DNA of 64,000 nt from Harmothoe impar (lineage: Eukaryota > Annelida > Polychaeta > Phyllodocida > Polynoidae): positions 42,036,281 through 42,100,280 of the forward strand of contig OX381718.1 of assembly GCA_947462335.1 (NCBI GenBank), given 5' to 3'. Numbering within the stretch: position 1 is the first letter of the stretch; every line of letters starts with the position of its first letter. The notes under the pieces are model-generated. The model was not told the DNA's origin. It saw nothing but the letters and a program-made list of their open reading frames with translations, and did not search any database. The position numbers and the translations under genes are program-made. This document shows, one piece after another, positions 1-64,000 of the stretch.

Positions 1-6
1 AAAATC

Positions 7-1635
7 ATGGAGCGCATAATTTACAATCGCATTAACACTCATCTAGAAACTAACAACACTCTTTCAAATTGCCAATACGGCTTCCGCACCGCCCGTGGCA
101 CTAATGATGCAGTGTTCAAACTTGTCAATGATGTTTTCCGTGCAAAGGATAATGATGAGTTTATGTTAACATGTTTTTTGGATGTAAAAAAGGCCTTCGA
201 TAGCATACATCAGGGTGAGCTACTCGCCAGGATGCGTGCTATGAACCTACCAAATATATATACTGACTGGCTCTGTGCATACCTAGGACACAGAACTCAA
301 GCGGTAATCTGCAATGGCAGTACTTCACCAACACTACCTGTACCCTATGGTGTCCCGCAAGGGTCTATCTTAGGTCCCTTACTTTTCATTTGTTTCATGA
401 ATAATCTGCCCAACATTGTAAAGAATTGTAAAATTATATTATATGCTGACGATGTGGTTTTCTATTGCTCTAACAAAAGTCTAGCGTTGGCTACTGCAGG
501 TTTACAGGCTGACGCAAATGCCATTTATAATTGGTTTAAAACCAGTGGCCTGACAGTCCACACAGGAAAGACGAAAATTGTTACGTTTGGTCTCCAACCA
601 AGGTCAGATGAAATTATCCGCATTAAAATGGGAACCACCATGTTAGAACACACTTCTGAATATGAATATCTAGGAATTGTACTAGACTCTGATTTCTCCC
701 TAGTAAAAACTGTGAGTAAATCTGTTAGCACTGCCAGTAACCGGAATCACATGCTATGTAAAATGAGACGTGCTGTCAAACGTCATACCGCTATTCTTGT
801 ATAAACAAACTATTTTGCCAGTACTTGAATATTGTGGTTTCCTATACAACGGTGTCATAAAGGCCCAACATAAAAGGCTGCAGCTTACTCAGAACAGATG
901 CCTGAGAACCTGTCTAAATGTTAGAATTAAGCACGCTGTACTAGCCTTACATAGCGACACTGGGATAGATCTGCTTACTATTAGATATGATCTACAGTTA
1001 CTGTTACTCCTATACAAATACCTTAACCCTTTCCCTGCTGGCGTTGAAAAATGTCATTTGGGACTTAACCACCGGCCCTATGCCATGGAAATATGCAAAT
1101 TGCAAGTATCTGCTCTCTGGGACAGTGGGTAAGGAGTAAAATAACTTGTACTGGAGGCAGAATTTACACATTTTTGACAAGGGGATGTTGTATTCATGTT
1201 AAATATTTTTGGATTCATTCAAAAATTCTTATTCTTTGTTTCATAGCAGGAGCTGTAACTTAGTGGTATTGCTGCCCTAGGGTAGCAATTTTGCTGCCCT
1301 ATGGCAGCAGCGGTTTTTCAAGAGTATTTTAAATGCTGCCCAGAGGCAGCAGCGGCCCTTAAAGGGTTAATAGTAATGAACACAGTCCAATGGAACTTGG
1401 CCTAGAGTTCCAGAGGTCTAACCCAGAAGGTAGAGTAACCAGGTCAGCGGGAGCTGGCTTACTAAAATACCCTGTAGCGGTAAAGATGGGCTATAGAAGA
1501 AGCCCCCTTTACCGTGGTATAGAACTTTGGAATAATTTAAATACTTCATGCAGGCTCACTGGTTCAAAAGATTTGTTCAGAACCAAGGCCCGACTGCGTC
1601 TCCTTGAACTCTACGAGTTAAAAATGAAACTGTAG
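7..1635 (+). pseudogene. LINE reverse transcriptase, C-terminal part (disrupted)
   Basis: Three consecutive segments make one degraded RT ORF. Segment 7-804 holds the palm: LDVKKAFDS, the GVPQGSILGPLLF block and the active-site YADD. Segment 770-1132 is in another frame and holds the thumb and connection region (PVLEYC, AQHKRLQLTQNRCLR). Segment 1390-1635 is the C-terminal tail. The step from the first to the second segment is a single frameshift in the overlap 770-804. The gap between the second and third is a MITE flanked by TTAA, and the frame resumes exactly if one TTAA copy is kept. It is not functional as it stands. The endonuclease and ORF1 lie outside the window or are lost. Confidence 0.85.
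1023..1370. mobile_element. MITE with TTAA target duplication (piggyBac-like ends) inside LINE
   Basis: TTAA at 1023-1026 and TTAA at 1367-1370 bracket a 340-bp non-coding insert. Its ends are CCCTTT and AAAGGG in inverted orientation, with CTGCTGCC/GGCAGCAG subterminal repeats. The surrounding LINE reading frame is continuous when the insert plus one TTAA is ignored. A TTAA duplication is the hallmark of piggyBac-type transposition; no transposase is present, so mobilisation in trans is inferred. Confidence 0.8.
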
Positions 1636-2024
1636 TTGTCCTAGCACTAGTCGCATTGCATATCATACTGACTATACACAAGTCCTATCACTGTATCTGA
1701 CCTATACTGAAATGTAGAATTGTAAATTCACCTGATCCTAACAACCCTGTATGATGTTCATTTAACTCCCTCAAAGAGTGGAATTGATTAATCATATCTG
1801 TGGATAATTGCTGATGAGATTGTAAAAAACATCATACAACGCATTGTGATATTTGTATATCTACATGTATATTTATTGTGATGCATCTCGTCTTTGAAGT
1901 GTACTGTATTTTTTGAAAATCACCAAGTGAAATAAAAATACTTTATAAACTCAAAAAAAAAATCTACATATGGCTTGGTCCTGGCAAGTTGACACACTTT
2001 TTCTCTGATATTACAAGTGACTTC

Positions 2025-2783
2025 TTACCTATGTTCTATAAATTTAAGTTCAGGATCTAAAGTGAGGACTAAATATTTGAATTTCTCTACTTGCTCAATC
2101 ACTATACCGTTTATACTAAAAACAGGGTGAATATGGTCAACATTGTTGAAGATCATCCATTTTGTCTTATTTTCATTAACCATTAAACTATTTTCAATAC
2201 ACCAGGTTGATAATTTGACTAGAGCTGCATGTAAACATAAAGCATTTCTTACTGATATTACCGCATCATTGGCATACAAGGTGATATCATAATTATACAA
2301 ATCAGGAAGAGAATTTATGTAAATAGAGAATAAAACCGGGCCTAAAACAGACCCTTGAGGTACACCATCAGTGACCATCATGCTACTTGATGCTACATCA
2401 TTAGCAACAACACTTTGCCTTATGTTAGTTAGATAACTTTTGAACCAAGATTTTGAATTTTCGCTAAGTCCAATTTCCTGAAGTTTTTCTAAAAGTATAG
2501 AGTGTGAAACCGTGTCGAAAGCTTTCTTATAATCTAAATACAGAGCTATTGTTGGGTGATTGTTAATGGTGTTATCTATAATCTTACATAAATGCTCACT
2601 GATAGCTGATTGGGTAAAATGACATTTACGGTATCCATGCTGACTCGGAGTCAAAAGTGTGTATAAGTCTATATCGGCCTGCAGTCTATTACAAACTATT
2701 TTTTCTAATAATTTCCCAGGTATAGGTAAAAGGCTTATTGGTCTTAACTCATTAACATCAGTTGTATTTGGCTTTTTTGGCAA
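2025..2783 (-). pseudogene. LINE reverse transcriptase fragment (Jockey/CR1-like), inactive
   Basis: This is a 252-aa RT core without endonuclease. Visible are NELRPISLLPIPGKLLEK (fingers), LDYKKAFDTVSH (motif A), the TDGVPQGSVLGPVLF block and motif C. Motif C reads YAND instead of YADD, so a catalytic aspartate is lost. The frame ends abruptly at both sides: a stop follows FIEHR at the 3' side, and past 2783 the RT upstream region is not readable in frame. It lies just beyond the poly(A) of the first LINE and on the other strand, so it is a separate insertion. Confidence 0.85.
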
Positions 2784-3400
2784 GGGAACAATCGTTGCAT
2801 GTGTGAAGTAACTGTACTAAATAAGTTATATTTACTATTTTTCTACATCCCTTGTTCTGAATATCTTTCTAATTATGGAAAGTTTTCATCAATAAACCAA
2901 GAACATATTTATGAATTCATTAGATATCATATTCATAGAGATGTATAATTTCAATACCTGACTGAGATTAGGATAATCAGAGATTTCAGGAAGTGTTCTT
3001 TAGTTGTACATCTAGTATGGTGTTTTATTACACCGAATCTCATGACAATTTGTACTCAGTGGTTGATTCAGGATATTGAAAAGGTGGGTTTCACTATCTC
3101 AAGATTTCAAGACCCTTCTAGTTCTACCCCGGCGTTCATACAATCATGACAGTGGCTTATTCAAAGCCCAGTGCTTAAAGATATATGCCATATTGGGCGA
3201 CTAGCATCATCTGCTTCTTCTACAAATTCATCTACTTATAAAAATATATTTTAATGTTCAACAAGATTGCGAAATTCATTGACAAACTAGATAAATAATC
3301 CGAGAATAGATTACTTTGTCACAATAAATACTGTCATCGGAGATCCAGAAATTATTTTTCAAATTACAAACTTGCTCTTCTGGTCACCCATAAAAAATTA
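2784..3400. other. AT-rich intergenic sequence
   Basis: I see no coding sequence or clear repeat here. It separates the LINE remnant from the secreted-protein gene and probably includes that gene's 3' UTR near its upper end. Confidence 0.4.
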
Positions 3401-3503
3401 CATTATTACAAATAACTCTGGTAAAAGATTACTGCAGCAATGATGGATAATGCCATCAGCTGGGGTGAAGAAGAAGACACTCCTGCCCGACCATCAGAAT
3501 CCG

Positions 3504-3974
3504 TCACCAACAAAGTTCTATATTACATGAGGTGTAAGCTGCCTCATAGAAAAACGGTCCTTGGAAGTTATTCCGTGAGAACAGAAATTCACCAGGCTCC
3601 ACAGTGTAAGGCCTGACCATGATGGCCGATGTCTTGTTAAATTGGATATCTCTAATATAGTTTTTTTCACAACTATTGGCATTGCCAAATTTTCTGAACT
3701 GAACACTGGTGATATTAATGCTCTGTGGAAGAGGTACATTTTTAGTGTTGGTTAGAACGCAGTGTATGTCAGTGTTGTATTTGACATGGATAAACCCATC
3801 TGGTTTTTGCACAATATCATATCCTGTTATAACAGCAATGGCGCTGAGTTCAGATGTACCAAGCACCTCAAGGATTGGCTTCTGTTGCCAGTCAGGACGA
3901 CGCTTACATCCAGAGCATGATGTCATTAGCAGTGAAAATGTCACCAAGCAAAGGAGACTCAGAGGTAGCTCCAT
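3504..3974 (-). CDS. secreted Cys-containing protein, NTR/agrin-NtA-like fold possible
   Basis: The ORF begins with a hydrophobic signal peptide (ELPLSLLCLVTFSLLMTS) followed by a short Cys motif (CSGCKRR). The body has the pattern of an OB-fold NTR-type domain: an alternating hydrophobic strand with AVITGYDI, a Cys in DIHCVL, FGNANSCEKN, then SAIMVRPY and a final TSCNIELC pair. This resembles the agrin N-terminal domain or TIMP-like domains, but I cannot confirm family membership. I chose the ATG at 3974 because a splice acceptor (TTCTATTTCAG) ends at 3978, so codons beyond it are probably intronic. The coding exon is then about 156 codons plus stop. Downstream, in another frame (3507-3406), lies a Ser-rich linker and hydrophobic tail typical of GPI signals. 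The stop at 3504 may therefore reflect a one-base change, or the protein may simply be secreted. Confidence 0.5.
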   Translation of the reverse strand: MELPLSLLCLVTFSLLMTSCSGCKRRPDWQQKPILEVLGTSELSAIAVITGYDIVQKPDGFIHVKYNTDIHCVLTNTKNVPLPQSINITSVQFRKFGNANSCEKNYIRDIQFNKTSAIMVRPYTVEPGEFLFSRNNFQGPFFYEAAYTSCNIELCW

Positions 3975-4152
3975 TATCTGAAATAGAAGTAAAATATACA
4001 TGTTACATAAAATTATGTGCTATGAAAATTAGCCGTCACACATGATACTAAAAAGATAGGGAGTGCACCCCCCTGTTCTCAAATCATTAGGCCTACTCTA
4101 TTAGGCCTACCTTATGTTTTAAGCAATTAAGCTGTTAAAATTAGCTTTTCCC

Positions 4153-4155
<3 letters not shown>

Positions 4156-4218
<63 letters not shown>
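4156..4218. repeat. (TA)n microsatellite
   Basis: About 31 uninterrupted TA units. Confidence 0.97.
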
Positions 4219-4223
<5 letters not shown>

Positions 4224-4343
4224 AAGTTTCGGATCAAAACGCAACAAATCCATTCCAGAATTACAGCATATAAGTATAGTGATTTATCTAAGGCTACTAT
4301 ATTGGCTATTATAGTGCCTCGGATATAATGTGTATACCAGAGA

Positions 4344-4452
4344 CCCAGTGGGCACAAAATTCAGTTCAAGGTTGAATCAACATTGCATCAACATTGAATC
4401 AACCATGACAACCATTTATCAATGTTGATTCAACATTATGTGCCCACTGGGG
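4344..4452. mobile_element. short MITE with CCCAGTGGGCAC terminal inverted repeats
   Basis: CCCAGTGGGCACAAAAT at the left is matched by ATGTGCCCACTGGG at the right. The interior repeats TTGAATCAACATTG in both orientations, so the whole 109-bp unit folds on itself. No coding capacity. Confidence 0.75.
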
Positions 4453-4904
4453 AGGACCTAAAGACATGAAAAATACAATTTTGAAAATAGTTTGTTTCAA
4501 AATTGCATTTACCTATTCCTGCCCTACACCTTTGTCAAAACATATATGTATATGTGTATCACGCCTCTGATTCCGACGGATAAATGATGGATCACTCATT
4601 TTGGGTTATTTTTGTTTGAATTATGAATAGGTTCTTATATTTTGAACTTGCCCAAATGATATAAAGGGTACCATATGTATAGCTATGTTCTTAGTCCTAC
4701 ACAGTGAGGGAAGGAGGGAGTGTACCACCCTGCTCCCAAATCTGTAGGTCTGCCTATGTAGCAATGCTAGTCCAACCCAGCCAAGCTTGAACCCAATTGG
4801 GCCCTGGTTGGGTGATGTATGAGGATATTGAGAGGTGTGTAATTAATTCTGTCGGACAGGATACTGCCTATACCAGTACAGCCTCAACATGCTCCCACAA
4901 TAAA
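4453..4904. other. intergenic, no gene seen
   Basis: No coding signal, RNA gene or strong repeat was recognised. Confidence 0.4.
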
Positions 4905-5345
4905 GTGACTATACTTGGGTTAAAATTCGGCACGATCGACACGGCGACACGGCCCTTTTAAAATCCGACACGGGCGACACGGCCCTTTTAAAATCCGACG
5001 GACACGGTCAAATAGGGCATAATGGTGCCTCTACATGGGTAAAAATCGACACGGGCGACACGGCGACACGGCCGTTTTATGCCTTTTCAAAAATCGACGG
5101 ACACAGGAATATTAGGGGTAAAAATCGACCCATAGGAAATTTTCTCTATGTTCTTATATACCTAAAAATCGACACAATGGCATGGTTCTTCTGCTTAAAA
5201 TCGACACAGCGACACGGTCAAAATCGTGGGTACCCATGTAGAGGCACATAATGCACTGGATAAAAACTGACACGGCGACACGGCACCTTGGCTAAAATCT
5301 GACACGGCGACACGGCCAAAATGCTGGGCACCCATGTATAGTCAC
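4905..5345. mobile_element. nested pair of CGACACGG-family inverted-repeat elements
   Basis: The outer unit begins GTGACTATACTTGGGT (4905) and ends ACCCATGTATAGTCAC (5345). Inside it is a second unit from GTGCCTCTACATGGGT (5025) to ACCCATGTAGAGGCAC (5247). Both are filled with degenerate copies of AAAATCGACACGGCGACACGGCC. The inner ends are close relatives of the outer ends, so one member of the family has inserted into another. Related units occur at 37749-37966, and interior-type sequence at 6053-6235 and 36492-36706. Confidence 0.7.
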
Positions 5346-5382
5346 AATAAAGCATGCTCTGGTGTTCTCCACTCCCTCATTT

Positions 5383-5461
5383 AAAGGCGCACTGAGTCAG
5401 TGACCTAGCCTTGTCGAGTTTTGCACGCAAATGACGTTGTGGGTTCAGTGCGCCTTTAAAA
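5383..5461. repeat. small inverted-repeat element (TTTAAAGGCGCACTGA ends)
   Basis: TTTAAAGGCGCACTGA at the left and TCAGTGCGCCTTTAAA at the right are perfect inverted copies, separated by about 47 bp. This is either a very small MITE or a stable hairpin. Confidence 0.7.
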
Positions 5462-6040
5462 TAGGTTACCTGACACAAGGGTATGGCCCTAGACCCTTAA
5501 AGGGAAATGCTACTTGTCGAGATAATACTGAAATTATATTGCTATTTGCATATGACTCAAGATTATATTAGCTTGATTTATTATCAAATAGAAAGTGAAA
5601 AGAAATTGACTTGTCACCAAGCTAATTTTCATGATACAGCCATTAGAGCAAATGAGTACCTTAATTATAGAAATGAATGGGAAAACAGTATTTTCTCACA
5701 TTATCAGTCATGGATTATCCCCCTCTATTGCTATATCAACCAAAACTTGGGAATGTTTCATGGGCATCTATAGGAACATTTTAAATGTAAAATACTAAGG
5801 GGTCACCGATGAAATAAGAAAGTTATGAATTTTTCAAAAATACTTATTTTGCCTTAACTATAGGATGCTATGGGTGTCCTAGTGACTAATAAATGCCATA
5901 CACACAGGTATAATCTCTGGATGGCAAATAAAATGGTTTGATTAAGGGAAAGTACCTTACATTGGAATACAAATTTAGCCAAAAGAAGAATTTTCATGAG
6001 TATCGATTTTTGCCACCAGGTGGCCTATGTGTAGGAACCC
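5462..6040. other. intergenic, no gene seen
   Basis: AT-rich sequence with one 88-codon open frame (5507-5773) that shows no domain or composition bias suggesting a real protein. Confidence 0.4.
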
Positions 6041-6052
6041 GCATTTCCCTTT

Positions 6053-6235
6053 AAGTTCGACACGGCGACATGGACCTTTTTTGGCCCTAGTGACATGGGA
6101 CATGGGGAGAAAATAGATAGTGGCATGGGACAGGAGGAAAAAATAGATAGTGACATGGGACATGAGGAATTTCTTAAGATCGATATGGCGACATGAGCAT
6201 TTCTTAAGATCGACACGGGACATGGGGACCCCCCC
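6053..6235. repeat. CGACACGG/CGACATGG-family repeat, partial copy
   Basis: Degenerate units such as TTAAGATCGACATGGGACATGGGGA repeat through the interval. They match the interior of the 4905-5345 element and the copy at 36492-36706. Terminal repeats are not visible, so it is a fragment or a diverged subfamily. Confidence 0.6.
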
Positions 6236-7205
6236 CATTAAGGGCCCCAAGTGTATCAGTCCAATATCCATTATGCTGTACTATGCTGCTAAACTGTCAG
6301 GTAAAAACAACATAACATCATAGGTATAGGGAAGTAGTTTGGATACCTTCAATGGAGGTACTATGATTCATAGTCGTACCCTTTACATTGTATAACCTGT
6401 AAGATGTTATAAGTAAGAGTGGAGAATACCTTACCCCCAAGGCAGCTCAGCAGTTCGACTAGGTTCTATATAGGCCTACTAGTATAGGGACTACTAGATG
6501 TAGACCATGTAGGCTGAGCCAGGCCCTAAGTGGTTTCTCTGGTGCAGTTGCTATAGGTCGAACTGTCCTACTGACACTATGCTCTCTATATGACACGAAC
6601 TAGGTCGGGGAACACCTACATTCTACAGTGTAAAAATACACAAGGGATCCCTTGCCAATCAGGTCAGGGAACACCCCTCACTGCATGACTCATTCACTCA
6701 CTCTACAGGGGATTCCTTGCCTTGTTAGCCCCAGGTACCACTGCAGTGCCATCTGGTGTTGAACCAAGTGGAGGGACAAGACAGTTGCATTGCAGGTCAC
6801 GAGGAAGTAATTATCATTCCGCTATGTTTCTATATAGCATAATGCACAAAATTATCCATCCACAAAATTTGTTGACCATAGTCTTAGCCCTAGTCTGATT
6901 AAACAATCCCTCACACACAATGTTTCATCCTCAATAGAGAGCATGACCGCAAAAATTTCAAAAAAGTAACTTTTATCCACAGGTAGTCCCATTTTGCCCT
7001 GTTTTGGACCTAAAATCGACCTTTTTTTGCAAGCCTCAGAAATTCCCCAACCTTTTTTTGCATGCCTCAGAAATTCCCCAACCCTTTACATAGCATAAAA
7101 CTACATGTGCTGTTCTATCCAGAGGGTATTTGGGAACACCTGTGATTTTTTTCTCCACAATTTTAGCCATTTTTGTTTCATCTGAAATATAACCCAATCA
7201 GCAGC
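6236..7205. other. intergenic, with a small local duplication
   Basis: No gene seen. At 7023-7084 the phrase CCTCAGAAATTCCCCAACC occurs twice in tandem. The last five bases (GCAGC, 7201-7205) are the left copy of the Gypsy target-site duplication. Confidence 0.5.
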
Positions 7206-7349
7206 TGTAAGATGTGTAGGATACTAAAGGAATGATCAGAATGGAAACACAACCATGATCGTTCAGTGTCACGTGTAGACTGTCCTTTTATTATCGCTCA
7301 TCGTCGGTAGTCCCCTCCTCTCTCGCCAGGCGGCAGCACATACGTTACA
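7206..7349 (-). repeat. 3' LTR of the Gypsy element
   Basis: 144 bp, TG...CA bounded and identical by eye to 12037-12180. It is preceded on the plus strand by target duplication GCAGC. Confidence 0.93.
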
Positions 7350-7362
7350 TCTCCCTTTCTTC
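7350..7362 (-). other. polypurine tract of the Gypsy element
   Basis: Read on the minus strand, GAAGAAAGGGAGA lies directly against the TGTAAC start of the 3' LTR, the usual site for priming plus-strand DNA synthesis. Confidence 0.75.
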
Positions 7363-7614
7363 ACACTTTTTTTTTTTTTTTGAACAACAAGGAACACTGG
7401 ATAACTACAGCAACATATGAAAGCTGGAACAAGATAATTTCCTGGAGTAGCTACTGAGTCAATATAATAGGCTTTGAAAATACCCTGAAATGAAACACAA
7501 TAAAATACAAATAAATAAAATCAGTCACTCAGAAGTTGCACATAATAAACACTATAAATGTCAACGGCAGTTTTTTTGTTGTTGGTTTGTTTGTGTCACT
7601 CTTAAACAGACACA

Positions 7615-10600
7615 TTACAGGTCAAGCCTCCTTGGGGGTCTGCTCAACCTGCCACTACTGGTGCGATATTGTGCACCCTCACTATGAACAGAACCCTCTC
7701 CGCCAGCAGGAATGGGAAGCACACCCATGGGGCTATCCACAGTTGGATGGGTGGCTTTCTTGGGCGATAGCGGCTTAGGACTTGGCAGAGATGGCATCGG
7801 GACAACTGGCTGTTGTGGTATTACATCCATTGTAGGGCTAGGGGTTACATTAGGCCTAGTCAGTTCATCCGAGGCGCCAAAACTGTTAGCTTTGTGTGTT
7901 GCCAACCGCAGATGTCGCCTGTTTCTCCTGTACTTATGCCCTTCACGATCCACTATATAGGATCTTGGTTGCTCATGGTGCCTGACAATGGTAGCTGGTA
8001 CCCATCTCTTGGTTCCTGGGAATGGTGCCATTCTCACTGGGTCACCCACTTGAAGTGGTGGTAGATCTCGTGGGTGTTTAGCATCGTGATAGTGCTTTTG
8101 TGACCTTTTGGACTGATCCAAGGCCTTCCTCACCTCCTGCATGTCAATCTGTTTTGGGTCCAACAGCTCCGTTGCTATCGGGATCATATTGCGGGGTCTC
8201 CTGCCCATACTCAGTTGGGCTGGTGATAGGCCACAACTCTCCATGGGAGTCGTCCTATAGTCCAATAAGGCCATATATCGCTGGGCTCTGTCACTGGACT
8301 TAGCCCAAAGTCTTTTAACAGTCTGCACTGCCCTCTCGGCCTCTCCGTTCGACTGTGGGTAGTTGGGAGAAGAGGTCACATGTGTAATCTGCTTTTCGGC
8401 ACAGTACTTTCTGAATGCTTGACTTGAGAACTGTGGCCCATTGTCAGTCCTTAGCACATCTGGTAGGCCATGTGTAGCCAGCTGGCGCATTAGCGTCTCC
8501 TTTGTGGTCTCGCTCGACATGTCTGCTAGTTTGTCCACTTCGATAAACTTAGACATATAATCCACAGTTAACAAATAGTTCTCCCCTTTCCACTCAAATA
8601 TGTCACTGGCTGCCTCCTGCCAAGGACGTTGGGGTGTCGGTGTGGGACGCATTGTCTCGGCTGGCTGTTTGTTCTGAAAGGTGTTGCAGATCGCACAGTC
8701 ACTGACCAAGTCTTCGATCTGCTGTGACATCCCCGGCCAATAAAGTGCTTCTCTAGCTCTTTGCTTGCACTTCGTGATTCCGAGGTGCGACTCATGAACT
8801 TGTGATAGCATCTCTGGGCGAAGGCTTGGTGGTACCACAATCCGCATACCTTTGTATACAATCCAGTCTGATACAGCTAGTTCATCTCTATTTGTCCAAT
8901 ACACTCTCACGCTATGTGGAACTTGCTCTTTAGTGTCTGGCCATCCCTTTAGTATCAGATGGTATAGCTCATTCATTTCATCTGCGGTGGCTTCCTGGAA
9001 GCTACGATATCTCGTCGGCGTGACCGCGATGAAGTTAACCATGTTAACTACTATGTGTTCAATGTCCTCTTGTTCACCAGGTAGGTTTGCACGGCTCAGG
9101 GCATCTCCCATTGGGATGTCCTTCCCTGGAACATAGCAAACATTCAAATCGTAGGGCTGGAGGCGCAGCATCATCATCTGGAGTCTCATTGGCGCCGCTA
9201 GTATGGGTTTCTTGAAGATAGACTGAAGCGGCTTGTGATCGGACTCCACCAATACCTCCTTGCCGAACACATAGTGGTGAAACTTCTTACAAGAGTGGAC
9301 GATGGCAAGAGTCTCTTTCTCAATCTGTGCATATCCTTTCTCTGTGCTTGTGAGGGCTCTTGAAGTGTATGCCACTGGTCTATCCTCTTGCAACAGAACA
9401 CCTCCCAAAGCATAGCCAGAGGCATCACACTGAATCCTAACTGGCTTCCGCACATCATAGTAAGCCAGTACTGGTGCGTTGCAACACAGGTCTTTTAGCT
9501 TGTCAAAGCTGCACTGTTCAGGCTCTTCCCAAACAAAGTCTGAATCCTTCTTTGTGAGCTCTCGAAGGGGCGCATCAATGTCACTCAGGTTAGGGATAAA
9601 CTTAGAGATGTACTGCAAGAATCCCAAAAACCTACGTACGTCCTCCTTTGTCTGGGGTCTTGGCATATCTCGAACTGCCTCGACTTTGTCAGGGTCTATC
9701 TGGAGGCCCTCTGATGAAAGTATGTGGCCAACATACTTCACACTTGATTTCTTCACTTGGCATTTCTCGAAGTTTAACTTCAGGTTCCATTCAGTTGCTC
9801 GTTTGACGACCTTTGCCCTGATACTGTCGTGGTGGCTCTCGTCACGCCCTGCCACTAGTATGTCGTCCATCACTGCATATGCTCCTGGAATGTCCTCTAA
9901 CATGGCATCCATTATCCGTTGATAGATCTCTGGTGCCGACTTTATCCCAAAGGGCAATCTTAGCCAGCGGTACCTACCCACTGGCGTGTTGAAGGTCGTC
10001 AATAGGCTTGATTCATAGTCAATCTTGATCTGCAGGAAACCTGACTTGGCATCAATAACTGTAAACACCTTTGCATCTGGTATGGATGCCACAATGTCCT
10101 CTACTGCCGGTGTTGGGTAATGCTCCCGTCGAATGGCCTTGTTTAGATCCCTTGGATCTAAACATATCCTAATTTTGTCTTTCTTTTCCACCACAACCAT
10201 GGAGCTGACCCAATCAGTAGGTTCTTTCACCTTGGCAATGTGACCATCTGCCACCATTTCTTTTAGCTTAGACACAACCTTCTCGCGCATGGAGTGGGAT
10301 GGGCGACGATTCCCATGTACAACTGGTCTCACTGTTGGATCAATCTTCAGTGAGTACACTCCTGGCAGAGTTCCAGTCAAACTCCTCAGCTCTGGATATT
10401 TGTCTATACCTCTGTCGACTGCATGTATGCGCTTGATGAGGCCCAACTCGGTACATGCCGCTCCAGACAAGAGGGTACTCTGGTCCTGTTCAGTGATGTA
10501 GAACTTGACCTCAATCTCCTGAGATTTCCAGCACACCCGGAACACCGCAGATCCAAGTAGGGGAATCGGGTGCTGTGTATATGACAGATATACACGCTTA

Positions 10601-11649
10601 GTGGGTCGAATGGCAGGTCTTTCTGGTATCTTATTGTATGTCTTTGCAGACATAAAGGACTTTGAAGCGCCAGTATCTAATTGCATCCGTACCTTGATAC
10701 CACCAATCGTCAACTTCTCCCACCATTCACCTTGTGGCTCTTCCCGTACTGGCTGCACTGCGTGCACTAGATGGGCAAATCCGACATCAGACTCATCACT
10801 GCTCGACTCTTCATTTGAGCGCTCGTCAACGGCATGCGCACTTTTCTTGAATGTCCTCTTGGACTTAGTGCATACCGATACAAAATGCCCCTTGCCTCTA
10901 CAGTAGTTGCAAGTAGCATTGCGTGCTGGGCAGTTGCTGTGACTCGCATCATAACCACACTTTTCACACATCTCAGATTTCTGGTTACCCTTGGGTGGTT
11001 TCTCTCTAGGTGGTGCTTGCTTCTTTTTATTTTTACCGTGCTTGTCGTGTCTGACTGCGTGGACAGCGCTGTCCTCCTCCCAGTCCAACACCTGCATAGT
11101 CTCCCTTGAGGACTCATTGCTACGACCAGATGTGATGGCCATCCGAAGGGTGAGCTCCTCCCCCTTGTCAAGGCACTTTTCTTTCACAGATGCCTGACGC
11201 ACTCCTATGACAATCACATCACGCAGCATCCGGTCCTCATGAGTGGGATCATATCCGCAGTCTTTTACCAGTACACGCAGCGCCGTGACAAAATCGTCGA
11301 ACTTTTCATCTGCCTTCTGCTTCCTGCGCAGGAACCTGGCAGTTGCTCTGATCTCATCTCTGAATGGCTTAACATAGTCCTCATATTTCTTGTACACTGC
11401 CTGTAAACTCTCATTTTCTGCTGGATCATCCCCAGTGGCCGGTAACCAGGTAAAGGTACTGTACAGCTCACGACCTTTATCCCCGATGAATGTCATTAAA
11501 AAGTTCACCTTCTCTTTCTCCGACTTCTTTGAAAGGGGACCCCCAAAATGGAATGTACAGTGTTGCTTGAACCGTTGCCACTCCCTGGACAGGTCGGTAG
11601 CCTCCCAGTTCATGGAGGGAGCACTGCCGTTGGAGTAACTTTCTGCCAT
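7615..11649 (-). CDS. gag-pol: Gypsy gag-pol polyprotein, 1344 aa, intact
   Basis: A single frame fuses gag and pol. Gag occupies roughly residues 1-270 and ends with a zinc-knuckle region: a variant CX2C element near 228-240, then a canonical CX2CX4HX4C at 247-260. The aspartic protease has DTGAS at about 325. Reverse transcriptase spans about 485-650, with LPFGIKSAP and the catalytic VMDD at 593-596 (a variant of YIDD). RNase H starts near D742 (CDASG) and ends near DALSR at 849-853. Integrase has an HHCC zinc motif (H952, H955, C985, C988), catalytic aspartates near 1016 and 1069 (TDNGPQF) and glutamate near 1103. A GPY/F-like module lies about 1213-1245. No frameshift separates gag from pol. 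The C-terminal 90 residues are Pro/Ser-rich with no recognised domain. No env ORF follows. Confidence 0.96.
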   Translation of the reverse strand: MAESYSNGSAPSMNWEATDLSREWQRFKQHCTFHFGGPLSKKSEKEKVNFLMTFIGDKGRELYSTFTWLPATGDDPAENESLQAVYKKYEDYVKPFRDEIRATARFLRRKQKADEKFDDFVTALRVLVKDCGYDPTHEDRMLRDVIVIGVRQASVKEKCLDKGEELTLRMAITSGRSNESSRETMQVLDWEEDSAVHAVRHDKHGKNKKKQAPPREKPPKGNQKSEMCEKCGYDASHSNCPARNATCNYCRGKGHFVSVCTKSKRTFKKSAHAVDERSNEESSSDESDVGFAHLVHAVQPVREEPQGEWWEKLTIGGIKVRMQLDTGASKSFMSAKTYNKIPERPAIRPTKRVYLSYTQHPIPLLGSAVFRVCWKSQEIEVKFYITEQDQSTLLSGAACTELGLIKRIHAVDRGIDKYPELRSLTGTLPGVYSLKIDPTVRPVVHGNRRPSHSMREKVVSKLKEMVADGHIAKVKEPTDWVSSMVVVEKKDKIRICLDPRDLNKAIRREHYPTPAVEDIVASIPDAKVFTVIDAKSGFLQIKIDYESSLLTTFNTPVGRYRWLRLPFGIKSAPEIYQRIMDAMLEDIPGAYAVMDDILVAGRDESHHDSIRAKVVKRATEWNLKLNFEKCQVKKSSVKYVGHILSSEGLQIDPDKVEAVRDMPRPQTKEDVRRFLGFLQYISKFIPNLSDIDAPLRELTKKDSDFVWEEPEQCSFDKLKDLCCNAPVLAYYDVRKPVRIQCDASGYALGGVLLQEDRPVAYTSRALTSTEKGYAQIEKETLAIVHSCKKFHHYVFGKEVLVESDHKPLQSIFKKPILAAPMRLQMMMLRLQPYDLNVCYVPGKDIPMGDALSRANLPGEQEDIEHIVVNMVNFIAVTPTRYRSFQEATADEMNELYHLILKGWPDTKEQVPHSVRVYWTNRDELAVSDWIVYKGMRIVVPPSLRPEMLSQVHESHLGITKCKQRAREALYWPGMSQQIEDLVSDCAICNTFQNKQPAETMRPTPTPQRPWQEAASDIFEWKGENYLLTVDYMSKFIEVDKLADMSSETTKETLMRQLATHGLPDVLRTDNGPQFSSQAFRKYCAEKQITHVTSSPNYPQSNGEAERAVQTVKRLWAKSSDRAQRYMALLDYRTTPMESCGLSPAQLSMGRRPRNMIPIATELLDPKQIDMQEVRKALDQSKRSQKHYHDAKHPRDLPPLQVGDPVRMAPFPGTKRWVPATIVRHHEQPRSYIVDREGHKYRRNRRHLRLATHKANSFGASDELTRPNVTPSPTMDVIPQQPVVPMPSLPSPKPLSPKKATHPTVDSPMGVLPIPAGGEGSVHSEGAQYRTSSGRLSRPPRRLDL

Positions 11650-12018
11650 CTTAACTTGAGCCTTTATACTTATTCCTTGCAGAATTGCTCACCACTAGCT
11701 ATCAGTAGGACTACAGTGCTGGAACAGGTCTGGGAACCAACACACTTGACTAGCTAGAATACACTATATAGGCTTCACACACTTGACATATGGCACATTG
11801 ACTCCTTCAATCCAGATTGGGTTCAATACTTGTATTGTTCTTGACAGCACATTGGTTACACAAAAGTTCAAGGCAGGTCACTTTGTCTTTGAGGTATCAA
11901 GTCTACTCACTGTTTCCTCAGTCTTGACAAATCCTTCACACATCTCCTGGTATGCACAAACATCATTTCATCACTTAGCAATACCAGGTGGGTTCAACCT
12001 TCTCTCCTGTGTAGAGAA

Positions 12019-12036
12019 AACCACTTCTGACAGCCA
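12019..12036 (-). other. primer binding site of the Gypsy element
   Basis: Immediately inside the 5' LTR, the minus strand reads TGGCTGTCAGAAGTGGTT. TGG plus TGTCAGAAGTGG matches the complement of the 3' end of leucine-type tRNAs ending CCACTTCTGACA-CCA, except for one extra C after TGG. The tRNA assignment is from memory of tRNA ends and is tentative. Confidence 0.6.
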
Positions 12037-12180
12037 TGTAAGATGTGTAGGATACTAAAGGAATGATCAGAATGGAAACACAACCATGATCGTTCAGTGT
12101 CACGTGTAGACTGTCCTTTTATTATCGCTCATCGTCGGTAGTCCCCTCCTCTCTCGCCAGGCGGCAGCACATACGTTACA
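12037..12180 (-). repeat. 5' LTR of the Gypsy element
   Basis: 144 bp, identical by eye to the other LTR and followed by target duplication GCAGC at 12181-12185. It should carry the promoter for the minus-strand transcript, although I see no TATA box in it. Confidence 0.93.
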
Positions 12181-12185
12181 GCAGC

Positions 12186-12717
12186 CAGAACACCCTTCAA
12201 TGCACACCAGAATACCATATGACTCGGTAGATGGCACCATTTACTTCCATGTGACCTGCACTAGTATAGAGGTAACGTCTTCTTTACATTGATGCTGTAA
12301 TTGTTCCAGGCTTGTAAACTAACTTCACATTTTATAGCAGTACAGCATAAGATTATATTGAATCTAAAGTTGAGAATCAAATGCTCAATATGTAATGTAA
12401 CCCCCATTTTACAAAACTGTTTTATATGGTGTGTTTTATTTACCGGTTTGTTTTCCAATATATTACATGACTTTCCCCTTTCCCTGCAGTACAATTTGGA
12501 GAAACAGTACAATGCACACTCTCCACGGAATTGTCCGCCTACGGGGGGGGGGGCACTCCATATATTTTGAATTTTTCTATAGTAACATTGTGTGAACATC
12601 ACCTCAAATTTAATTGGCACACTTACCATGGGATGCAATCCTACATAATAGCATTCTTCTAAGATGAATTCAGCAAAAAAAGACACCCCCTTCTCAAGGA
12701 AGACCAGCGCCTTATAG
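12186..12717. other. intergenic, no gene seen
   Basis: A 141-codon open frame on the minus strand (12261-12686) lacks any domain, repeat partner or splice context. A G10 run lies near 12544. Confidence 0.4.
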
Positions 12718-13251
12718 TGACTCTATTTAAAGAACAACAACCGGACACAGTACGATTAAGCTTTAATATACGGCGACTTTATTTAATAGCGAACAGGTAT
12801 TATCTCTGAGGGAGCCGTCGGTTAAAACAGTCACACACAGGTATCAGAACATGACAATAATACCAGCAGGGTTAGATAAACTACAGCATAGTGTATAAAC
12901 CCAGAGTGCAGGGAGGTGTGTGCCTCAGCATGTACCAAACCTGACTGCCTTCTCATGGAGAGCAGTCCACCTTATAAACAGGCCTGTGGTAGTCATATGA
13001 CCATACCAGCAGAGCCACCTAGTGTTGATAATTATGTAATATCTTATGAAACGACAAGTTACCATCGGTAACATCGGTCACTTCGGTATACAACCGTATA
13101 TGATAACGATGGTATACGTAACGAACCGTTGGTACTCATTAAGGAATGAATAAACATGTTATGAAAAGTAATAGAACCGTCTTACATTCCATCATAACAA
13201 CCACATAGAATAGATATACAAATAACATAGCAGTCGCAGCTGCCCGTTACA
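12718..13251 (-). mobile_element. probable solo LTR, 534 bp
   Basis: Read on the minus strand the interval starts TGTAACGGGC and ends AGAGTCA. It contains a TATA-like TTTATAAGG (complement near 12970) and AATAAAG followed by a T/G-rich stretch ending GGTTGTTGTTCTTT, the layout of an LTR with promoter and polyadenylation signal. I see no matching 5-bp target duplication (TATAG at the left, GTACA at the right), so it is either old or my limits are wrong. It is unrelated in sequence to the neighbouring 144-bp LTRs. Confidence 0.45.
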
Positions 13252-13304
13252 GTACATAAAGCATGAATCTAAATAACGTGACCGAACTTACAATGTCATT
13301 TTCC

Positions 13305-13445
13305 CCAATAAGCAGATTTCCATTGAACAAAAAACGTTATACAACGTTATAATTATAACGGTTCCCTATAGCCCCTTATCATGGTAGAACGTTATATAAC
13401 GTTGAAAACGTAGTTTTGAAGTAAAATAACGTATTTTTGTTTGGG
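13305..13445. repeat. AACGTTAT-rich inverted-repeat element
   Basis: Multiple copies of ACGTTATA(C/T)AACGTT in both orientations surround a core GGTTCCCTATAG. A close relative, reverse oriented, lies at 53115-53248 and shares the AACGTTATATAACGTTG core. Both are probably members of one MITE family. Confidence 0.55.
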
Positions 13446-15200
13446 TTAGGACTATATTTTACCTTTAATTAGAAAATAAGATACATTAGAGAGAATAGCA
13501 GTACAGCATAATATATTATATTTATATTATTAATAATCATTATTAGGTAACAAATTAAAAGTATGACCATCGAGAACAATCTTCTTCATTCTCAAGAAAA
13601 TTGATTATGGTGCTCAATGGTGGAAGCAGAATTTGGAGAAGAAGGTGCGCGGCTTAAAAATTAGGGGCGTGGTCATTTTAGGCTAAATTGGGGTTCACAA
13701 TTAACAGACTAATTACCGTAACTCCGAACTACACTGTCTACAGGTAAAAATGAAGGGTGCGCGCCCCAGCACCCACACTTTAGATGCGCCACTGATGTTT
13801 GTAATCTATCAAATGTTGAGATATGTTATCTTTAGATAACCCGTAAGTGCCGAAACCCCAAAATGTCACTTGGATGATGCCAATCCGTAGGCAATGTCTG
13901 TACTATGCGTTTAAGAAATCTAGGGAAAATAATTTTTAAATAGCTAGATCTATGAATATGGTATCTGCATAGATAACGTCGATTTTAAAGTATGGACTAA
14001 AGACAAGAAAATGCAGGATAGTTTGAATTGATGGAAACTACATATTAAACCGACATGTAGGAAAGCCACGGGGCTCGGGGCTAGCCATATCCTTTGAAAT
14101 AAACTCTAGTTATAACACTTGGCCTACTCTACTGGCCTGGTATCATCAGGGTAGGTGGGATGGGGGATGGTTCATATCAAGGCCCAATAGATACCACTAC
14201 ACCACTGACTAAACCAGTAGGACAACAACTACACTCTACCTCACTTGGATTACTATAGGACTAAAACACCTCACCAAGCAGCAGTAGGATACCAGACTTG
14301 GATGTGCTGGATCCCATGCATGTATGAATTATACCTCAGTGTTTAGGAAGGTAGGCCTACCCCCCGGGGGGGTCACTGACTCTTTGATGTTAACTACCAA
14401 CTGCCGCCCTACAGCCCCCCTTTTCCAGACTTAGAAGATCTGGTAGTGTTCTGACCGCCCCTCCTTTTCAAGTGGAGGTAAAATGTGTATAGTGACCGCC
14501 CCCTTATATGGAGAAAGTGAGGTTTGAGGTACAGATAGAGCAATGGCAAACTCACCACTTTACACTGCAAACTTACCAATTAGCACTGCAAACTTAACGA
14601 AATGCCCTTTCTAGCAAGCAAAGATAGTTTCGTGGTCAATTAATGCTGTATAAATTTAAGAAACCTTTATCCAGAAAGCCCTATACCCTAATTCCCAATG
14701 GGATTAGGGGGTGACCGCCCTCCCATTTTAACCTGGGAGTGTATTGACCGCCTCTCCTTTTTAGCCTTACTGACAATCGACCGCCACCGCTCCGGAAAGT
14801 CGTGCTGCAGTCGGTACCCAAATCATACCTCAGTGCCCCCCCCCCGGGGCCTACCCCTTGTAAATTGGGCCAGACTCCCGGGCTAGACTACACCACAACT
14901 GTTTCATTAAAGTAGGTTTACCAGTAGGTTGACCCAGGGGCCCTTTAGTGCAGCTATACTTTATGTCCCACCATCAGGCAACCACCTGCGTATAATCGTA
15001 TCTTTCCCAAAATACATATAGATAGGACCTGGTCATTTCAAATGTCACAATACATCTGTATATTGTATGTACCTTAGTTTTTCATGAATGGAATCTAAAC
15101 ACCCAAAAATGAATCAGAGTGTTGGCCAGCACACTTTTAAAGGAATATTGTAAAAGGAAAAAAAGTGTCCCTCTCCGAGGATATTCCCAAAAAGGGGTAA
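13446..15200. other. intergenic with dispersed TGACCGCC motifs
   Basis: No gene recognised. Between 14380 and 14800 the motif (T/C)GACCGCC followed by pyrimidine-rich sequence recurs at about 14452, 14495, 14711, 14745 and 14777, suggesting a decayed tandem or interspersed repeat. C runs occur near 14360 and 14838. Confidence 0.4.
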
Positions 15201-15210
15201 AAAGAACTAT

Positions 15211-15302
15211 GATACCTCGATAATCCCGCATTCAATAATCCGGCATCCTCGATGATCCGAGGGGTGGGGGGTCGAATTACCAGGTATCGAGGTCTCACTG
15301 TA
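15211..15302. mobile_element. pogo/Tigger-like MITE remnant (ACCTCGATAATCC ends)
   Basis: The left end reads GATACCTCGATAATCC and the right end GGTATCGAGGTCTCACTGTA. AATAATCCGGCATCCTCGATGATCCG lies between them. The same end sequence is seen at 60831-60999. ACCTCGATAATCCGG termini are typical of pogo-type non-autonomous elements, so the class assignment is inferred from ends only. Confidence 0.5.
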
Positions 15303-15407
15303 TGTGGATTTGCCAAGAAAAGCATCTCATCTTCTATGGAAAGACCTCTCCAATTACGATAGTCTTTGTATGCATGACGCTTATACTTCGTTTCAGGCTC
15401 TACTACA

Positions 15408-18400
15408 ATGCAGCCTGGTGCCTCCAAGGATGTGATGGCTTCTGGGATACCAATAGTGGACCTGGGCTCTCTGAACCTGTCAGCTGATGGCATGGACATC
15501 ACGTGACCCAATGGTAGACAGACTGTCTGCAGAAATTGTTGCAGCTTTCACTGAGATAGGGTTTGTGTACCTCACAAACCATGGGATACCTCAGTGCACG
15601 GTAAGTTTCAGTCAGCTAGTCATCCTCCAGTAATTGTAATTTAAAAATATCAGTGAGTGATAAGTGAGCCAAATCGTAAGCCAGTCTACCAGTCAGTCAG
15701 CCAACCCATAAGTCAGTTAGCCAACCAGCCACTCAGTCAGCCAACCAGCCAGTCAGCCCAGCATGCTACCAGTCAGCCCAAGATGCAACCAGTGAGCCAG
15801 CCAATCAGTCAGTTAGCCATGCAGCCATTCAGTTAGCAAAGCAGTCAGCTAGTCAAACACCAAATCTTTCAGTCAGTCAGGCAACCAGTGAGTCAGTCAT
15901 TCAGTCAACCAGTCTATCAGTCAATAAACTAGTCAGATAAGGGGTGAATCCACTGAGGTAAATCCGTCGGATCGGATGAGATTCGTCCATAGGTTTAACA
16001 TTGTGAGGTCCATCCGATCCGACGGATTTTGCCTCAGTGGATTTACGCTTTCAGCTAACCAGTCATACAGCCAACCAGTGAGTCAGTCACCCAACCAGTG
16101 AGTCAGTCAGTCAGCCAAGCAATCAGTCTGTCAGTAAACAGGCCAGTCAGTCAACCAGTCACGCAGCCAACCAGTCAGCTAGTCAGTCAACCAGTCAGTC
16201 ATTTAGCCAACCAGCCAGTCAGCCAACCAATCAGTCAGTCAGCCAGCCAACCAGCCATCCAGTCAGTCAGCCAAACAGTCAGCCAGTCAGCTAGTCATTC
16301 AGTAAGTCAATCAGTCACTTAGCAAGGCAGCAATGCGTTGGTCATTCAATCACCTAGTCAGTTATCAGTGAATCATTTATCCAGCTAAGCAAACAACATT
16401 TTTTTGTCAAATGTTTACAAACAATTGAAAAGAAACTTTATTTCATACAAAGCTATAGATAAATATTTTTGAAATATTTAGAAACCCCTTTTTTCTTCAG
16501 CTGGCTAGCTAGTCAATCAGCCAGTTAGCCAGTTTTCCATCAATTTAATCGGTCAGTCAGCCATCCAGTAAGTAAGCATGGCAGTCAATCAGTCAGCCAC
16601 CCAGTCTGCCATTTAGTCAGTCAATCAGTCAGTAAGTCAGTCTGAAAGCCAGTTAGGAACTCACCTTTTCTTTGGTCAATTTGGACAATTTCTTGTTGCT
16701 TCATTCATCTTAACTTAAGGATTGTTATTTTCCGTTTCAGATAGACAGAGCCAATGAGGTAACGAAAACACTTTTCACCGCACCACACGAAACTAAGTCT
16801 AAGTACAGTAGGCAGTGGCCTGGGAATAGTAATGGATGGATCGGACTGCAAAAGGAAAGGTTAGATAAAATGCATAAATCAATCTTTTGAAATTCTTAGA
16901 TAATAATTACATAACCCTTTATCATTCTCTATAGATCCGAGACCCTGTATCACGACCAATTTGGAGTACATTGGAACAGTTTAATGGTCAGTGAGAATTA
17001 CTGAATTCATTGTCACTGATATCTACATGATACAAACAACTTTTTCTTAGCCCATTGGCTACAGCCACATTGTATTCAATATGGGGCATTGAATACGGCC
17101 CTTCCAGTAATTAAGCATAGTATTAAAATCCTGTATTTAAAAAAGCAAAACAGTGATAATGCCAGCATTGTTTTCCAAGGTTGGACCCTGAGAAGCCGGC
17201 AGACTACAAAGAGGCCTACAACATCCTACCCCTCAGTACACAGGTAATCTCACTACTGCCATCCATTTTGGGGCAGTCATCTTTAATCCATCATCTTCTG
17301 ACTTCACCCATTCGAAGTATCTGGCCATTTAGAAGTACCAACTATGCTCTGTCAATTTAGGATATCCTTTATATATCCAAAGACCATGATCATAGTAATG
17401 GTACTAATATGTTCATAATTCAAGCAGGTTTTTCTCTGGGAATTGTTAGTTTTATCAGTTTATATGTATATTGTAATTTTGAACATTTCTACCAGTATTA
17501 TTTTTAATACTGTTGTCAAAAGTATCAAATATAAATTGTAATAGCAGTTCCTGTCCTGTCATTTATGTACCATTATAAAACACCTAAATTATTTACAGTA
17601 CATAGTGTGTGCATGACCCTTATAATTATCAGCTTTTGGCCGAAAAAAAAATCAGCTGCCTGATAATCACCTACCAATATATTATTTTATGGAAATAAAA
17701 GAGTATTATCTATTTTTAAAAAGAACAATTAATACTGGTAGAAGTATTGGAGTAGATACCCTTTTCTATGAAATAATTATTTTCCTCTCATCAGGTGTGG
17801 CCTGATGCTGATGTACCAGGTTTTAAGGATGCCCTGCTGACCATGCACGCCCAGTGTGTCAAACTCACCCAGGTGGTCCTAATGCTGATGGGTATAGGGC
17901 TCAAACTACAGGTAAGGCCACTTCTTTTTCATTCTTTGGGTTAAGGACCTTAAGGGCCCGCCGCAGTGGTATAAAATCCCAGCATTAAAAGCAGAATTCT
18001 GAAAATCCATTTAAATTGCTACATGTCAGTGTTAATGGCATGTAAATCGGACCATTATTACCTCTTTTTAGATAGTAAAACGCATAACACACAAATATAA
18101 TTATTCATTTCTTTTAAAAATGTTGTCCTCTGTAATTTTCAAGGTATCTGTAACCCAAAGAAAAAAAAGAAAATATCTCAAGGGGATTTGAAGATTTTTC
18201 GCATGTCCATGCGTAGATATATCTCAAAAGGACTGGTCGGCCAAATTATTGCTGCGAAGAAAATATATTTTAAGTCAGCAATAAAAAAACACTTGAAATT
18301 GAATTGAATTGATATTCTTTCAGGAGCCAGACTTCTTTGTACGGACACACAACACGGAGACATCACCCAGCTACACCACCCTCCGCAGCCTCTACTACCC

Positions 18401-19924
18401 CGCTCTACCCGAGGACATCGGTGGGTTTAAAATTAGGAAAAGATATCTCATCTTCAAAAAGTCTAATGATGTGTCTTGCAATTGGCCTAAGACAGGCATG
18501 TGGAAGAGGTCTGGAAATTTGGTGATATATATTCTCATATTTCAAAAAAAATCCTTTGGAGAAATGGGTTGAGAGAAATTCCCATACATATATCTACTGT
18601 TAATTTGTCCTGATACAGTATAAATGACAGATTAAAGGAAGATTCAACATCATTTCTTGTTACTGTGACTGATGTTTCAGGCTTTGAAATTCTTTATACA
18701 AAACACCCCAACCTCTTGACTATTACTGGGACTGGTAGTTCACTGGCTAGTGGAGTTACATGTTTTATAATTGAATTATCATTGTTCAGTGTTGTCGCCG
18801 GGGGCAGTGCGGTGCGGGGAGCACTCTGACTTTGGCTCGGTCACCCTCCTGTTCCAAGACGACGCTGGAGGGCTAGAGGTAAAGGATGAATAGTGACTAC
18901 TTCTTTGCTACTTCTAGATTCACTGCCTCAAGTTGGGACTTTAACCCTTTAATTAACCTTTGAGGACGGCATAATGCATTAATGCATCATGCCCTTGGTC
19001 GTCATGATGCATGAATGCAGCCCTGGCGAGTAACTCGCCAGTGCTGCATTCGGGCATCATGCCGACCCTATGGGGTTGAGACACTCCCATAGGGTCGGCA
19101 TGATGCACTAATGCAGCACCGGCGAGTTACTCGCTGGGGCTACATGTGTTTGTAGTTACCACTGTCCTAGATACATAGAAAAAACCTTGTATTACCCACA
19201 CCTAGACCTGCACTGGAGGTTAGGTTTACGTTTAACCCGCGGGTAATGTATGAGAAATTTACAGTAATTGCCTGTTGCCGCCTCCCTCATACCCGGTGCC
19301 ATAATTATTGTCTACCGGTAGGTGAAGCAGCGGGACGGCCATTTTGTGGCGGCGGTGCCTGTACCTGGGTCTATACTGGTCAATGTAGCAGACGCCATGC
19401 AGCGCTGGACCGCCGATAGACTCGTCTCTACCGTAAGTTTTGAGCGACAACCTCTTACCAAAACCGGCTCTTTCAAGAATTATATTACTTTATAACTTTT
19501 TTTTTTTGAATGAACACTTGACTCTCTAAAATGAAAACCCTGTTCACTTAACAAAATTAAACTTAACAACAATCACTTTTTGCAAACTTTAGACATTTGC
19601 GATTGCAATTTGCATGGTTCACAGTTTTCTCCCTTGTGTTTGTACACACACCATACATTTCACCTACTGTACTTAAGGCCAATTTACTGAGGTATGAACT
19701 AAACCAGCCTTCTTTTATTACATTTGTATCTATTACAGAGACACAGAGTGCTTATACCAGAAGATGAGGCAAGCAGTCACAAGGTTCGCCGTTCCATGGC
19801 TTTCTTTGTCCACTCTGACGATGACGCTGTGATCGCGTGTATTGATGGATCCAACAAATACCCACCTATATTATCATCAGAATACACAGACATGAGACTT
19901 ACAGGAGCACAGAAGTTGTCCTGA
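15408..19924 (+). CDS. Fe(II)/2-oxoglutarate-dependent oxygenase, isopenicillin-N-synthase-like (8 exons)
   Basis: Predicted exons: 15408-15600, 16741-16859, 17180-17243, 17795-17911, 18324-18420, 18790-18878, 19322-19432 and 19739-19924. Every junction is GT-AG and phases match, giving about 324 aa, normal for the family. Exon 1 carries the DIOX_N start (GIPIVDLGSLNL, then EIVAAFTEIGFVYLTNHGIP). Exon 3 has LDPEKPADYKEAYN. Exon 6 carries the iron ligands H-x-D in GEHSDFGS (about H208, D210). Exon 7 has PVPGSILVNVADAMQRW. Exon 8 supplies the distal His in STRHRV (about H265) and the 2-oxoglutarate-binding R-x-S in RRSMAFF. The family oxidises small molecules using Fe(II), 2-oxoglutarate and O2 in the cytosol; the substrate cannot be predicted. 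In exon 1 one extra T at about 15504 creates a stop between the two halves of the N-terminal domain. A sequencing error, a polymorphism, an alternative start at 15514 or a pseudogene are all possible. An AATAAA lies at 20187. Confidence 0.88.
15640..16660. repeat. imperfect (TCAG/CCAG)n tetranucleotide-derived array in intron 1
   Basis: Roughly 1 kb of CAGTCAGCCAACCAGT-type units fills intron 1 of the oxygenase gene, interrupted by a hairpin element at 15945-16045 and by unique AT-rich sequence at 16385-16495. The Ser/Gln/Val-rich open frame across it is only a translation of the repeat. Confidence 0.85.
15945..16045. mobile_element. hairpin MITE inside the intron 1 array
   Basis: GAATCCACTGAGGTAAATCC then GTCGGATCGGAT at the left is matched by ATCCGATCCGAC then GGATTTTGCCTCAGTGGATT at the right. 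This is about 33 bp of near-perfect inverted repeat around a 35-bp loop. It splits the tetranucleotide array, so it arrived later. Confidence 0.7.
18951..19150. mobile_element. CCCTTT/TTAA-family MITE with GCATCATGCCGACC repeats, in intron 6
   Basis: It starts TTAACCCTTTAATTAACC and carries CATAATGCATTAATGCATCATGC. It then has a long internal inverted repeat: GGCGAGTAACTCGCC-type phrases on both sides of CGGCATGATGC/GCATCATGCCG and CCTATGGGGTTGAG. It matches the copy at 61463-61611 closely in phrase order. Its right TTAA is not seen. Confidence 0.6.
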
Positions 19925-20186
19925 AGACATATCAAAGCTTGTTTATAGCCTGTAATGTGGTCTTACTTGTGTGTTATACTTTCTAGGTGGTGAAAATGGC
20001 CAATAATAGGGTTTTTAATAAGTATTTTCTGCGGTTTTAGAGGTGGAATAGGTATAGTTGTAGATGTTGCTGTATTGACGTGAACATCCACTGACCTAAA
20101 TACAAAACAGTATAAATTGATTATTTCAAACGAAAATAATATCTTCAGTTTCACCTATGATATTATGCTCACTGATAACCCTGCTA

Positions 20187-20192
20187 AATAAA
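20187..20192 (+). terminator. AATAAA polyadenylation signal downstream of the oxygenase gene
   Basis: First AATAAA after the stop at 19922-19924, about 265 bp downstream, so a short 3' UTR would fit. A second AATAAA lies near 20480. Confidence 0.5.
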
Positions 20193-23100
20193 GCAGGAGT
20201 TGTATCTTTGCAAATTAAAGCGAACCGGATGGGTCAGTAGTTCAACATAGATGTGACAAACAGGTCACACATTTAGTTCCATACTTTTTCATGTTAATTC
20301 AATGGACAAATGGCAAATTGACCCCTTGGAGACAGATTTTAGAGTTTCGAAACATATATAACTTTATTTCTGACAGGACTATGTGGTGGAGAAATGGTGA
20401 TCCATACACTCGGAGTGAAGTTCATTAATGAGTAATTACTTCTTCATTTGACTATAATTATGTACTTTGCTATTTTGAAATAAAATGTTGGCAAAGAATA
20501 CAAATGCATTCATTTCAATCTCAAATATTTTATTCTATAACCACAGTATAGACGGAATACATCCCTAGATTCTTGGAATTAAGTACATCAAAATAACTGC
20601 CATCAATATCCTGAGGTGCTGACATTTAACACATTGATTGAATGCTACAACCATTACATGTATATTTCATACAGTTGTATACTTTTAAAGCTGTTAATAG
20701 ATGTTAGAGCTACTATACAAGTGTAATTTATCCTGCTATTCCATTGTTTTATCTCAAGTTTAGATCTTTCCGGGGATGAAAGTGGCCAATCTAAAAAGAA
20801 CTAAAAATATTGAAATTGAGGCCCCTGGATAAAGGTCCTCAAAAGTTAAATAAAGGGGTTCGCAACAAACTTAAAACCATGGAAAAAAGACCTTTATCCC
20901 TGTCTTTCTATACATTATTTCTTGTATGTACGAGCACTTGTAAAATTTTCCATCCCCCTACACTTGTAGGAGTCTTAATTTATTCTGGCCATCCCGTCAA
21001 ATTCCCCAATGCCCGCTGAACTAAGGTAACACTCTGGATTTGTCTCTGAAAAAGGGCAACATTTTCGACATAGACTATGTTAGATCCATAGTTATCACTG
21101 GTTATATATATGATCCACTTGTATGGCAGCTTTAAGATATTACCGTAACAGGAATGCCATCTTGGACCCAGAAAACCATAACAAGTTTTTTTTTCAAACA
21201 AAACTGTGCAATATATTTCAGATAACCACAGCTTAAATTTGAAGTCTGTGCAGAAATATTGATCTCATCTAGATCTACAAGTATTTATATGTGTGTCGAT
21301 ATAACATTATCATTAGTACGAGCTTGTGCTATTGATACATGCATATGTTTGCAAATCCTAATACCTATGATGCAGTCAGACCATACTTTTATCTTAAATT
21401 CTCAATAAGTACATTTTTGTAGTAAAACTCACAATGCTGTTATTCTATAAGACATTTGAACTTCTACTACACTTCCCCCTTCGTGCATTTTATTTACTAT
21501 ATCAGGAGTACAAGGTACTAATAGTCTTCATATGATAACTCCACAATAATGTCACATCAACACATCAAAGCAGCAGAAAACCTCAATTTGTGCAATTTGG
21601 TACAACCTGAATGAAATTTCAACAATAGACAAATTTTTAAAAAACTGTCTGCAATCATATGATGTTAAAAAAGCATACTTGTAGCAGAAAGTATTTTAAT
21701 GAACATCTCGTTGGAATGAGCATGGATATACAGTGTATAGTTGTATTATTCCATGTAACTAAATTTAAATAATTTGATTGTCGCAAGTACAAATACAATA
21801 CACTTATCACCTTTGGAAACTGAGGTATTATAAGTACATGCTTCCATTCTGATATGACCATAATCTCTCTGCACTGTACCCAATTTTAATTAGTGTTTTT
21901 GTATAATTCAATATTCAACATCACCTCAATCAATAAACTTAGTGACTGGCAAACAACCAAGATATAATTGAACCATTTTGCATTATTACTAGAGCTAATC
22001 TCTGAACATTGTATGATATACACAGTAAACATTAATGACATGATAAAGTGACAGGTCAAATTTTTACAATGGTTAGCCATGACTAAAACTTAATATTACC
22101 ACCAATATTGCTATTTCCCAACAATCTTGACAGACCGTAGAATCTTGCGTTTAAGCCATGGCTTACGTGAATCAGAACGCAACTGCGACGCTTTTGGAGG
22201 TACACAGCAGTACTAGACTCCGGGTGTAACTTATATGTGAGCTTTCACAGTGATAGATTTCATGTACTAAAGCAAGGCAACCCTTTGAGACGCGTATAGC
22301 AATTAATGTTGAATATTCTATATACACCATTACCATTATTTAAGCAGGCATGTTCATCGATGTCGCCTAGATGACCATAGTGCAATCAAATCAAATATTC
22401 TGGTGAACCATAAGTATAGTTTATAATGCTTAGTGCATGCCATATAACACTAACTGCAGACAGTTCAGCTGTGTATGCATGTGGTAGTGTATGAAATGGA
22501 ATGTTGAGAACACCACCCAAAATGAACATGAAACAAAAAATGATACATTACAGGCACAGCATCAGCAAACATACAGCCATTCTGACATTAAAATAACATA
22601 ATAGGAAATCTCACAACATGTTTTGATCCAGTCAATCTTGGGAATTGACTTTTGCCCTAACTCATGATTTATATAAGCTTATTTTATGCATGGAATGGTG
22701 ATATACTAAACTGGAATAAGGACCAATCTGCTCCTTACAATATGCTGCATCATCATTTAGTTTGTGGCTTTCTAAAAAAAAAACAGCAGACAGTTTTGAA
22801 TCTTCACATGGTTGGTCAATTATGCCGCCAAAATTACCGTACAACTCGTTGCTAGAGTCATGTGTTACATCAATGATATCTACAACCGAAAAGACATTTG
22901 CACACCGGCTTATGCAGGTGTAAAATCTCAAAGGAGCGAAGGGCCTTGGGCAGTAGCCATAACAACCGACCATGATCTTAGCTTTTCAACAGTGAAACAA
23001 CTCAACTATTCCTAATAGAAGCTGTTTTTGAGTGATTTTAAAATTTAAAATTCATTTCATTACAGTATTTGGTGCTATTCTAAGTAAAGAATTATGAGAC

Positions 23101-23432
23101 ACAAATATATTCTGATTCTACAGTATTGGAATGACTATTCACCCTCCACTTTATCCCACAAGTTCACAGCAAAATGAAATAAATACACCAACAATTTCAC
23201 CATCACGGTCACACAGCCTAAATTACCATTTATACAGAGAAAGACTCCACCACCCTTCTAAATCAACAACAAAAAATTAAGAGGTAGAGGTCAAAGACTC
23301 CTCTACCTACAATAAAGAGAGAATGAAGAACAAACGTTAATTAACAAAAATAATAAATACTCCACATTTAGAGTATTTGTATTTTTTTTTCATTATTGGA
23401 ATGCATAGATGGCATATAACCTTATATCACTG
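20193..23432. other. AT-rich spacer between convergent genes
   Basis: Between the oxygenase and FKBP11-like genes I find no exon, RNA gene or strong repeat. Open frames here are short and lack domains. Part of the right-hand end must be the 3' UTR of the FKBP11-like gene; I could not fix its polyadenylation site. Confidence 0.45.
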
Positions 23433-26400
23433 TTAATGCTTCTTTTTCTTCCCTCGGCGATCACCTTTCAACTCTTTTTTCGTGGGTGCCTTCTTGTATT
23501 TGTCATAGAGGTAGAAGATTGAGATGATGACCGCCATGGGGACGGCCAAAAAGCGGATAACCCTCACAATAAGCTGCTCCCCTGCTCGCTTCTTTAGTGA
23601 AACAAGCTCGGTTTCAAAAGTGAGAGTGGCGTCCGCTAAAAAAGAAAGAAAAATCCTTATACATTACATATTTTCACATTTGTATAAATCTATCATTAAC
23701 ACTATTGACTAGAAAGTAGAAAATCGGCCCTGGATTAGCTCCTAACCCATCTTTAAGATGATGGAACATTGACCGTCCCAGATTCCCACACCGTCTAAGC
23801 ACTACACAGCTTCCTAAACAGCCATATTAAGTAAATCATAGAGATACCTGGAATGGCGGGGGGAAATCCTTTCTTTCCGTACGCTAAATGTGATGGAATG
23901 ATTAACCTGCGCTTCTCTCTGTAAAATAGAAATACATAGGATCATTTTGCGACTATTGTATGTAAAAGGTGTTGGCGCCATATTTGTTTGTAATGTGTTA
24001 ACAGATGGTGTTAAATATGGGTATCGTGGAAAAAGTATCTTGTCTTTTTTAAATACTCATATATTAGAAGCTGAGCTAGGTCCATGCAACTGTTCATGTA
24101 TTTTTCGGTACATTTGAGCATTTTCAAATAGATTTTTTTAAAGCCCTTATCAAAGACACATTAAAATGTGTATCAATTTATATGAAATAGATTGAAATGC
24201 GCTATTTGACATGGGTCGATGTGGCCTGTGTAGAAGGCAAATGGCCTGTGTAATATCTCGCAACACAGTGTGCATAAAAAGTTTTCGGCAATACTGATAT
24301 CATTATATCCACTGGTATTAACATTTTATGGCACAGGTGCGATACTTGTGGAACGATAAGCAATAGTTTAAATAGGGATACCCTACTTACCCTACACACA
24401 TGCCTTTGATGCCCTTTTCCCAACCTGAAAAGGAAGGAAATGGATAACATACTGAATTTATCTGCAGGTTATTATCACATTTAGCAATCGTAAACACTCG
24501 GGTATTACCTGTGGGTTGAAACTTGGCTTTAATCATACCGAATATGGCTATATAAGGTGAAGATTACACAAGGGTATTAATTACTCTAGAACAATACTAC
24601 GATTTTCCTAAGTTAAGGGAAGGAGAGACAAATTATACGTGACATGCAGGTTATGTATACACAATAATTAAAAATATATTTTATACATGCACCAACATTT
24701 GCAAAATAAAGTCCATACTTCTACTTCAAAATAGAACTATTTTTTCAGAGTTGTAGATTTAAGGTGTTTGATCTTAAACTTGACCTACCGGGAATGACCT
24801 TGCCCTCGCCCAGTGTGAAGGGTAATGGTCCTCGGTTCGGTTGTCGTGACGTGTCAAATACTGTACCAGTGTCCAGTGTTCCCTGTTAAATGTGTTGTAA
24901 GATTTACTGAATATAGAATAATTATGACATTCTAGAATATTTCATTTGCCGGCATGATATGATGAATGATTATATCCATTTATACTCTCATTTTCTCTCA
25001 AACATGTAAAAAAGCTGAAAAATCAAGATTAAAAAAATGAACCCCAAGTAACGTGGATGAAGGGGTGGACACTCTGTCTCTTTCTTTTTCCTTACGTTGA
25101 ACGAGTTACTCGCCAGGGCTGCGTTGGTGCATCATGATGACAAATGTCATCCTTTAGAGATATATGCGTCCTTGATGTTAAAGGATTAAAGAAGGCCTGT
25201 AGACTTACCGTGTAATGCACTGAGACCTCGTCACCGTTGTCAGCCCCCACCCAGCAGTCTTCAGGAGTGTGCTGAAAGCATGGAGAGTAGTATATGTTAC
25301 CGGTAGGCCTACTTAAACCTTCATGAGCGAGATAATGCTTTAATGTCCTCTGCCTCGGGGGGCGGGGGTCGGGTAGTATTTCTTATCATCCCCAGAGTGT
25401 AAATAATAAATGAACACTCCCTAACTATTTTGCTGAAAAATGGTGAAATTCTTTTGCCAACCAAGCCAAGAGAAAATACCCCCCCCCCCCCACCAATTTA
25501 GCCAAAAGTAATCTCTACAGCCCACTCCTATATTATAATAGGCTATTTAATTACCGGCATATGCTTAGATTTTGAGAAATGCCCTTCCCCCCCCCCACCC
25601 CCTACAAAAATATTTCATGCGCCTGTGGAATCACCCGTGCATGGTGGGGTGTATTCAAATACCGTATACTATAGGCCCTAGGCCTAGGCCCTACCTACGA
25701 TACCGTATTCGACGTAATACTAGTCTAGTAATAAGCGCCCTGGACGCTTAAGTTATGATATTATTTTTATGGCGCTTTTAATAGATTAATTGCCTCCAAG
25801 AACATGAAATGTGAGCCTTTGAATTGATGTAGTCTAAAAATAAGCGGGGGGGGGGGGGGGCTCATAATGATTAGGGAGAGGGCGCTTATTAATGTACGGT
25901 ACCAATAGGGCCTACCTACTAGCCTACTTATTTTTGACCCCCCCCCCCCCCCCGCTCCCAAGATGGAGGCTTTTCTAGTTTGCCCCCCCCCCCATCTATA
26001 CCGAGAGCCTGTTGATCAGTATGACCCCCCCCCCCCCCCCCCGTACCAGGGACAGGGTGACCGGGTCCTAAACACAATAATAAATCCAATTAGATCAAAT
26101 TTTATCTAGAAATGCAACTGCCAGTGCCACGCCCCCTACCCTAACTCGAGGGGCACGCCCCCTTTCTATTTTTACTTCAACTTCAAGGCTACACATCTAA
26201 AATAATCTATGGCTATGCTCAGATCAAAAAGTAGTCGTTGTAAAACCAATGCAGTGGAGTATTGTAACATGTTACATCAACGAGATCCCCGCCCGACTAG
26301 ACCCCTGCCTGTGACCGCACCAAGCAACTTGGTGAGTGTTGACAAAACAACTGACACTGACAGTGCCAGTCCCAGAGTCCCGGCTGTCAACGCGCTGCGC

Positions 26401-26528
26401 CCCGGCTGTCAAGCCACTATCAGGCGGCCTCCCCTCCCACTCACCTCCGTCAGAATCTCCAGCTCCTGCTGCTGCCGTCCCGACGCCGTCTGTAGGGCCA
26501 ATATGGCTAGCAGAAACACGCAGACCAT
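23433..26528 (-). CDS. FKBP11: FKBP11-like ER membrane peptidyl-prolyl cis-trans isomerase (6 exons)
   Basis: Exons in transcription order: 26528-26445, 25271-25209, 24882-24789, 24424-24391, 23918-23848 and 23635-23433. All have GT-AG boundaries and consistent phases, giving 182 aa (human FKBP11 is about 200). Residues 1-17 form a signal peptide ([17 protein letters not shown]). The FKBP domain spans about 34-130: [54 protein letters not shown] and [10 protein letters not shown], the order of strands and active-site aromatics expected. A transmembrane helix follows (about 141-159) and a Lys/Arg-rich tail ending KKKKH, as in FKBP11. The enzyme isomerises Xaa-Pro bonds of secretory proteins in the ER. 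The gene is intact and converges on the oxygenase gene. Part of exon 1 and its intron lie beside long poly-C/G runs. Confidence 0.92.
25484..26042. repeat. cluster of poly-C/poly-G runs in FKBP11-like intron 1
   Basis: Six runs of 9-18 C or G occur near 25484, 25590, 25848, 25940, 25984 and 26025. They sit within intron 1 (25272-26444) and may include slippage or assembly artefacts. Confidence 0.8.
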
Positions 26529-26840
26529 GGTGGGACACACACCCGGGTGGAGCTGTGTGTGGAGGGGCATGTTAGGTAGAAGAAGGTGCTCTACAGGACC
26601 CTGAGAATGCAGATATAGTTTTGATGACAAACGGCCGGTGTTTCGGTAAAGCAGACAACCGCTTCGCTGACGCGGTGGACAAGTCCAAACTGCTGTAGGC
26701 AGGGGGTGGAAGGTTAGCAGTGACAGTAGCGATCGCTTCCAGTAGATGGCGCCAATGTTGACATTCTGAGACAAGTGGGGAATGAGGAAGCACTCTCTGA
26801 AAGCTCTGAGAGGGGGACAGTCTCGGGCCCCGACTGCATG
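26529..26840 (-). promoter_or_regulatory. 5' UTR and presumed promoter region of the FKBP11-like gene
   Basis: GC-richer sequence lies directly upstream of the FKBP11-like start codon. No TATA box is seen. Open frames crossing it on both strands look like chance. Assignment is by position only. Confidence 0.35.
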
Positions 26841-26867
26841 TATTCAGTCTGGGAGAGTACTTATGTA

Positions 26868-26937
26868 CTGACTTGTATTGGATATCAGCAATCTGGACAT
26901 CATGGGTTCGAGTCCCACATGGGCACAATTTGTAGGA
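26868..26937 (+). repeat. tRNA-like (B-box) SINE segment
   Basis: CATGGGTTCGAGTCCCACATGGGCA has a good T-arm/B-box, but no pairing acceptor stem or clear A box lies upstream. It is best read as a tRNA-derived SINE piece rather than a tRNA gene. Confidence 0.4.
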
Positions 26938-27074
26938 CTTTTGATATCTGTATAATGCACCTCTATTACACTATTGTCCCTATCCAAATATGTAATATGT
27001 GTTATTACTACGGTATGCCAGTACTGGCAGTAGAGGGGTATTTCTGCTTCAAATAGGCCAAATAAAGAATGTAA

Positions 27075-27190
27075 AAAAACGAACCTATGTTTTGCCAAAG
27101 GTGGGATTCGAACCCATGAGGCCATACACAACACCTCTATGTCATTCATGATCATGTGACCATGGCTAGCCTAACCAATCAGTGGTTGAG
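27075..27190 (-). repeat. tRNA-derived SINE-like segment
   Basis: On the minus strand GATAGCTCAACCACTGATTGG resembles an A box, and CATGGGTTCGAATCCCACC is a strong B box about 75-80 bp further on. The spacing is too long for a normal tRNA. Confidence 0.45.
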
Positions 27191-27264
27191 CTATCTCATT
27201 AAGAAATGATCCAGGATTCTGGATCATTTTCTAAGTAGGTCACAGTTATTAGATACAAATTTGT

Positions 27265-27302
27265 CCAGGCCCATTACAGCCTGACGGCTGCAATGGGCCT
27301 GG
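27265..27302. repeat. 17-bp stem hairpin
   Basis: CCAGGCCCATTACAGCC and GGCTGCAATGGGCCTGG pair with one mismatch around a TGAC loop. Confidence 0.8.
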
Positions 27303-27524
27303 AGAGCTCGAGGCTGAGAGGGGGATGGCAACTGTTCAGTGGCAAATCCATGCATCAATGAGATTCTAGGGAGGGAGGGAGGGCCTATGTTGGCAAGCTG
27401 ACCATCTGACAACATAATGCCAATGTCTTGCCAACATAATGCCATGTTGGCCCAATGTAAATTTGCCGACGTACTGGGGAGTAAATGCCTAAAACGTTTT
27501 TAGCAGACATTTGACTGACATTTT

Positions 27525-27655
27525 CCTAGCGGCAGTGGGGATCGAACCCCGGACCCCTCACACCCCAGACTATTACTATCCCCCCATACCTTACGATGAA
27601 GTGTAGGCCTGGGTGGCCGGAGGCTCTAGCTGGTCGCTCAATCTATATCTGATCC
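27525..27655 (-). repeat. tRNA-derived SINE-like segment
   Basis: On the minus strand, GGGGTTCGATCCCC is a perfect T-arm followed by ACTGCCGCT, with no acceptor complement upstream. A weak A-box-like GACCAGCTAGAGC lies about 80 bp upstream. Confidence 0.4.
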
Positions 27656-27659
27656 TATG

Positions 27660-28960
27660 TTAAGTGACCCTTTTATGATGGCCTCTCATTTTGGCTAGGG
27701 AGCAGATAGCCTAGATACCTCTAGTAACTTGGTATCAAGACATCTTGAATGCATCCTTCATACATGAGCTGGAATAAGCATCATTAATTGTATTACATAA
27801 TGTAATGTAAGAGCAATCTTGACAGACCTTCAGATTTTGAGTCTGTCTTGAGCTCTATAACTGGGTGATCTCTTGAACCTATCCTCTGGGAGAATTGACA
27901 CTGTTTGATGGAAAATCCATGTATCAACGAAATTCTTTTTTTGTTTGAAGTGTCTTGTATTCAGGCATGTCATGGGAGGTCCTATAGTTACTTGTGACAA
28001 TTATATCTAACATAGATAAGCCTCCTAAAATTATGTATTTTTAGCTCAAATATTTTTCTAGAACTCCTTAATTGGTAGTTTACGGTAGACTACTGAAAAT
28101 AGAGCTAAATGAGCTGAAAATGATGCATTTGGAATGGAAATGAAACAACCTACCACCTGCCAGCGTCAGGGCATCTCCTGGGGGTCATAAATTATATGAG
28201 GCTTCTTATCAGTTCAGACATGGTGCTTAACCAGATGGCAGCACTCTATAACACAGGGGTCTATGGGGTGCAATGGTGCATGAAGGCCATTGTTTCAGCT
28301 GATCCACCCCAGGTGGCATATTGGCACAGTAAGAAGACTGCTATGAGCTGTAACATTGGCCTTGGCACCAGTTTGAAAACTGTCAGAAGGTTTGTCAGGG
28401 TGAGGTAGATTCAAACCACTATAGCTAATTCACTATTTCTTGCATCACCATGACTAAAGTAGTCTTGGAAATGTGAATATTAGGGCTATTGGTAAATATG
28501 CATCATGTTTATGTCATATCGTTATATAAAAATGGTCCGGCCACCCTAGATGGAGTGCCTAAATATATATGTGCTATGGCCTCTGATCTATGACCCAGGC
28601 CAATTTTTTCAAAGTTTTTTTTTCAAAGACATTTTTTCAAGGATTTTTTCTACTTATTTCTTTGGATTGAATGTGTCGTAGATGGTCGCCTCTAATTATC
28701 TGAGAAGTTTGGATCAGATATCATTGGTCAATTTTTCAAAAAAAGTTGAAAAATGTTGAAGAAATAGAGTTTTCTCCCATAGGCTATCAAACTAATATAA
28801 TCCCAAGTGATTACGGGAAATTATTGCCAGATCAAACTTGACGAAAACATCTCTATAGCCTATCAATTTCATATGCTCAGGGATAGATCTTATAAAGAAT
28901 GATTGTTCCCATACTTAAATATAGAGATTGGCTCTCCACACGGGATACATAACCAGGTGC
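27660..28960. other. intergenic, no gene seen
   Basis: No coding or RNA signal recognised. Some T-rich phrases (TTTTTTCAAAG) repeat near 28590-28660. Confidence 0.4.
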
Positions 28961-28967
28961 CCCCTAG

Positions 28968-28969
<2 letters not shown>

Positions 28970-28999
<30 letters not shown>

Positions 29000-29055
29000 A
29001 AAAAAAAAAACCACACCAAAACAACAGCAAAAAAAAAAAAAACGCACCTAAACCA
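28970..29055. repeat. poly-C / poly-A low-complexity tract
   Basis: A run of about 20 C is followed directly by about 20 A, then more A-rich sequence. Confidence 0.9.
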
Positions 29056-29159
29056 GCAATCTGCATATATCCTCTCTATTCCCTCCCCACCACCTGCCAC
29101 TCCCCCACACACCATCTGGTGACTTTCAGGATGCATAAGCGGGTACACTATAGGTGACA

Positions 29160-29556
29160 TAGGTGTTCATGGTACCATAGTAACACTAGGATGTGCATGG
29201 TAACACTAGGGTGTGCATGGTAACACTAAGGTATGCATGGTAACATTAGGGTGTGCATAGTAATACTAGGTATGCGCATGGTAACATGGTAACACTAGGA
29301 TGTGCATGGTAACACTAGGGTGTGCATGGTGACACTATAGGGTGTGCATGGTAACACACAAGGGTGTGCATGGTAATGCTAGGGTGTGCATGGAAACACT
29401 TGGGTGTGCATGGTAATGCTAGAGTGTGCATGGTAACACTATAGTGTGTGGATGGTAGTGTGGGCATGGTAACACTATAGTGTGTGCATGGTAACACTAG
29501 GCTGTGCTTGGTAACACTAGGGTGTGCATGGTAACACTAGGGTGTATATGGTAATA
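29160..29556. repeat. 20-bp minisatellite
   Basis: About 20 imperfect copies of GTGTGCATGGTAACACTAGG. Variants differ mainly at GGTGTG/ATGTG/TATGCG and by small insertions. Confidence 0.92.
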
Positions 29557-30894
29557 CTAATGAATAGTACAGACTAAAATCAAGAATTCCTCTTTTTTTT
29601 GGGGCAGCTATAATGGTAGAGGGTGCTTCATGCCGTTTGGGCAGCTTTAACCCCCCCCCCTCCACTCCCCCTCCACCCCCCACCGCACCCTCCCCGTCCC
29701 GGGTGAGTGATCAGGCACCAGGTGAGTGGTACCCAGGTGCTACCCTGCAGGTAGGCAGTGTGATGGAGGCAGGGGGAGGAGGTGGGACACTACCTGGCAC
29801 TACCTCAGGTGTGTCATGCAGCATGCAGCATCTCCTGCTGGGATAACCACATCACCTCACCTCACCAGGTAGGGATCCTTTATTTCTATAAGTAGGCAGT
29901 TCGGATATTGAAACGATATTTGTTTTGATGCTAAGATATCATGCAGAAATAAATATGTCCTCTAAAATAATGATGTTTAGTCAAGTTCTAGGGGGGGCTA
30001 TCAGACATTTACTATGGGTATGGTCCGTTCTAGTTTCTGCCATTTACCCCTTTAAGAGCAGTAGCCACAGTACAGGTACACCCCAGAGCAGTGGAGCGCA
30101 CTGACCACCCCCGGCTACAGGGAGCAGGGAGGCCGTCACACAGACTGCACAGGGCCTGGTCATACCCTGCCCCAGTCTGTTTTACTGTGGGGACCACTTT
30201 TTATGTCCTTTGCGGTAATATATAGAGCTAAAATATTAATTGTCTATATAAAAGTAATTTATAGAGAATATGTAGCCACTCTTCTAGACTCTTCTATTAG
30301 GTATTTAGGGAACTGTGGTTGTTGGAAGTTGGGAAAATTCACGCTATATCTGTGACTCATTGGTTAGGAAATATATTATAAAAGTTACAAATATGGAAAG
30401 TGCATTGTGTCCACTATATTGTCCCGAAAAATGGTGCATTTATATTGAAATTAACCCTTCAATTGCCCCAAAGGCAAGGACCATGTCTTCCCTGAGGGTA
30501 GTGCGGTCCAGCACACTGTGCATGTATTCTTAGCAGCACCAACAAATAAAATGGATGATTTTAATTAAGGATATATATGCACATTAACACAAATGACCAA
30601 GCCATACAAAAAGAAGAAGACTGTATGCTTCCAACAAGATACATGGTAATACACATGCTAAAGGGCATAGCAAAACAGGTAAAATAACGCAATACAGGAT
30701 GCCCTCTTTTAACACTGTGACAGATAGGGATCAGCCAAACGGCCTACACGCCGAACTACCTACTATAAGTATCAAAGTGGCAGTCCAACCAAGACTGCAA
30801 CTGCCATTTTCCTAGTTCTGGTCTACTCTACAGTCAGCACTCATTCCTTAGCATTTGGAAAAATATGCAAGTGGAACAAATGATCCGAGGCATT
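29557..30894. other. intergenic, GC-mixed, no gene confirmed
   Basis: Contains a C-rich stretch (29649-29700) with several GGTGAGT donor-like phrases, but no exon pair that I can support. A 77-codon open frame (29613-29846) is low-complexity. Confidence 0.35.
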
Positions 30895-31080
30895 GTTCAA
30901 GTAATTGTAAAATTGCTTATAATGAGTGGCGGGAAACCTACACCTTCACCCAGCGTCTGAACTAACATTCCACCCGACTGCCACCTGGAGGCGCAATCTT
31001 GAACCGCTGGTATAAAACAGACGCCCCGCCCCGCACTCGGTCCTTTGATCTCCAGTCGGCGTGCAGGCAGGAACTTTTAA
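30895..31080 (+). repeat. split direct repeat A1 of the Ngaro-like element
   Basis: 186 bp from GTTCAAGTAATT to GGAACTTTTAA, repeated as A2 at 35867-36052. It ends 36 bp before the first ORF and carries the promoter. Confidence 0.93.
31011..31017 (+). promoter_or_regulatory. TATA box in A1
   Basis: TATAAAA with GC-rich flanks lies 100 bp upstream of the gag-like start codon. The candidate initiation region CACTCGGTCC follows about 20 bp downstream. An identical copy is in A2 (35983-35989), facing B2. Confidence 0.65.
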
Positions 31081-31116
31081 TTAGCTTAGCGATCAGTTAG
31101 TTAGTTCGGCCACATC

Positions 31117-32589
31117 ATGGGACGTAAAGCACCAAAGACACCGGCTAAAAAGCCCGAGTCTGCTCAGCCTTCGGCCCTACCTAAGGTCACCAAGAAAACA
31201 ACACGCTCTGCTACTAAAACTGCCACCAAGACTACGCCAAAGACGGTCACGCCATCGCCAACAGTACAGGTCCCGGTGAGTCCGTCTTTGGAAGATAAAG
31301 TCGCTGATCTGGAGTCACGAGTGAAAGGAGTAGAGTCTAAAATCGATACGAGCACTAACACTATCATGGCCCGTCTGAATCAAGCTCTACCCTTAGCTCA
31401 GGTCCCCACGCCTATAGACCTGAATCAACTCGACATCCCCCAGCTAGATTTGACGGGCGTTAATGTTGACACCCACGCCGGCCAAGATCAAAGCGCTGCG
31501 GGGAAGGCGCCGCCACGTGCGTCAGCCCGGGCCACATCCAGGCACGCGCCCTACGGCGTGCCTGCGACAACGTTGGCGCCAACGCCCACGCCCCAGTCTG
31601 CCACGCGACCGGGGGACCACGTGGCGCCCACGCGCCAGCCACGTGCTACTCAAGCCTCTGCGGCCTGCGGATCGGCGGCACAAGCCTACGCCGCCCAGCA
31701 GCCACCGACACACGCAGACAACATCTTTGAACTCTTCGCTGATGCTGTACCAAGACCTGATCCCTCGGTGCCACAACATGGCGCTCTCCCTCTCTCCATG
31801 GCGGAGGTGGACGACACGGCACTTGGGGAAAAGGTCCAAGTTCTGCTCAACAGCGCACATCAACTCTCCGGCATGAAAGGTAAAAACACTCACCCCCACC
31901 AGTATATATTCCGTGGCCCTGACAGAATTAAGACGTCACTAAATTCTCTCAATGAATTGGAATACATCTACGGCCTGTACAGGCTCCTCCTTGATCCTAA
32001 AACCCCCCTCGCTGATAAGCCTAAAATAGCTAAGCATATTGTCCATGTTGCTGAAGACGGGGCGGAGTATAAATGGGATCAGGTGAGAAACTGGTCTGAG
32101 GATCTTCTAACAAAGCTAGCTGACGGCCGCTTAAAATGGTCCGACATATTAGAAATACACTCCCTACGCTATGGCACTGCCCGCAATGCTATAGGCCTAC
32201 GATATCCGTATGGAATGGTCTCTGTCGCCCACCCTCCACCTAATGCTGCCTATGCCGCTCAAAATAGGCCTACGCAGTCTATGACCTCAGGCGCTGCTTA
32301 TCGCTCTCACCAGCCCACGAGGCACCAGCACTCAGCAGCTCAAGGTGCCCCCACTGAAGTTAAGCGCCAACAACAACGCCCTAAGCAGCAGCTCAACAGG
32401 GCAGATGTGGCATGTCTGGCCTACAATTCACAGACAGGCTGCACTAAGCCCGACAGCCACCTGGAGGCAGGCAAGCCTATGGGCCATCACTGTGCTTGGT
32501 GTCGTGCAAACCTGGGGAGGGTACATCTTCACACCGAGTATGCATGCCGCCTGAAGGATGAACCTTTCAATGCCCCCTTTCAGGCCTAG
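31117..32589 (+). CDS. Ngaro-like ORF1, gag-like protein, 490 aa
   Basis: The N-terminal 50 residues are Lys/Pro/Thr-rich and basic. A short predicted coiled coil follows (SLEDKVADLESRVKGVESKI), then a long Ala/Pro/Thr-rich linker (about 125-215) of higher GC than the rest, and a folded region about 230-400. Near the C-terminus is a Cys/His cluster (CLAYNSQTGC, then HHCAWC and HTEYAC, about 435-482), comparable to zinc-binding motifs at the end of DIRS/Ngaro ORF1 proteins. It probably packages the element RNA. The start codon sits 36 bp after A1. The last 32 bp overlap the next ORF in another frame. Confidence 0.85.
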   Translation: MGRKAPKTPAKKPESAQPSALPKVTKKTTRSATKTATKTTPKTVTPSPTVQVPVSPSLEDKVADLESRVKGVESKIDTSTNTIMARLNQALPLAQVPTPIDLNQLDIPQLDLTGVNVDTHAGQDQSAAGKAPPRASARATSRHAPYGVPATTLAPTPTPQSATRPGDHVAPTRQPRATQASAACGSAAQAYAAQQPPTHADNIFELFADAVPRPDPSVPQHGALPLSMAEVDDTALGEKVQVLLNSAHQLSGMKGKNTHPHQYIFRGPDRIKTSLNSLNELEYIYGLYRLLLDPKTPLADKPKIAKHIVHVAEDGAEYKWDQVRNWSEDLLTKLADGRLKWSDILEIHSLRYGTARNAIGLRYPYGMVSVAHPPPNAAYAAQNRPTQSMTSGAAYRSHQPTRHQHSAAQGAPTEVKRQQQRPKQQLNRADVACLAYNSQTGCTKPDSHLEAGKPMGHHCAWCRANLGRVHLHTEYACRLKDEPFNAPFQA

Positions 32590-34669
32590 GCCGGCCCATA
32601 CCGGCCTACCTGAACTAGCTCACACTGCGGCTGATGACTCCTGCTTGCCCATCGACTCTCACTTGAAAGGAACATTTATGCTGACACCACATCAAGTCAA
32701 CGTTAAAAGCCTTGAATTAACTGTCAGTAATTGTAGTAACATTGACCCTGTCTATAGTGTATCAGTTGCAAACAATACTGCCCCTAGGCCTAGCGCCACT
32801 CGCCCTGCATTGGTCGACCATCAGGTGGTAGCAGTTAAACCGCAGTTGGGCCTAGGCTATAAATATGACATGGGTCCTGGCGTACATGTTCCCTTGGACT
32901 TTGACCCAACTTTCTGCCTCCCAATTCCCCACCGGGTAGGCCCTTCTCCACGAGAGTTTGCTCCAGTTAAGAAGGCATATTGGCCTGCACTGAATCCAAA
33001 AGTGTGGTCGGACTACCCACAGTATGCATTGTTGTATTCAGCTGCCACTGATACATGCTTGCCAAACAGGCTGGGGGCTAGGCTCACAGTCCCCTCTGGC
33101 CTCAACATTAGGAACTGGAGGGCGGCCCTGGAGGGATACCACGACACCTACCTGTGTGATTACTTGGAATTCGGCTGGCCGGTGGGCTATACCTCACCTG
33201 CCCCACCCCAGTCTGCAGAGAAGAATCACGCGTCTGCTGAAAGGTATCCAAAACAGTTGGATGAGTTCATAAAGAAAGAACTCCAACTTGGTGGCCTACT
33301 GGGCCCCTTTGACAACCCATCCTTTGTACCATGGACTCATGTCTCACCCCTCATGACGGCGCCAAAGAAAGAGACAGATGCAAGGCGGATTATTCTTGAT
33401 ATGTCCTACCCAGTGGGCCAAGGGGTCAATTCAGGCATATTGAAGAATGTAATAGACGGGGAGCATCGACCATACACACTCCCGTCTATTCAGGACCTGT
33501 GCACTAAGGTGCTCATCCTGGGTGGTGGCTTCATGTGGAAATCTGATCTCTCCAGAGCTTATCGCCAGGGCCGATCAGACCCAGGAGACATGCCTCTGTT
33601 GACCTTCAAACATCAAGGTCGAATCTACATAGACCTGACCCCACCATTTGGGTGTAGACTCTCGGCCTCAGCCTGCCAACGCATGACAAATGCTATGGTT
33701 TACCTCCTCGCCAAAAAAGACACATGGGCTTTGGCCTTTCTGGACGACTTCTGTGGGGTGGCTTCCACCCTGGAGGAAGCCACCAAAGACTACAACGCCT
33801 TCCTGGCCCTTACGGCCCACCTAGGAGTCTCCCTCTCCAAAAACAAGTGCACCCCACCCACAACTACTCTTGAATGGTTGGGCTTCAAACTCGACTCAGT
33901 AGCACTAACACTGACAATCCCACACACCAAGCTGGCTGAGGTGGTTCAACACTGCCAAGAGTGGTTGCACAAAAAATGTGCAACAAAAAAGGATATACAG
34001 TCGCTGGTGGGCAAGCTCGTCCATATCAGCAAATGCATTCCCCCGGCGAGGCGCTTCATTTCTAGGATCCTAGACACTCTCAGAATTGCGCCGGACATTG
34101 GCACCACCTGGCTGTCAAATGCCTTCCGGGCTGATGTACTCTGGTTCTGCACGTATGCTGCTAAAGCAAACGGCCTTCACCTTCTGTCCCCTCCAAGGCA
34201 AGAGTTCTCTATAGAATGTGATTCATCGCTGGAAGGGGGAGGTGGAAACTCAAATATAGGCTACTACCACCTCACATACGACCGGAACTTCAAAAAGGTG
34301 TACAAGGACATAGTGCATAGGGAGGCAGCAAACCTCCTTATTGCCTACAGAACCCTTCTACCTCCTGTGACACAAGGTATGCACATAGTCATCTACACGG
34401 ACAACATGGGGTCACAGAGTGCACTCCACACAGGCAAAACCTCAGACAAAATCCTAGCGGCCTGCGCCAGGCAGCTGTGGGTGGAGGCGGCGATACGAGA
34501 CCATTCCATACAGATCTCCCACAAACATGGCTGTGACATCCCCCTAGCTGATGCCCTCTCCCGCCAGCACATACCTGAGATGGTAGTCAAAGCTGCGGCA
34601 ATGGTGAAGGCTAGGGGTCTTAAAAAAGTCCAGCATGTGTCCCCTCACCCGTATTTCACGTGTATATGA
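32558..34669 (+). CDS. Ngaro-like reverse transcriptase / RNase H, 703 aa
   Basis: The RT covers about residues 240-450: PLMTAPKKET, ARRIILDMSYPVG, SDLSRAYRQ (motif A aspartate about 330), TPPFGCRLSASACQ, and motif C FLDDF at 394-398, the LDDF form typical of DIRS-order elements. RNase H follows with catalytic acidic residues near D554 (IECDSS), E589 (HREAANL), D615 (YTDNMGS) and D665 (PLADALSR). The ORF ends about 35 residues after RNase H, so no methyltransferase is attached. The N-terminal 150 residues have no recognised domain. The start overlaps the end of ORF1, and the stop TGA shares bases with the ATG of the recombinase ORF (ATGA at 34666). Confidence 0.93.
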   Translation: MNLSMPPFRPRPAHTGLPELAHTAADDSCLPIDSHLKGTFMLTPHQVNVKSLELTVSNCSNIDPVYSVSVANNTAPRPSATRPALVDHQVVAVKPQLGLGYKYDMGPGVHVPLDFDPTFCLPIPHRVGPSPREFAPVKKAYWPALNPKVWSDYPQYALLYSAATDTCLPNRLGARLTVPSGLNIRNWRAALEGYHDTYLCDYLEFGWPVGYTSPAPPQSAEKNHASAERYPKQLDEFIKKELQLGGLLGPFDNPSFVPWTHVSPLMTAPKKETDARRIILDMSYPVGQGVNSGILKNVIDGEHRPYTLPSIQDLCTKVLILGGGFMWKSDLSRAYRQGRSDPGDMPLLTFKHQGRIYIDLTPPFGCRLSASACQRMTNAMVYLLAKKDTWALAFLDDFCGVASTLEEATKDYNAFLALTAHLGVSLSKNKCTPPTTTLEWLGFKLDSVALTLTIPHTKLAEVVQHCQEWLHKKCATKKDIQSLVGKLVHISKCIPPARRFISRILDTLRIAPDIGTTWLSNAFRADVLWFCTYAAKANGLHLLSPPRQEFSIECDSSLEGGGGNSNIGYYHLTYDRNFKKVYKDIVHREAANLLIAYRTLLPPVTQGMHIVIYTDNMGSQSALHTGKTSDKILAACARQLWVEAAIRDHSIQISHKHGCDIPLADALSRQHIPEMVVKAAAMVKARGLKKVQHVSPHPYFTCI

Positions 34670-35655
34670 TATGTCTATGTGTTACAGATACCCCTCTAGG
34701 TCAGCAGACTCTCACCTCCATCAAAGCAGCACTGACTGAACAGACGTCAACTAACAAAGCAAGGCAGGCTGAATACTACCTAACGTTCGGCCTAGCTTAC
34801 TGCATAGACCTACTAAATCCCTCCATTGTGGACTCCTGCAATTTTATGCAATTTTTGGCTAACTCTCTTGACTCCCCTCAGTCGAGGAAAAACTATGTAT
34901 CTGTGGCTCGATCCTGGATCCTGGACAGGGGAGGTGACCCATCCAGCCTCTCATCTCGGTCAGCCAAGTATGTGCAGAAAGGAGCGACGAGGCTGACGAT
35001 CTATACTCCAGCCCCGGCCCCCGGTCTAGAACCTGCTCACCTGGTCCAGGCGTGCTCCCTCCTATCACAGATACCAGAAGGCCCAACCTTAACAGCAGCC
35101 ATAACTATTGGGTACTTTGGATTCCTGAGGACGTCAAACCTCCTCTCCCCTACAGCGACACTATGGGGTGGCCCTCACACCTTAAAGCGCCGAGATATCC
35201 TGCTACACCCACAAGGCCTTGTGGTGATCCTGAGGTCGTCAAAGACTATCTCGGCGACGGGCCACCCAGTGGTATTATCTCTACCTCGCGTCACTGCCTC
35301 TCCAGCCTGTCCTACTAAGGCCTGGGAGACCTACATAAAGACTGTCCCCGGTGAGTTGGATAGCCCGGCCTTCCTCCTATCTACGGGCCTCCCTCTCACT
35401 ACTCACAACATGGTGGACATGCTGAGACGAGCTCTCATCATCATAGGCTGCCCCTACGCCCAGTCAATGTCCTCCCACTCCTTAAGGCGCGGGGGCGGGC
35501 TGGCAGCTCAAGCAGCCGGTGCTGAAAGGGATGACATCAAAGTGCATGGGACCTGGAAATCTGAATGGTCCATGTCAACATATGTCCCGTCTCAGCCCAC
35601 GACAAAGGTTGCCCAAGCTATGGCAACCCTCTTTGCCTCTCCAGCCGTGGTCTGA
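34666..35655 (+). CDS. Ngaro-like tyrosine recombinase, about 329 aa
   Basis: The C-terminal catalytic domain shows the phage-integrase signature: Arg in FGFLRTSNLL (about 157 counting from 34660), Lys in RSSKTIS, H-x-x-R in SSHSLRRGGG, His in VHGTWKS and the nucleophilic Tyr in SMSTYVPS. The N-terminal part resembles a SAM-like core-binding domain (YYLTFGLAY to NYVSVARSW). It should integrate a circular cDNA through strand exchange instead of using an integrase. I place the start at ATG 34666, which overlaps the preceding stop as ATGA; the in-frame GTG at 34660 is less likely in a eukaryote. The ORF ends inside B1. Confidence 0.93.
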   Translation: MICLCVTDTPLGQQTLTSIKAALTEQTSTNKARQAEYYLTFGLAYCIDLLNPSIVDSCNFMQFLANSLDSPQSRKNYVSVARSWILDRGGDPSSLSSRSAKYVQKGATRLTIYTPAPAPGLEPAHLVQACSLLSQIPEGPTLTAAITIGYFGFLRTSNLLSPTATLWGGPHTLKRRDILLHPQGLVVILRSSKTISATGHPVVLSLPRVTASPACPTKAWETYIKTVPGELDSPAFLLSTGLPLTTHNMVDMLRRALIIIGCPYAQSMSSHSLRRGGGLAAQAAGAERDDIKVHGTWKSEWSMSTYVPSQPTTKVAQAMATLFASPAVV

Positions 35656-35866
35656 CTCCATTCATGACATTCACTTGATTTAACATGTACAACATGTCTA
35701 CCGTATTACCATGCATTAACATGTATTGTGAAATGTAAACATTGATATGATATGTAACATTGACATGTATCAACTTGACTTTTGAAATGTACTCACTGTT
35801 TTGAAATGTACCAGTTCACAGGATAAAGATACCATATTATAATCTGGTTGTCCGCCTTAACTCATT
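35637..35866 (+). repeat. split direct repeat B1 of the Ngaro-like element
   Basis: 230 bp, from CTCTCCAGCCGTGG to CCTTAACTCATT. It contains the end of the recombinase ORF and abuts A2 directly. Confidence 0.93.
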
Positions 35867-36052
35867 GTTCAAGTAATTGTAAAATTGCTTATAATGAGTG
35901 GCGGGAAACCTACACCTTCACCCAGCGTCTGAACTAACATTCCACCCGACTGCCACCTGGAGGCGCAATCTTGAACCGCTGGTATAAAACAGACGCCCCG
36001 CCCCGCACTCGGTCCTTTGATCTCCAGTCGGCGTGCAGGCAGGAACTTTTAA
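35867..36052 (+). repeat. split direct repeat A2 of the Ngaro-like element
   Basis: Identical by eye to A1, joined to B1 as CTCATT-GTTCAAG. Confidence 0.93.
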
Positions 36053-36108
36053 CCACTCCCTCCCACCCTAAATGAAGGTTATGTAGACAAAGTCTACCCT
36101 ATAGGACT

Positions 36109-36338
36109 CTCTCCAGCCGTGGTCTGACTCCATTCATGACATTCACTTGATTTAACATGTACAACATGTCTACCGTATTACCATGCATTAACATGTATTG
36201 TGAAATGTAAACATTGATATGATATGTAACATTGACATGTATCAACTTGACTTTTGAAATGTACTCACTGTTTTGAAATGTACCAGTTCACAGGATAAAG
36301 ATACCATATTATAATCTGGTTGTCCGCCTTAACTCATT
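36109..36338 (+). repeat. split direct repeat B2 of the Ngaro-like element
   Basis: Identical by eye to B1. The right outer boundary is CTCATT followed by host ATGTCC. Confidence 0.93.
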
Positions 36339-36491
36339 ATGTCCAAATATAACATTATAAGGCCAGTTGTATTGGTTCTGTGAGGGTGTCGGGGTAGTAA
36401 GGGTTAACAAGGGGTTGACTTACTCACCTGTGAAGTGTGAGTGGGGAAGATCTTTGGGTTTTCTCTTTCCCCAACTATACGGGGGTGGATG

Positions 36492-36706
36492 GCTAAATTC
36501 GACACGGCGACATGGCCATTTCTTAAAATCGACATGCGACATGGAGCTTAGTGACATGAGGAAAAATATAAGTGACATGACATTATGGTATTTCTTAAAA
36601 TCGACATGGGACAGAACAGGTTCTTAAAGGCGACATGGGACATGGTGATTTAAGTGACAGGTGACATGGCCATTTCTTAATATCGACATGCGACATGGGG
36701 ACCCCC
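36492..36706. repeat. CGACACGG/CGACATGG-family repeat, partial copy
   Basis: Units such as CATTTCTTAAAATCGACATGCGACATGG repeat across the interval, closest to the copy at 6053-6235. Confidence 0.6.
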
Positions 36707-36888
36707 CATCTATACCCCCAACTATGGTAAGCTCACCTATTTCCGACCTACCACCATAAGTCGACCACCTTATGCACCATATCGTCAAGTATATTATGCT
36801 ATGCAGGGTATAAACGCTGGGATGGCATGTAACTTGAAGTGTTATTGCCTCCTGTTACACCATCACCTTGTGCATATTTAATTGTTTT

Positions 36889-37265
36889 CATATATATATA
36901 TATATATATATAGTATCTACTACAGTATACCATAGTATATGTCCTTGAGTAAACTATAGTATTTACTGTTGTATACTACAATATTCTATAATTTACTACA
37001 GCATTTACTACAGTAAATTTACTATAGTGTTTTCGTCTACTATAGTAAACACTACAGTTTACCATAGTATAATTACTAGAGGAAACGATAGTATTGCTAT
37101 TGTATACTACAATGTACTATATTTTATTGTAGTATTTATTATAGTGTGCTATAGTAAATTTACTATAGTGTTTTTGTCTACTATAGGTTATTCTATTGTG
37201 TACTATACAGTTGTACACTGCAGTATACCAGAGTATAGATTAACTAAAGGATACTATCTGTATAG
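36889..37265. repeat. TA microsatellite plus CTATAGTAAACTATAG-type array (first block)
   Basis: A short (TA)n is followed by many degenerate, self-complementary units of the form ACTATAGTAAACTATAGTATTTACT. Other blocks of the same family lie at 38775-39300 and 39615-39830. Confidence 0.7.
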
Positions 37266-37748
37266 TAGATATGCTATACCGTATAGCTACCACTGTACAA
37301 GGGAACAGATTTTTGTTCATCTTTATTCATCATCATTTCATCATTTGAAACAGCCTCAGACGGACAGTCCTTGCCATTTCTTTTTTGGGTATGAAAAGAT
37401 GTAAATACACCGTTCCCGTTTATCCTGGCAACATAAAGAACTTGTACAGCTCGAAAATATATATTACCAGCAATAATGTACAGAGGACGCAAATCTGATC
37501 TGTTATAATAAGTTAGTAATAAATATGACCTTAAATACATGTATTAGACATTTTACCGGCATGGGTTTCACAATCATCAAATAATTTATTATAGCAACTT
37601 ATGTCGTTAAAAGAGCTATAAAGAATTAAGAGAAAATTGTGTGCTTTTACATAGTATTTTGCTATAGTTCCTAGACCTCATGTTTAATTCAATTATCTTG
37701 ACTCTTGGTTGGAATGGATGCCAGGGCTTGGGCTACCCAGTCATCTCA
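37266..37748. other. intergenic, no gene seen
   Basis: Short open frames only, with no domain. Confidence 0.35.
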
Positions 37749-37966
37749 GTGCCTCTATATGGGTAAAATTCGACTTGGCCATACAGCCATTTTAAGCCCT
37801 TTTAAAAATCGACAGACTCAGGAAAGTTAAGGATAGAAATCGACCCACAGGGATTTTTCTCTATTAAAGTTATTATATATCTAAAGATTGACACAATGAC
37901 AAGGTCCTTCTGCTAAAAAATGACACAGCGACATGGTGAAATTTGTGGATACCCATGTAGAGGCAC
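37749..37966. mobile_element. CGACACGG-family MITE, complete copy
   Basis: GTGCCTCTATATGGGTAAAATTCGAC at the left and GGATACCCATGTAGAGGCAC at the right match the inner unit at 5025-5247, including interior phrases AATCGACCCACAGGGATTTTTCTC and CTAAAGATTGACACAATG. Confidence 0.75.
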
Positions 37967-38127
37967 ATCTCATGTACAAATGTAAATCTGGGCACTCCTC
38001 TGCCCCCCCCCCCCTGGGTGCTTTTCCCGCCCTCCTGGACGCTCCCCCTGCCCCCCTGGGCGCTCTCCCGGTCCCCTGGAGGACCTGGAAAAACAAGTAA
38101 TATGATAGAACCATGTCGAGGGGTCGA

Positions 38128-38365
38128 GGGGTCAACATTTTTTACCCACCCCCCCTTACGGCCGAAAATCGGCTCGCGCGCGGGCCCTTTGAAGCATAGT
38201 AACGCGCTGGCTTTTTGGCTCAAAACAGGTTAAATTATTTTGCCCCCCCCCCCAAGAGGGGTCCAAATTTGTTTGCCCCCCCCCCGGTCAAGGGGTCCAA
38301 ATCTTTTTGCCCCCCCCAAACCCACCACCCCCCCCCCCTGTTGTTAAAAAATGATCACTCCCTTA
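38128..38365. repeat. GTCAACATTT...AATGATCACTCCCTT repeat, left-truncated copy
   Basis: Shares long stretches with 55930-56196, for example GCCGAAAATCGGCTCGC, GGGCCCTTTGAAGCATAGTA, TTTTTGGCTCAAAACAGG and the right end TGTTGTTAAAAAATGATCACTCCC. The left inverted end seen in the other copy is missing. Long C runs separate the phrases. Confidence 0.75.
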
Positions 38366-38774
38366 ACTATTTTCACCAATTAGGTGTTACAGAGAGATTG
38401 ACTAGCATGCAGTTATATTCTCTTATTACATATATACTTGAATTTTATAAGTACCAACCAGCGATATAATAACCTAATATGAATACTGTTCTATTTTAAG
38501 AGATATGTATATTTCTTAAAAATGATGAGTAAAATGTGATGTACCTACCTATTGGTACATATAGAACATGCAGATGTCCATGTATACAGGTGCAGCATGT
38601 CGACTCCCCTCTATTACCTACAGCCAAATGTGGGTTGTGCCACATATAGGTCAACCGGTGTCTTAGTAATAGGGGTCAGCCTCACACCTGGCTGGCTTTC
38701 TAACAATAGCTCACCTGTGGGTGCAGATGAATGGGCAGGAATTACTAAAAAAGAATAGATCTTTAGTGTTTCCT

Positions 38775-39300
38775 GTACATTTTGGCGCTATAGTAAACTA
38801 TATTAAATTTTACTATAGTTCACTGCAGTTTGCTATAGTTAACTGTAGTATTTCCTGCACGCTCCGGCACTATAGTAAACTATAGTAACTTTTACTTTAG
38901 TATACTGTAGTTCACTATAGTTTATTGTAGTGTTTACTGCACACCTTGAAGCTACAGTAAAATATAATAATCTTTACCTTGACACTATAGTAAATAATAG
39001 CAATTCTTACTATGGTTTACTGTAGTTATTGTAGTTTACTATGGTATTTCCCGCTCACCTTGACATGCTTAAGACAATAGTAAAGTATAGTTATTTTTAC
39101 TACAGTTTACTTTAGTAATTCCTGCGCACCTTGACACTATAGTTAACTATATATTATTCTTACTATAGCCTACTGTAACTTACCTATAGTTTACTTAACC
39201 ATTTCTTGCACACCTTGGCCTGATAGTAAACTATAGTAATTTCACTATAGTTTACTATAGTAGTTCCCGCACACCTTGATGCATCATATTAAACTGTAGT
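38775..39300. repeat. CTATAGTAAACTATAG-type array (second block)
   Basis: Units of about 90-100 bp recur, each with a CCTG(C/T)(A/G)CACCTTGACACTATAGTAAACTATAGTAA-like phrase and palindromic CTATAG cores. Confidence 0.7.
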
Positions 39301-39614
39301 ACACATGGACAGCCAAATGAAGAAGTAAATCTTTAAATTGAGGTCCTAGACTTTTCAGTGATATTATAGGAGATACCATTTTTGAGAACAGTGCAGCTCC
39401 TTCTTCGACTTTACCCAGTTTTCTCCTGGTCTACCCAGTTCCAATGTTGTCTAGTTTTCCCCCTGGCATTCCAAACCAAACATGATGCTGCTGCTCTGAA
39501 CTGTCTATAAAAAGGGGTGATGTGGTAAGAAAACTGCTGGAAAATTCCCAAAGGAATAGCAAAGAGAGCGAGTGGTTCAATGTGCCCAGGTGGCCAACGT
39601 GCCCCTCTCTCCCC

Positions 39615-39835
39615 TACTATAGTCAATTACAGTAAACTATAGTAACTAATAATATAGTATAACATAATCTGATGGTGTTTTAGGAAATACTACAGTACAC
39701 CATAGTATACTTTAGTAAACTGCAGTACAGTATGCCCCACTGTAGTATAGTAAACTATAGTAAACTATGGAATAATACAGTTTACTGTGGTTTACTACAA
39801 TAAACTATAGTATTTACTATAGTATTTTTCTAGCT
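39615..39835. repeat. CTATAGTAAACTATAG-type array (third block)
   Basis: Same motif family, ending GTATTTTTCTAGCTGGG. About 310 bp of unrelated sequence separates it from the second block. Confidence 0.65.
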
Positions 39836-41344
39836 GGGCATGAATCCAAGGTAATTTCACAAAAATGTATACTAGTAGATAAAAGTGTTTACAGCAACAC
39901 CAAAAATAGATAGTTTGTACCACAGAATCATTATCTAATGTCTGGTAAGGCAGGTATGATGTCATAATGATTTTCCATGTAATAATGAGGAACTCTCTAA
40001 TGGTCATGAAAAAGTGTGACGGGAAGGGTCGACTTATGGTGAATCTACCCTACTGGATATAGTATAGGCAGTGGTCGCACGGGCCATATGCCCGGGTTTA
40101 TTTTTGGATTTGAGATGTCAAGGCGTGGCAATCCTGTTTATTCACACAGTTCCACAATTACACGTGTTCTAGGGCAAAGGATACCTACATAGTACCATAC
40201 GGTTCCAAATACGGTATTCTCTTTATCAGACGAGTTTATAAATGGTGTATTATCAGCAGAGCCTGCAGGGCGAGGCTGACAATTCACCATTCATACATGA
40301 GTCTGAAAAAATATATTTGGGACAAGTATGGTGGTGGATATATCATTGCTCGGCTACAATTTAGTCTCTATTTAGTTGGAGGGTGGACATTGAAGGTGAA
40401 TACAACTATTTTTTTATTACCACAGTGTACTGTAGCCGGCTCTCTCTGTTGTGATGTATCAAGCTTTCCAAGCTATGATAGACATAATGTTCCCTTGCCA
40501 ATTAGAATTTTACCAATTTCTTATAGAGAGAAATACATAATGCGACTACGGTTGTGCATTAAGAAGAGAAATCAGTGGTAGCTAACATGTAAACTAAGCT
40601 CTGTGCTATTCTTTGACACCAGCCAGAGGTAATTGAATTCAACTATCTATAAAGTAATAGTTTACATATGGATTCATCCTTATCATATCAATTAAGTCAT
40701 CTAAAAAGATTTGAGATTGCTTTTTATTTACCATACCCAATATGGATAATATTAATTATTTAAATCTATAGTCTTTTAAGGGTTCTTAATTCCAGATACC
40801 CCTTGAACTAATTTTTTTAAGTAGATTTATTGACATATCTCATGTAATACAAACATGTTCTTCCGAAATTGTCATAAAGGTGTGAAAAGGAATTATAATA
40901 TTATGTACAAGCGGTTCTTGTTTGGTACTTAGCCATTTTCAGCTTACTGTCTGTGTGAGCCGTATAGCGCTCGAGTTCATGAATAGGTATAGTACCATAG
41001 GCATTTTAATTGTACTTAAATTATAGCAGTTGGCTGGCATGTCCTTGTAGCATGTTACACATGCAAAGTTCGGAGAATTGACTTATGATGATTTATCTAT
41101 TTTAAGTAATACTTTCAACAACACACATAATGTCTTTGTGCAATAAAGCATGGCAATGATTGGAGCATAAAGTTGTGCAAGCAACTTAGGGGTGACTGCA
41201 GTCATTTTTAGCTAAGTCCTATAATTACTTTCGTTAGCTCAATTTATAAACATTAAACTAAGTGTAGGGACTATAGACCATTTGTCACAGTGTCATTGAT
41301 ACTTCCAGGTCCACTTATAACTTGAAGTGACATAAATCTCACGT
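39836..41344. other. intergenic, upper part probably 3' UTR of the LINE
   Basis: No gene recognised. The part next to 41345 should be the 3' UTR of the LINE on the minus strand. I found no poly(T) marking its end, so the 3' boundary of the element is unknown. Confidence 0.35.
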
Positions 41345-44248
41345 CTACTTCACGGTAAACGCTAGCTTCTTAAAAGAAGTCATTGTGTCAGCTTTCTGAG
41401 TGGCGTCCGTTAGTTCATTCCATTCGAGCATGCCTCGGTATAGAGGGCTGCTGCGGTATTTTTCACTTTTTGGTCGCTCAACCACGAGGCGTATTTTGTT
41501 GTCGCCGCGAGTCCTAGCTCGTCTCGTGGGGTTGACTGTATTTTGCACTTCCCGGCTGTGCTTATACATAGCACATAGTAGGTGCTTCTTCCTTCTAGTC
41601 TTCAGTCGTTCGACCTTGCATACCCGGTGTAGTTCATTCGTTGATACCTCTCGGCGCTTCTTCCTCATACATATGCATAGGCATTTATTCTGAGCAGTCT
41701 GGAACTTCTTTATCAGCTTTGAAGGTCCCGACTCAATAATGATATCGCAGTATTCCATTATTGGTACTATACATTGTTTATATATCGATATAGCATCAAT
41801 CATATTGATGTTGGGTCTCACTCTCTTGAGTTGTTCAGTTTTGGCTGTAGTCTGGTGTAGGCTTTCCTCGAGATGACCCTCGAACCTCAGTTCACAGTCG
41901 AGCAATACTCCAAGATATCTATATTCGATTACCTCTTCTAAAGGTTGGTCTCCTATGTGGAGTGCATGACCTAGAGTCAGGTCAATCTTCTTATCCGAGG
42001 CAAACCACATGTACTTGGTCTTTTTAATGTTCGGGGTCAACCTGTTTGTGGAGCACCAAGTGATGACTGAGTCCAGATCTAGTTGGAGATTTCTGCACGC
42101 TATCTCTGGATTCTTGTGTTTGGTTACTAAAATCAGGTCATCCGCGTATAGAAGTACAAAACTGTTTGTCACATATTCTGGTAAGTCATTCACGTAGATG
42201 AGAAACAGGACCGGTCCCAGTATACTCCCCTGAGGGACGCCGTATGAGACCTCTTCAGGGTCGGATCTCACATTGTTTGCCAGTGTGGTGCATTTTCGGG
42301 TAGAGAGGTAACTTTGTAGGAATTCCAGCGCACCTACTCCCAATCCTATGTCTTTTAGTTTCCTCATCAGCCTTCCGTGGTGGACGCAATCGAATGCTTT
42401 CTTTACGTCCAAGTATAGTGCTAGGGCAAACTCACCCTTGTTCCTAGCACTAAAGAGCATATTTACTATCTTCAGGACTGCCATAGCAGTCGACCTGCCC
42501 GGCATGAATCCATATTGTACTTCTGTGATGATCTCATTCTCTTGCAAGTAGGTCATCAGTTCTCTGTAAATCACTCGTTCCAGCAGCTTACCTATCACAC
42601 TGAGCAGTGTTATAGGTCTCCAGTTGAGTACAGACCGTGGTGATCCAGGTTTTGGTAGTGGTATTATAGTTCCGTCTTTTAACAGTCTAGGGAAGCAATT
42701 GTGTCTTATACAGGTGTTGATCACAAGGGTCCAGTGTTCAATATTACCTAGTAGGGTGTCCTTGATCACATGTGTTCGTATATCTACCATACCCGAAGAT
42801 TTGCCTATTTCAATTTCCTCGATATGGTATTTCAGTGATTGACTGGCAATTTCATCTATGTTCAGTCTAACGGGGTCATGTGCCCCGGCTGCGGGCTGTC
42901 GATTTTGTTCATCTATGGCCTCTGTCAGTGCCTCGCCGATTTGGTAATCCCCAGGTAGATGAGCTAACTGTTCTGCTAGTACTCCGCCTATACTGCAAAA
43001 ATACTTATTGATGTAGTTCGCTGTCTCAGCTGTGGGGACATGTCTAGCAGTTGTTTCATCCAGAAGACTGATGGTTTGTGTCTTCCGTTTACCCTTCCAG
43101 ATCTCGTTCAGCCGCGCCCAGAACTTTTTTGGGTTCTTTTTATATATGCGTAGTTGTTCTTTGATGATCTTGGACTTGTTTCTTCTTACTTTCTTGTCCA
43201 CGCTATGTTGTAACTTTCTTACTTCTTTTAGGTGCCTGGTTTTCTCTCCGGCGTGTCTGGCTGCCAGTCTAAGGGCAACTCGTCGTTTTTTGATGTCTCC
43301 CCGTACTTCGTCGTCAAACCATGGCTCCTCCTCTGTTGGTATTTTCATTTGCTTGATGGGGCATTTTTCATCAAGGTAACTTTTGACACCAGTAGTAATG
43401 AACTCGATGGCCTCTTCAGGATGTAGCGATTCAAGGGCTTCAATTGGAACATTGTTGTTAATACTAGCTATCAGGTCGTCCTTTTGGTAGTTTTTGTATG
43501 ATCTACCTGTTATTTCAGTACGCAAGTGTTGATTCCGGATTTTTTTGTAGATGGCATATATCGGAATGTGATCACTAATATACTCCACCATATTCCCTGA
43601 CATTGTTGCCTCAACATTGGTGTATATGTGATCAATAATTGTCGCTCCTTTCTTATGTAACCTTGTTACTCCAGTCCTCAACTGATGTAGATGGTGTTTC
43701 TTCAGGAATGCACTAGTCTTTTTATACTTAGCGCTGTTTCGTTTTTTGAAGTCCACATTCACATCACCAAGTATCCAAACGTCCTTATCCGTTAATGGAT
43801 TATTGTCCAGTATTGATGTTAGGCTTTTGTAGAATGATTTAACATTACCTTTCGGTGGTCTATATACCGAGACAACAAGTCTATGTCCCGAGGTTGGACT
43901 CGTGGTGCATAATGTTACCGCCTCGATATCCTTTGTAGACACGCACAGTTCCTCCAGTTTGACAGTGTAGGGGGCATGCTTATTAGAGACATAGCATGCC
44001 ACCCCGCCGCACTTTTTGTCAGTCTTGTGTATTAGGCGGTCTTGCCTAAAAATTGTCATGTCACGGAGGTCCACTAAGTGATTTGGGAGGTCAGGTGTCA
44101 ACCATGTTTCACTAACTGCTAGGTAGTCACACTTTCCCAACAGTTTTTGTACTTGGTCAACTTTCGGGACCAGACTCCTTATATTATAACCAATTAGCTT
44201 TAGTCCTTTAGTCTTGCACAGCTCCTCATTCGTCAGGAGAGAAGACAC
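41345..44248 (-). CDS. LINE ORF2: AP endonuclease plus reverse transcriptase, 967 aa, intact
   Basis: Residues 1-235 form an exonuclease/endonuclease/phosphatase-fold domain: YNIRSL near 21-26, SETWL 46-50, VYRPP, GDVNVDF 161-167, IDHIYTN and SDHIPI 225-230. This domain nicks target DNA. A linker of about 250 residues follows. The RT spans about 505-760: PKPGSPRSVLNWRPITLL, YGFMPGRST, LDVKKAFDCVHHG (motif A), YGVPQGSILGPVLF and the active site YADD at 701-704. The C-terminus (SSPLYRGMLEWNEL) resembles that of the LINE at 1-1962. There is no RNase H. Length and layout fit CR1/Jockey-type elements; clade assignment needs a tree. The product acts in target-primed reverse transcription. The start chosen is the first ATG, 16 codons before the endonuclease block. 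Confidence 0.95.
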   Translation of the reverse strand: MSSLLTNEELCKTKGLKLIGYNIRSLVPKVDQVQKLLGKCDYLAVSETWLTPDLPNHLVDLRDMTIFRQDRLIHKTDKKCGGVACYVSNKHAPYTVKLEELCVSTKDIEAVTLCTTSPTSGHRLVVSVYRPPKGNVKSFYKSLTSILDNNPLTDKDVWILGDVNVDFKKRNSAKYKKTSAFLKKHHLHQLRTGVTRLHKKGATIIDHIYTNVEATMSGNMVEYISDHIPIYAIYKKIRNQHLRTEITGRSYKNYQKDDLIASINNNVPIEALESLHPEEAIEFITTGVKSYLDEKCPIKQMKIPTEEEPWFDDEVRGDIKKRRVALRLAARHAGEKTRHLKEVRKLQHSVDKKVRRNKSKIIKEQLRIYKKNPKKFWARLNEIWKGKRKTQTISLLDETTARHVPTAETANYINKYFCSIGGVLAEQLAHLPGDYQIGEALTEAIDEQNRQPAAGAHDPVRLNIDEIASQSLKYHIEEIEIGKSSGMVDIRTHVIKDTLLGNIEHWTLVINTCIRHNCFPRLLKDGTIIPLPKPGSPRSVLNWRPITLLSVIGKLLERVIYRELMTYLQENEIITEVQYGFMPGRSTAMAVLKIVNMLFSARNKGEFALALYLDVKKAFDCVHHGRLMRKLKDIGLGVGALEFLQSYLSTRKCTTLANNVRSDPEEVSYGVPQGSILGPVLFLIYVNDLPEYVTNSFVLLYADDLILVTKHKNPEIACRNLQLDLDSVITWCSTNRLTPNIKKTKYMWFASDKKIDLTLGHALHIGDQPLEEVIEYRYLGVLLDCELRFEGHLEESLHQTTAKTEQLKRVRPNINMIDAISIYKQCIVPIMEYCDIIIESGPSKLIKKFQTAQNKCLCICMRKKRREVSTNELHRVCKVERLKTRRKKHLLCAMYKHSREVQNTVNPTRRARTRGDNKIRLVVERPKSEKYRSSPLYRGMLEWNELTDATQKADTMTSFKKLAFTVK

Positions 44249-44760
44249 GAACTGTTGTCTTCATTTTCAACTTCATTTCGACATATGTGTGTGTTTATCC
44301 GATTATCATGATGGTTGTGTACATGAGTGGCCAGCCATGACCGTAAAATAATAACATACAGAAGTGCAAAGTGCAAATGAAAAGTGGTCCTAATGCGCAT
44401 TTTTGTAGTGGGCAGAAGGGGTGATCCTAGTCGGATTGCCATAAGTGGCGTCGCAGACTAAGGTCACAGGGGGTGTGTGCAGGTGTGTAGTCAACAGTGC
44501 ATTAAAGTTCTAAATGTAGTCCTAAAATGCGGACTAATCTCACTGTTCCAAATTCTCGTCCTACTAGGTAGGTCTTCTTTGATATATAAATAGACTTCCT
44601 AGAGGTGTCCTCGGGAAGGCGCGTCGCACGAGTGACAGATAGTTCTTATTCAGCAGTGTTTTGTATAGGGCTCCCACACTATAACTTGACTCGAATGGAT
44701 ATTCCAATACAATATTTGTCCTTGGCACTGTGTAATCACAGTTCTACGTCAAAGTAGTAA
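44249..44760 (-). other. leader region upstream of LINE ORF2
   Basis: No ORF with recognisable content. A 69-codon frame (44233-44442) is unsupported. Confidence 0.35.
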
Positions 44761-45564
44761 ATAAATCAAGAGTCTACACTAGGCTGTAGTCAGCCTCACG
44801 TGTTATATGCGAAATGTGTCCCATTTCATCATAGAAGAAAAAGTAATAATTCCAATTTGTTGGCTCGAGTAATGTGGAATACATTTCAACACGGTCACTA
44901 GGCTGTGTTCAGCCTCATATGGTGCATTTACACCTTTGTTTAACTCAGATCACCGGTTGAGCCTCAGGCGGTACATATATGCTTTTGTTTAAAACAGATA
45001 GCCAGTCGAAAGACACAGTGGGAATAAACTTATTCACTAGGCTGTGGTCAGCCTCACGTGATGGGTTGCACTTGTATTGGATTTTATCCCAGCTTGTCAT
45101 CTCTGGGTCACAGTTTATTTACTTGTAATCCTAGTGCTTTTCACCGGTATCCTTTGTGATAAATAAATAAATCAAGAGTCTACACTAGGCTGTAGTCAGC
45201 CTCACGTGTTATATGCGAAATGTGTCCCATTTCATCATAGAAGAAAAGTAATAATTCCAGTTTGTTGGCTCGAGTAATGTGGAATACATTTCAACATAGT
45301 CACTAGGCTGTGTTCAGCCTCATATGGTGCGTTACACCTTTGTTTAATTCAGATCACCAGTTGAGCCTCATGCGGTACATATATGCTTTTGCTTAAAACA
45401 GATAGCCAGTCGAGAGACAAAGTGAGAATAAACTTAATCACTAGGCTGTGATCAGCCTCACGTGATGGGTTGCACTTGTATTGGATTTTATCCCAGCTTG
45501 TCATCTCAGGGTCACAGTTTATTTCCTTGTAATCCTAGTGCTTTTTACCGGTATCCTTGTGATT
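44761..45564. repeat. tandem duplication, two units of about 405 bp
   Basis: Unit 1 begins ATAAATCAAGAGTC at 44761 and unit 2 begins with the same phrase at 45167. They stay aligned for about 400 bp with a few substitutions and 1-2 bp gaps. Each unit carries three hairpins at matching offsets. Confidence 0.9.
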
Positions 45565-45886
45565 GAGGCAGTTAAATAAAGATAAACATAGTAATCACAA
45601 TGGTGGGTAGGCAGGCTGTGGTCAGCCTCACCATGATATAGTTAGCCTCACTAGGCTGTAGTCAGCCTCACACGATGGGAATTTCATCAAGCTGTAGTCA
45701 GCCTCACAGGGCTGTACTCAGCCTCACACGACGGAAGATTCAGGTTACTAAGTTCCATCAAAGCATATAGAGATAGTAATATTCAATATTCACTAGGCTG
45801 TGGTCAGCCTCACGGTAGAGCTTGTTACACATGTCATGGTTATCATAAGCACATGAAGAGCAGTGGTAGTAGGCTGTGGTCAGCCT
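44781..45886. repeat. array of about 12 hairpins with constant stem and variable loop
   Basis: AGGCTG-NNNN-CAGCCT hairpins start at 44781, 44900, 45039, 45187, 45305, 45443, 45613, 45653, 45690, 45709, 45795 and 45871. Loops vary (TAGT, TGTT, TGGT, TGAT, TACT) while stems stay nearly fixed. Most are followed by CAC(G/A). Some copies sit inside the 405-bp duplication and others outside it, so the motif multiplied independently. Confidence 0.85.
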
Positions 45887-45966
45887 CTTCATTGGATCTT
45901 TGGCCAATCAGGTCATGATATCCAATTACAGCGGGCTAGGCCTACCTGTAGCTTCTACTATTAGAC

Positions 45967-46674
45967 TTATTGGTGAAGGCCCTGGGCAATGTTTTTATCA
46001 ATGGCATTTATTAGTAGTTTCTGTAGAACCATTGCATCAGAGAGTTGCGGGAATTTTCCGTCCTTCAGGATAATAGAGCTGTTTAAGTAGCCTTCACCAT
46101 TTTTGTGCTTCAAAGTGAAGCGCTCCAAATATGGCGTCTTGACATTATGCGCATTATTCATTTGCATAATATGCCGATTGATATTCAATATTGATGCATC
46201 CAGTTTTGCTTGCTTGATGTAATCATACTCGCCAGCAGTGGAGACCGCCAGTTGAGCATTAAACATTGTGCAGATTATTAATGGTACCACAGGCCGTTGT
46301 GAATCCTCAAAATAATCACTTAGCGCATTTTTCATGGTTTCCATTCTTGCACTAACTTGGGTGATCGTTTCCTGAACTGTGCTGTATTTCATACTCAACA
46401 CCCCGGTGACAGCATCAGTATTGACAATGTTATTGATACCACAGCTGAAGTAGATAGCGGTAGGGTCCCTTCTTGTCACCTTGTCGAGCATGTGTACGGT
46501 CAACAGTTCAATGTTAGAGTCAGGCAGCACAATAACTTCACTCACATGTTCACAGTCGCGCGGTACCGTCCATGTTAGGTGCCGTAGTCGACAGTCGCTG
46601 AATATAATAACTTTGTCCATGTTTATGGCTTCCAATACACCGTGTCTTGTGTTTACAATCCAAATTTCGTGCAC
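45967..46674 (-). CDS. SGNH-hydrolase-like protein, probably catalytically altered, 235 aa
   Basis: The pattern follows SGNH/GDSL esterases. KVIIFSDCRLRHL (21-33) sits where block I (GDS) is expected, YFSCGINNIV (75-84) where the block III GxND is expected, and LKDGKFPQLSD (203-213) where the block V DxxH is expected. Between them is the usual alternation of strands and helices. The nucleophile position reads Cys rather than Ser, the Asn-Asp pair reads Asn-Asn, and the His of block V reads Phe, so ordinary esterase activity seems unlikely. SGNH-type domains occur in ORF1 proteins of several LINEs and in some Ngaro elements, which suits its place between two LINE ORFs. It begins 277 bp after the stop of the NADAR-like ORF. 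Family assignment rests on pattern only. Confidence 0.55.
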   Translation of the reverse strand: MHEIWIVNTRHGVLEAINMDKVIIFSDCRLRHLTWTVPRDCEHVSEVIVLPDSNIELLTVHMLDKVTRRDPTAIYFSCGINNIVNTDAVTGVLSMKYSTVQETITQVSARMETMKNALSDYFEDSQRPVVPLIICTMFNAQLAVSTAGEYDYIKQAKLDASILNINRHIMQMNNAHNVKTPYLERFTLKHKNGEGYLNSSIILKDGKFPQLSDAMVLQKLLINAIDKNIAQGLHQ

Positions 46675-46951
46675 GATGTTTGGTTTCCGGTGCGCTGGTG
46701 CCCTGCGGTGGCGGTGTAGAACCAGCTCAACATAGAGCCGGACATGCGGCGCCGATCAGCTGATCCGGCGTCTGGCTGCCGGGGGCGGGCAATGGGCGTT
46801 CAAAAGGATGCCTAATTATATTTTAATTCTGTATCGAACCCGCCTCTCGGGGTTCTGTGGAATTATATGTAAATTGCAGTGGGGATTAATACTGATACAT
46901 TAAACAGTTTGTTATATCATGAATTTAGTGAATTTAGTGACGGTGGAGGGC
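46675..46951 (-). other. spacer between the NADAR-like and SGNH-like ORFs, with GC-rich palindrome
   Basis: Contains the palindromic core CGCCGATCAGCTGATCCGGCG (about 46750-46770) and no ORF. It could host an internal initiation or translation signal, but nothing specific is recognised. Confidence 0.4.
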
Positions 46952-49201
46952 CTAATTGGGGCTTGGTTGTATTTCTTCTCTGATTTCCTTCAGAATGATC
47001 CCAAGCATATTTCTGCCAGTGTAGTAACCTTCGTCATAGCATGCTGCGTCGTAGGCACCTCCACCCCCCCAGAAGTCATGTTCACACGCAAAAATCAGAT
47101 CGTTTGGTGCTGAGTTTAGGAGTGCAGTTTTGCTTTCTGTGTTGTGAGTGAACTTTATCCTTTGTACTCTTTTCATGGTTGGCAACTCTTCCTTGTTCCA
47201 GTGCCTGTCGGGTTTGACCTGATTTTGTCCTATATTAAAAGCCTCCAAGCCAGTTTTCGATCGTTTTATGGCATTTTTGATGTCCTCACTAGCTGAGTTC
47301 TTGGTTGCTCGTATACTTTGGAATAGGTGTTCTGCACTTGCATAGGTTTCACCTTCATAGTGTATCAATTGCAGCTTGAAGGGACTAAAAATAGATAGGT
47401 CACCTGTGAAGCATAGGCCCGCCGGTGTCGTTTTTTGAAGAACCTCTAGTGTTGGTGGTACTGTGGCTGCTTCTTGTTGTTGTTGTTGTTGTTGTTGTCT
47501 GCCAGGATATCTTTGTCTCGGAGGAAGCCTCTGAAATTTGTAGCCAATTGGGGGAGTCAGTTCTGCAGGAAGTTTGTTCATGTCCTCTATTGGGTATTCA
47601 GTGTTGTTGAGTACAAGTTTGTCCTTCCTGATGGTTGCTTCCATGTTTTGGTGTCTACAGTAGTTGAGGATTAGACGTAGGCGTATGTTCTTCTTTCTGG
47701 TCTCTGCGTCTTCATCAGGGTTGACATATACGTCATTCCATTTGTCATTGCCTCTGTTCAAATCCCATTTAGCTTGTAGTACTTCCCTCCGTCTTTTAAT
47801 GGTAGTAAAGCATATTAGCATTGTCCTAGGGCCTTTTTGGTTTGTGCGTCTATCAAGTCTAACCACTAGGGAGAATTCACTGAGGGTCACATTTACTTTC
47901 AGTCTGGCCATCAGTTTAAGGGCTTCATCATAAACATCTTCATCACTCCTTTCCTCCATACCGTCGACCTTGATATTTAGGTATCTGGGTGATTTATTCT
48001 GTTCAGACCTGTTCAAGTCTCCTAGTGCAGGTTTCTGCTGTGCGGCCGTATCAGATGTAGCTTTCAGGTCAGCTTCCAGCTGCATCTTTAGTTGCTTCAT
48101 TTCTTGCTCGAATTCCTCCTTTCTTTTGAGAAGTTCAATCTCATGTTCTTGTCTTTTGAGGGTGAGTGCTGCTTCATATTCTTGTTGTTTCCTATGAGTT
48201 TCATTCTCATAGTCTACTTGAGTCTTTTTCAGACTGGTCTCTTGTAGTGCAATCTTTCTATCCGTCTCAGAGGTATGCTCAGCCAGGCGTTGTAATATAT
48301 AGGACTGGTTATTCCTGATGTGCTTGTCAGTTTCAAATTCATGGTCATTAATCCTAGTAATGGCCTTTTGGTGGTTTTCCTTAGATAGTTGGGAGATTGC
48401 TTCTATCTTTTTTGTAGTTTCAGCATTGGTAGTTTCCACCGATGTACGTAACTTATTTACTTCTGACAGCATGGCTGATTTACTGTCGTCGACACAGGAG
48501 TGCATTTTATCAGTAATATTATTAGAGAGTGCTGTAAAGAATGTTTTCATGTGTTCAAAATCCGACGTTTTGTCAGTTTTCTGTGCCTTTTTGGTAATTT
48601 TCTTTTTCGGCTTGGATTCACCTTCTGATGCATTGGCAGATGCTCCAGCATCCTCCTCCAGCTTTTCAAGATTCAATTTCTTGGTCACCTGTTTAGCAAG
48701 AGGAGTGTCATCACCACTACTAGAATGCATTCTTTTGTTGCTTGCTGCTGCGGGGGTTTTGGACCTACCTCCTCCTCTAGGTCTACCTCTGCCTCTTTTG
48801 GCTGGCTGATCTAGTAGTCTTGCAGGGGAGCGTGAAAAGTGTCTCAATCTGTTTACATCAAGTCTAGAAAGAGATCTACTTTGGGTATGCCTTGTGGCCG
48901 ATCTAGGTTTCCTCCCTTGAGATAAACTGACATTTGTTGTTATTTCATGTCTAAGTTGACCGTTGTCGGTCACGGATGGCTGGCTGCTAGGAATGTAACT
49001 GCTTTTGACGTTGTCGTCAACATCTTCATATTCGCTGTCTGAGCTAGCGTCACTAGTAACAACAATAGGAACTGTAGTGGTTACCTTGGTTACGTCGATT
49101 ACACCGTTTTCGGCGTCAGTGGGTCCGTCTTTGGGCGAGCTGTCAGTTTGTGACGGTGCGGCAGGGAGATCCCCATTGCTTTGTTGTGGTACAACTGACA
49201 T
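46952..49201 (-). CDS. LINE ORF1-like protein with coiled coil, RNA-binding region and C-terminal NADAR-like domain, 749 aa
   Basis: Domains in order: acidic/Ser-Thr-rich N-terminus (1-95); basic region with an AT-hook-like RGRGRPRGG (136-144); Lys-rich stretch about 196-206; long charged coiled coil (about 215-390, with HRKQQEYEAAL and RKEEFEQEMKQ heptads); an L1-ORF1p/Transposase_22-like RNA-binding part (about 405-545: YLNIKVDGMEE, VVRLDRR, PRTMLICFTT, NIRLRLILNY); a Gln tract (569-576); and about 597-745 a NADAR/YbiA-like domain. NADAR hallmarks seen are ASAEHLFQSIRA, a Trp before KEELPTMKRV, KFTHN, HDFWGGGG and GRNMLGIILKEIRE. NADAR enzymes cleave N-glycosidic bonds in NAD/ADP-ribose or riboflavin-precursor metabolites; here the role is unknown. 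The start sits in GACGCCATGT, a fair Kozak context, and the ORF is unbroken. Confidence 0.85.
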   Translation of the reverse strand: MSVVPQQSNGDLPAAPSQTDSSPKDGPTDAENGVIDVTKVTTTVPIVVTSDASSDSEYEDVDDNVKSSYIPSSQPSVTDNGQLRHEITTNVSLSQGRKPRSATRHTQSRSLSRLDVNRLRHFSRSPARLLDQPAKRGRGRPRGGGRSKTPAAASNKRMHSSSGDDTPLAKQVTKKLNLEKLEEDAGASANASEGESKPKKKITKKAQKTDKTSDFEHMKTFFTALSNNITDKMHSCVDDSKSAMLSEVNKLRTSVETTNAETTKKIEAISQLSKENHQKAITRINDHEFETDKHIRNNQSYILQRLAEHTSETDRKIALQETSLKKTQVDYENETHRKQQEYEAALTLKRQEHEIELLKRKEEFEQEMKQLKMQLEADLKATSDTAAQQKPALGDLNRSEQNKSPRYLNIKVDGMEERSDEDVYDEALKLMARLKVNVTLSEFSLVVRLDRRTNQKGPRTMLICFTTIKRRREVLQAKWDLNRGNDKWNDVYVNPDEDAETRKKNIRLRLILNYCRHQNMEATIRKDKLVLNNTEYPIEDMNKLPAELTPPIGYKFQRLPPRQRYPGRQQQQQQQQEAATVPPTLEVLQKTTPAGLCFTGDLSIFSPFKLQLIHYEGETYASAEHLFQSIRATKNSASEDIKNAIKRSKTGLEAFNIGQNQVKPDRHWNKEELPTMKRVQRIKFTHNTESKTALLNSAPNDLIFACEHDFWGGGGAYDAACYDEGYYTGRNMLGIILKEIREEIQPSPN

Positions 49202-49386
49202 GGCGTCGGCCTTGGGCGTCCGGTGCAGAAATAAAACCGCTCGTATGGTCTCCAGTTTGACTGTTGTCAGTCACAGTCGGTAGGTAGACTAAGCACACAG
49301 TCTAATATAAATAATCCTTGTTAAAGTTTGTTTGAAATAATCCTCCTTATTTGGTAAACCTTGTTAATGTGGGAGCCCGGTTGTGT

Positions 49387-49412
49387 TGACGTCTTTTACT
49401 CGCGCATGCGCA
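49387..49412 (-). promoter_or_regulatory. CRE half-site and NRF1-type palindrome upstream of the NADAR-like ORF
   Basis: TGACGTC at 49387-49393 is followed by CGCGCATGCGCA at 49401-49412, which fits the NRF1 consensus. They lie about 190-210 bp upstream of the minus-strand start at 49201, a plausible TATA-less promoter position. Confidence 0.45.
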
Positions 49413-49420
49413 TCTTCCCC

Positions 49421-50945
49421 CTATGGCCATCATAAGACTGGTATTACTATCAAGGTCGGATTATATGTACTGTATTATGCATGCCCAGTGAACTCTTTCA
49501 TTTTCATAAGATGATCCATACCAGGATTTTTAGTCATGCAGATACCGAGCGGAATACAGGAGGTGGGAGGGAAGGTCTATGCAATATGAGACACGTTAAT
49601 GCCACACCTCTAGAAGTAGGGAGCAGAGGCTCCTATTACTGTCCATCACTGTACGGTTATGGAATGTGGAAAGGAAGGAATGGGACAGGGGGGGGGGCAC
49701 GGAGTAAGAGACAAGGCAGCAGTTGTGGAGTTGGATAGTACATGAGTGTCTCATAATATATATGTAACAGGGGGAACCACCACCCAGCAAATTAGTTTGA
49801 GCTAGTGTCTGGAACGTGCACCTTGTGTGACCGTTGTTCCATGTAACTGATTGACACAATATGACACTAATGAAACTTGGTAGCATTGTAAGTGTATGGC
49901 CAGGTCTTAGATACATTGAAAACATGGTATCATGGTTATACACAATGATAATGATTCCACTTTACCCATGAGAATATCAAGGAACAACAAAGGTGGCACC
50001 TGGTGTCAAAACCCTGTACTATTTCTACCTAACAAAGTGATAATAGTAATGTTTGAAGATGTGTGAGTGTGTGCAAGAAGTGAAACTAGGTGACACTGCA
50101 TCGCACAAATACCTGCACTGTGTGACACCAGGTGTCATCAAAGTTGATTGTTCCCCTTTTCCTGACTAAAGGGAATGATCATCTTAGATATAAGCATCAA
50201 AAGATGGGTCCAATGTATTATGAATCAGACAATGCACTTGTCCTTCTATTAAGATCCATCAGGTATAAAGATGCATGCCATATCAATTTAGTCAAAGCAG
50301 AATTAAGAGGTCCAGATGGTAGACACCTTTCCACTGGTCATCATATTTGGATAAAGCCCTGGCCATCTTCTGCCGTATGTGTGCACTCTTATATTCATGG
50401 TTAATATAAACCAAGTAGGCCTACATAATACTCATCAGCCCTATGTTAAAATGCTAGGAACCTGATTGAATGAGTTTGCACAAATTAGCAGTACACACAT
50501 CAATAGTGTGGGATGACAACCTATGTCAATTACTGCTAATTCTAACGATTCTTACAATGTTTCATATATTTTAGCAATCCATGACAAACTAAAAATACAG
50601 GTCTACATATTTTGGTCGAGGGCATTATATATTTCGTTATTTTGTGTGAATAAGCATTTTGCAACTCTGTCAGAACTGTGTGAATCTGTTCCATGGAACA
50701 CAGTTTGAGTGTGTGTGAGGCTGTTACATAGTATACATGTCACACAAAATGCACAAAATGAGCACACAGTTCCAGGGGTAGAACAAGGTGAAACAATCTG
50801 GAACTAATTTGCTGGGCAAATACTGACTGGAATTTCCGACAGAATAAAAATGTAATAAGGGAAGCAGGGTTTCCAGAAGCCTTCACACCAAAAATGAAAT
50901 GACATCGTATAGATATACATATGAAAAAAACATGTCCAACCCCCC
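49421..50945. other. intergenic, no gene seen
   Basis: Short frames at 50132-50404 and 49596-49943 lack domains or splice signals. A poly-G run lies at 49689-49697. Confidence 0.4.
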
Positions 50946-51213
50946 TACACTCAAAAAATAAACTTGTCTCCAGACTCTTCAAAGTGACGGTCATAAAATA
51001 AACGAGTCAAAAACTTGTCTAAGTGACAAGGAAGCGGGTCTTCTAGCTGGAGATAGATGACCCACTTGGTATGTGCCAGCCCAAAACCCTACATTTGCCA
51101 GCTCCAGATTCTATTTGTGGGATGGTAACCTGATACGTTAGACAACTTTTGACTCGTTTATTTTATGATAGTCACTTCGAAGAGTCTGGAGACGAGTCTA
51201 CTTTTTCAGTGTA
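50946..51213. mobile_element. TA-flanked MITE with about 72-bp inverted repeats
   Basis: TACACTCAAAAAATAAACTT at the left pairs with the complement of TCTACTTTTTCAGTGTA at the right. Homology extends inward through GTCTCCAGACTCTTC, AAGTGAC and TCATAAAATAAACGAGTC. TA at both ends fits a Tc1/mariner-type target. No coding capacity. Confidence 0.8.
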
Positions 51214-51831
51214 GAAGTCGGCTGTAGGCATGGAGATGCACCAACTTTCAACTTGTCTACATAAGAATCGACCACCCTCTAAATAGATGCAACTTCAATT
51301 TACTCCAACAGGGAGTTTGTTCTAACTTCTATGGTGGGGATGTTGGGGGTATTCCCCACCCTCTTTGGCCGCTTTTTAGAAACTCTGTTGTATTAGTTGA
51401 CCCTCGGCTCACCCCTTTAAGAGCCGCGTAGTGTTTCAATAAGCCAATCCCATTGTTGTCATGATGCATGCATACAGCTTGGCGAGTCTTCTCCCCAGGG
51501 TTGCATTGATGCAGATTGCCAGTGTATCACCATGATAGGGTTGGCATGATATTTCAATGCAGCCTTAACGAATTGTTAATCAGGAATGCGTTCATAGATG
51601 AAGACCAACAGCAGGTCGAGCTCATTGAAGAATTATGAGGTCCTTAAAGGCTGAATATCGCTGAATCATTGATTCAAACCGAAGCAGGGGAGAAGAACCG
51701 GAAGTTGGCTGGTTGCACCCCATGTGTGCGTCCCCAGTAACCAATCTGTGGATGCCGCCGTCGTCATGGTTACCACCCAAACAAACCCTGCTCAATGCAG
51801 CTACTGGTGACTGGTCCAGGCACTACACCCT

Positions 51832-52226
51832 TTAACCCTTTAAGGACAGCATGTCATTAAATATGACAATTGAGTTTCTCAACCCCTATGAATCGATGTG
51901 ATGCTTGAATGCAGCCCTTGTGATTTACTCCCCAGGGCTGTATTCATGCATCATGGCGACCAAGGATTTGATGTATTAATCCTTATAGGGTTAATAATGT
52001 TGCCCTTTAATTGTCATCGTGATGCTTTGATGCAGTACTGGTGGGTAACTCACCAGATTTGTATTCATGCATCATGCTGACCCTGCAAGGTGTTGAGTGC
52101 CCGCATGATACATTGTGTACACCTATGCAATGCTGGTGTGCTACTCCACAGCACTGTATTGGTGCATCATGCCAACAATTTAAGATGCACCGTCAAGCAT
52201 CATGCGGGCCTAAGAGAGCTAATTAG
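51832..52226. mobile_element. CCCTTT/TTAA-family MITE, long or compound copy
   Basis: Begins TTAACCCTTTAAGGACAGCATG. It carries several GCATCATGCCGACC/GATGCATGAATGCAGC phrases separated by CTGGTGAGTTACTC-like phrases, apparently two or three units in series. A weaker relative starts near 51408 (CACCCCTTTAAGAGC) and ends near 51660. Confidence 0.55.
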
Positions 52227-52628
52227 GTGGCCAGGGAACTGGTGAAGAATACGTTATGTGCTAATTGACGAGGCAAATGAGTAATCTAAATACTAAGCAC
52301 ATTAATCATATAAGTGTCGCATAGTACTTTAATATATCATGGCCCCGATAATTGCCTTGGTTGTCATTATGCATAAATGTACATCCGGTCAGTAACTTGC
52401 CAGGACTGCATTCATACATTCCCTTCTGGAATCAACTTGAATGCAGCACTGGTGAGTTACTTGCTATCAAGAAAGGGTGACCTTTTCATAATAAAGTTGT
52501 GTTTATGTTGGTTTTATCAGAATCCTCATAACATTCTCTGTAAAGCTATGTTTTGCAAACATTTCACATCAGGACATTCACAAATGGGTCATCTCTAAAA
52601 AAAACCATATTAAAATGCAGGATTTTAA

Positions 52629-52810
52629 AGCTGGGACTCCTCTACCCGATTTTCTCCTCTGATCGGACCTATTCTCACAAATTGGACCCAAACAGATGTA
52701 GATATGAATAACCCTATGCTTCAGGGTTTGTTCATATTTACATCTGTCTGGGTCCGATTTGTGAGAATAGGTCCGATCAGAGGAGAAAATCGGGTAGTGG
52801 AGTCCCAGCT
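52629..52810. repeat. near-perfect 180-bp inverted repeat (hairpin)
   Basis: AGCTGGGACTCC at the left and GGAGTCCCAGCT at the right are the ends of two arms of about 75 bp that pair almost perfectly, through ACCCGATTTTCTCCTCTGAT and CGGACCTATTCTCACAAAT, around a loop near 52705-52735. It may be a foldback element. Confidence 0.9.
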
Positions 52811-53114
52811 TCAGGTAATAATTATTTGTGTATTTATCGGTCACGCTTCAGAAATATTCGAAAACTTGAATATTTTTTCTGATAAGACCCCCTTTCTTGC
52901 TTCATTGGTCTGTAGGGCTGCATTCATGCCCTCGTGTGTGTACATTCACAATAAAGGGCATAATTTATTTATTTAGCATCATTCTGTGTCATTAGATACT
53001 CACAGACCGTAGAGATAGCATTGTCTCTCGTTGTTATTGTTATTCATGACGTCCATCGTTCATATCCTAGCCTTGACCTCGGTATTGCACTAGCCCATGT
53101 TTATTTTGAAGATA

Positions 53115-53248
53115 CATTCCCAGATAACAAGAATACCTTATTTTACGTTAAAATAACGTTTTTTAAACGTTTTACAACGTTTTTCCATGAGAAGGAGCCA
53201 TAGGGAAACGTTATATAACGTTGTATAACGTATTTTGTTTACTGGGTT
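53115..53248. mobile_element. AACGTT-rich MITE with CCCAG...CTGGG ends
   Basis: CCCAGATAACAAGAATACC at the left and ACGTATTTTGTTTACTGGG at the right flank several AACGTT cores. Related to 13305-13445. Confidence 0.6.
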
Positions 53249-53435
53249 AATCTTGAGAGGTGTGTTTGGTTACCTCAAGGCTTGATAGTCATTTGTTGTC
53301 ATGATGCATTAATGTAACTCACCAAACATTCATGCACTAAAAAGGTGTATAAAACTGAAAAGTAAAAAGTGGCAAGTATTCACCAACATTTCCCAAATAT
53401 TTTGGTTCCCATTACTGAGTTCCCCAATATTGAAT

Positions 53436-53662
53436 ACCGTAAATTCTCGCGTACAAGCCGCGGCTTGTACGCAAGTCAGACTCAGCTTTCTTTTGATACC
53501 AAAGATGCCTATATAGGGTGCGGCTTATACGAGAGTTTTTATAAGTATACTACAGTACCAAAATCGCAATATTCAGACCCCCTCTGCGGCTTATATAATT
53601 TGTCAAAGTTAGGGGTGCGGCTTATACGCGAGTTAGGCTTATACGCGAGAATTTACGGTACT
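53436..53662. mobile_element. MITE with TACCGTAAATTCTCGCG ends
   Basis: TACCGTAAATTCTCGCGTAC at the left matches the complement of ATACGCGAGAATTTACGGTA at the right. GGCTTATACG(C/A)GAG phrases repeat inside. A related set of phrases (TACCGTATTTACTCGATAA, GGCTTATACACAG) is seen at 56431-56732. Confidence 0.75.
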
Positions 53663-54274
53663 CCATATTGAGTTTCCCATATTGAGGACCCGTTGCACCA
53701 GCTAACGAACACAGTAAATACAAACACAAACTTCACCGCTTGTCTGAATACCAAACACCCAATGCTTGTTTACATGTCACCCCTTTTTGTGTACACACAA
53801 ATTATCTGATTTTGTTTTTAGATATTGGGTTGCAAACTTCCCTCCCCTCCTTCACCAAAAGGGAAAATATGTAAGTGATAGAAAATAAAGGGGCGGGGGG
53901 GGGCTTGATGTTGACCCATCTCACTGGTGATGTCGAAACTTGTATTTTAAGAAACACACCTGACAACAATGAGTGCAAAAGTGCTTTGATAGGGAAGATT
54001 GTGTTTGTGTGTTTGTGTGTGTGTGGGGGGGGGGGGGGTGGAGGGGTATGGAGGGGTTGTGGGCACTAGGATGGCGTGACAAGTGGACCCACTGTACCGT
54101 CCTACAAGCTGTTCTGTTGTACTGGTCTGGTGTGTGGGAGTATGGTGGGGGGGGGGGGGGGGCTATAGGGGTAAGGGGTTCTATGGTGCATGGTGAAATC
54201 AATTTCCCTTTTGAATTATTAAGTACAGTATGGGACCATGGGACGTGGGGGTGTGACCTAGAAACCATCTACCC
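53663..54274. other. intergenic with poly-G runs
   Basis: Poly-G runs occur near 53890, 54027 and 54147. No gene seen. Confidence 0.45.
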
Positions 54275-54490
54275 TAACCCTTTAAAGCCCACATAGTGCT
54301 ATAATGTGCTATGTCCTAGTAGCATGATGCATGCATGCATCATGTCGACCCTGGGGAATCTTTCAGCCCCGAAGGGACCTCATGATGCATAAATGCAGCC
54401 TTGAAAGGTTATTCGTCCGGAGTGCATCCATGCATCATGATGATCAAGGGCATGGCATTCCAAAGAGCTATGCGGAGCTTAAAGGGCTAT
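54275..54490. mobile_element. CCCTTT/TTAA-family MITE
   Basis: TAACCCTTTAAAGCCCACATAG at the left and GAGCTTAAAGGGCTATAA at the right enclose GCATGATGCATGCATGCATCATGTCGACC and a second GCATCATGATGATC phrase. Confidence 0.65.
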
Positions 54491-54739
54491 AAGGATGAAA
54501 CAGCATCACAAAACTGATTTAGATTAGACTTTAAACTGTGAACGCAGTTCAGGTAGAAAGTTGGTTCATTTCATTAATTCTTTCGGATGGTAGTGTAGAA
54601 TAATCACGGGGTTATTCAGGTAAACTCAGTTATGTTGGGCAATCAATCAAATAGAAAATTAGAATTAACTAAATAAGACTAATGCCATTAGCCTGGGTGA
54701 GATGATATATTATATAATAGTCAATATAACTATAGTCAA

Positions 54740-55383
54740 TACAGTAGAATCTCGTTATAAGGAGGACGGATATAAGGAGCAGACGGTTATAAGGAGCACA
54801 TTTGCTCTGCCACTTTCTTTCCCCATACATTTCTATAGTTAAAAAACCCTGTTAGAAGGAGCGATTCTCATGAAAAATCGTTTATAAGGAGCACTTTTTG
54901 ACCATGAATGGGATATATTTACAACAAACTTCCTTAAAACGAAATTTTACCCATACATTTCTATAGTAAAATCATGGCTTAGGAAATGTCCTTTCACTAA
55001 AGTCATGTCTCCACACTACACAGGGAAGCCCTGGCAGTGGGTAGACGTTCCTACACTACACAGGGAAGCCCTGGCAGTGGGTAGACGTTCCTACACTACA
55101 CAGGGAAGCCCTGGCAGTGGGTAGACGGTCAAACACTACACAGGGACGCCCTGGCAGTGGGTAGGCGCTCCTACACTACACAGGGAAGCCCTGGCAGTGG
55201 GTAGACGTTCCTACACTACACAGGCAAGCCCTGGCAGTAGGTAGGCGTCCCCCCCGCTCCCCTTTTTGCCACTGTAGGGGTGGTGGGCTGTATATATGGC
55301 CAAAATCGGTTACAAGGAAGGTTGGTTACAAGGAGCAAATTTTCCTTGCCAAAAGGTGCTCCTTATAACGAGATTTTACTGTA
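54740..55383. mobile_element. TA-flanked MITE containing a 40-bp tandem array
   Basis: The ends TACAGTAGAATCTCGTTATA and TATAACGAGATTTTACTGTA are inverted copies with TA on both sides. TTATAAGGAGCA phrases repeat near both ends. The interior holds six 40-bp units (55011-55250). Confidence 0.8.
55011..55250. repeat. six tandem 40-bp units
   Basis: Units start with CTACACTACACAGGGAAGCC at 55011, 55051, 55091, 55131, 55171 and 55211. Copies 4 and 6 carry most substitutions. Confidence 0.95.
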
Positions 55384-55929
55384 TAATTACCCCATACTAA
55401 AGGGCTACATGTACATAACTGGTCAGTATGTCAGTTGAAATACCTGGGTGTGTAATATTGAATTATTGTGTGCTGATATAAACTGTTTAATCCCAAGTAT
55501 AAAGTCTATGAGTTCAGTTGAATTGAGTTAGTTTTTATTCACTGAATTCCCTACAGAAGTCTTACAAACAACGTCAATCTTGTCTATATATATATAAGTA
55601 TACATATAATAGATACATAAGTCAGTGATGACAGAAGTATGCCATTGAGAGGTATCCCGAGATAATGGTCATCAGATCTGATTTAGCAACATCTAGTAAT
55701 TACATTTGCAGCCTACTGGAAAGGTTCCATATACTGCACTACATGCTTCTCTTAGTACCAACAAGGGTGGTTTACTAAAAATCCTTCCCTACCAAGGGTA
55801 GACCTGAACATAACGTTTGCCCTTGATAAGAGTGTTACTTCTAAGAACCCTAGCCGGTACTATAAAATGCTTGGGATTTTCGCTGCGTTTAAACCCAGAA
55901 TATTTTCACCTCATCGGTGATTCAGCCAC
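55384..55929. other. intergenic, no gene seen
   Basis: AT-rich, with a small TA stretch near 55587. No coding or repeat signal. Confidence 0.4.
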
Positions 55930-56196
55930 TTAGGGAGTGATCATTTTGACACAGGGGAGGGTGGTGGGTTTCCGCGCGGAGCTTGCGAAATTTTTCAAGG
56001 GTCAACATTTCTTACCCCCTCCCCTTAGGGTCGAAAATCGGCTCGCACGAGGGCCCTTTGAAGCATAGTAACGCGCAAGCTTTTTGGCTCAAAACAGGTT
56101 AAATTTGTTTGACCCCCCAAGAGGGATCCAAATTGTTTTGCCCCTCCCCCCAACCCCCCCCCCCCCCCCTGTTGTTAAAAAATGATCACTCCCTTA
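55930..56196. mobile_element. MITE with AGGGAGTGATCATTTT ends
   Basis: TTAGGGAGTGATCATTTT at the left and AAAATGATCACTCCCTTA at the right are inverted copies. The interior is shared with 38128-38365 and contains a C run of about 17 just before the right end. Confidence 0.8.
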
Positions 56197-56430
56197 CATT
56201 CTGCGTGTAGGGCCTGTATCGTTATCGCCCTGGGGTCCATAATTCCCCGACAGCACCTCAAGCTGTGATCCTTTATGGTTTGTTTCATGGGCACAACATC
56301 TGCTTGGAGTGAAGAGCCTGTGGTTGGAGAGCTGCTCACCCGGTGATTCATTAACTGATAACCTGCAGGGTGAGACATGGGAGGCACAGGATGTCGGCAA
56401 TGTTCTGTGTTAACTTGGAGTACTTGGGTA

Positions 56431-56732
56431 CCGTATTTACTCGATAATAAGCCTGGGCTTATACTTATTTCAAATTGTAAAGTGAATAGGCTTATGAACG
56501 GGACCGGCTTATACACAGGACTGCATGATTTGTATTCCTATATCTAAAAGAACAACCTGGTAACTTCTCTTTAAAATGGTTGTAGACATATATGAGGTGA
56601 ATAGGGTTATATAACCGAAAACATTATGTGAATACTCCAACTAGAAGTGAAGGCATAAATGATTCTTGTTGAGTACATAAAGCTACCCCCGGGCTTATGC
56701 TCCGGGCCCGGTTTATACACAGAATATGGTAC
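56431..56732. repeat. diverged GGCTTATACAC repeat, TACCGTATTTACTCG end
   Basis: Starts TACCGTATTTACTCGATAATAAGCC and ends CCCGGTTTATACACAGAATATGGTA, which are inverted relatives. Resembles the element at 53436-53662. Confidence 0.5.
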
Positions 56733-57224
56733 TTGACTTTAAGAGTACTTGACTTTTTTCTGATACGGGTGTGCAGCTGGATTTACAACTCTTACCCTTA
56801 CTGCAGGGAGCCTTCGTGTTAAAAGACTTATCGTTGCTAGGGCACTTTAGGCCAAAATGTACTTTGGAACTTGGTACATGTATATGGGAACTGAAGCATG
56901 TGCCCCTCTTCTGAAGCATGTGCTCTTTGGTGATAACCTACATAAGGGAAAACCTAAAAATATTTTCTTTAAAGATCAAGGTCGGGCCAAAATAATAGGG
57001 TTGGTCGGGTTACCGGAATGCAACTATTTTTTGTTTTGTTTCTGCATCCTTGCTTCATTACGACATACTGTATTCCTGCCGACTGACTGTCGGACAAATT
57101 GATTTTCATAGCCCCAGGGTCAACATTCTTGTTGGACAAGAACATAAGAATGAGCTCTGTATACATTTGACATTGTTGGGTTTAACCCTTTAAGGGCCAC
57201 ATAGGTACATCTTTGGGTGCATAG

Positions 57225-57458
57225 CTATTTAGTGTCATAATGCCTTAATACATCCCTGGTGGATAGACTCTCCAGGGTATTTTCTACCCTTCGCTTCAAT
57301 AGAACCTGCACGTATCGTGGACTCACTCTAAAACAGGTCACTCTGGCCAACTGGGACTTTTGTGGTCGTAGAGCTACACATTCCAGTAATGTTTCAGTCG
57401 TGTGCCTTGATTCATCCCCACAATGGAAATGACTGAAATCTTTTCTTTTTAATGACAC
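57225..57458 (-). pseudogene. possible LINE C-terminal fragment with Cys/His motif
   Basis: The minus-strand frame reads FSHFHCGDESRHTTETLLEC and continues with RPQKSQLARV. The C...H...C spacing with E-T before LLEC resembles the CCHC tail after the RT of many LINEs and RT-like ORFs. Only about 60 residues are recognisable and no RT is adjacent. Confidence 0.35.
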
Positions 57459-57782
57459 AATATCACTGAGAGTAATGTTGAGATATACATATCATGGGAA
57501 CATGGCATCTTAATGACTTTTGAGGGTGTTTCTTATCAAAAAGCAACTTTCGAACATTTAGCTTATCGCCTTGCAAACCCTAACCCTCCTATCCCCTGCC
57601 TACAATCCAGCAATGGGTGGTCTAATTCTAACTGCTGTCCATATCCTCACCTGTACTGACATATGGTATCCCATATATAGCTTAATAACCCGGCGTGCTT
57701 AATCATTATTGATATTCTGACCACCTGACTATCTCCTAGTACACTAATCAGTCATTAAATATTCATGGTTGCTTGGCATGCC

Positions 57783-58112
57783 TAGCCTGGCCTCCTGCCA
57801 CAACTAGGTAAGGGTCCTGATGGTATCTAGTTTCCCCCCAGACTTACATAACTGGGTAAGAGTTCTGGTGGTGTCTAGTCCTGTCCAGATTCCTGCCACA
57901 ACTAGGTAAGAGTCCCGGAAGTACCTAGTCCCGGACCTAGTCCTACACAGACTCCTACAACAACTAGGTACTAAGTGTCCTGGTGGTACCTAATCCTGCG
58001 CAGAATCCTGCCACAACTAGGTGAGGGTCCTTGTGGTACCTAGTCCTGCACAAACTCCTGCCACAACTAGGTAAGTGTCCTGATGGAACCTAGTCCTGCC
58101 CAGGACTGCCCT
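57783..58112. repeat. imperfect tandem repeat, about 57-bp unit
   Basis: About six units of the form CTGCCACAACTAGGTAAG, then GTCCTGGTGGTACCTAGTCC, then TGCACAGACTC, with substitutions and small indels. Confidence 0.85.
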
Positions 58113-59547
58113 GATACCTGACTCCTGATACATGGATAGCTGATTCTTGCATTAAGTCACGTCCAAGGGGAAGCCCATAAATGGCTTCCTTGCAGAATAG
58201 ACCTAACCAGTCGGCAGCAGAGTCTGAGTATACATGACACACCTCTACTCTGGACTGTGTACTTTGAAACAACACTGGTAGTCAGCATGTATCACAGCAT
58301 GTGCCCCTTTGGATTTTACCCTGGTGCCCTGTGGTGCTAATTACTGTGGACATGCTCAGGTAACCATCCTGATAAATTTGAATCTCAGACTGGGATTCCG
58401 CCTTTACATTCTAAAATAAAGTCGTAATATTAGTAATAGGCTTACATGTATATAAAATAAGAGAAAAATGGATAGGAAATGTAGGATGTAAAACATTGCA
58501 AATCACGATATGTATGAATATTATGTTTTTTTCGGAAGTATATCACAGAGAATTAGACAAGTTGAAGTAAAGTTGAACATCTATTTATCAGTTTGAATGA
58601 TGTTTTAACATTATGATATGATATTTAGAAAAAGCATTTCGCTGTCACCAATCAATCATGATTGTTAAAAGATGATTGAAAAAGGATAACTTGATGATTA
58701 ATGGGAGTCCAGCAGAACTGTGGATTACTGTACCAGTGGTAGTGTGTGACCACGGGGACCCAGTGTGCAGGTCCTGCTGCTGAGTCTGAATGTGGTGAGG
58801 TATTTGGGATCACCAGCCGGTCAGGGAGGAGCGGAAAGGCACATAGCATGTCACTAATACACAACTACAGTTCTCAAAATACGATAAGATGGAGGAGCAA
58901 TTATGCATAAGTGAGTAGAACTTTGTCTGATCTTGTTTTTCTAATGTTAGAATTATTAACGTGCCAATGTTGGTTTTATGGCCCTATTGTCATTGAGCAT
59001 ACTATGCTCAATCCAACATGGCTAAGTTTATATTACCACCCTTTTGTTCATGGTTAAATGGCCATAGTTTCTCCTGTAAATGGTCTTTCGTAATTCCTTC
59101 TGTTCCATGTGTTAACTTCACCTATAACCCTGTACCATGTGCAATATTTTTTTCAGGGGGTTGCTAAAAACATCATAAATCATGAAAATGTGATTTGCCT
59201 CATTCCATTCTGCCTTTGGTCACTTTTTATGTCCATGTAGTCCCTTACAGTGTCCCCCTCACATTTAGCCCTATAGTGCATAGAAATAGTTCCTCTTTAG
59301 TGATGAAATGTGCATATCTAGATGCCTGACACATGTGGGCAAACAATGCAGCATCTCTGTATCCTGTACAATCTTTATTTCAGCAATGGTGACGAATTAA
59401 AGTGAGAACATTGTTCCAAATTCTCTCTGTTATACCTGTATAGTATAACTGTGTTGTTTTCAACTGTGTTGTTTTCAACAAGAGTGGAGACACCAGTGGG
59501 TTGTGAGTAAAGTGTGTCACCACTGGACACGGGGGGGGGGGGGACAG
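58113..59547. other. intergenic, no gene seen
   Basis: No coding or structured repeat recognised. A poly-G run lies at about 59531-59543. Confidence 0.4.
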
Positions 59548-59735
59548 TTAACCCTTTACAGATGGTTTGCTGCTGTGATGTCTGATGCTTTCATTGGCAT
59601 GATGCATGGATGCAGTCCTGCCTAGCAAGTCACCAAAGCTATAAATGATCAGCATTGTGAACCATTAGTGCATCCATTGGTGCATCATGACAATAACTTG
59701 ATTTGAAGGGACTATGCCACCCTTTAAGGTTTGAT
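59548..59735. mobile_element. CCCTTT/TTAA-family MITE, diverged
   Basis: TTAACCCTTTACAGATGG at the left and CACCCTTTAAGG near the right, with GGCATGATGCATGGATGCAGTCCTG and GTGCATCATGACAA phrases inside. Confidence 0.5.
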
Positions 59736-59850
59736 AAGGTTTCAAGCTGTCAAGATTTATCACCTAGTAACGAGACCACCTGTTTTGTAGGGTAACAGTG
59801 ATAGTAGTCTGGCACAAGTCTCCCTTCCACATCATGTCCACACACAGTGC

Positions 59851-59872
59851 CTATATATATATATATATATAC
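59851..59872. repeat. short (TA)n microsatellite
   Basis: About ten TA units. Confidence 0.9.
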
Positions 59873-60830
59873 ATTGGTTTATACATACATTTAATTTTAC
59901 TTTACTGAATAGCTACGTTTGAAATATCAAATAGCAGCAGTGTTAGGGTACCTTGCACAGGCGGCTTTCGATATTGATAGACGATGTCTCAATCAGTATA
60001 CTGGTAATAGGTATCAGGCAACCAAACATAGGTATTAATATGACTACCCAACATTGGCACGTTTCTTATGGCTTTACTGAGCCACTTTTTCTGCTGCTAC
60101 AGTCTTAGCATTAAATGCTTGCTTGTTTGTAACTTTGTTAAACTGAATTGAAAATGTGGGCTTTATAGACAGAAGCTGTGTCCGTTTCCACTCTCGACAT
60201 GAGTAGCTTTTATTATAATGACTAGTAACCATAACGGTGATTAGTTATTATAATGGTGAGTTTAAGGCAAAAGGTCATAGTTGCTTTTGGCGACAATGAC
60301 GCTCACCTTTTCCTCAGTGTAGATACACTCAGAATGGGTCAGAATGATGCACCAATAACGCCGACCTTATTGGGCTGATACACTCCTAAATAATCTACAT
60401 GATGCACCCGCGAGTTACTCGCCGTCACTGTTGTGGTGCATCATGTAGAACGCATCATGTAGAATCATATCACCCAAAAATGAATTAATTGACAGAAACA
60501 AATACTTTTTTGAAGGCCTGGTGTTAGTGTATTGAAATGAAAGGGGGTGGTTTAACTGAACTGTGGAGCATCCAGAAATAACAGGAATGAAGTCCACAAT
60601 GGTTCGTCAGTGCTGACTTAAAAACAATATTTGCCGTCATGATGAATGATAAACAAAATGGGACCTTGATGTGGCAGATGAATATTTGTGACACTAGTCC
60701 AGGGACCATTCCAGTCTGGACACATGAACACAGGTTTGGAGAACACTTTACAGGCGACAAATGAAGACTATATGAAAACATCAACACAGGGTCCGAAGTA
60801 GCTGCCGTGGGTGCATCATATACTGACTAT
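59873..60830. other. intergenic, no gene seen
   Basis: Contains a partial GCATCATG/CGCGAGTTACTCGCC repeat near 60395-60460 that belongs to the CCCTTT/TTAA family by interior phrases. Confidence 0.4.
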
Positions 60831-60999
60831 ACTCAGACCTCGATAATCCAATCACTCACTTTTCAGGCGAAACACAGCCGGATATTCGATTAGCCGGATT
60901 ATTGAAACATTTTCATATAGATACCCGGTACTTATGGATAGAGATATCCCTATCAAGAGCAGCCGGATTGTCGAGGACCGGATAATTGAGGTCTGAATG
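60831..60999. mobile_element. pogo/Tigger-like MITE (CAGACCTCGATAATCC ends)
   Basis: TACTCAGACCTCGATAATCC at the left and GGATAATTGAGGTCTGAATG at the right form imperfect inverted repeats. AGCCGGAT(A/T)(T/A)T phrases repeat inside. Related to 15211-15302. Confidence 0.6.
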
Positions 61000-61462
61000 T
61001 ATACTAGCTACGTGATGCATGATTGCAACCCTTTGGAGATACTTGCTATCGCTGCATTTATCGTTGCATTCGAGCATCATGCTGACCCTTAACTTGGGAC
61101 TGTATCCCAGCCATGGCGAGAATACATAATGGTGACAAAGGCCATAATGCATTAAAGCACTGTCCAACCCAGTTACCCTTAAACGATAAATCTAATACTC
61201 TTATATATAAGTATGATAAGATACATACTCACACAATTCATGCGGACCCACTGCCACAGAGGGGTCCAGTTGTTCTGGGTTACATGGTTAAATTACATGA
61301 TAAAACAACAGGGCCAGAACACAAATTACCCTATAAAACAAGGAGTGGTCTTTGAACGGAAGGCACATTGATGCCTGGACTGTGTCAAAGTACACGTAAA
61401 TTGTTGATTAGAAGGGACATGGTGAGAGAGGCACAGCAGTATAGCCAGATTTAATGTTTAAG
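61000..61462. other. intergenic, no gene seen
   Basis: Interior-type GCATCATGCTGACCC phrases near 61076 indicate another decayed family copy. No gene. Confidence 0.4.
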
Positions 61463-61611
61463 TTAACCCTTTGAGGAAGGCATAATGCGTTAACGCAGCA
61501 TGCCGACCCTACTATACGGGTTTGAGACATTCTGAAGGGTTGGCATGATGCACTAATGCAGCACTGGTAAGTTACTTGCCGGGACTGCAGCAGCGGACCA
61601 TAAAGGGTTAG
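61463..61611. mobile_element. CCCTTT/TTAA-family MITE, compact copy of about 149 bp
   Basis: TTAACCCTTTGAGGAAGGCATAATGCG at the left and CATAAAGGGTTAG at the right. Inverted interior phrases GCATGCCGACCC and GGGTTGGCATGATGC lie either side of GGGTTTGAGACATTC. The right target site is TTAG rather than TTAA. Confidence 0.75.
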
Positions 61612-62734
61612 GCCAAAAAAGGAGGTGTGTTTCAGGTAACATAGCAAGAAACTGTAGTGTCGGTAGGTTCGGATCTCTTTTTGTTTACTTTGTTTTTAAA
61701 ACATGAAAATACAAGCCAGCCTCTCCGAAGACCCTAAAATTGTTTTAAAATAAAGAACATTTTGATAGATTCAGTCGGGTGAGCTGAAAAAACTTCTCTT
61801 TTTTTTTTGGCCTTAGTAGGTGAGCTCTGAGCTGTATGGTGGTTTCCTGGCCGTTAGTTTAGTCAGTCACTGAGCTGAAGCGCTCTACAGTGAATGTGTA
61901 CACACCGGACATAGTACACATTTAGAAATATAACAGCAATGTGAAATTGGTGAGTAGAATTATATTGATAATGCACTTGACTTCAAATACTTCTTAACCC
62001 GTTGAAAATACTGCTTTCATGTATCATGACATAATAATGTCATGATGCATAAATGTATCCGTGCATAGTGAATAACTCGCCAATGATGTATTCAAACATC
62101 ATACCGACTCCACGTACGGTGTTGATAGACTCATAGTACAAGAAATATGTGAAATGGTTTGGCACTTCTGGCAGAAAGCATGAAATTTGGTATACAGGGG
62201 TTCTAAGACGTGCTGAACCCGATTCTAGGAGGATACATTCATTTTTATCAATGTGACTACATGTAAAATGACATTGAAAAAATAAAGTAAAAAATTTACT
62301 TTTAATTCTTTAAAAATATATATTATTTATTTTAGGATGGAATAAATTTCAAAGGATAATCCTAATGATAGAAACCAATATACATGTATTTATTGCATGT
62401 GAAAAAGTACTGTTCAGATGGACGGCTATGCATAATAAGGTGGTAATTTGCATATATTCATTACTGCTTTCTACTAACCAAAAAAGTCATTTGGTCAAAC
62501 CTTTTGTGCATAATAGGTCAACAAACCCTCACCATAATAACACATCTTGGTTGTTTAAAACTTTACATATGACATAAATCATACACTAACACTTCTAATG
62601 GCATAATTCATTCCATTTAGTCCTTAACCATTGTCCTTAATGCATGTACATACTTAGCACTTTTTAGAGAAAGACATACATGTATGTCATATATTTTACT
62701 GGTTATTGGGTAGATATGTTTTGCATACTCTCTA
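61612..62734. other. AT-rich intergenic, no gene seen
   Basis: No coding or RNA signal. A diverged interior copy of the CCCTTT family may lie near 62000-62115. Confidence 0.4.
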
Positions 62735-63258
62735 GGGCAGAGTAAGGCAGAGCAGCGTAATGTAGAATAGAACCAGGCAGAGTAAGGCAGGACAAAGCAG
62801 AGCAGAGTAATATAGAGTACAGCAGGGCAGATCAAGGCAGAGCACAGTAACGTAGAGTAGAGCAAGGCAGAGCAGGACAGGGTAAAGCAGAGCTGAGTAA
62901 TGTAAAGCAGAGAAGGCAAAGCAAGGCAGAAAAATGTAATGTAAAGCAGGGCAAAGTAATGTAGAATAGAGCCAGGCAGAGAAGGGCAGGGTAAGGCAAA
63001 GGCAGAGCAGCAGAGTAATGTAGAGTAGAGCAGGGTAGAAAAAGGCAGAGTAATGCAGGGTTAGGCAGAGGAAGGCAAAGCATAGTAATATAAAGAAGAG
63101 CAGGGCAGTGCAAGGTAGAGTGATGCAGGGTAAGGCAATGCCAGGTAGAGTAAGGCAGAGCATAGTCATGTTGAATAGAGCCAGGCAGAGTAAGGCAGAA
63201 TAGGCAGAGTAGAGTAAAATAGAGTGGAGCCGAGTAGAGCAAGGTAGGACAAGGTCGG
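62735..63258. repeat. purine-rich imperfect tandem repeat
   Basis: Over 500 bp of GCAGAGTAAGGCAGAGCAG-like words with unit length near 20 and frequent ATGTAGAATAGAGCC variants. The Leu/Cys-rich open frames on the minus strand are translations of this repeat. Confidence 0.88.
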
Positions 63259-63299
63259 GTGTGGCAAAGCAGGGTATTACAGTACTTTGGAGTGCACCG

Positions 63300-64000
63300 G
63301 AAGGCTGTGGGGGCAAGGATCCCCTTAGAGTCTACCCCTCAGAATCTAGTGTAGTGATCCGCCTTCACCCTCAAGCCGGTCTTGCCGGGCCTCCCGGGCC
63401 TCCCGCCCGGTTACCCGGACTTTCCCGGCAGAGCCCCAGGGTCACTGGGTACAGGCCCCCTCCCTCCTGCTGGTGGTGGTGCTGGGTGCCTGGGACTCCC
63501 GGATTTCTGCCCACTGAACCTTGACCAGGGGCAGGTATATAAGGCCTGCCTGCCAGGACACCAGGAAGGTATTCCTTGAGGCTGGCTCATGCCAGTCCAT
63601 AGAGTGCTACACAGCAGTGGGTCCTAGATCCCTGCTGTAGTCCCACTGTTGGAGCTGGGCTCCCTACAGGTTGGTTGCTGTCACATATATCTCCAAGTCC
63701 GGGAGATTGCTGTGACAGGTATGCACTCCACCCTTCCCAACTCTCATGCTGGAGTGGGAACTGTTGGAGGAACCTTTCTGTAGGAAGCCAGCATAGCCCC
63801 AACTCTAGAACCCCTATCCCCCATTCCTGTAGAAGTAGGGTTCTGAGGCATATTTGAGTATGAGAGTGGGGAGTGATCTGAATTAATAAGACCTGAGAAT
63901 ATATCTCATTCTGTAACTGTGCTTGATCTATTGAAATAAAGAAATATATTTAATACAACCTATTCTTCGAATCTGTTGGCTCGGAATACAATCCCTGTAT
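63300..64000 (+). mobile_element. possible LTR or retroelement end, cut by the window
   Basis: TATATAAGG (about 63535) and a downstream AATAAAG (about 63938) followed by AT-rich sequence resemble the promoter and polyadenylation layout of an LTR. No partner LTR or terminal TG...CA can be seen before the window ends. A host promoter and terminal exon are also possible. Confidence 0.25.

Follow-up and report, generated by a model that had tools for sequence, protein, structure and literature searches.

The window, meaning the whole 64-kb stretch of Harmothoe impar DNA analysed here, lies on contig C18 of a 1.51-Gb genome and contains an intact-looking three-ORF LINE on its minus strand (40812..49393, 8582 bp, with a candidate 5' end). 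ORF1 (46952..49201, minus strand, 749 aa) comprises a charged, probably coiled-coil part at about residues 215-385 (48047..48559, read by eye from the translation), an RRM and C-terminal domain (CTD), probably of the LINE-1 ORF1p type, at residues 400-560 (47522..48004), a Gln tract at residues 569-576 (47474..47497) and a NADAR domain at residues 593-745 (46967..47425). It is followed on the same strand by a middle ORF of 235 aa (45967..46674; 217 aa from the ATG at 46620) and by ORF2 (41345..44248), which encodes an endonuclease in its first ~245 residues (Exo_endo_phos_2, E 3.2e-9, by Pfam) and a reverse transcriptase (RT) at residues 532-781 (RVT_1, E 4.4e-33). The minus-strand spacer between the middle ORF and ORF2 holds an array of 12 RNA hairpins (44781..45886) with a CUG-ANYA-CAG core and a varying outer stem, as well as a 404-bp tandem duplication (44758..45563, 95% matches).

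With an ORF2 of endonuclease and RT, a poly-A end and 5'-truncated copies, the element is an APE-type non-LTR LINE, and no LTR-like pair occurs among the 20 families listed of the 39 repeat families in the window. Its 3' end is the poly-A at 40812. This is backed by a second, 5'-truncated copy on contig C7, which begins at window position 46423, carries an ORF2 98% identical to that of the window and ceases to resemble the window LINE at the same poly-A point (40811/40812); its two end pieces are 96-97% identical to the window LINE. The candidate 5' end was set at 49393 by similarity, where GACGTCA...GGGCTCCCAC resembles, by eye, the common 5' start of three members of a related family (L025, L031, L035). 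These three are >98% identical in their aligned pieces, lie at different genomic sites and also have their 3' end in common, ahead of an A/T-rich run. Provided that the 5' end is placed correctly, the 5' UTR (49202..49393, minus strand) is 192 nt long and holds no ATG before ORF1. No convincing target-site duplication flanks the window copy; a possible one of 6 bp (ATAGCG, by eye) is seen at L031.

ORF2 (start 44248, minus strand) has no in-frame ATG ahead of the endonuclease domain. Nor is an early ATG present in any of the 9 open ORF2 frames retained by the filter from 21 elements (~6 distinct families), which suggests that translation may begin at a non-AUG codon, by reinitiation or in some other unusual way. 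The middle ORF probably encodes a degenerate SGNH protein: Lipase_GDSL_2 matches two of the 12 members scanned (from 16 intact copies; best E 2.7e-4), Gly63 and Asn66 are invariant, and the Ser nucleophile of the GDS motif is mostly absent. In CR1/L2-type LINEs, an esterase reportedly forms an SGNH domain of ORF1. Like the esterase described for non-LTR retrotransposons (PMC3905857), the middle-ORF product is LINE-encoded and probably SGNH-type; unlike it, it occupies a separate ORF between ORF1 and ORF2, and its Ser is not conserved. Searches for relatives of ORF1, ORF2 or the middle ORF on viral contigs gave no confirmed case, and Rfam returned 0 matches at gathering thresholds within the window.

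The ORF1-NADAR fusion and its relatives in the genome

The NADAR-like domain of the original prediction was confirmed by profile and by fold comparison with YbiA. The window domain scores 70.5 bits against PF08719 (curated cut-off 35.1), and the assignment agrees across Pfam, NCBIfam, PDB sequence and fold, the latter being YbiA-like. TIGR02464 is barely over its own cut-off, and the structural model is of low confidence (pLDDT near 50) over the loop with F704-W711 (model ~120-146). For the preceding RNA-binding part, originally described as L1-ORF1-like, comparison by fold gave a weak match and comparison by sequence none. The top three Foldseek rows for the RRM/CTD are all human LINE-1 ORF1p, and the match is collinear (2ykp, 2w7a), with weak E-values; human ORF1p itself has no NADAR. 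A sequence relationship to LINE-1 ORF1 was rejected after 15 members gave no Pfam match, and an ORF1 profile built from 15 members retrieved no known ORF1 from the PDB (best E 0.022, CUGBP1 RRMs). The best reading is a LINE ORF1 protein, made up of a probable coiled coil and a probable LINE-1-type RRM/CTD, that gained NADAR at its C-terminus.

A search of the same genome with ORF1 (the best 60 of 5510 first-look candidates being scored) yielded 77 matches that merge to 60 loci, 56 of which carry a NADAR match in the same search. The remaining four were considered as ORF1s without NADAR and rejected as such, each being followed on its strand, 116-242 bp further along, by a NADAR domain in a separate frame (211-233 aa). 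A middle ORF accompanies at least 33 of the 56, a lower bound because 45 of 138 middle-ORF matches were used in the comparison. Twenty loci were fetched (L022-L041, the ORF1 matches ranked 2-22 minus row 18, which is L019), and all 20 carry, on a single strand, the ORF1 CTD followed by NADAR, endonuclease and RT (in L037 the RT match spans 44 residues), with a full or partial middle-ORF match between NADAR and endonuclease in 18. The fusion recurs in other copies, as the original prediction requires: NADAR shares the open frame of the ORF1 CTD at 20/20 fetched loci, and in L019, outside this set, it lies in another frame. The unit has also been mobilised. PF08719 matches at E<=0.01 in all 21 rows formed by the window and these loci, several copies have stops or frame breaks, and an ENA contig (P0001) supplies a further member with the ORF1-NADAR fusion.

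Among the best 47 of 22825 ORF2 relatives, 22 have an ORF1-NADAR match upstream, and 19 have neither an ORF1/NADAR nor a middle-ORF match there in the lists compared. Two of these 19 (C5:44507749 and C1:99226496) do have a NADAR domain in a further comparison, and the other 17 may be truncated or lack NADAR. In the direct search with PF08719, all 150 scored matches (the best 150 of 3484 first-look candidates) pass the Pfam cut-off, many of them within open frames of 400-1300 aa. The four top-scoring matches (150-178 bits) are one at C19:3415138 and three clustered at C21:30057793-30084570, and these four are perhaps host genes.

Catalytic positions and constraint on the protein

Residues were counted over 23 LINE rows (the window, L019, L022-L041 and P0001), of which 20 are distinct over the last 150 residues. 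The positions of YbiA E48, W89, W133 and N143 are kept in all 23, and K55 in 22, the window copy having Arg. The YbiA E125 position is Phe in every row. At the D130 position, counted back from W133, 18 rows have Glu, four have Asp and the window copy has His. E125 and D130 are both invariant in 121/121 reference rows, a set biased to YbiA-like proteins. In the window, E624, W668 and W711 are thus retained, F704 replaces the YbiA-family Glu and H708 occupies the D130 position. Active-site conservation extends to the first Glu and the Trp residues and breaks down at the conserved Glu of the YbiA subfamily, where the LINE clade departs from the reference set (Phe 23/23 versus Glu 121/121). The gapless comparison of LLESTLHPFWG in L048 with LIFACEHDFWG supports the change from Glu to Phe.

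The same position varies among 12 further NADARs of this genome, being Glu in eight (L044-L049, L051, L052), Leu in two (L050, L054), Lys in L053 and Phe in L055, with the position in L049-L055 counted back from Trp in short pieces. This variation indicates that the acid is replaceable in a fold that is itself retained. L048 and L053 each share a frame with an ORF1 match, and L055 has one next to it. The short-frame match at C19:3415138 (L044, 178 bits) retains the canonical Glu, as do L045-L047, which may belong to other mobile elements. A tree of 31 NADAR rows unites the 16 Phe-bearing LINE rows in a single group (100/98), with the ORF1-joined L048 next to it (94/79); long branches are frequent among the rows, and the tool cautions on such joins.

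Several published enzymes indicate what the loss of this acid could mean. E125 touches the distal ribose in the Phytophthora enzyme, and changing the structurally equivalent D171 of the E. coli C7 NADAR to Ala or Asn abolishes efficient guanine de-ADP-ribosylation; conversely, E173 of C7, the catalytic Glu suggested by alignment of the superfamily, is described as dispensable for cleavage of guanine-ADP-ribose (PMC11543638). Four E. coli/phage NADAR subtypes and a myxobacterial YbiA are reported to cleave guanosine-ADP-ribose in vitro (PMC11125620).

Synonymous divergence between NADAR copies is far ahead of amino-acid divergence (L023/L026, dN 0.058 and dS 1.62; L038/L040, dN 0.204 and dS 1.33; L034/L036, dN 0.111 and dS 1.97). 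The ratios are rough because only three NADAR pairs fall in the usable range of 0.05<dS<1.5 (median 0.147). NADAR divergence resembles that of the RNA-binding domain and the RT, and the middle ORF changes faster than NADAR in diverged pairs that have both (middle-ORF dN 0.405 in L038/L040). Low dN against saturated or high dS points to constraint on the NADAR protein.

Possible roles of the NADAR domain

The kept pocket, the lost acid and the constraint together argue for a ligand-binding role on the LINE ribonucleoprotein (RNP) rather than for decay. We therefore favour, at a probability of roughly 0.45, a LINE NADAR that would bind an ADP-ribose-type ligand without efficient hydrolysis. The original prediction had offered counter-defence, modification of nucleic-acid ADP-ribose or use of the fold for binding as possible roles; with the subfamily Glu replaced by Phe in all 23 rows, canonical catalysis finds no support, and binding fits better than de-ADP-ribosylation. 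Under the favoured reading, ORF1p would coat the LINE RNA, and the NADAR pocket would still recognise ADP-ribose or an NAD-derived group while no longer hydrolysing it efficiently. The domain could then act as a reader or shield on the LINE RNP, masking or docking to ADP-ribose marks placed by host PARP/ART enzymes on LINE RNA, the RNP or chromatin proteins. That the ligand would be ADP-ribose is suggested by homology, and the link to host PARP/ART immunity would follow by analogy with RNA viruses and with the restriction of retrotransposition by ZAP, which is PARP13. NADARs are described within polyproteins of animal RNA viruses (PMC9503650), and ZAP is reported to restrict human retrotransposition (PMC4441479).

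Against a binding-only domain, the acid retained at the D130 position in 22/23 rows could support altered catalysis, the alignment-suggested Glu is dispensable in C7 (PMC11543638), the loop is weakly modelled and TIGR02464 remains above its cut-off. In the strongest alternative, NADAR would have kept its activity as N-glycosidase or ADP-ribosyl hydrolase by a rearrangement of the catalytic residues (E624 together with the acid three positions ahead of Trp), and would strip ADP-ribose from LINE RNA/cDNA or host proteins as a counter-defence. We consider it possible but on the unlikely side. The E48 equivalent is kept in 23/23 rows along with the acid at the D130 position, the canonical Glu persists in other NADARs of the genome including the ORF1-joined L048, and the tested bacterial and phage NADARs cleave guanosine-ADP-ribose (PMC11125620). 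The NADAR-bearing polyproteins of animal RNA viruses (PMC9503650) also fit, as does the polymerase protein of Ingleside virus, an RNA virus, which is among the best viral fold matches. Nevertheless, the acid needed in the E. coli C7 NADAR (PMC11543638) is Phe in every LINE row, and the window copy has His at the D130 position.

A role unrelated to ADP-ribose is more doubtful still. Here, NADAR would be an RNP assembly module that binds, for example, the hairpin array of the element or host RNA-processing factors. Nematode SNA-3, a protein with three NADARs, is reported to join the SL1 snRNP to the cap-binding complex (PMC9303266), and the array does lie on the same element as NADAR. However, the pocket residues are kept, and arrays occur in L038-L041 of the 20 loci while NADAR occurs in all 20, so the array is not a general NADAR partner.

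The 12 CTG-ANYA-CAG hairpins of the window lie in the spacer on the sense strand, and the remainder of the 64 kb has none on either strand. L038 and L039 have 13 each and L041 has eight, some of them upstream of ORF1 and the others in the spacer (421-619 and 4038-4474 in L038). One ANYA hairpin each occurs in L025, L031 and L035, and the other 14 of the 20 loci have none of this type; among these, L040 carries seven similar hairpins with GT/GC loops (CUG-G[UC]NA-CAG). On the opposite strand, the ANYA pattern matches once each in L038, L039 and L041 and not in the rest; the opposite-strand rows of another scan repeat those of the sense strand and do not serve as a control. Among 21 distinct hairpins, three outer pairs covary, with 24 cells changed on both sides, a number reached by 0/500 shuffles. 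One position shows GC, UA, AU and CG pairs, and across six pairs 96% of cells are paired. Two of five covariation measures do not beat the shuffles (double-change pairs, 372/500 as high; pair types, 252/500), and the fourth, outermost pair is unpaired in 18/21 rows. A separate shuffle, which permuted two-base blocks, is crude. The CTG/CAG core was imposed by the search pattern and the outer stem was not, and the hairpins of one element are kin by descent, so that the counts are not independent. The loop resembles the ANYA hairpin to which MS2 coat protein binds. We guess that the array may be a recognition or packaging signal.

An artefact, that is, a host NADAR gene beside a LINE by chance or a one-off decayed insertion, would find some room in the high-scoring short-frame NADAR matches that are perhaps host genes (C19:3415138, 178 bits), yet chance fusion and misassembly are ruled out by the 20/20 loci, P0001 and near-identical copies at different sites, which leaves this explanation with next to no weight.

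To return to the ligand-binding reading, a broader and speculative proposal, improbable in its entirety, is that in a whole radiation of LINEs an ADP-ribose hydrolase became a pseudoenzyme that reads ADP-ribose, fixed to the RNA-coat protein. The Glu would have been lost more than once (to Phe, Leu and Lys), the RNPs would exploit or shield host ADP-ribosylation, and the CUG-ANYA-CAG hairpins of one subgroup would be a self-recognition signal.

Relation to published NADAR proteins and elements

The ORF2 motifs GVPQGSILGP and YADD are presumably unlike those of the L1/Tx1 group, and the window clade may therefore differ from Tx1. This bears on the nearest published parallel. The original prediction knew of no described LINE of this type, and this needs correction: in Repbase, several Tx1 LINE families of Crassostrea gigas are noted to have ORF1 proteins that appear to be YbiA-family NADARs, for which RNA processing was offered as a role (PMC12477816). 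The likeness to the window LINE, a NADAR-bearing ORF1, was judged by that description. The literature matches listed contain no other published NADAR in a LINE, and none was found for NADAR combined with "non-LTR". What goes beyond the published passage (PMC12477816) is the architecture, the survey of copies, the evidence on selection, the loss of the catalytic residue, and the middle ORF with the hairpin array.

A known LTR retroelement has likewise captured a NADAR domain, in Pol, whereas that of the window LINE is in ORF1. E. coli YbiA, an N-glycosidase (2b3w), shares the fold, E48, W89 and W133, and the LINE domain differs from it by Phe for E125, an extra insert before GxN (C-Y in most copies) and the fusion to ORF1. 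The NADAR of Phytophthora nicotianae with ADP-ribose (8bau) lacks an ORF1 fusion and has E125. SNA-3 is another animal NADAR in RNA biology, unlike the LINE domain in being a non-mobile host protein with three NADARs (PMC9303266).

In RNA viruses and phages, NADARs are interpreted as countering the ADP-ribose signalling of the host, and the retention of such a domain by the coat protein of a diverged LINE group suggests that retrotransposons, too, are affected by ADP-ribosylation. Since Glu, Phe, Leu and Lys occur naturally at one catalytic position within one genome, reader and eraser are directly testable with purified domains.

The window also holds other mobile-element sequences. An open 1344-aa frame at 7615-11649 (minus strand) encodes RT, RNase H and integrase of the LTR-retrotransposon type, and three consecutive open frames at 31117-35655 (plus strand), with RT in the middle one, look DIRS/Ngaro-like by eye. 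Additional RT frames lie at 1-804 (plus) and 2025-2783 (minus), and palindromic ACTATAGTAAACTATAG-type repeats occupy 38764-39900, beyond the 3' flank of the LINE.
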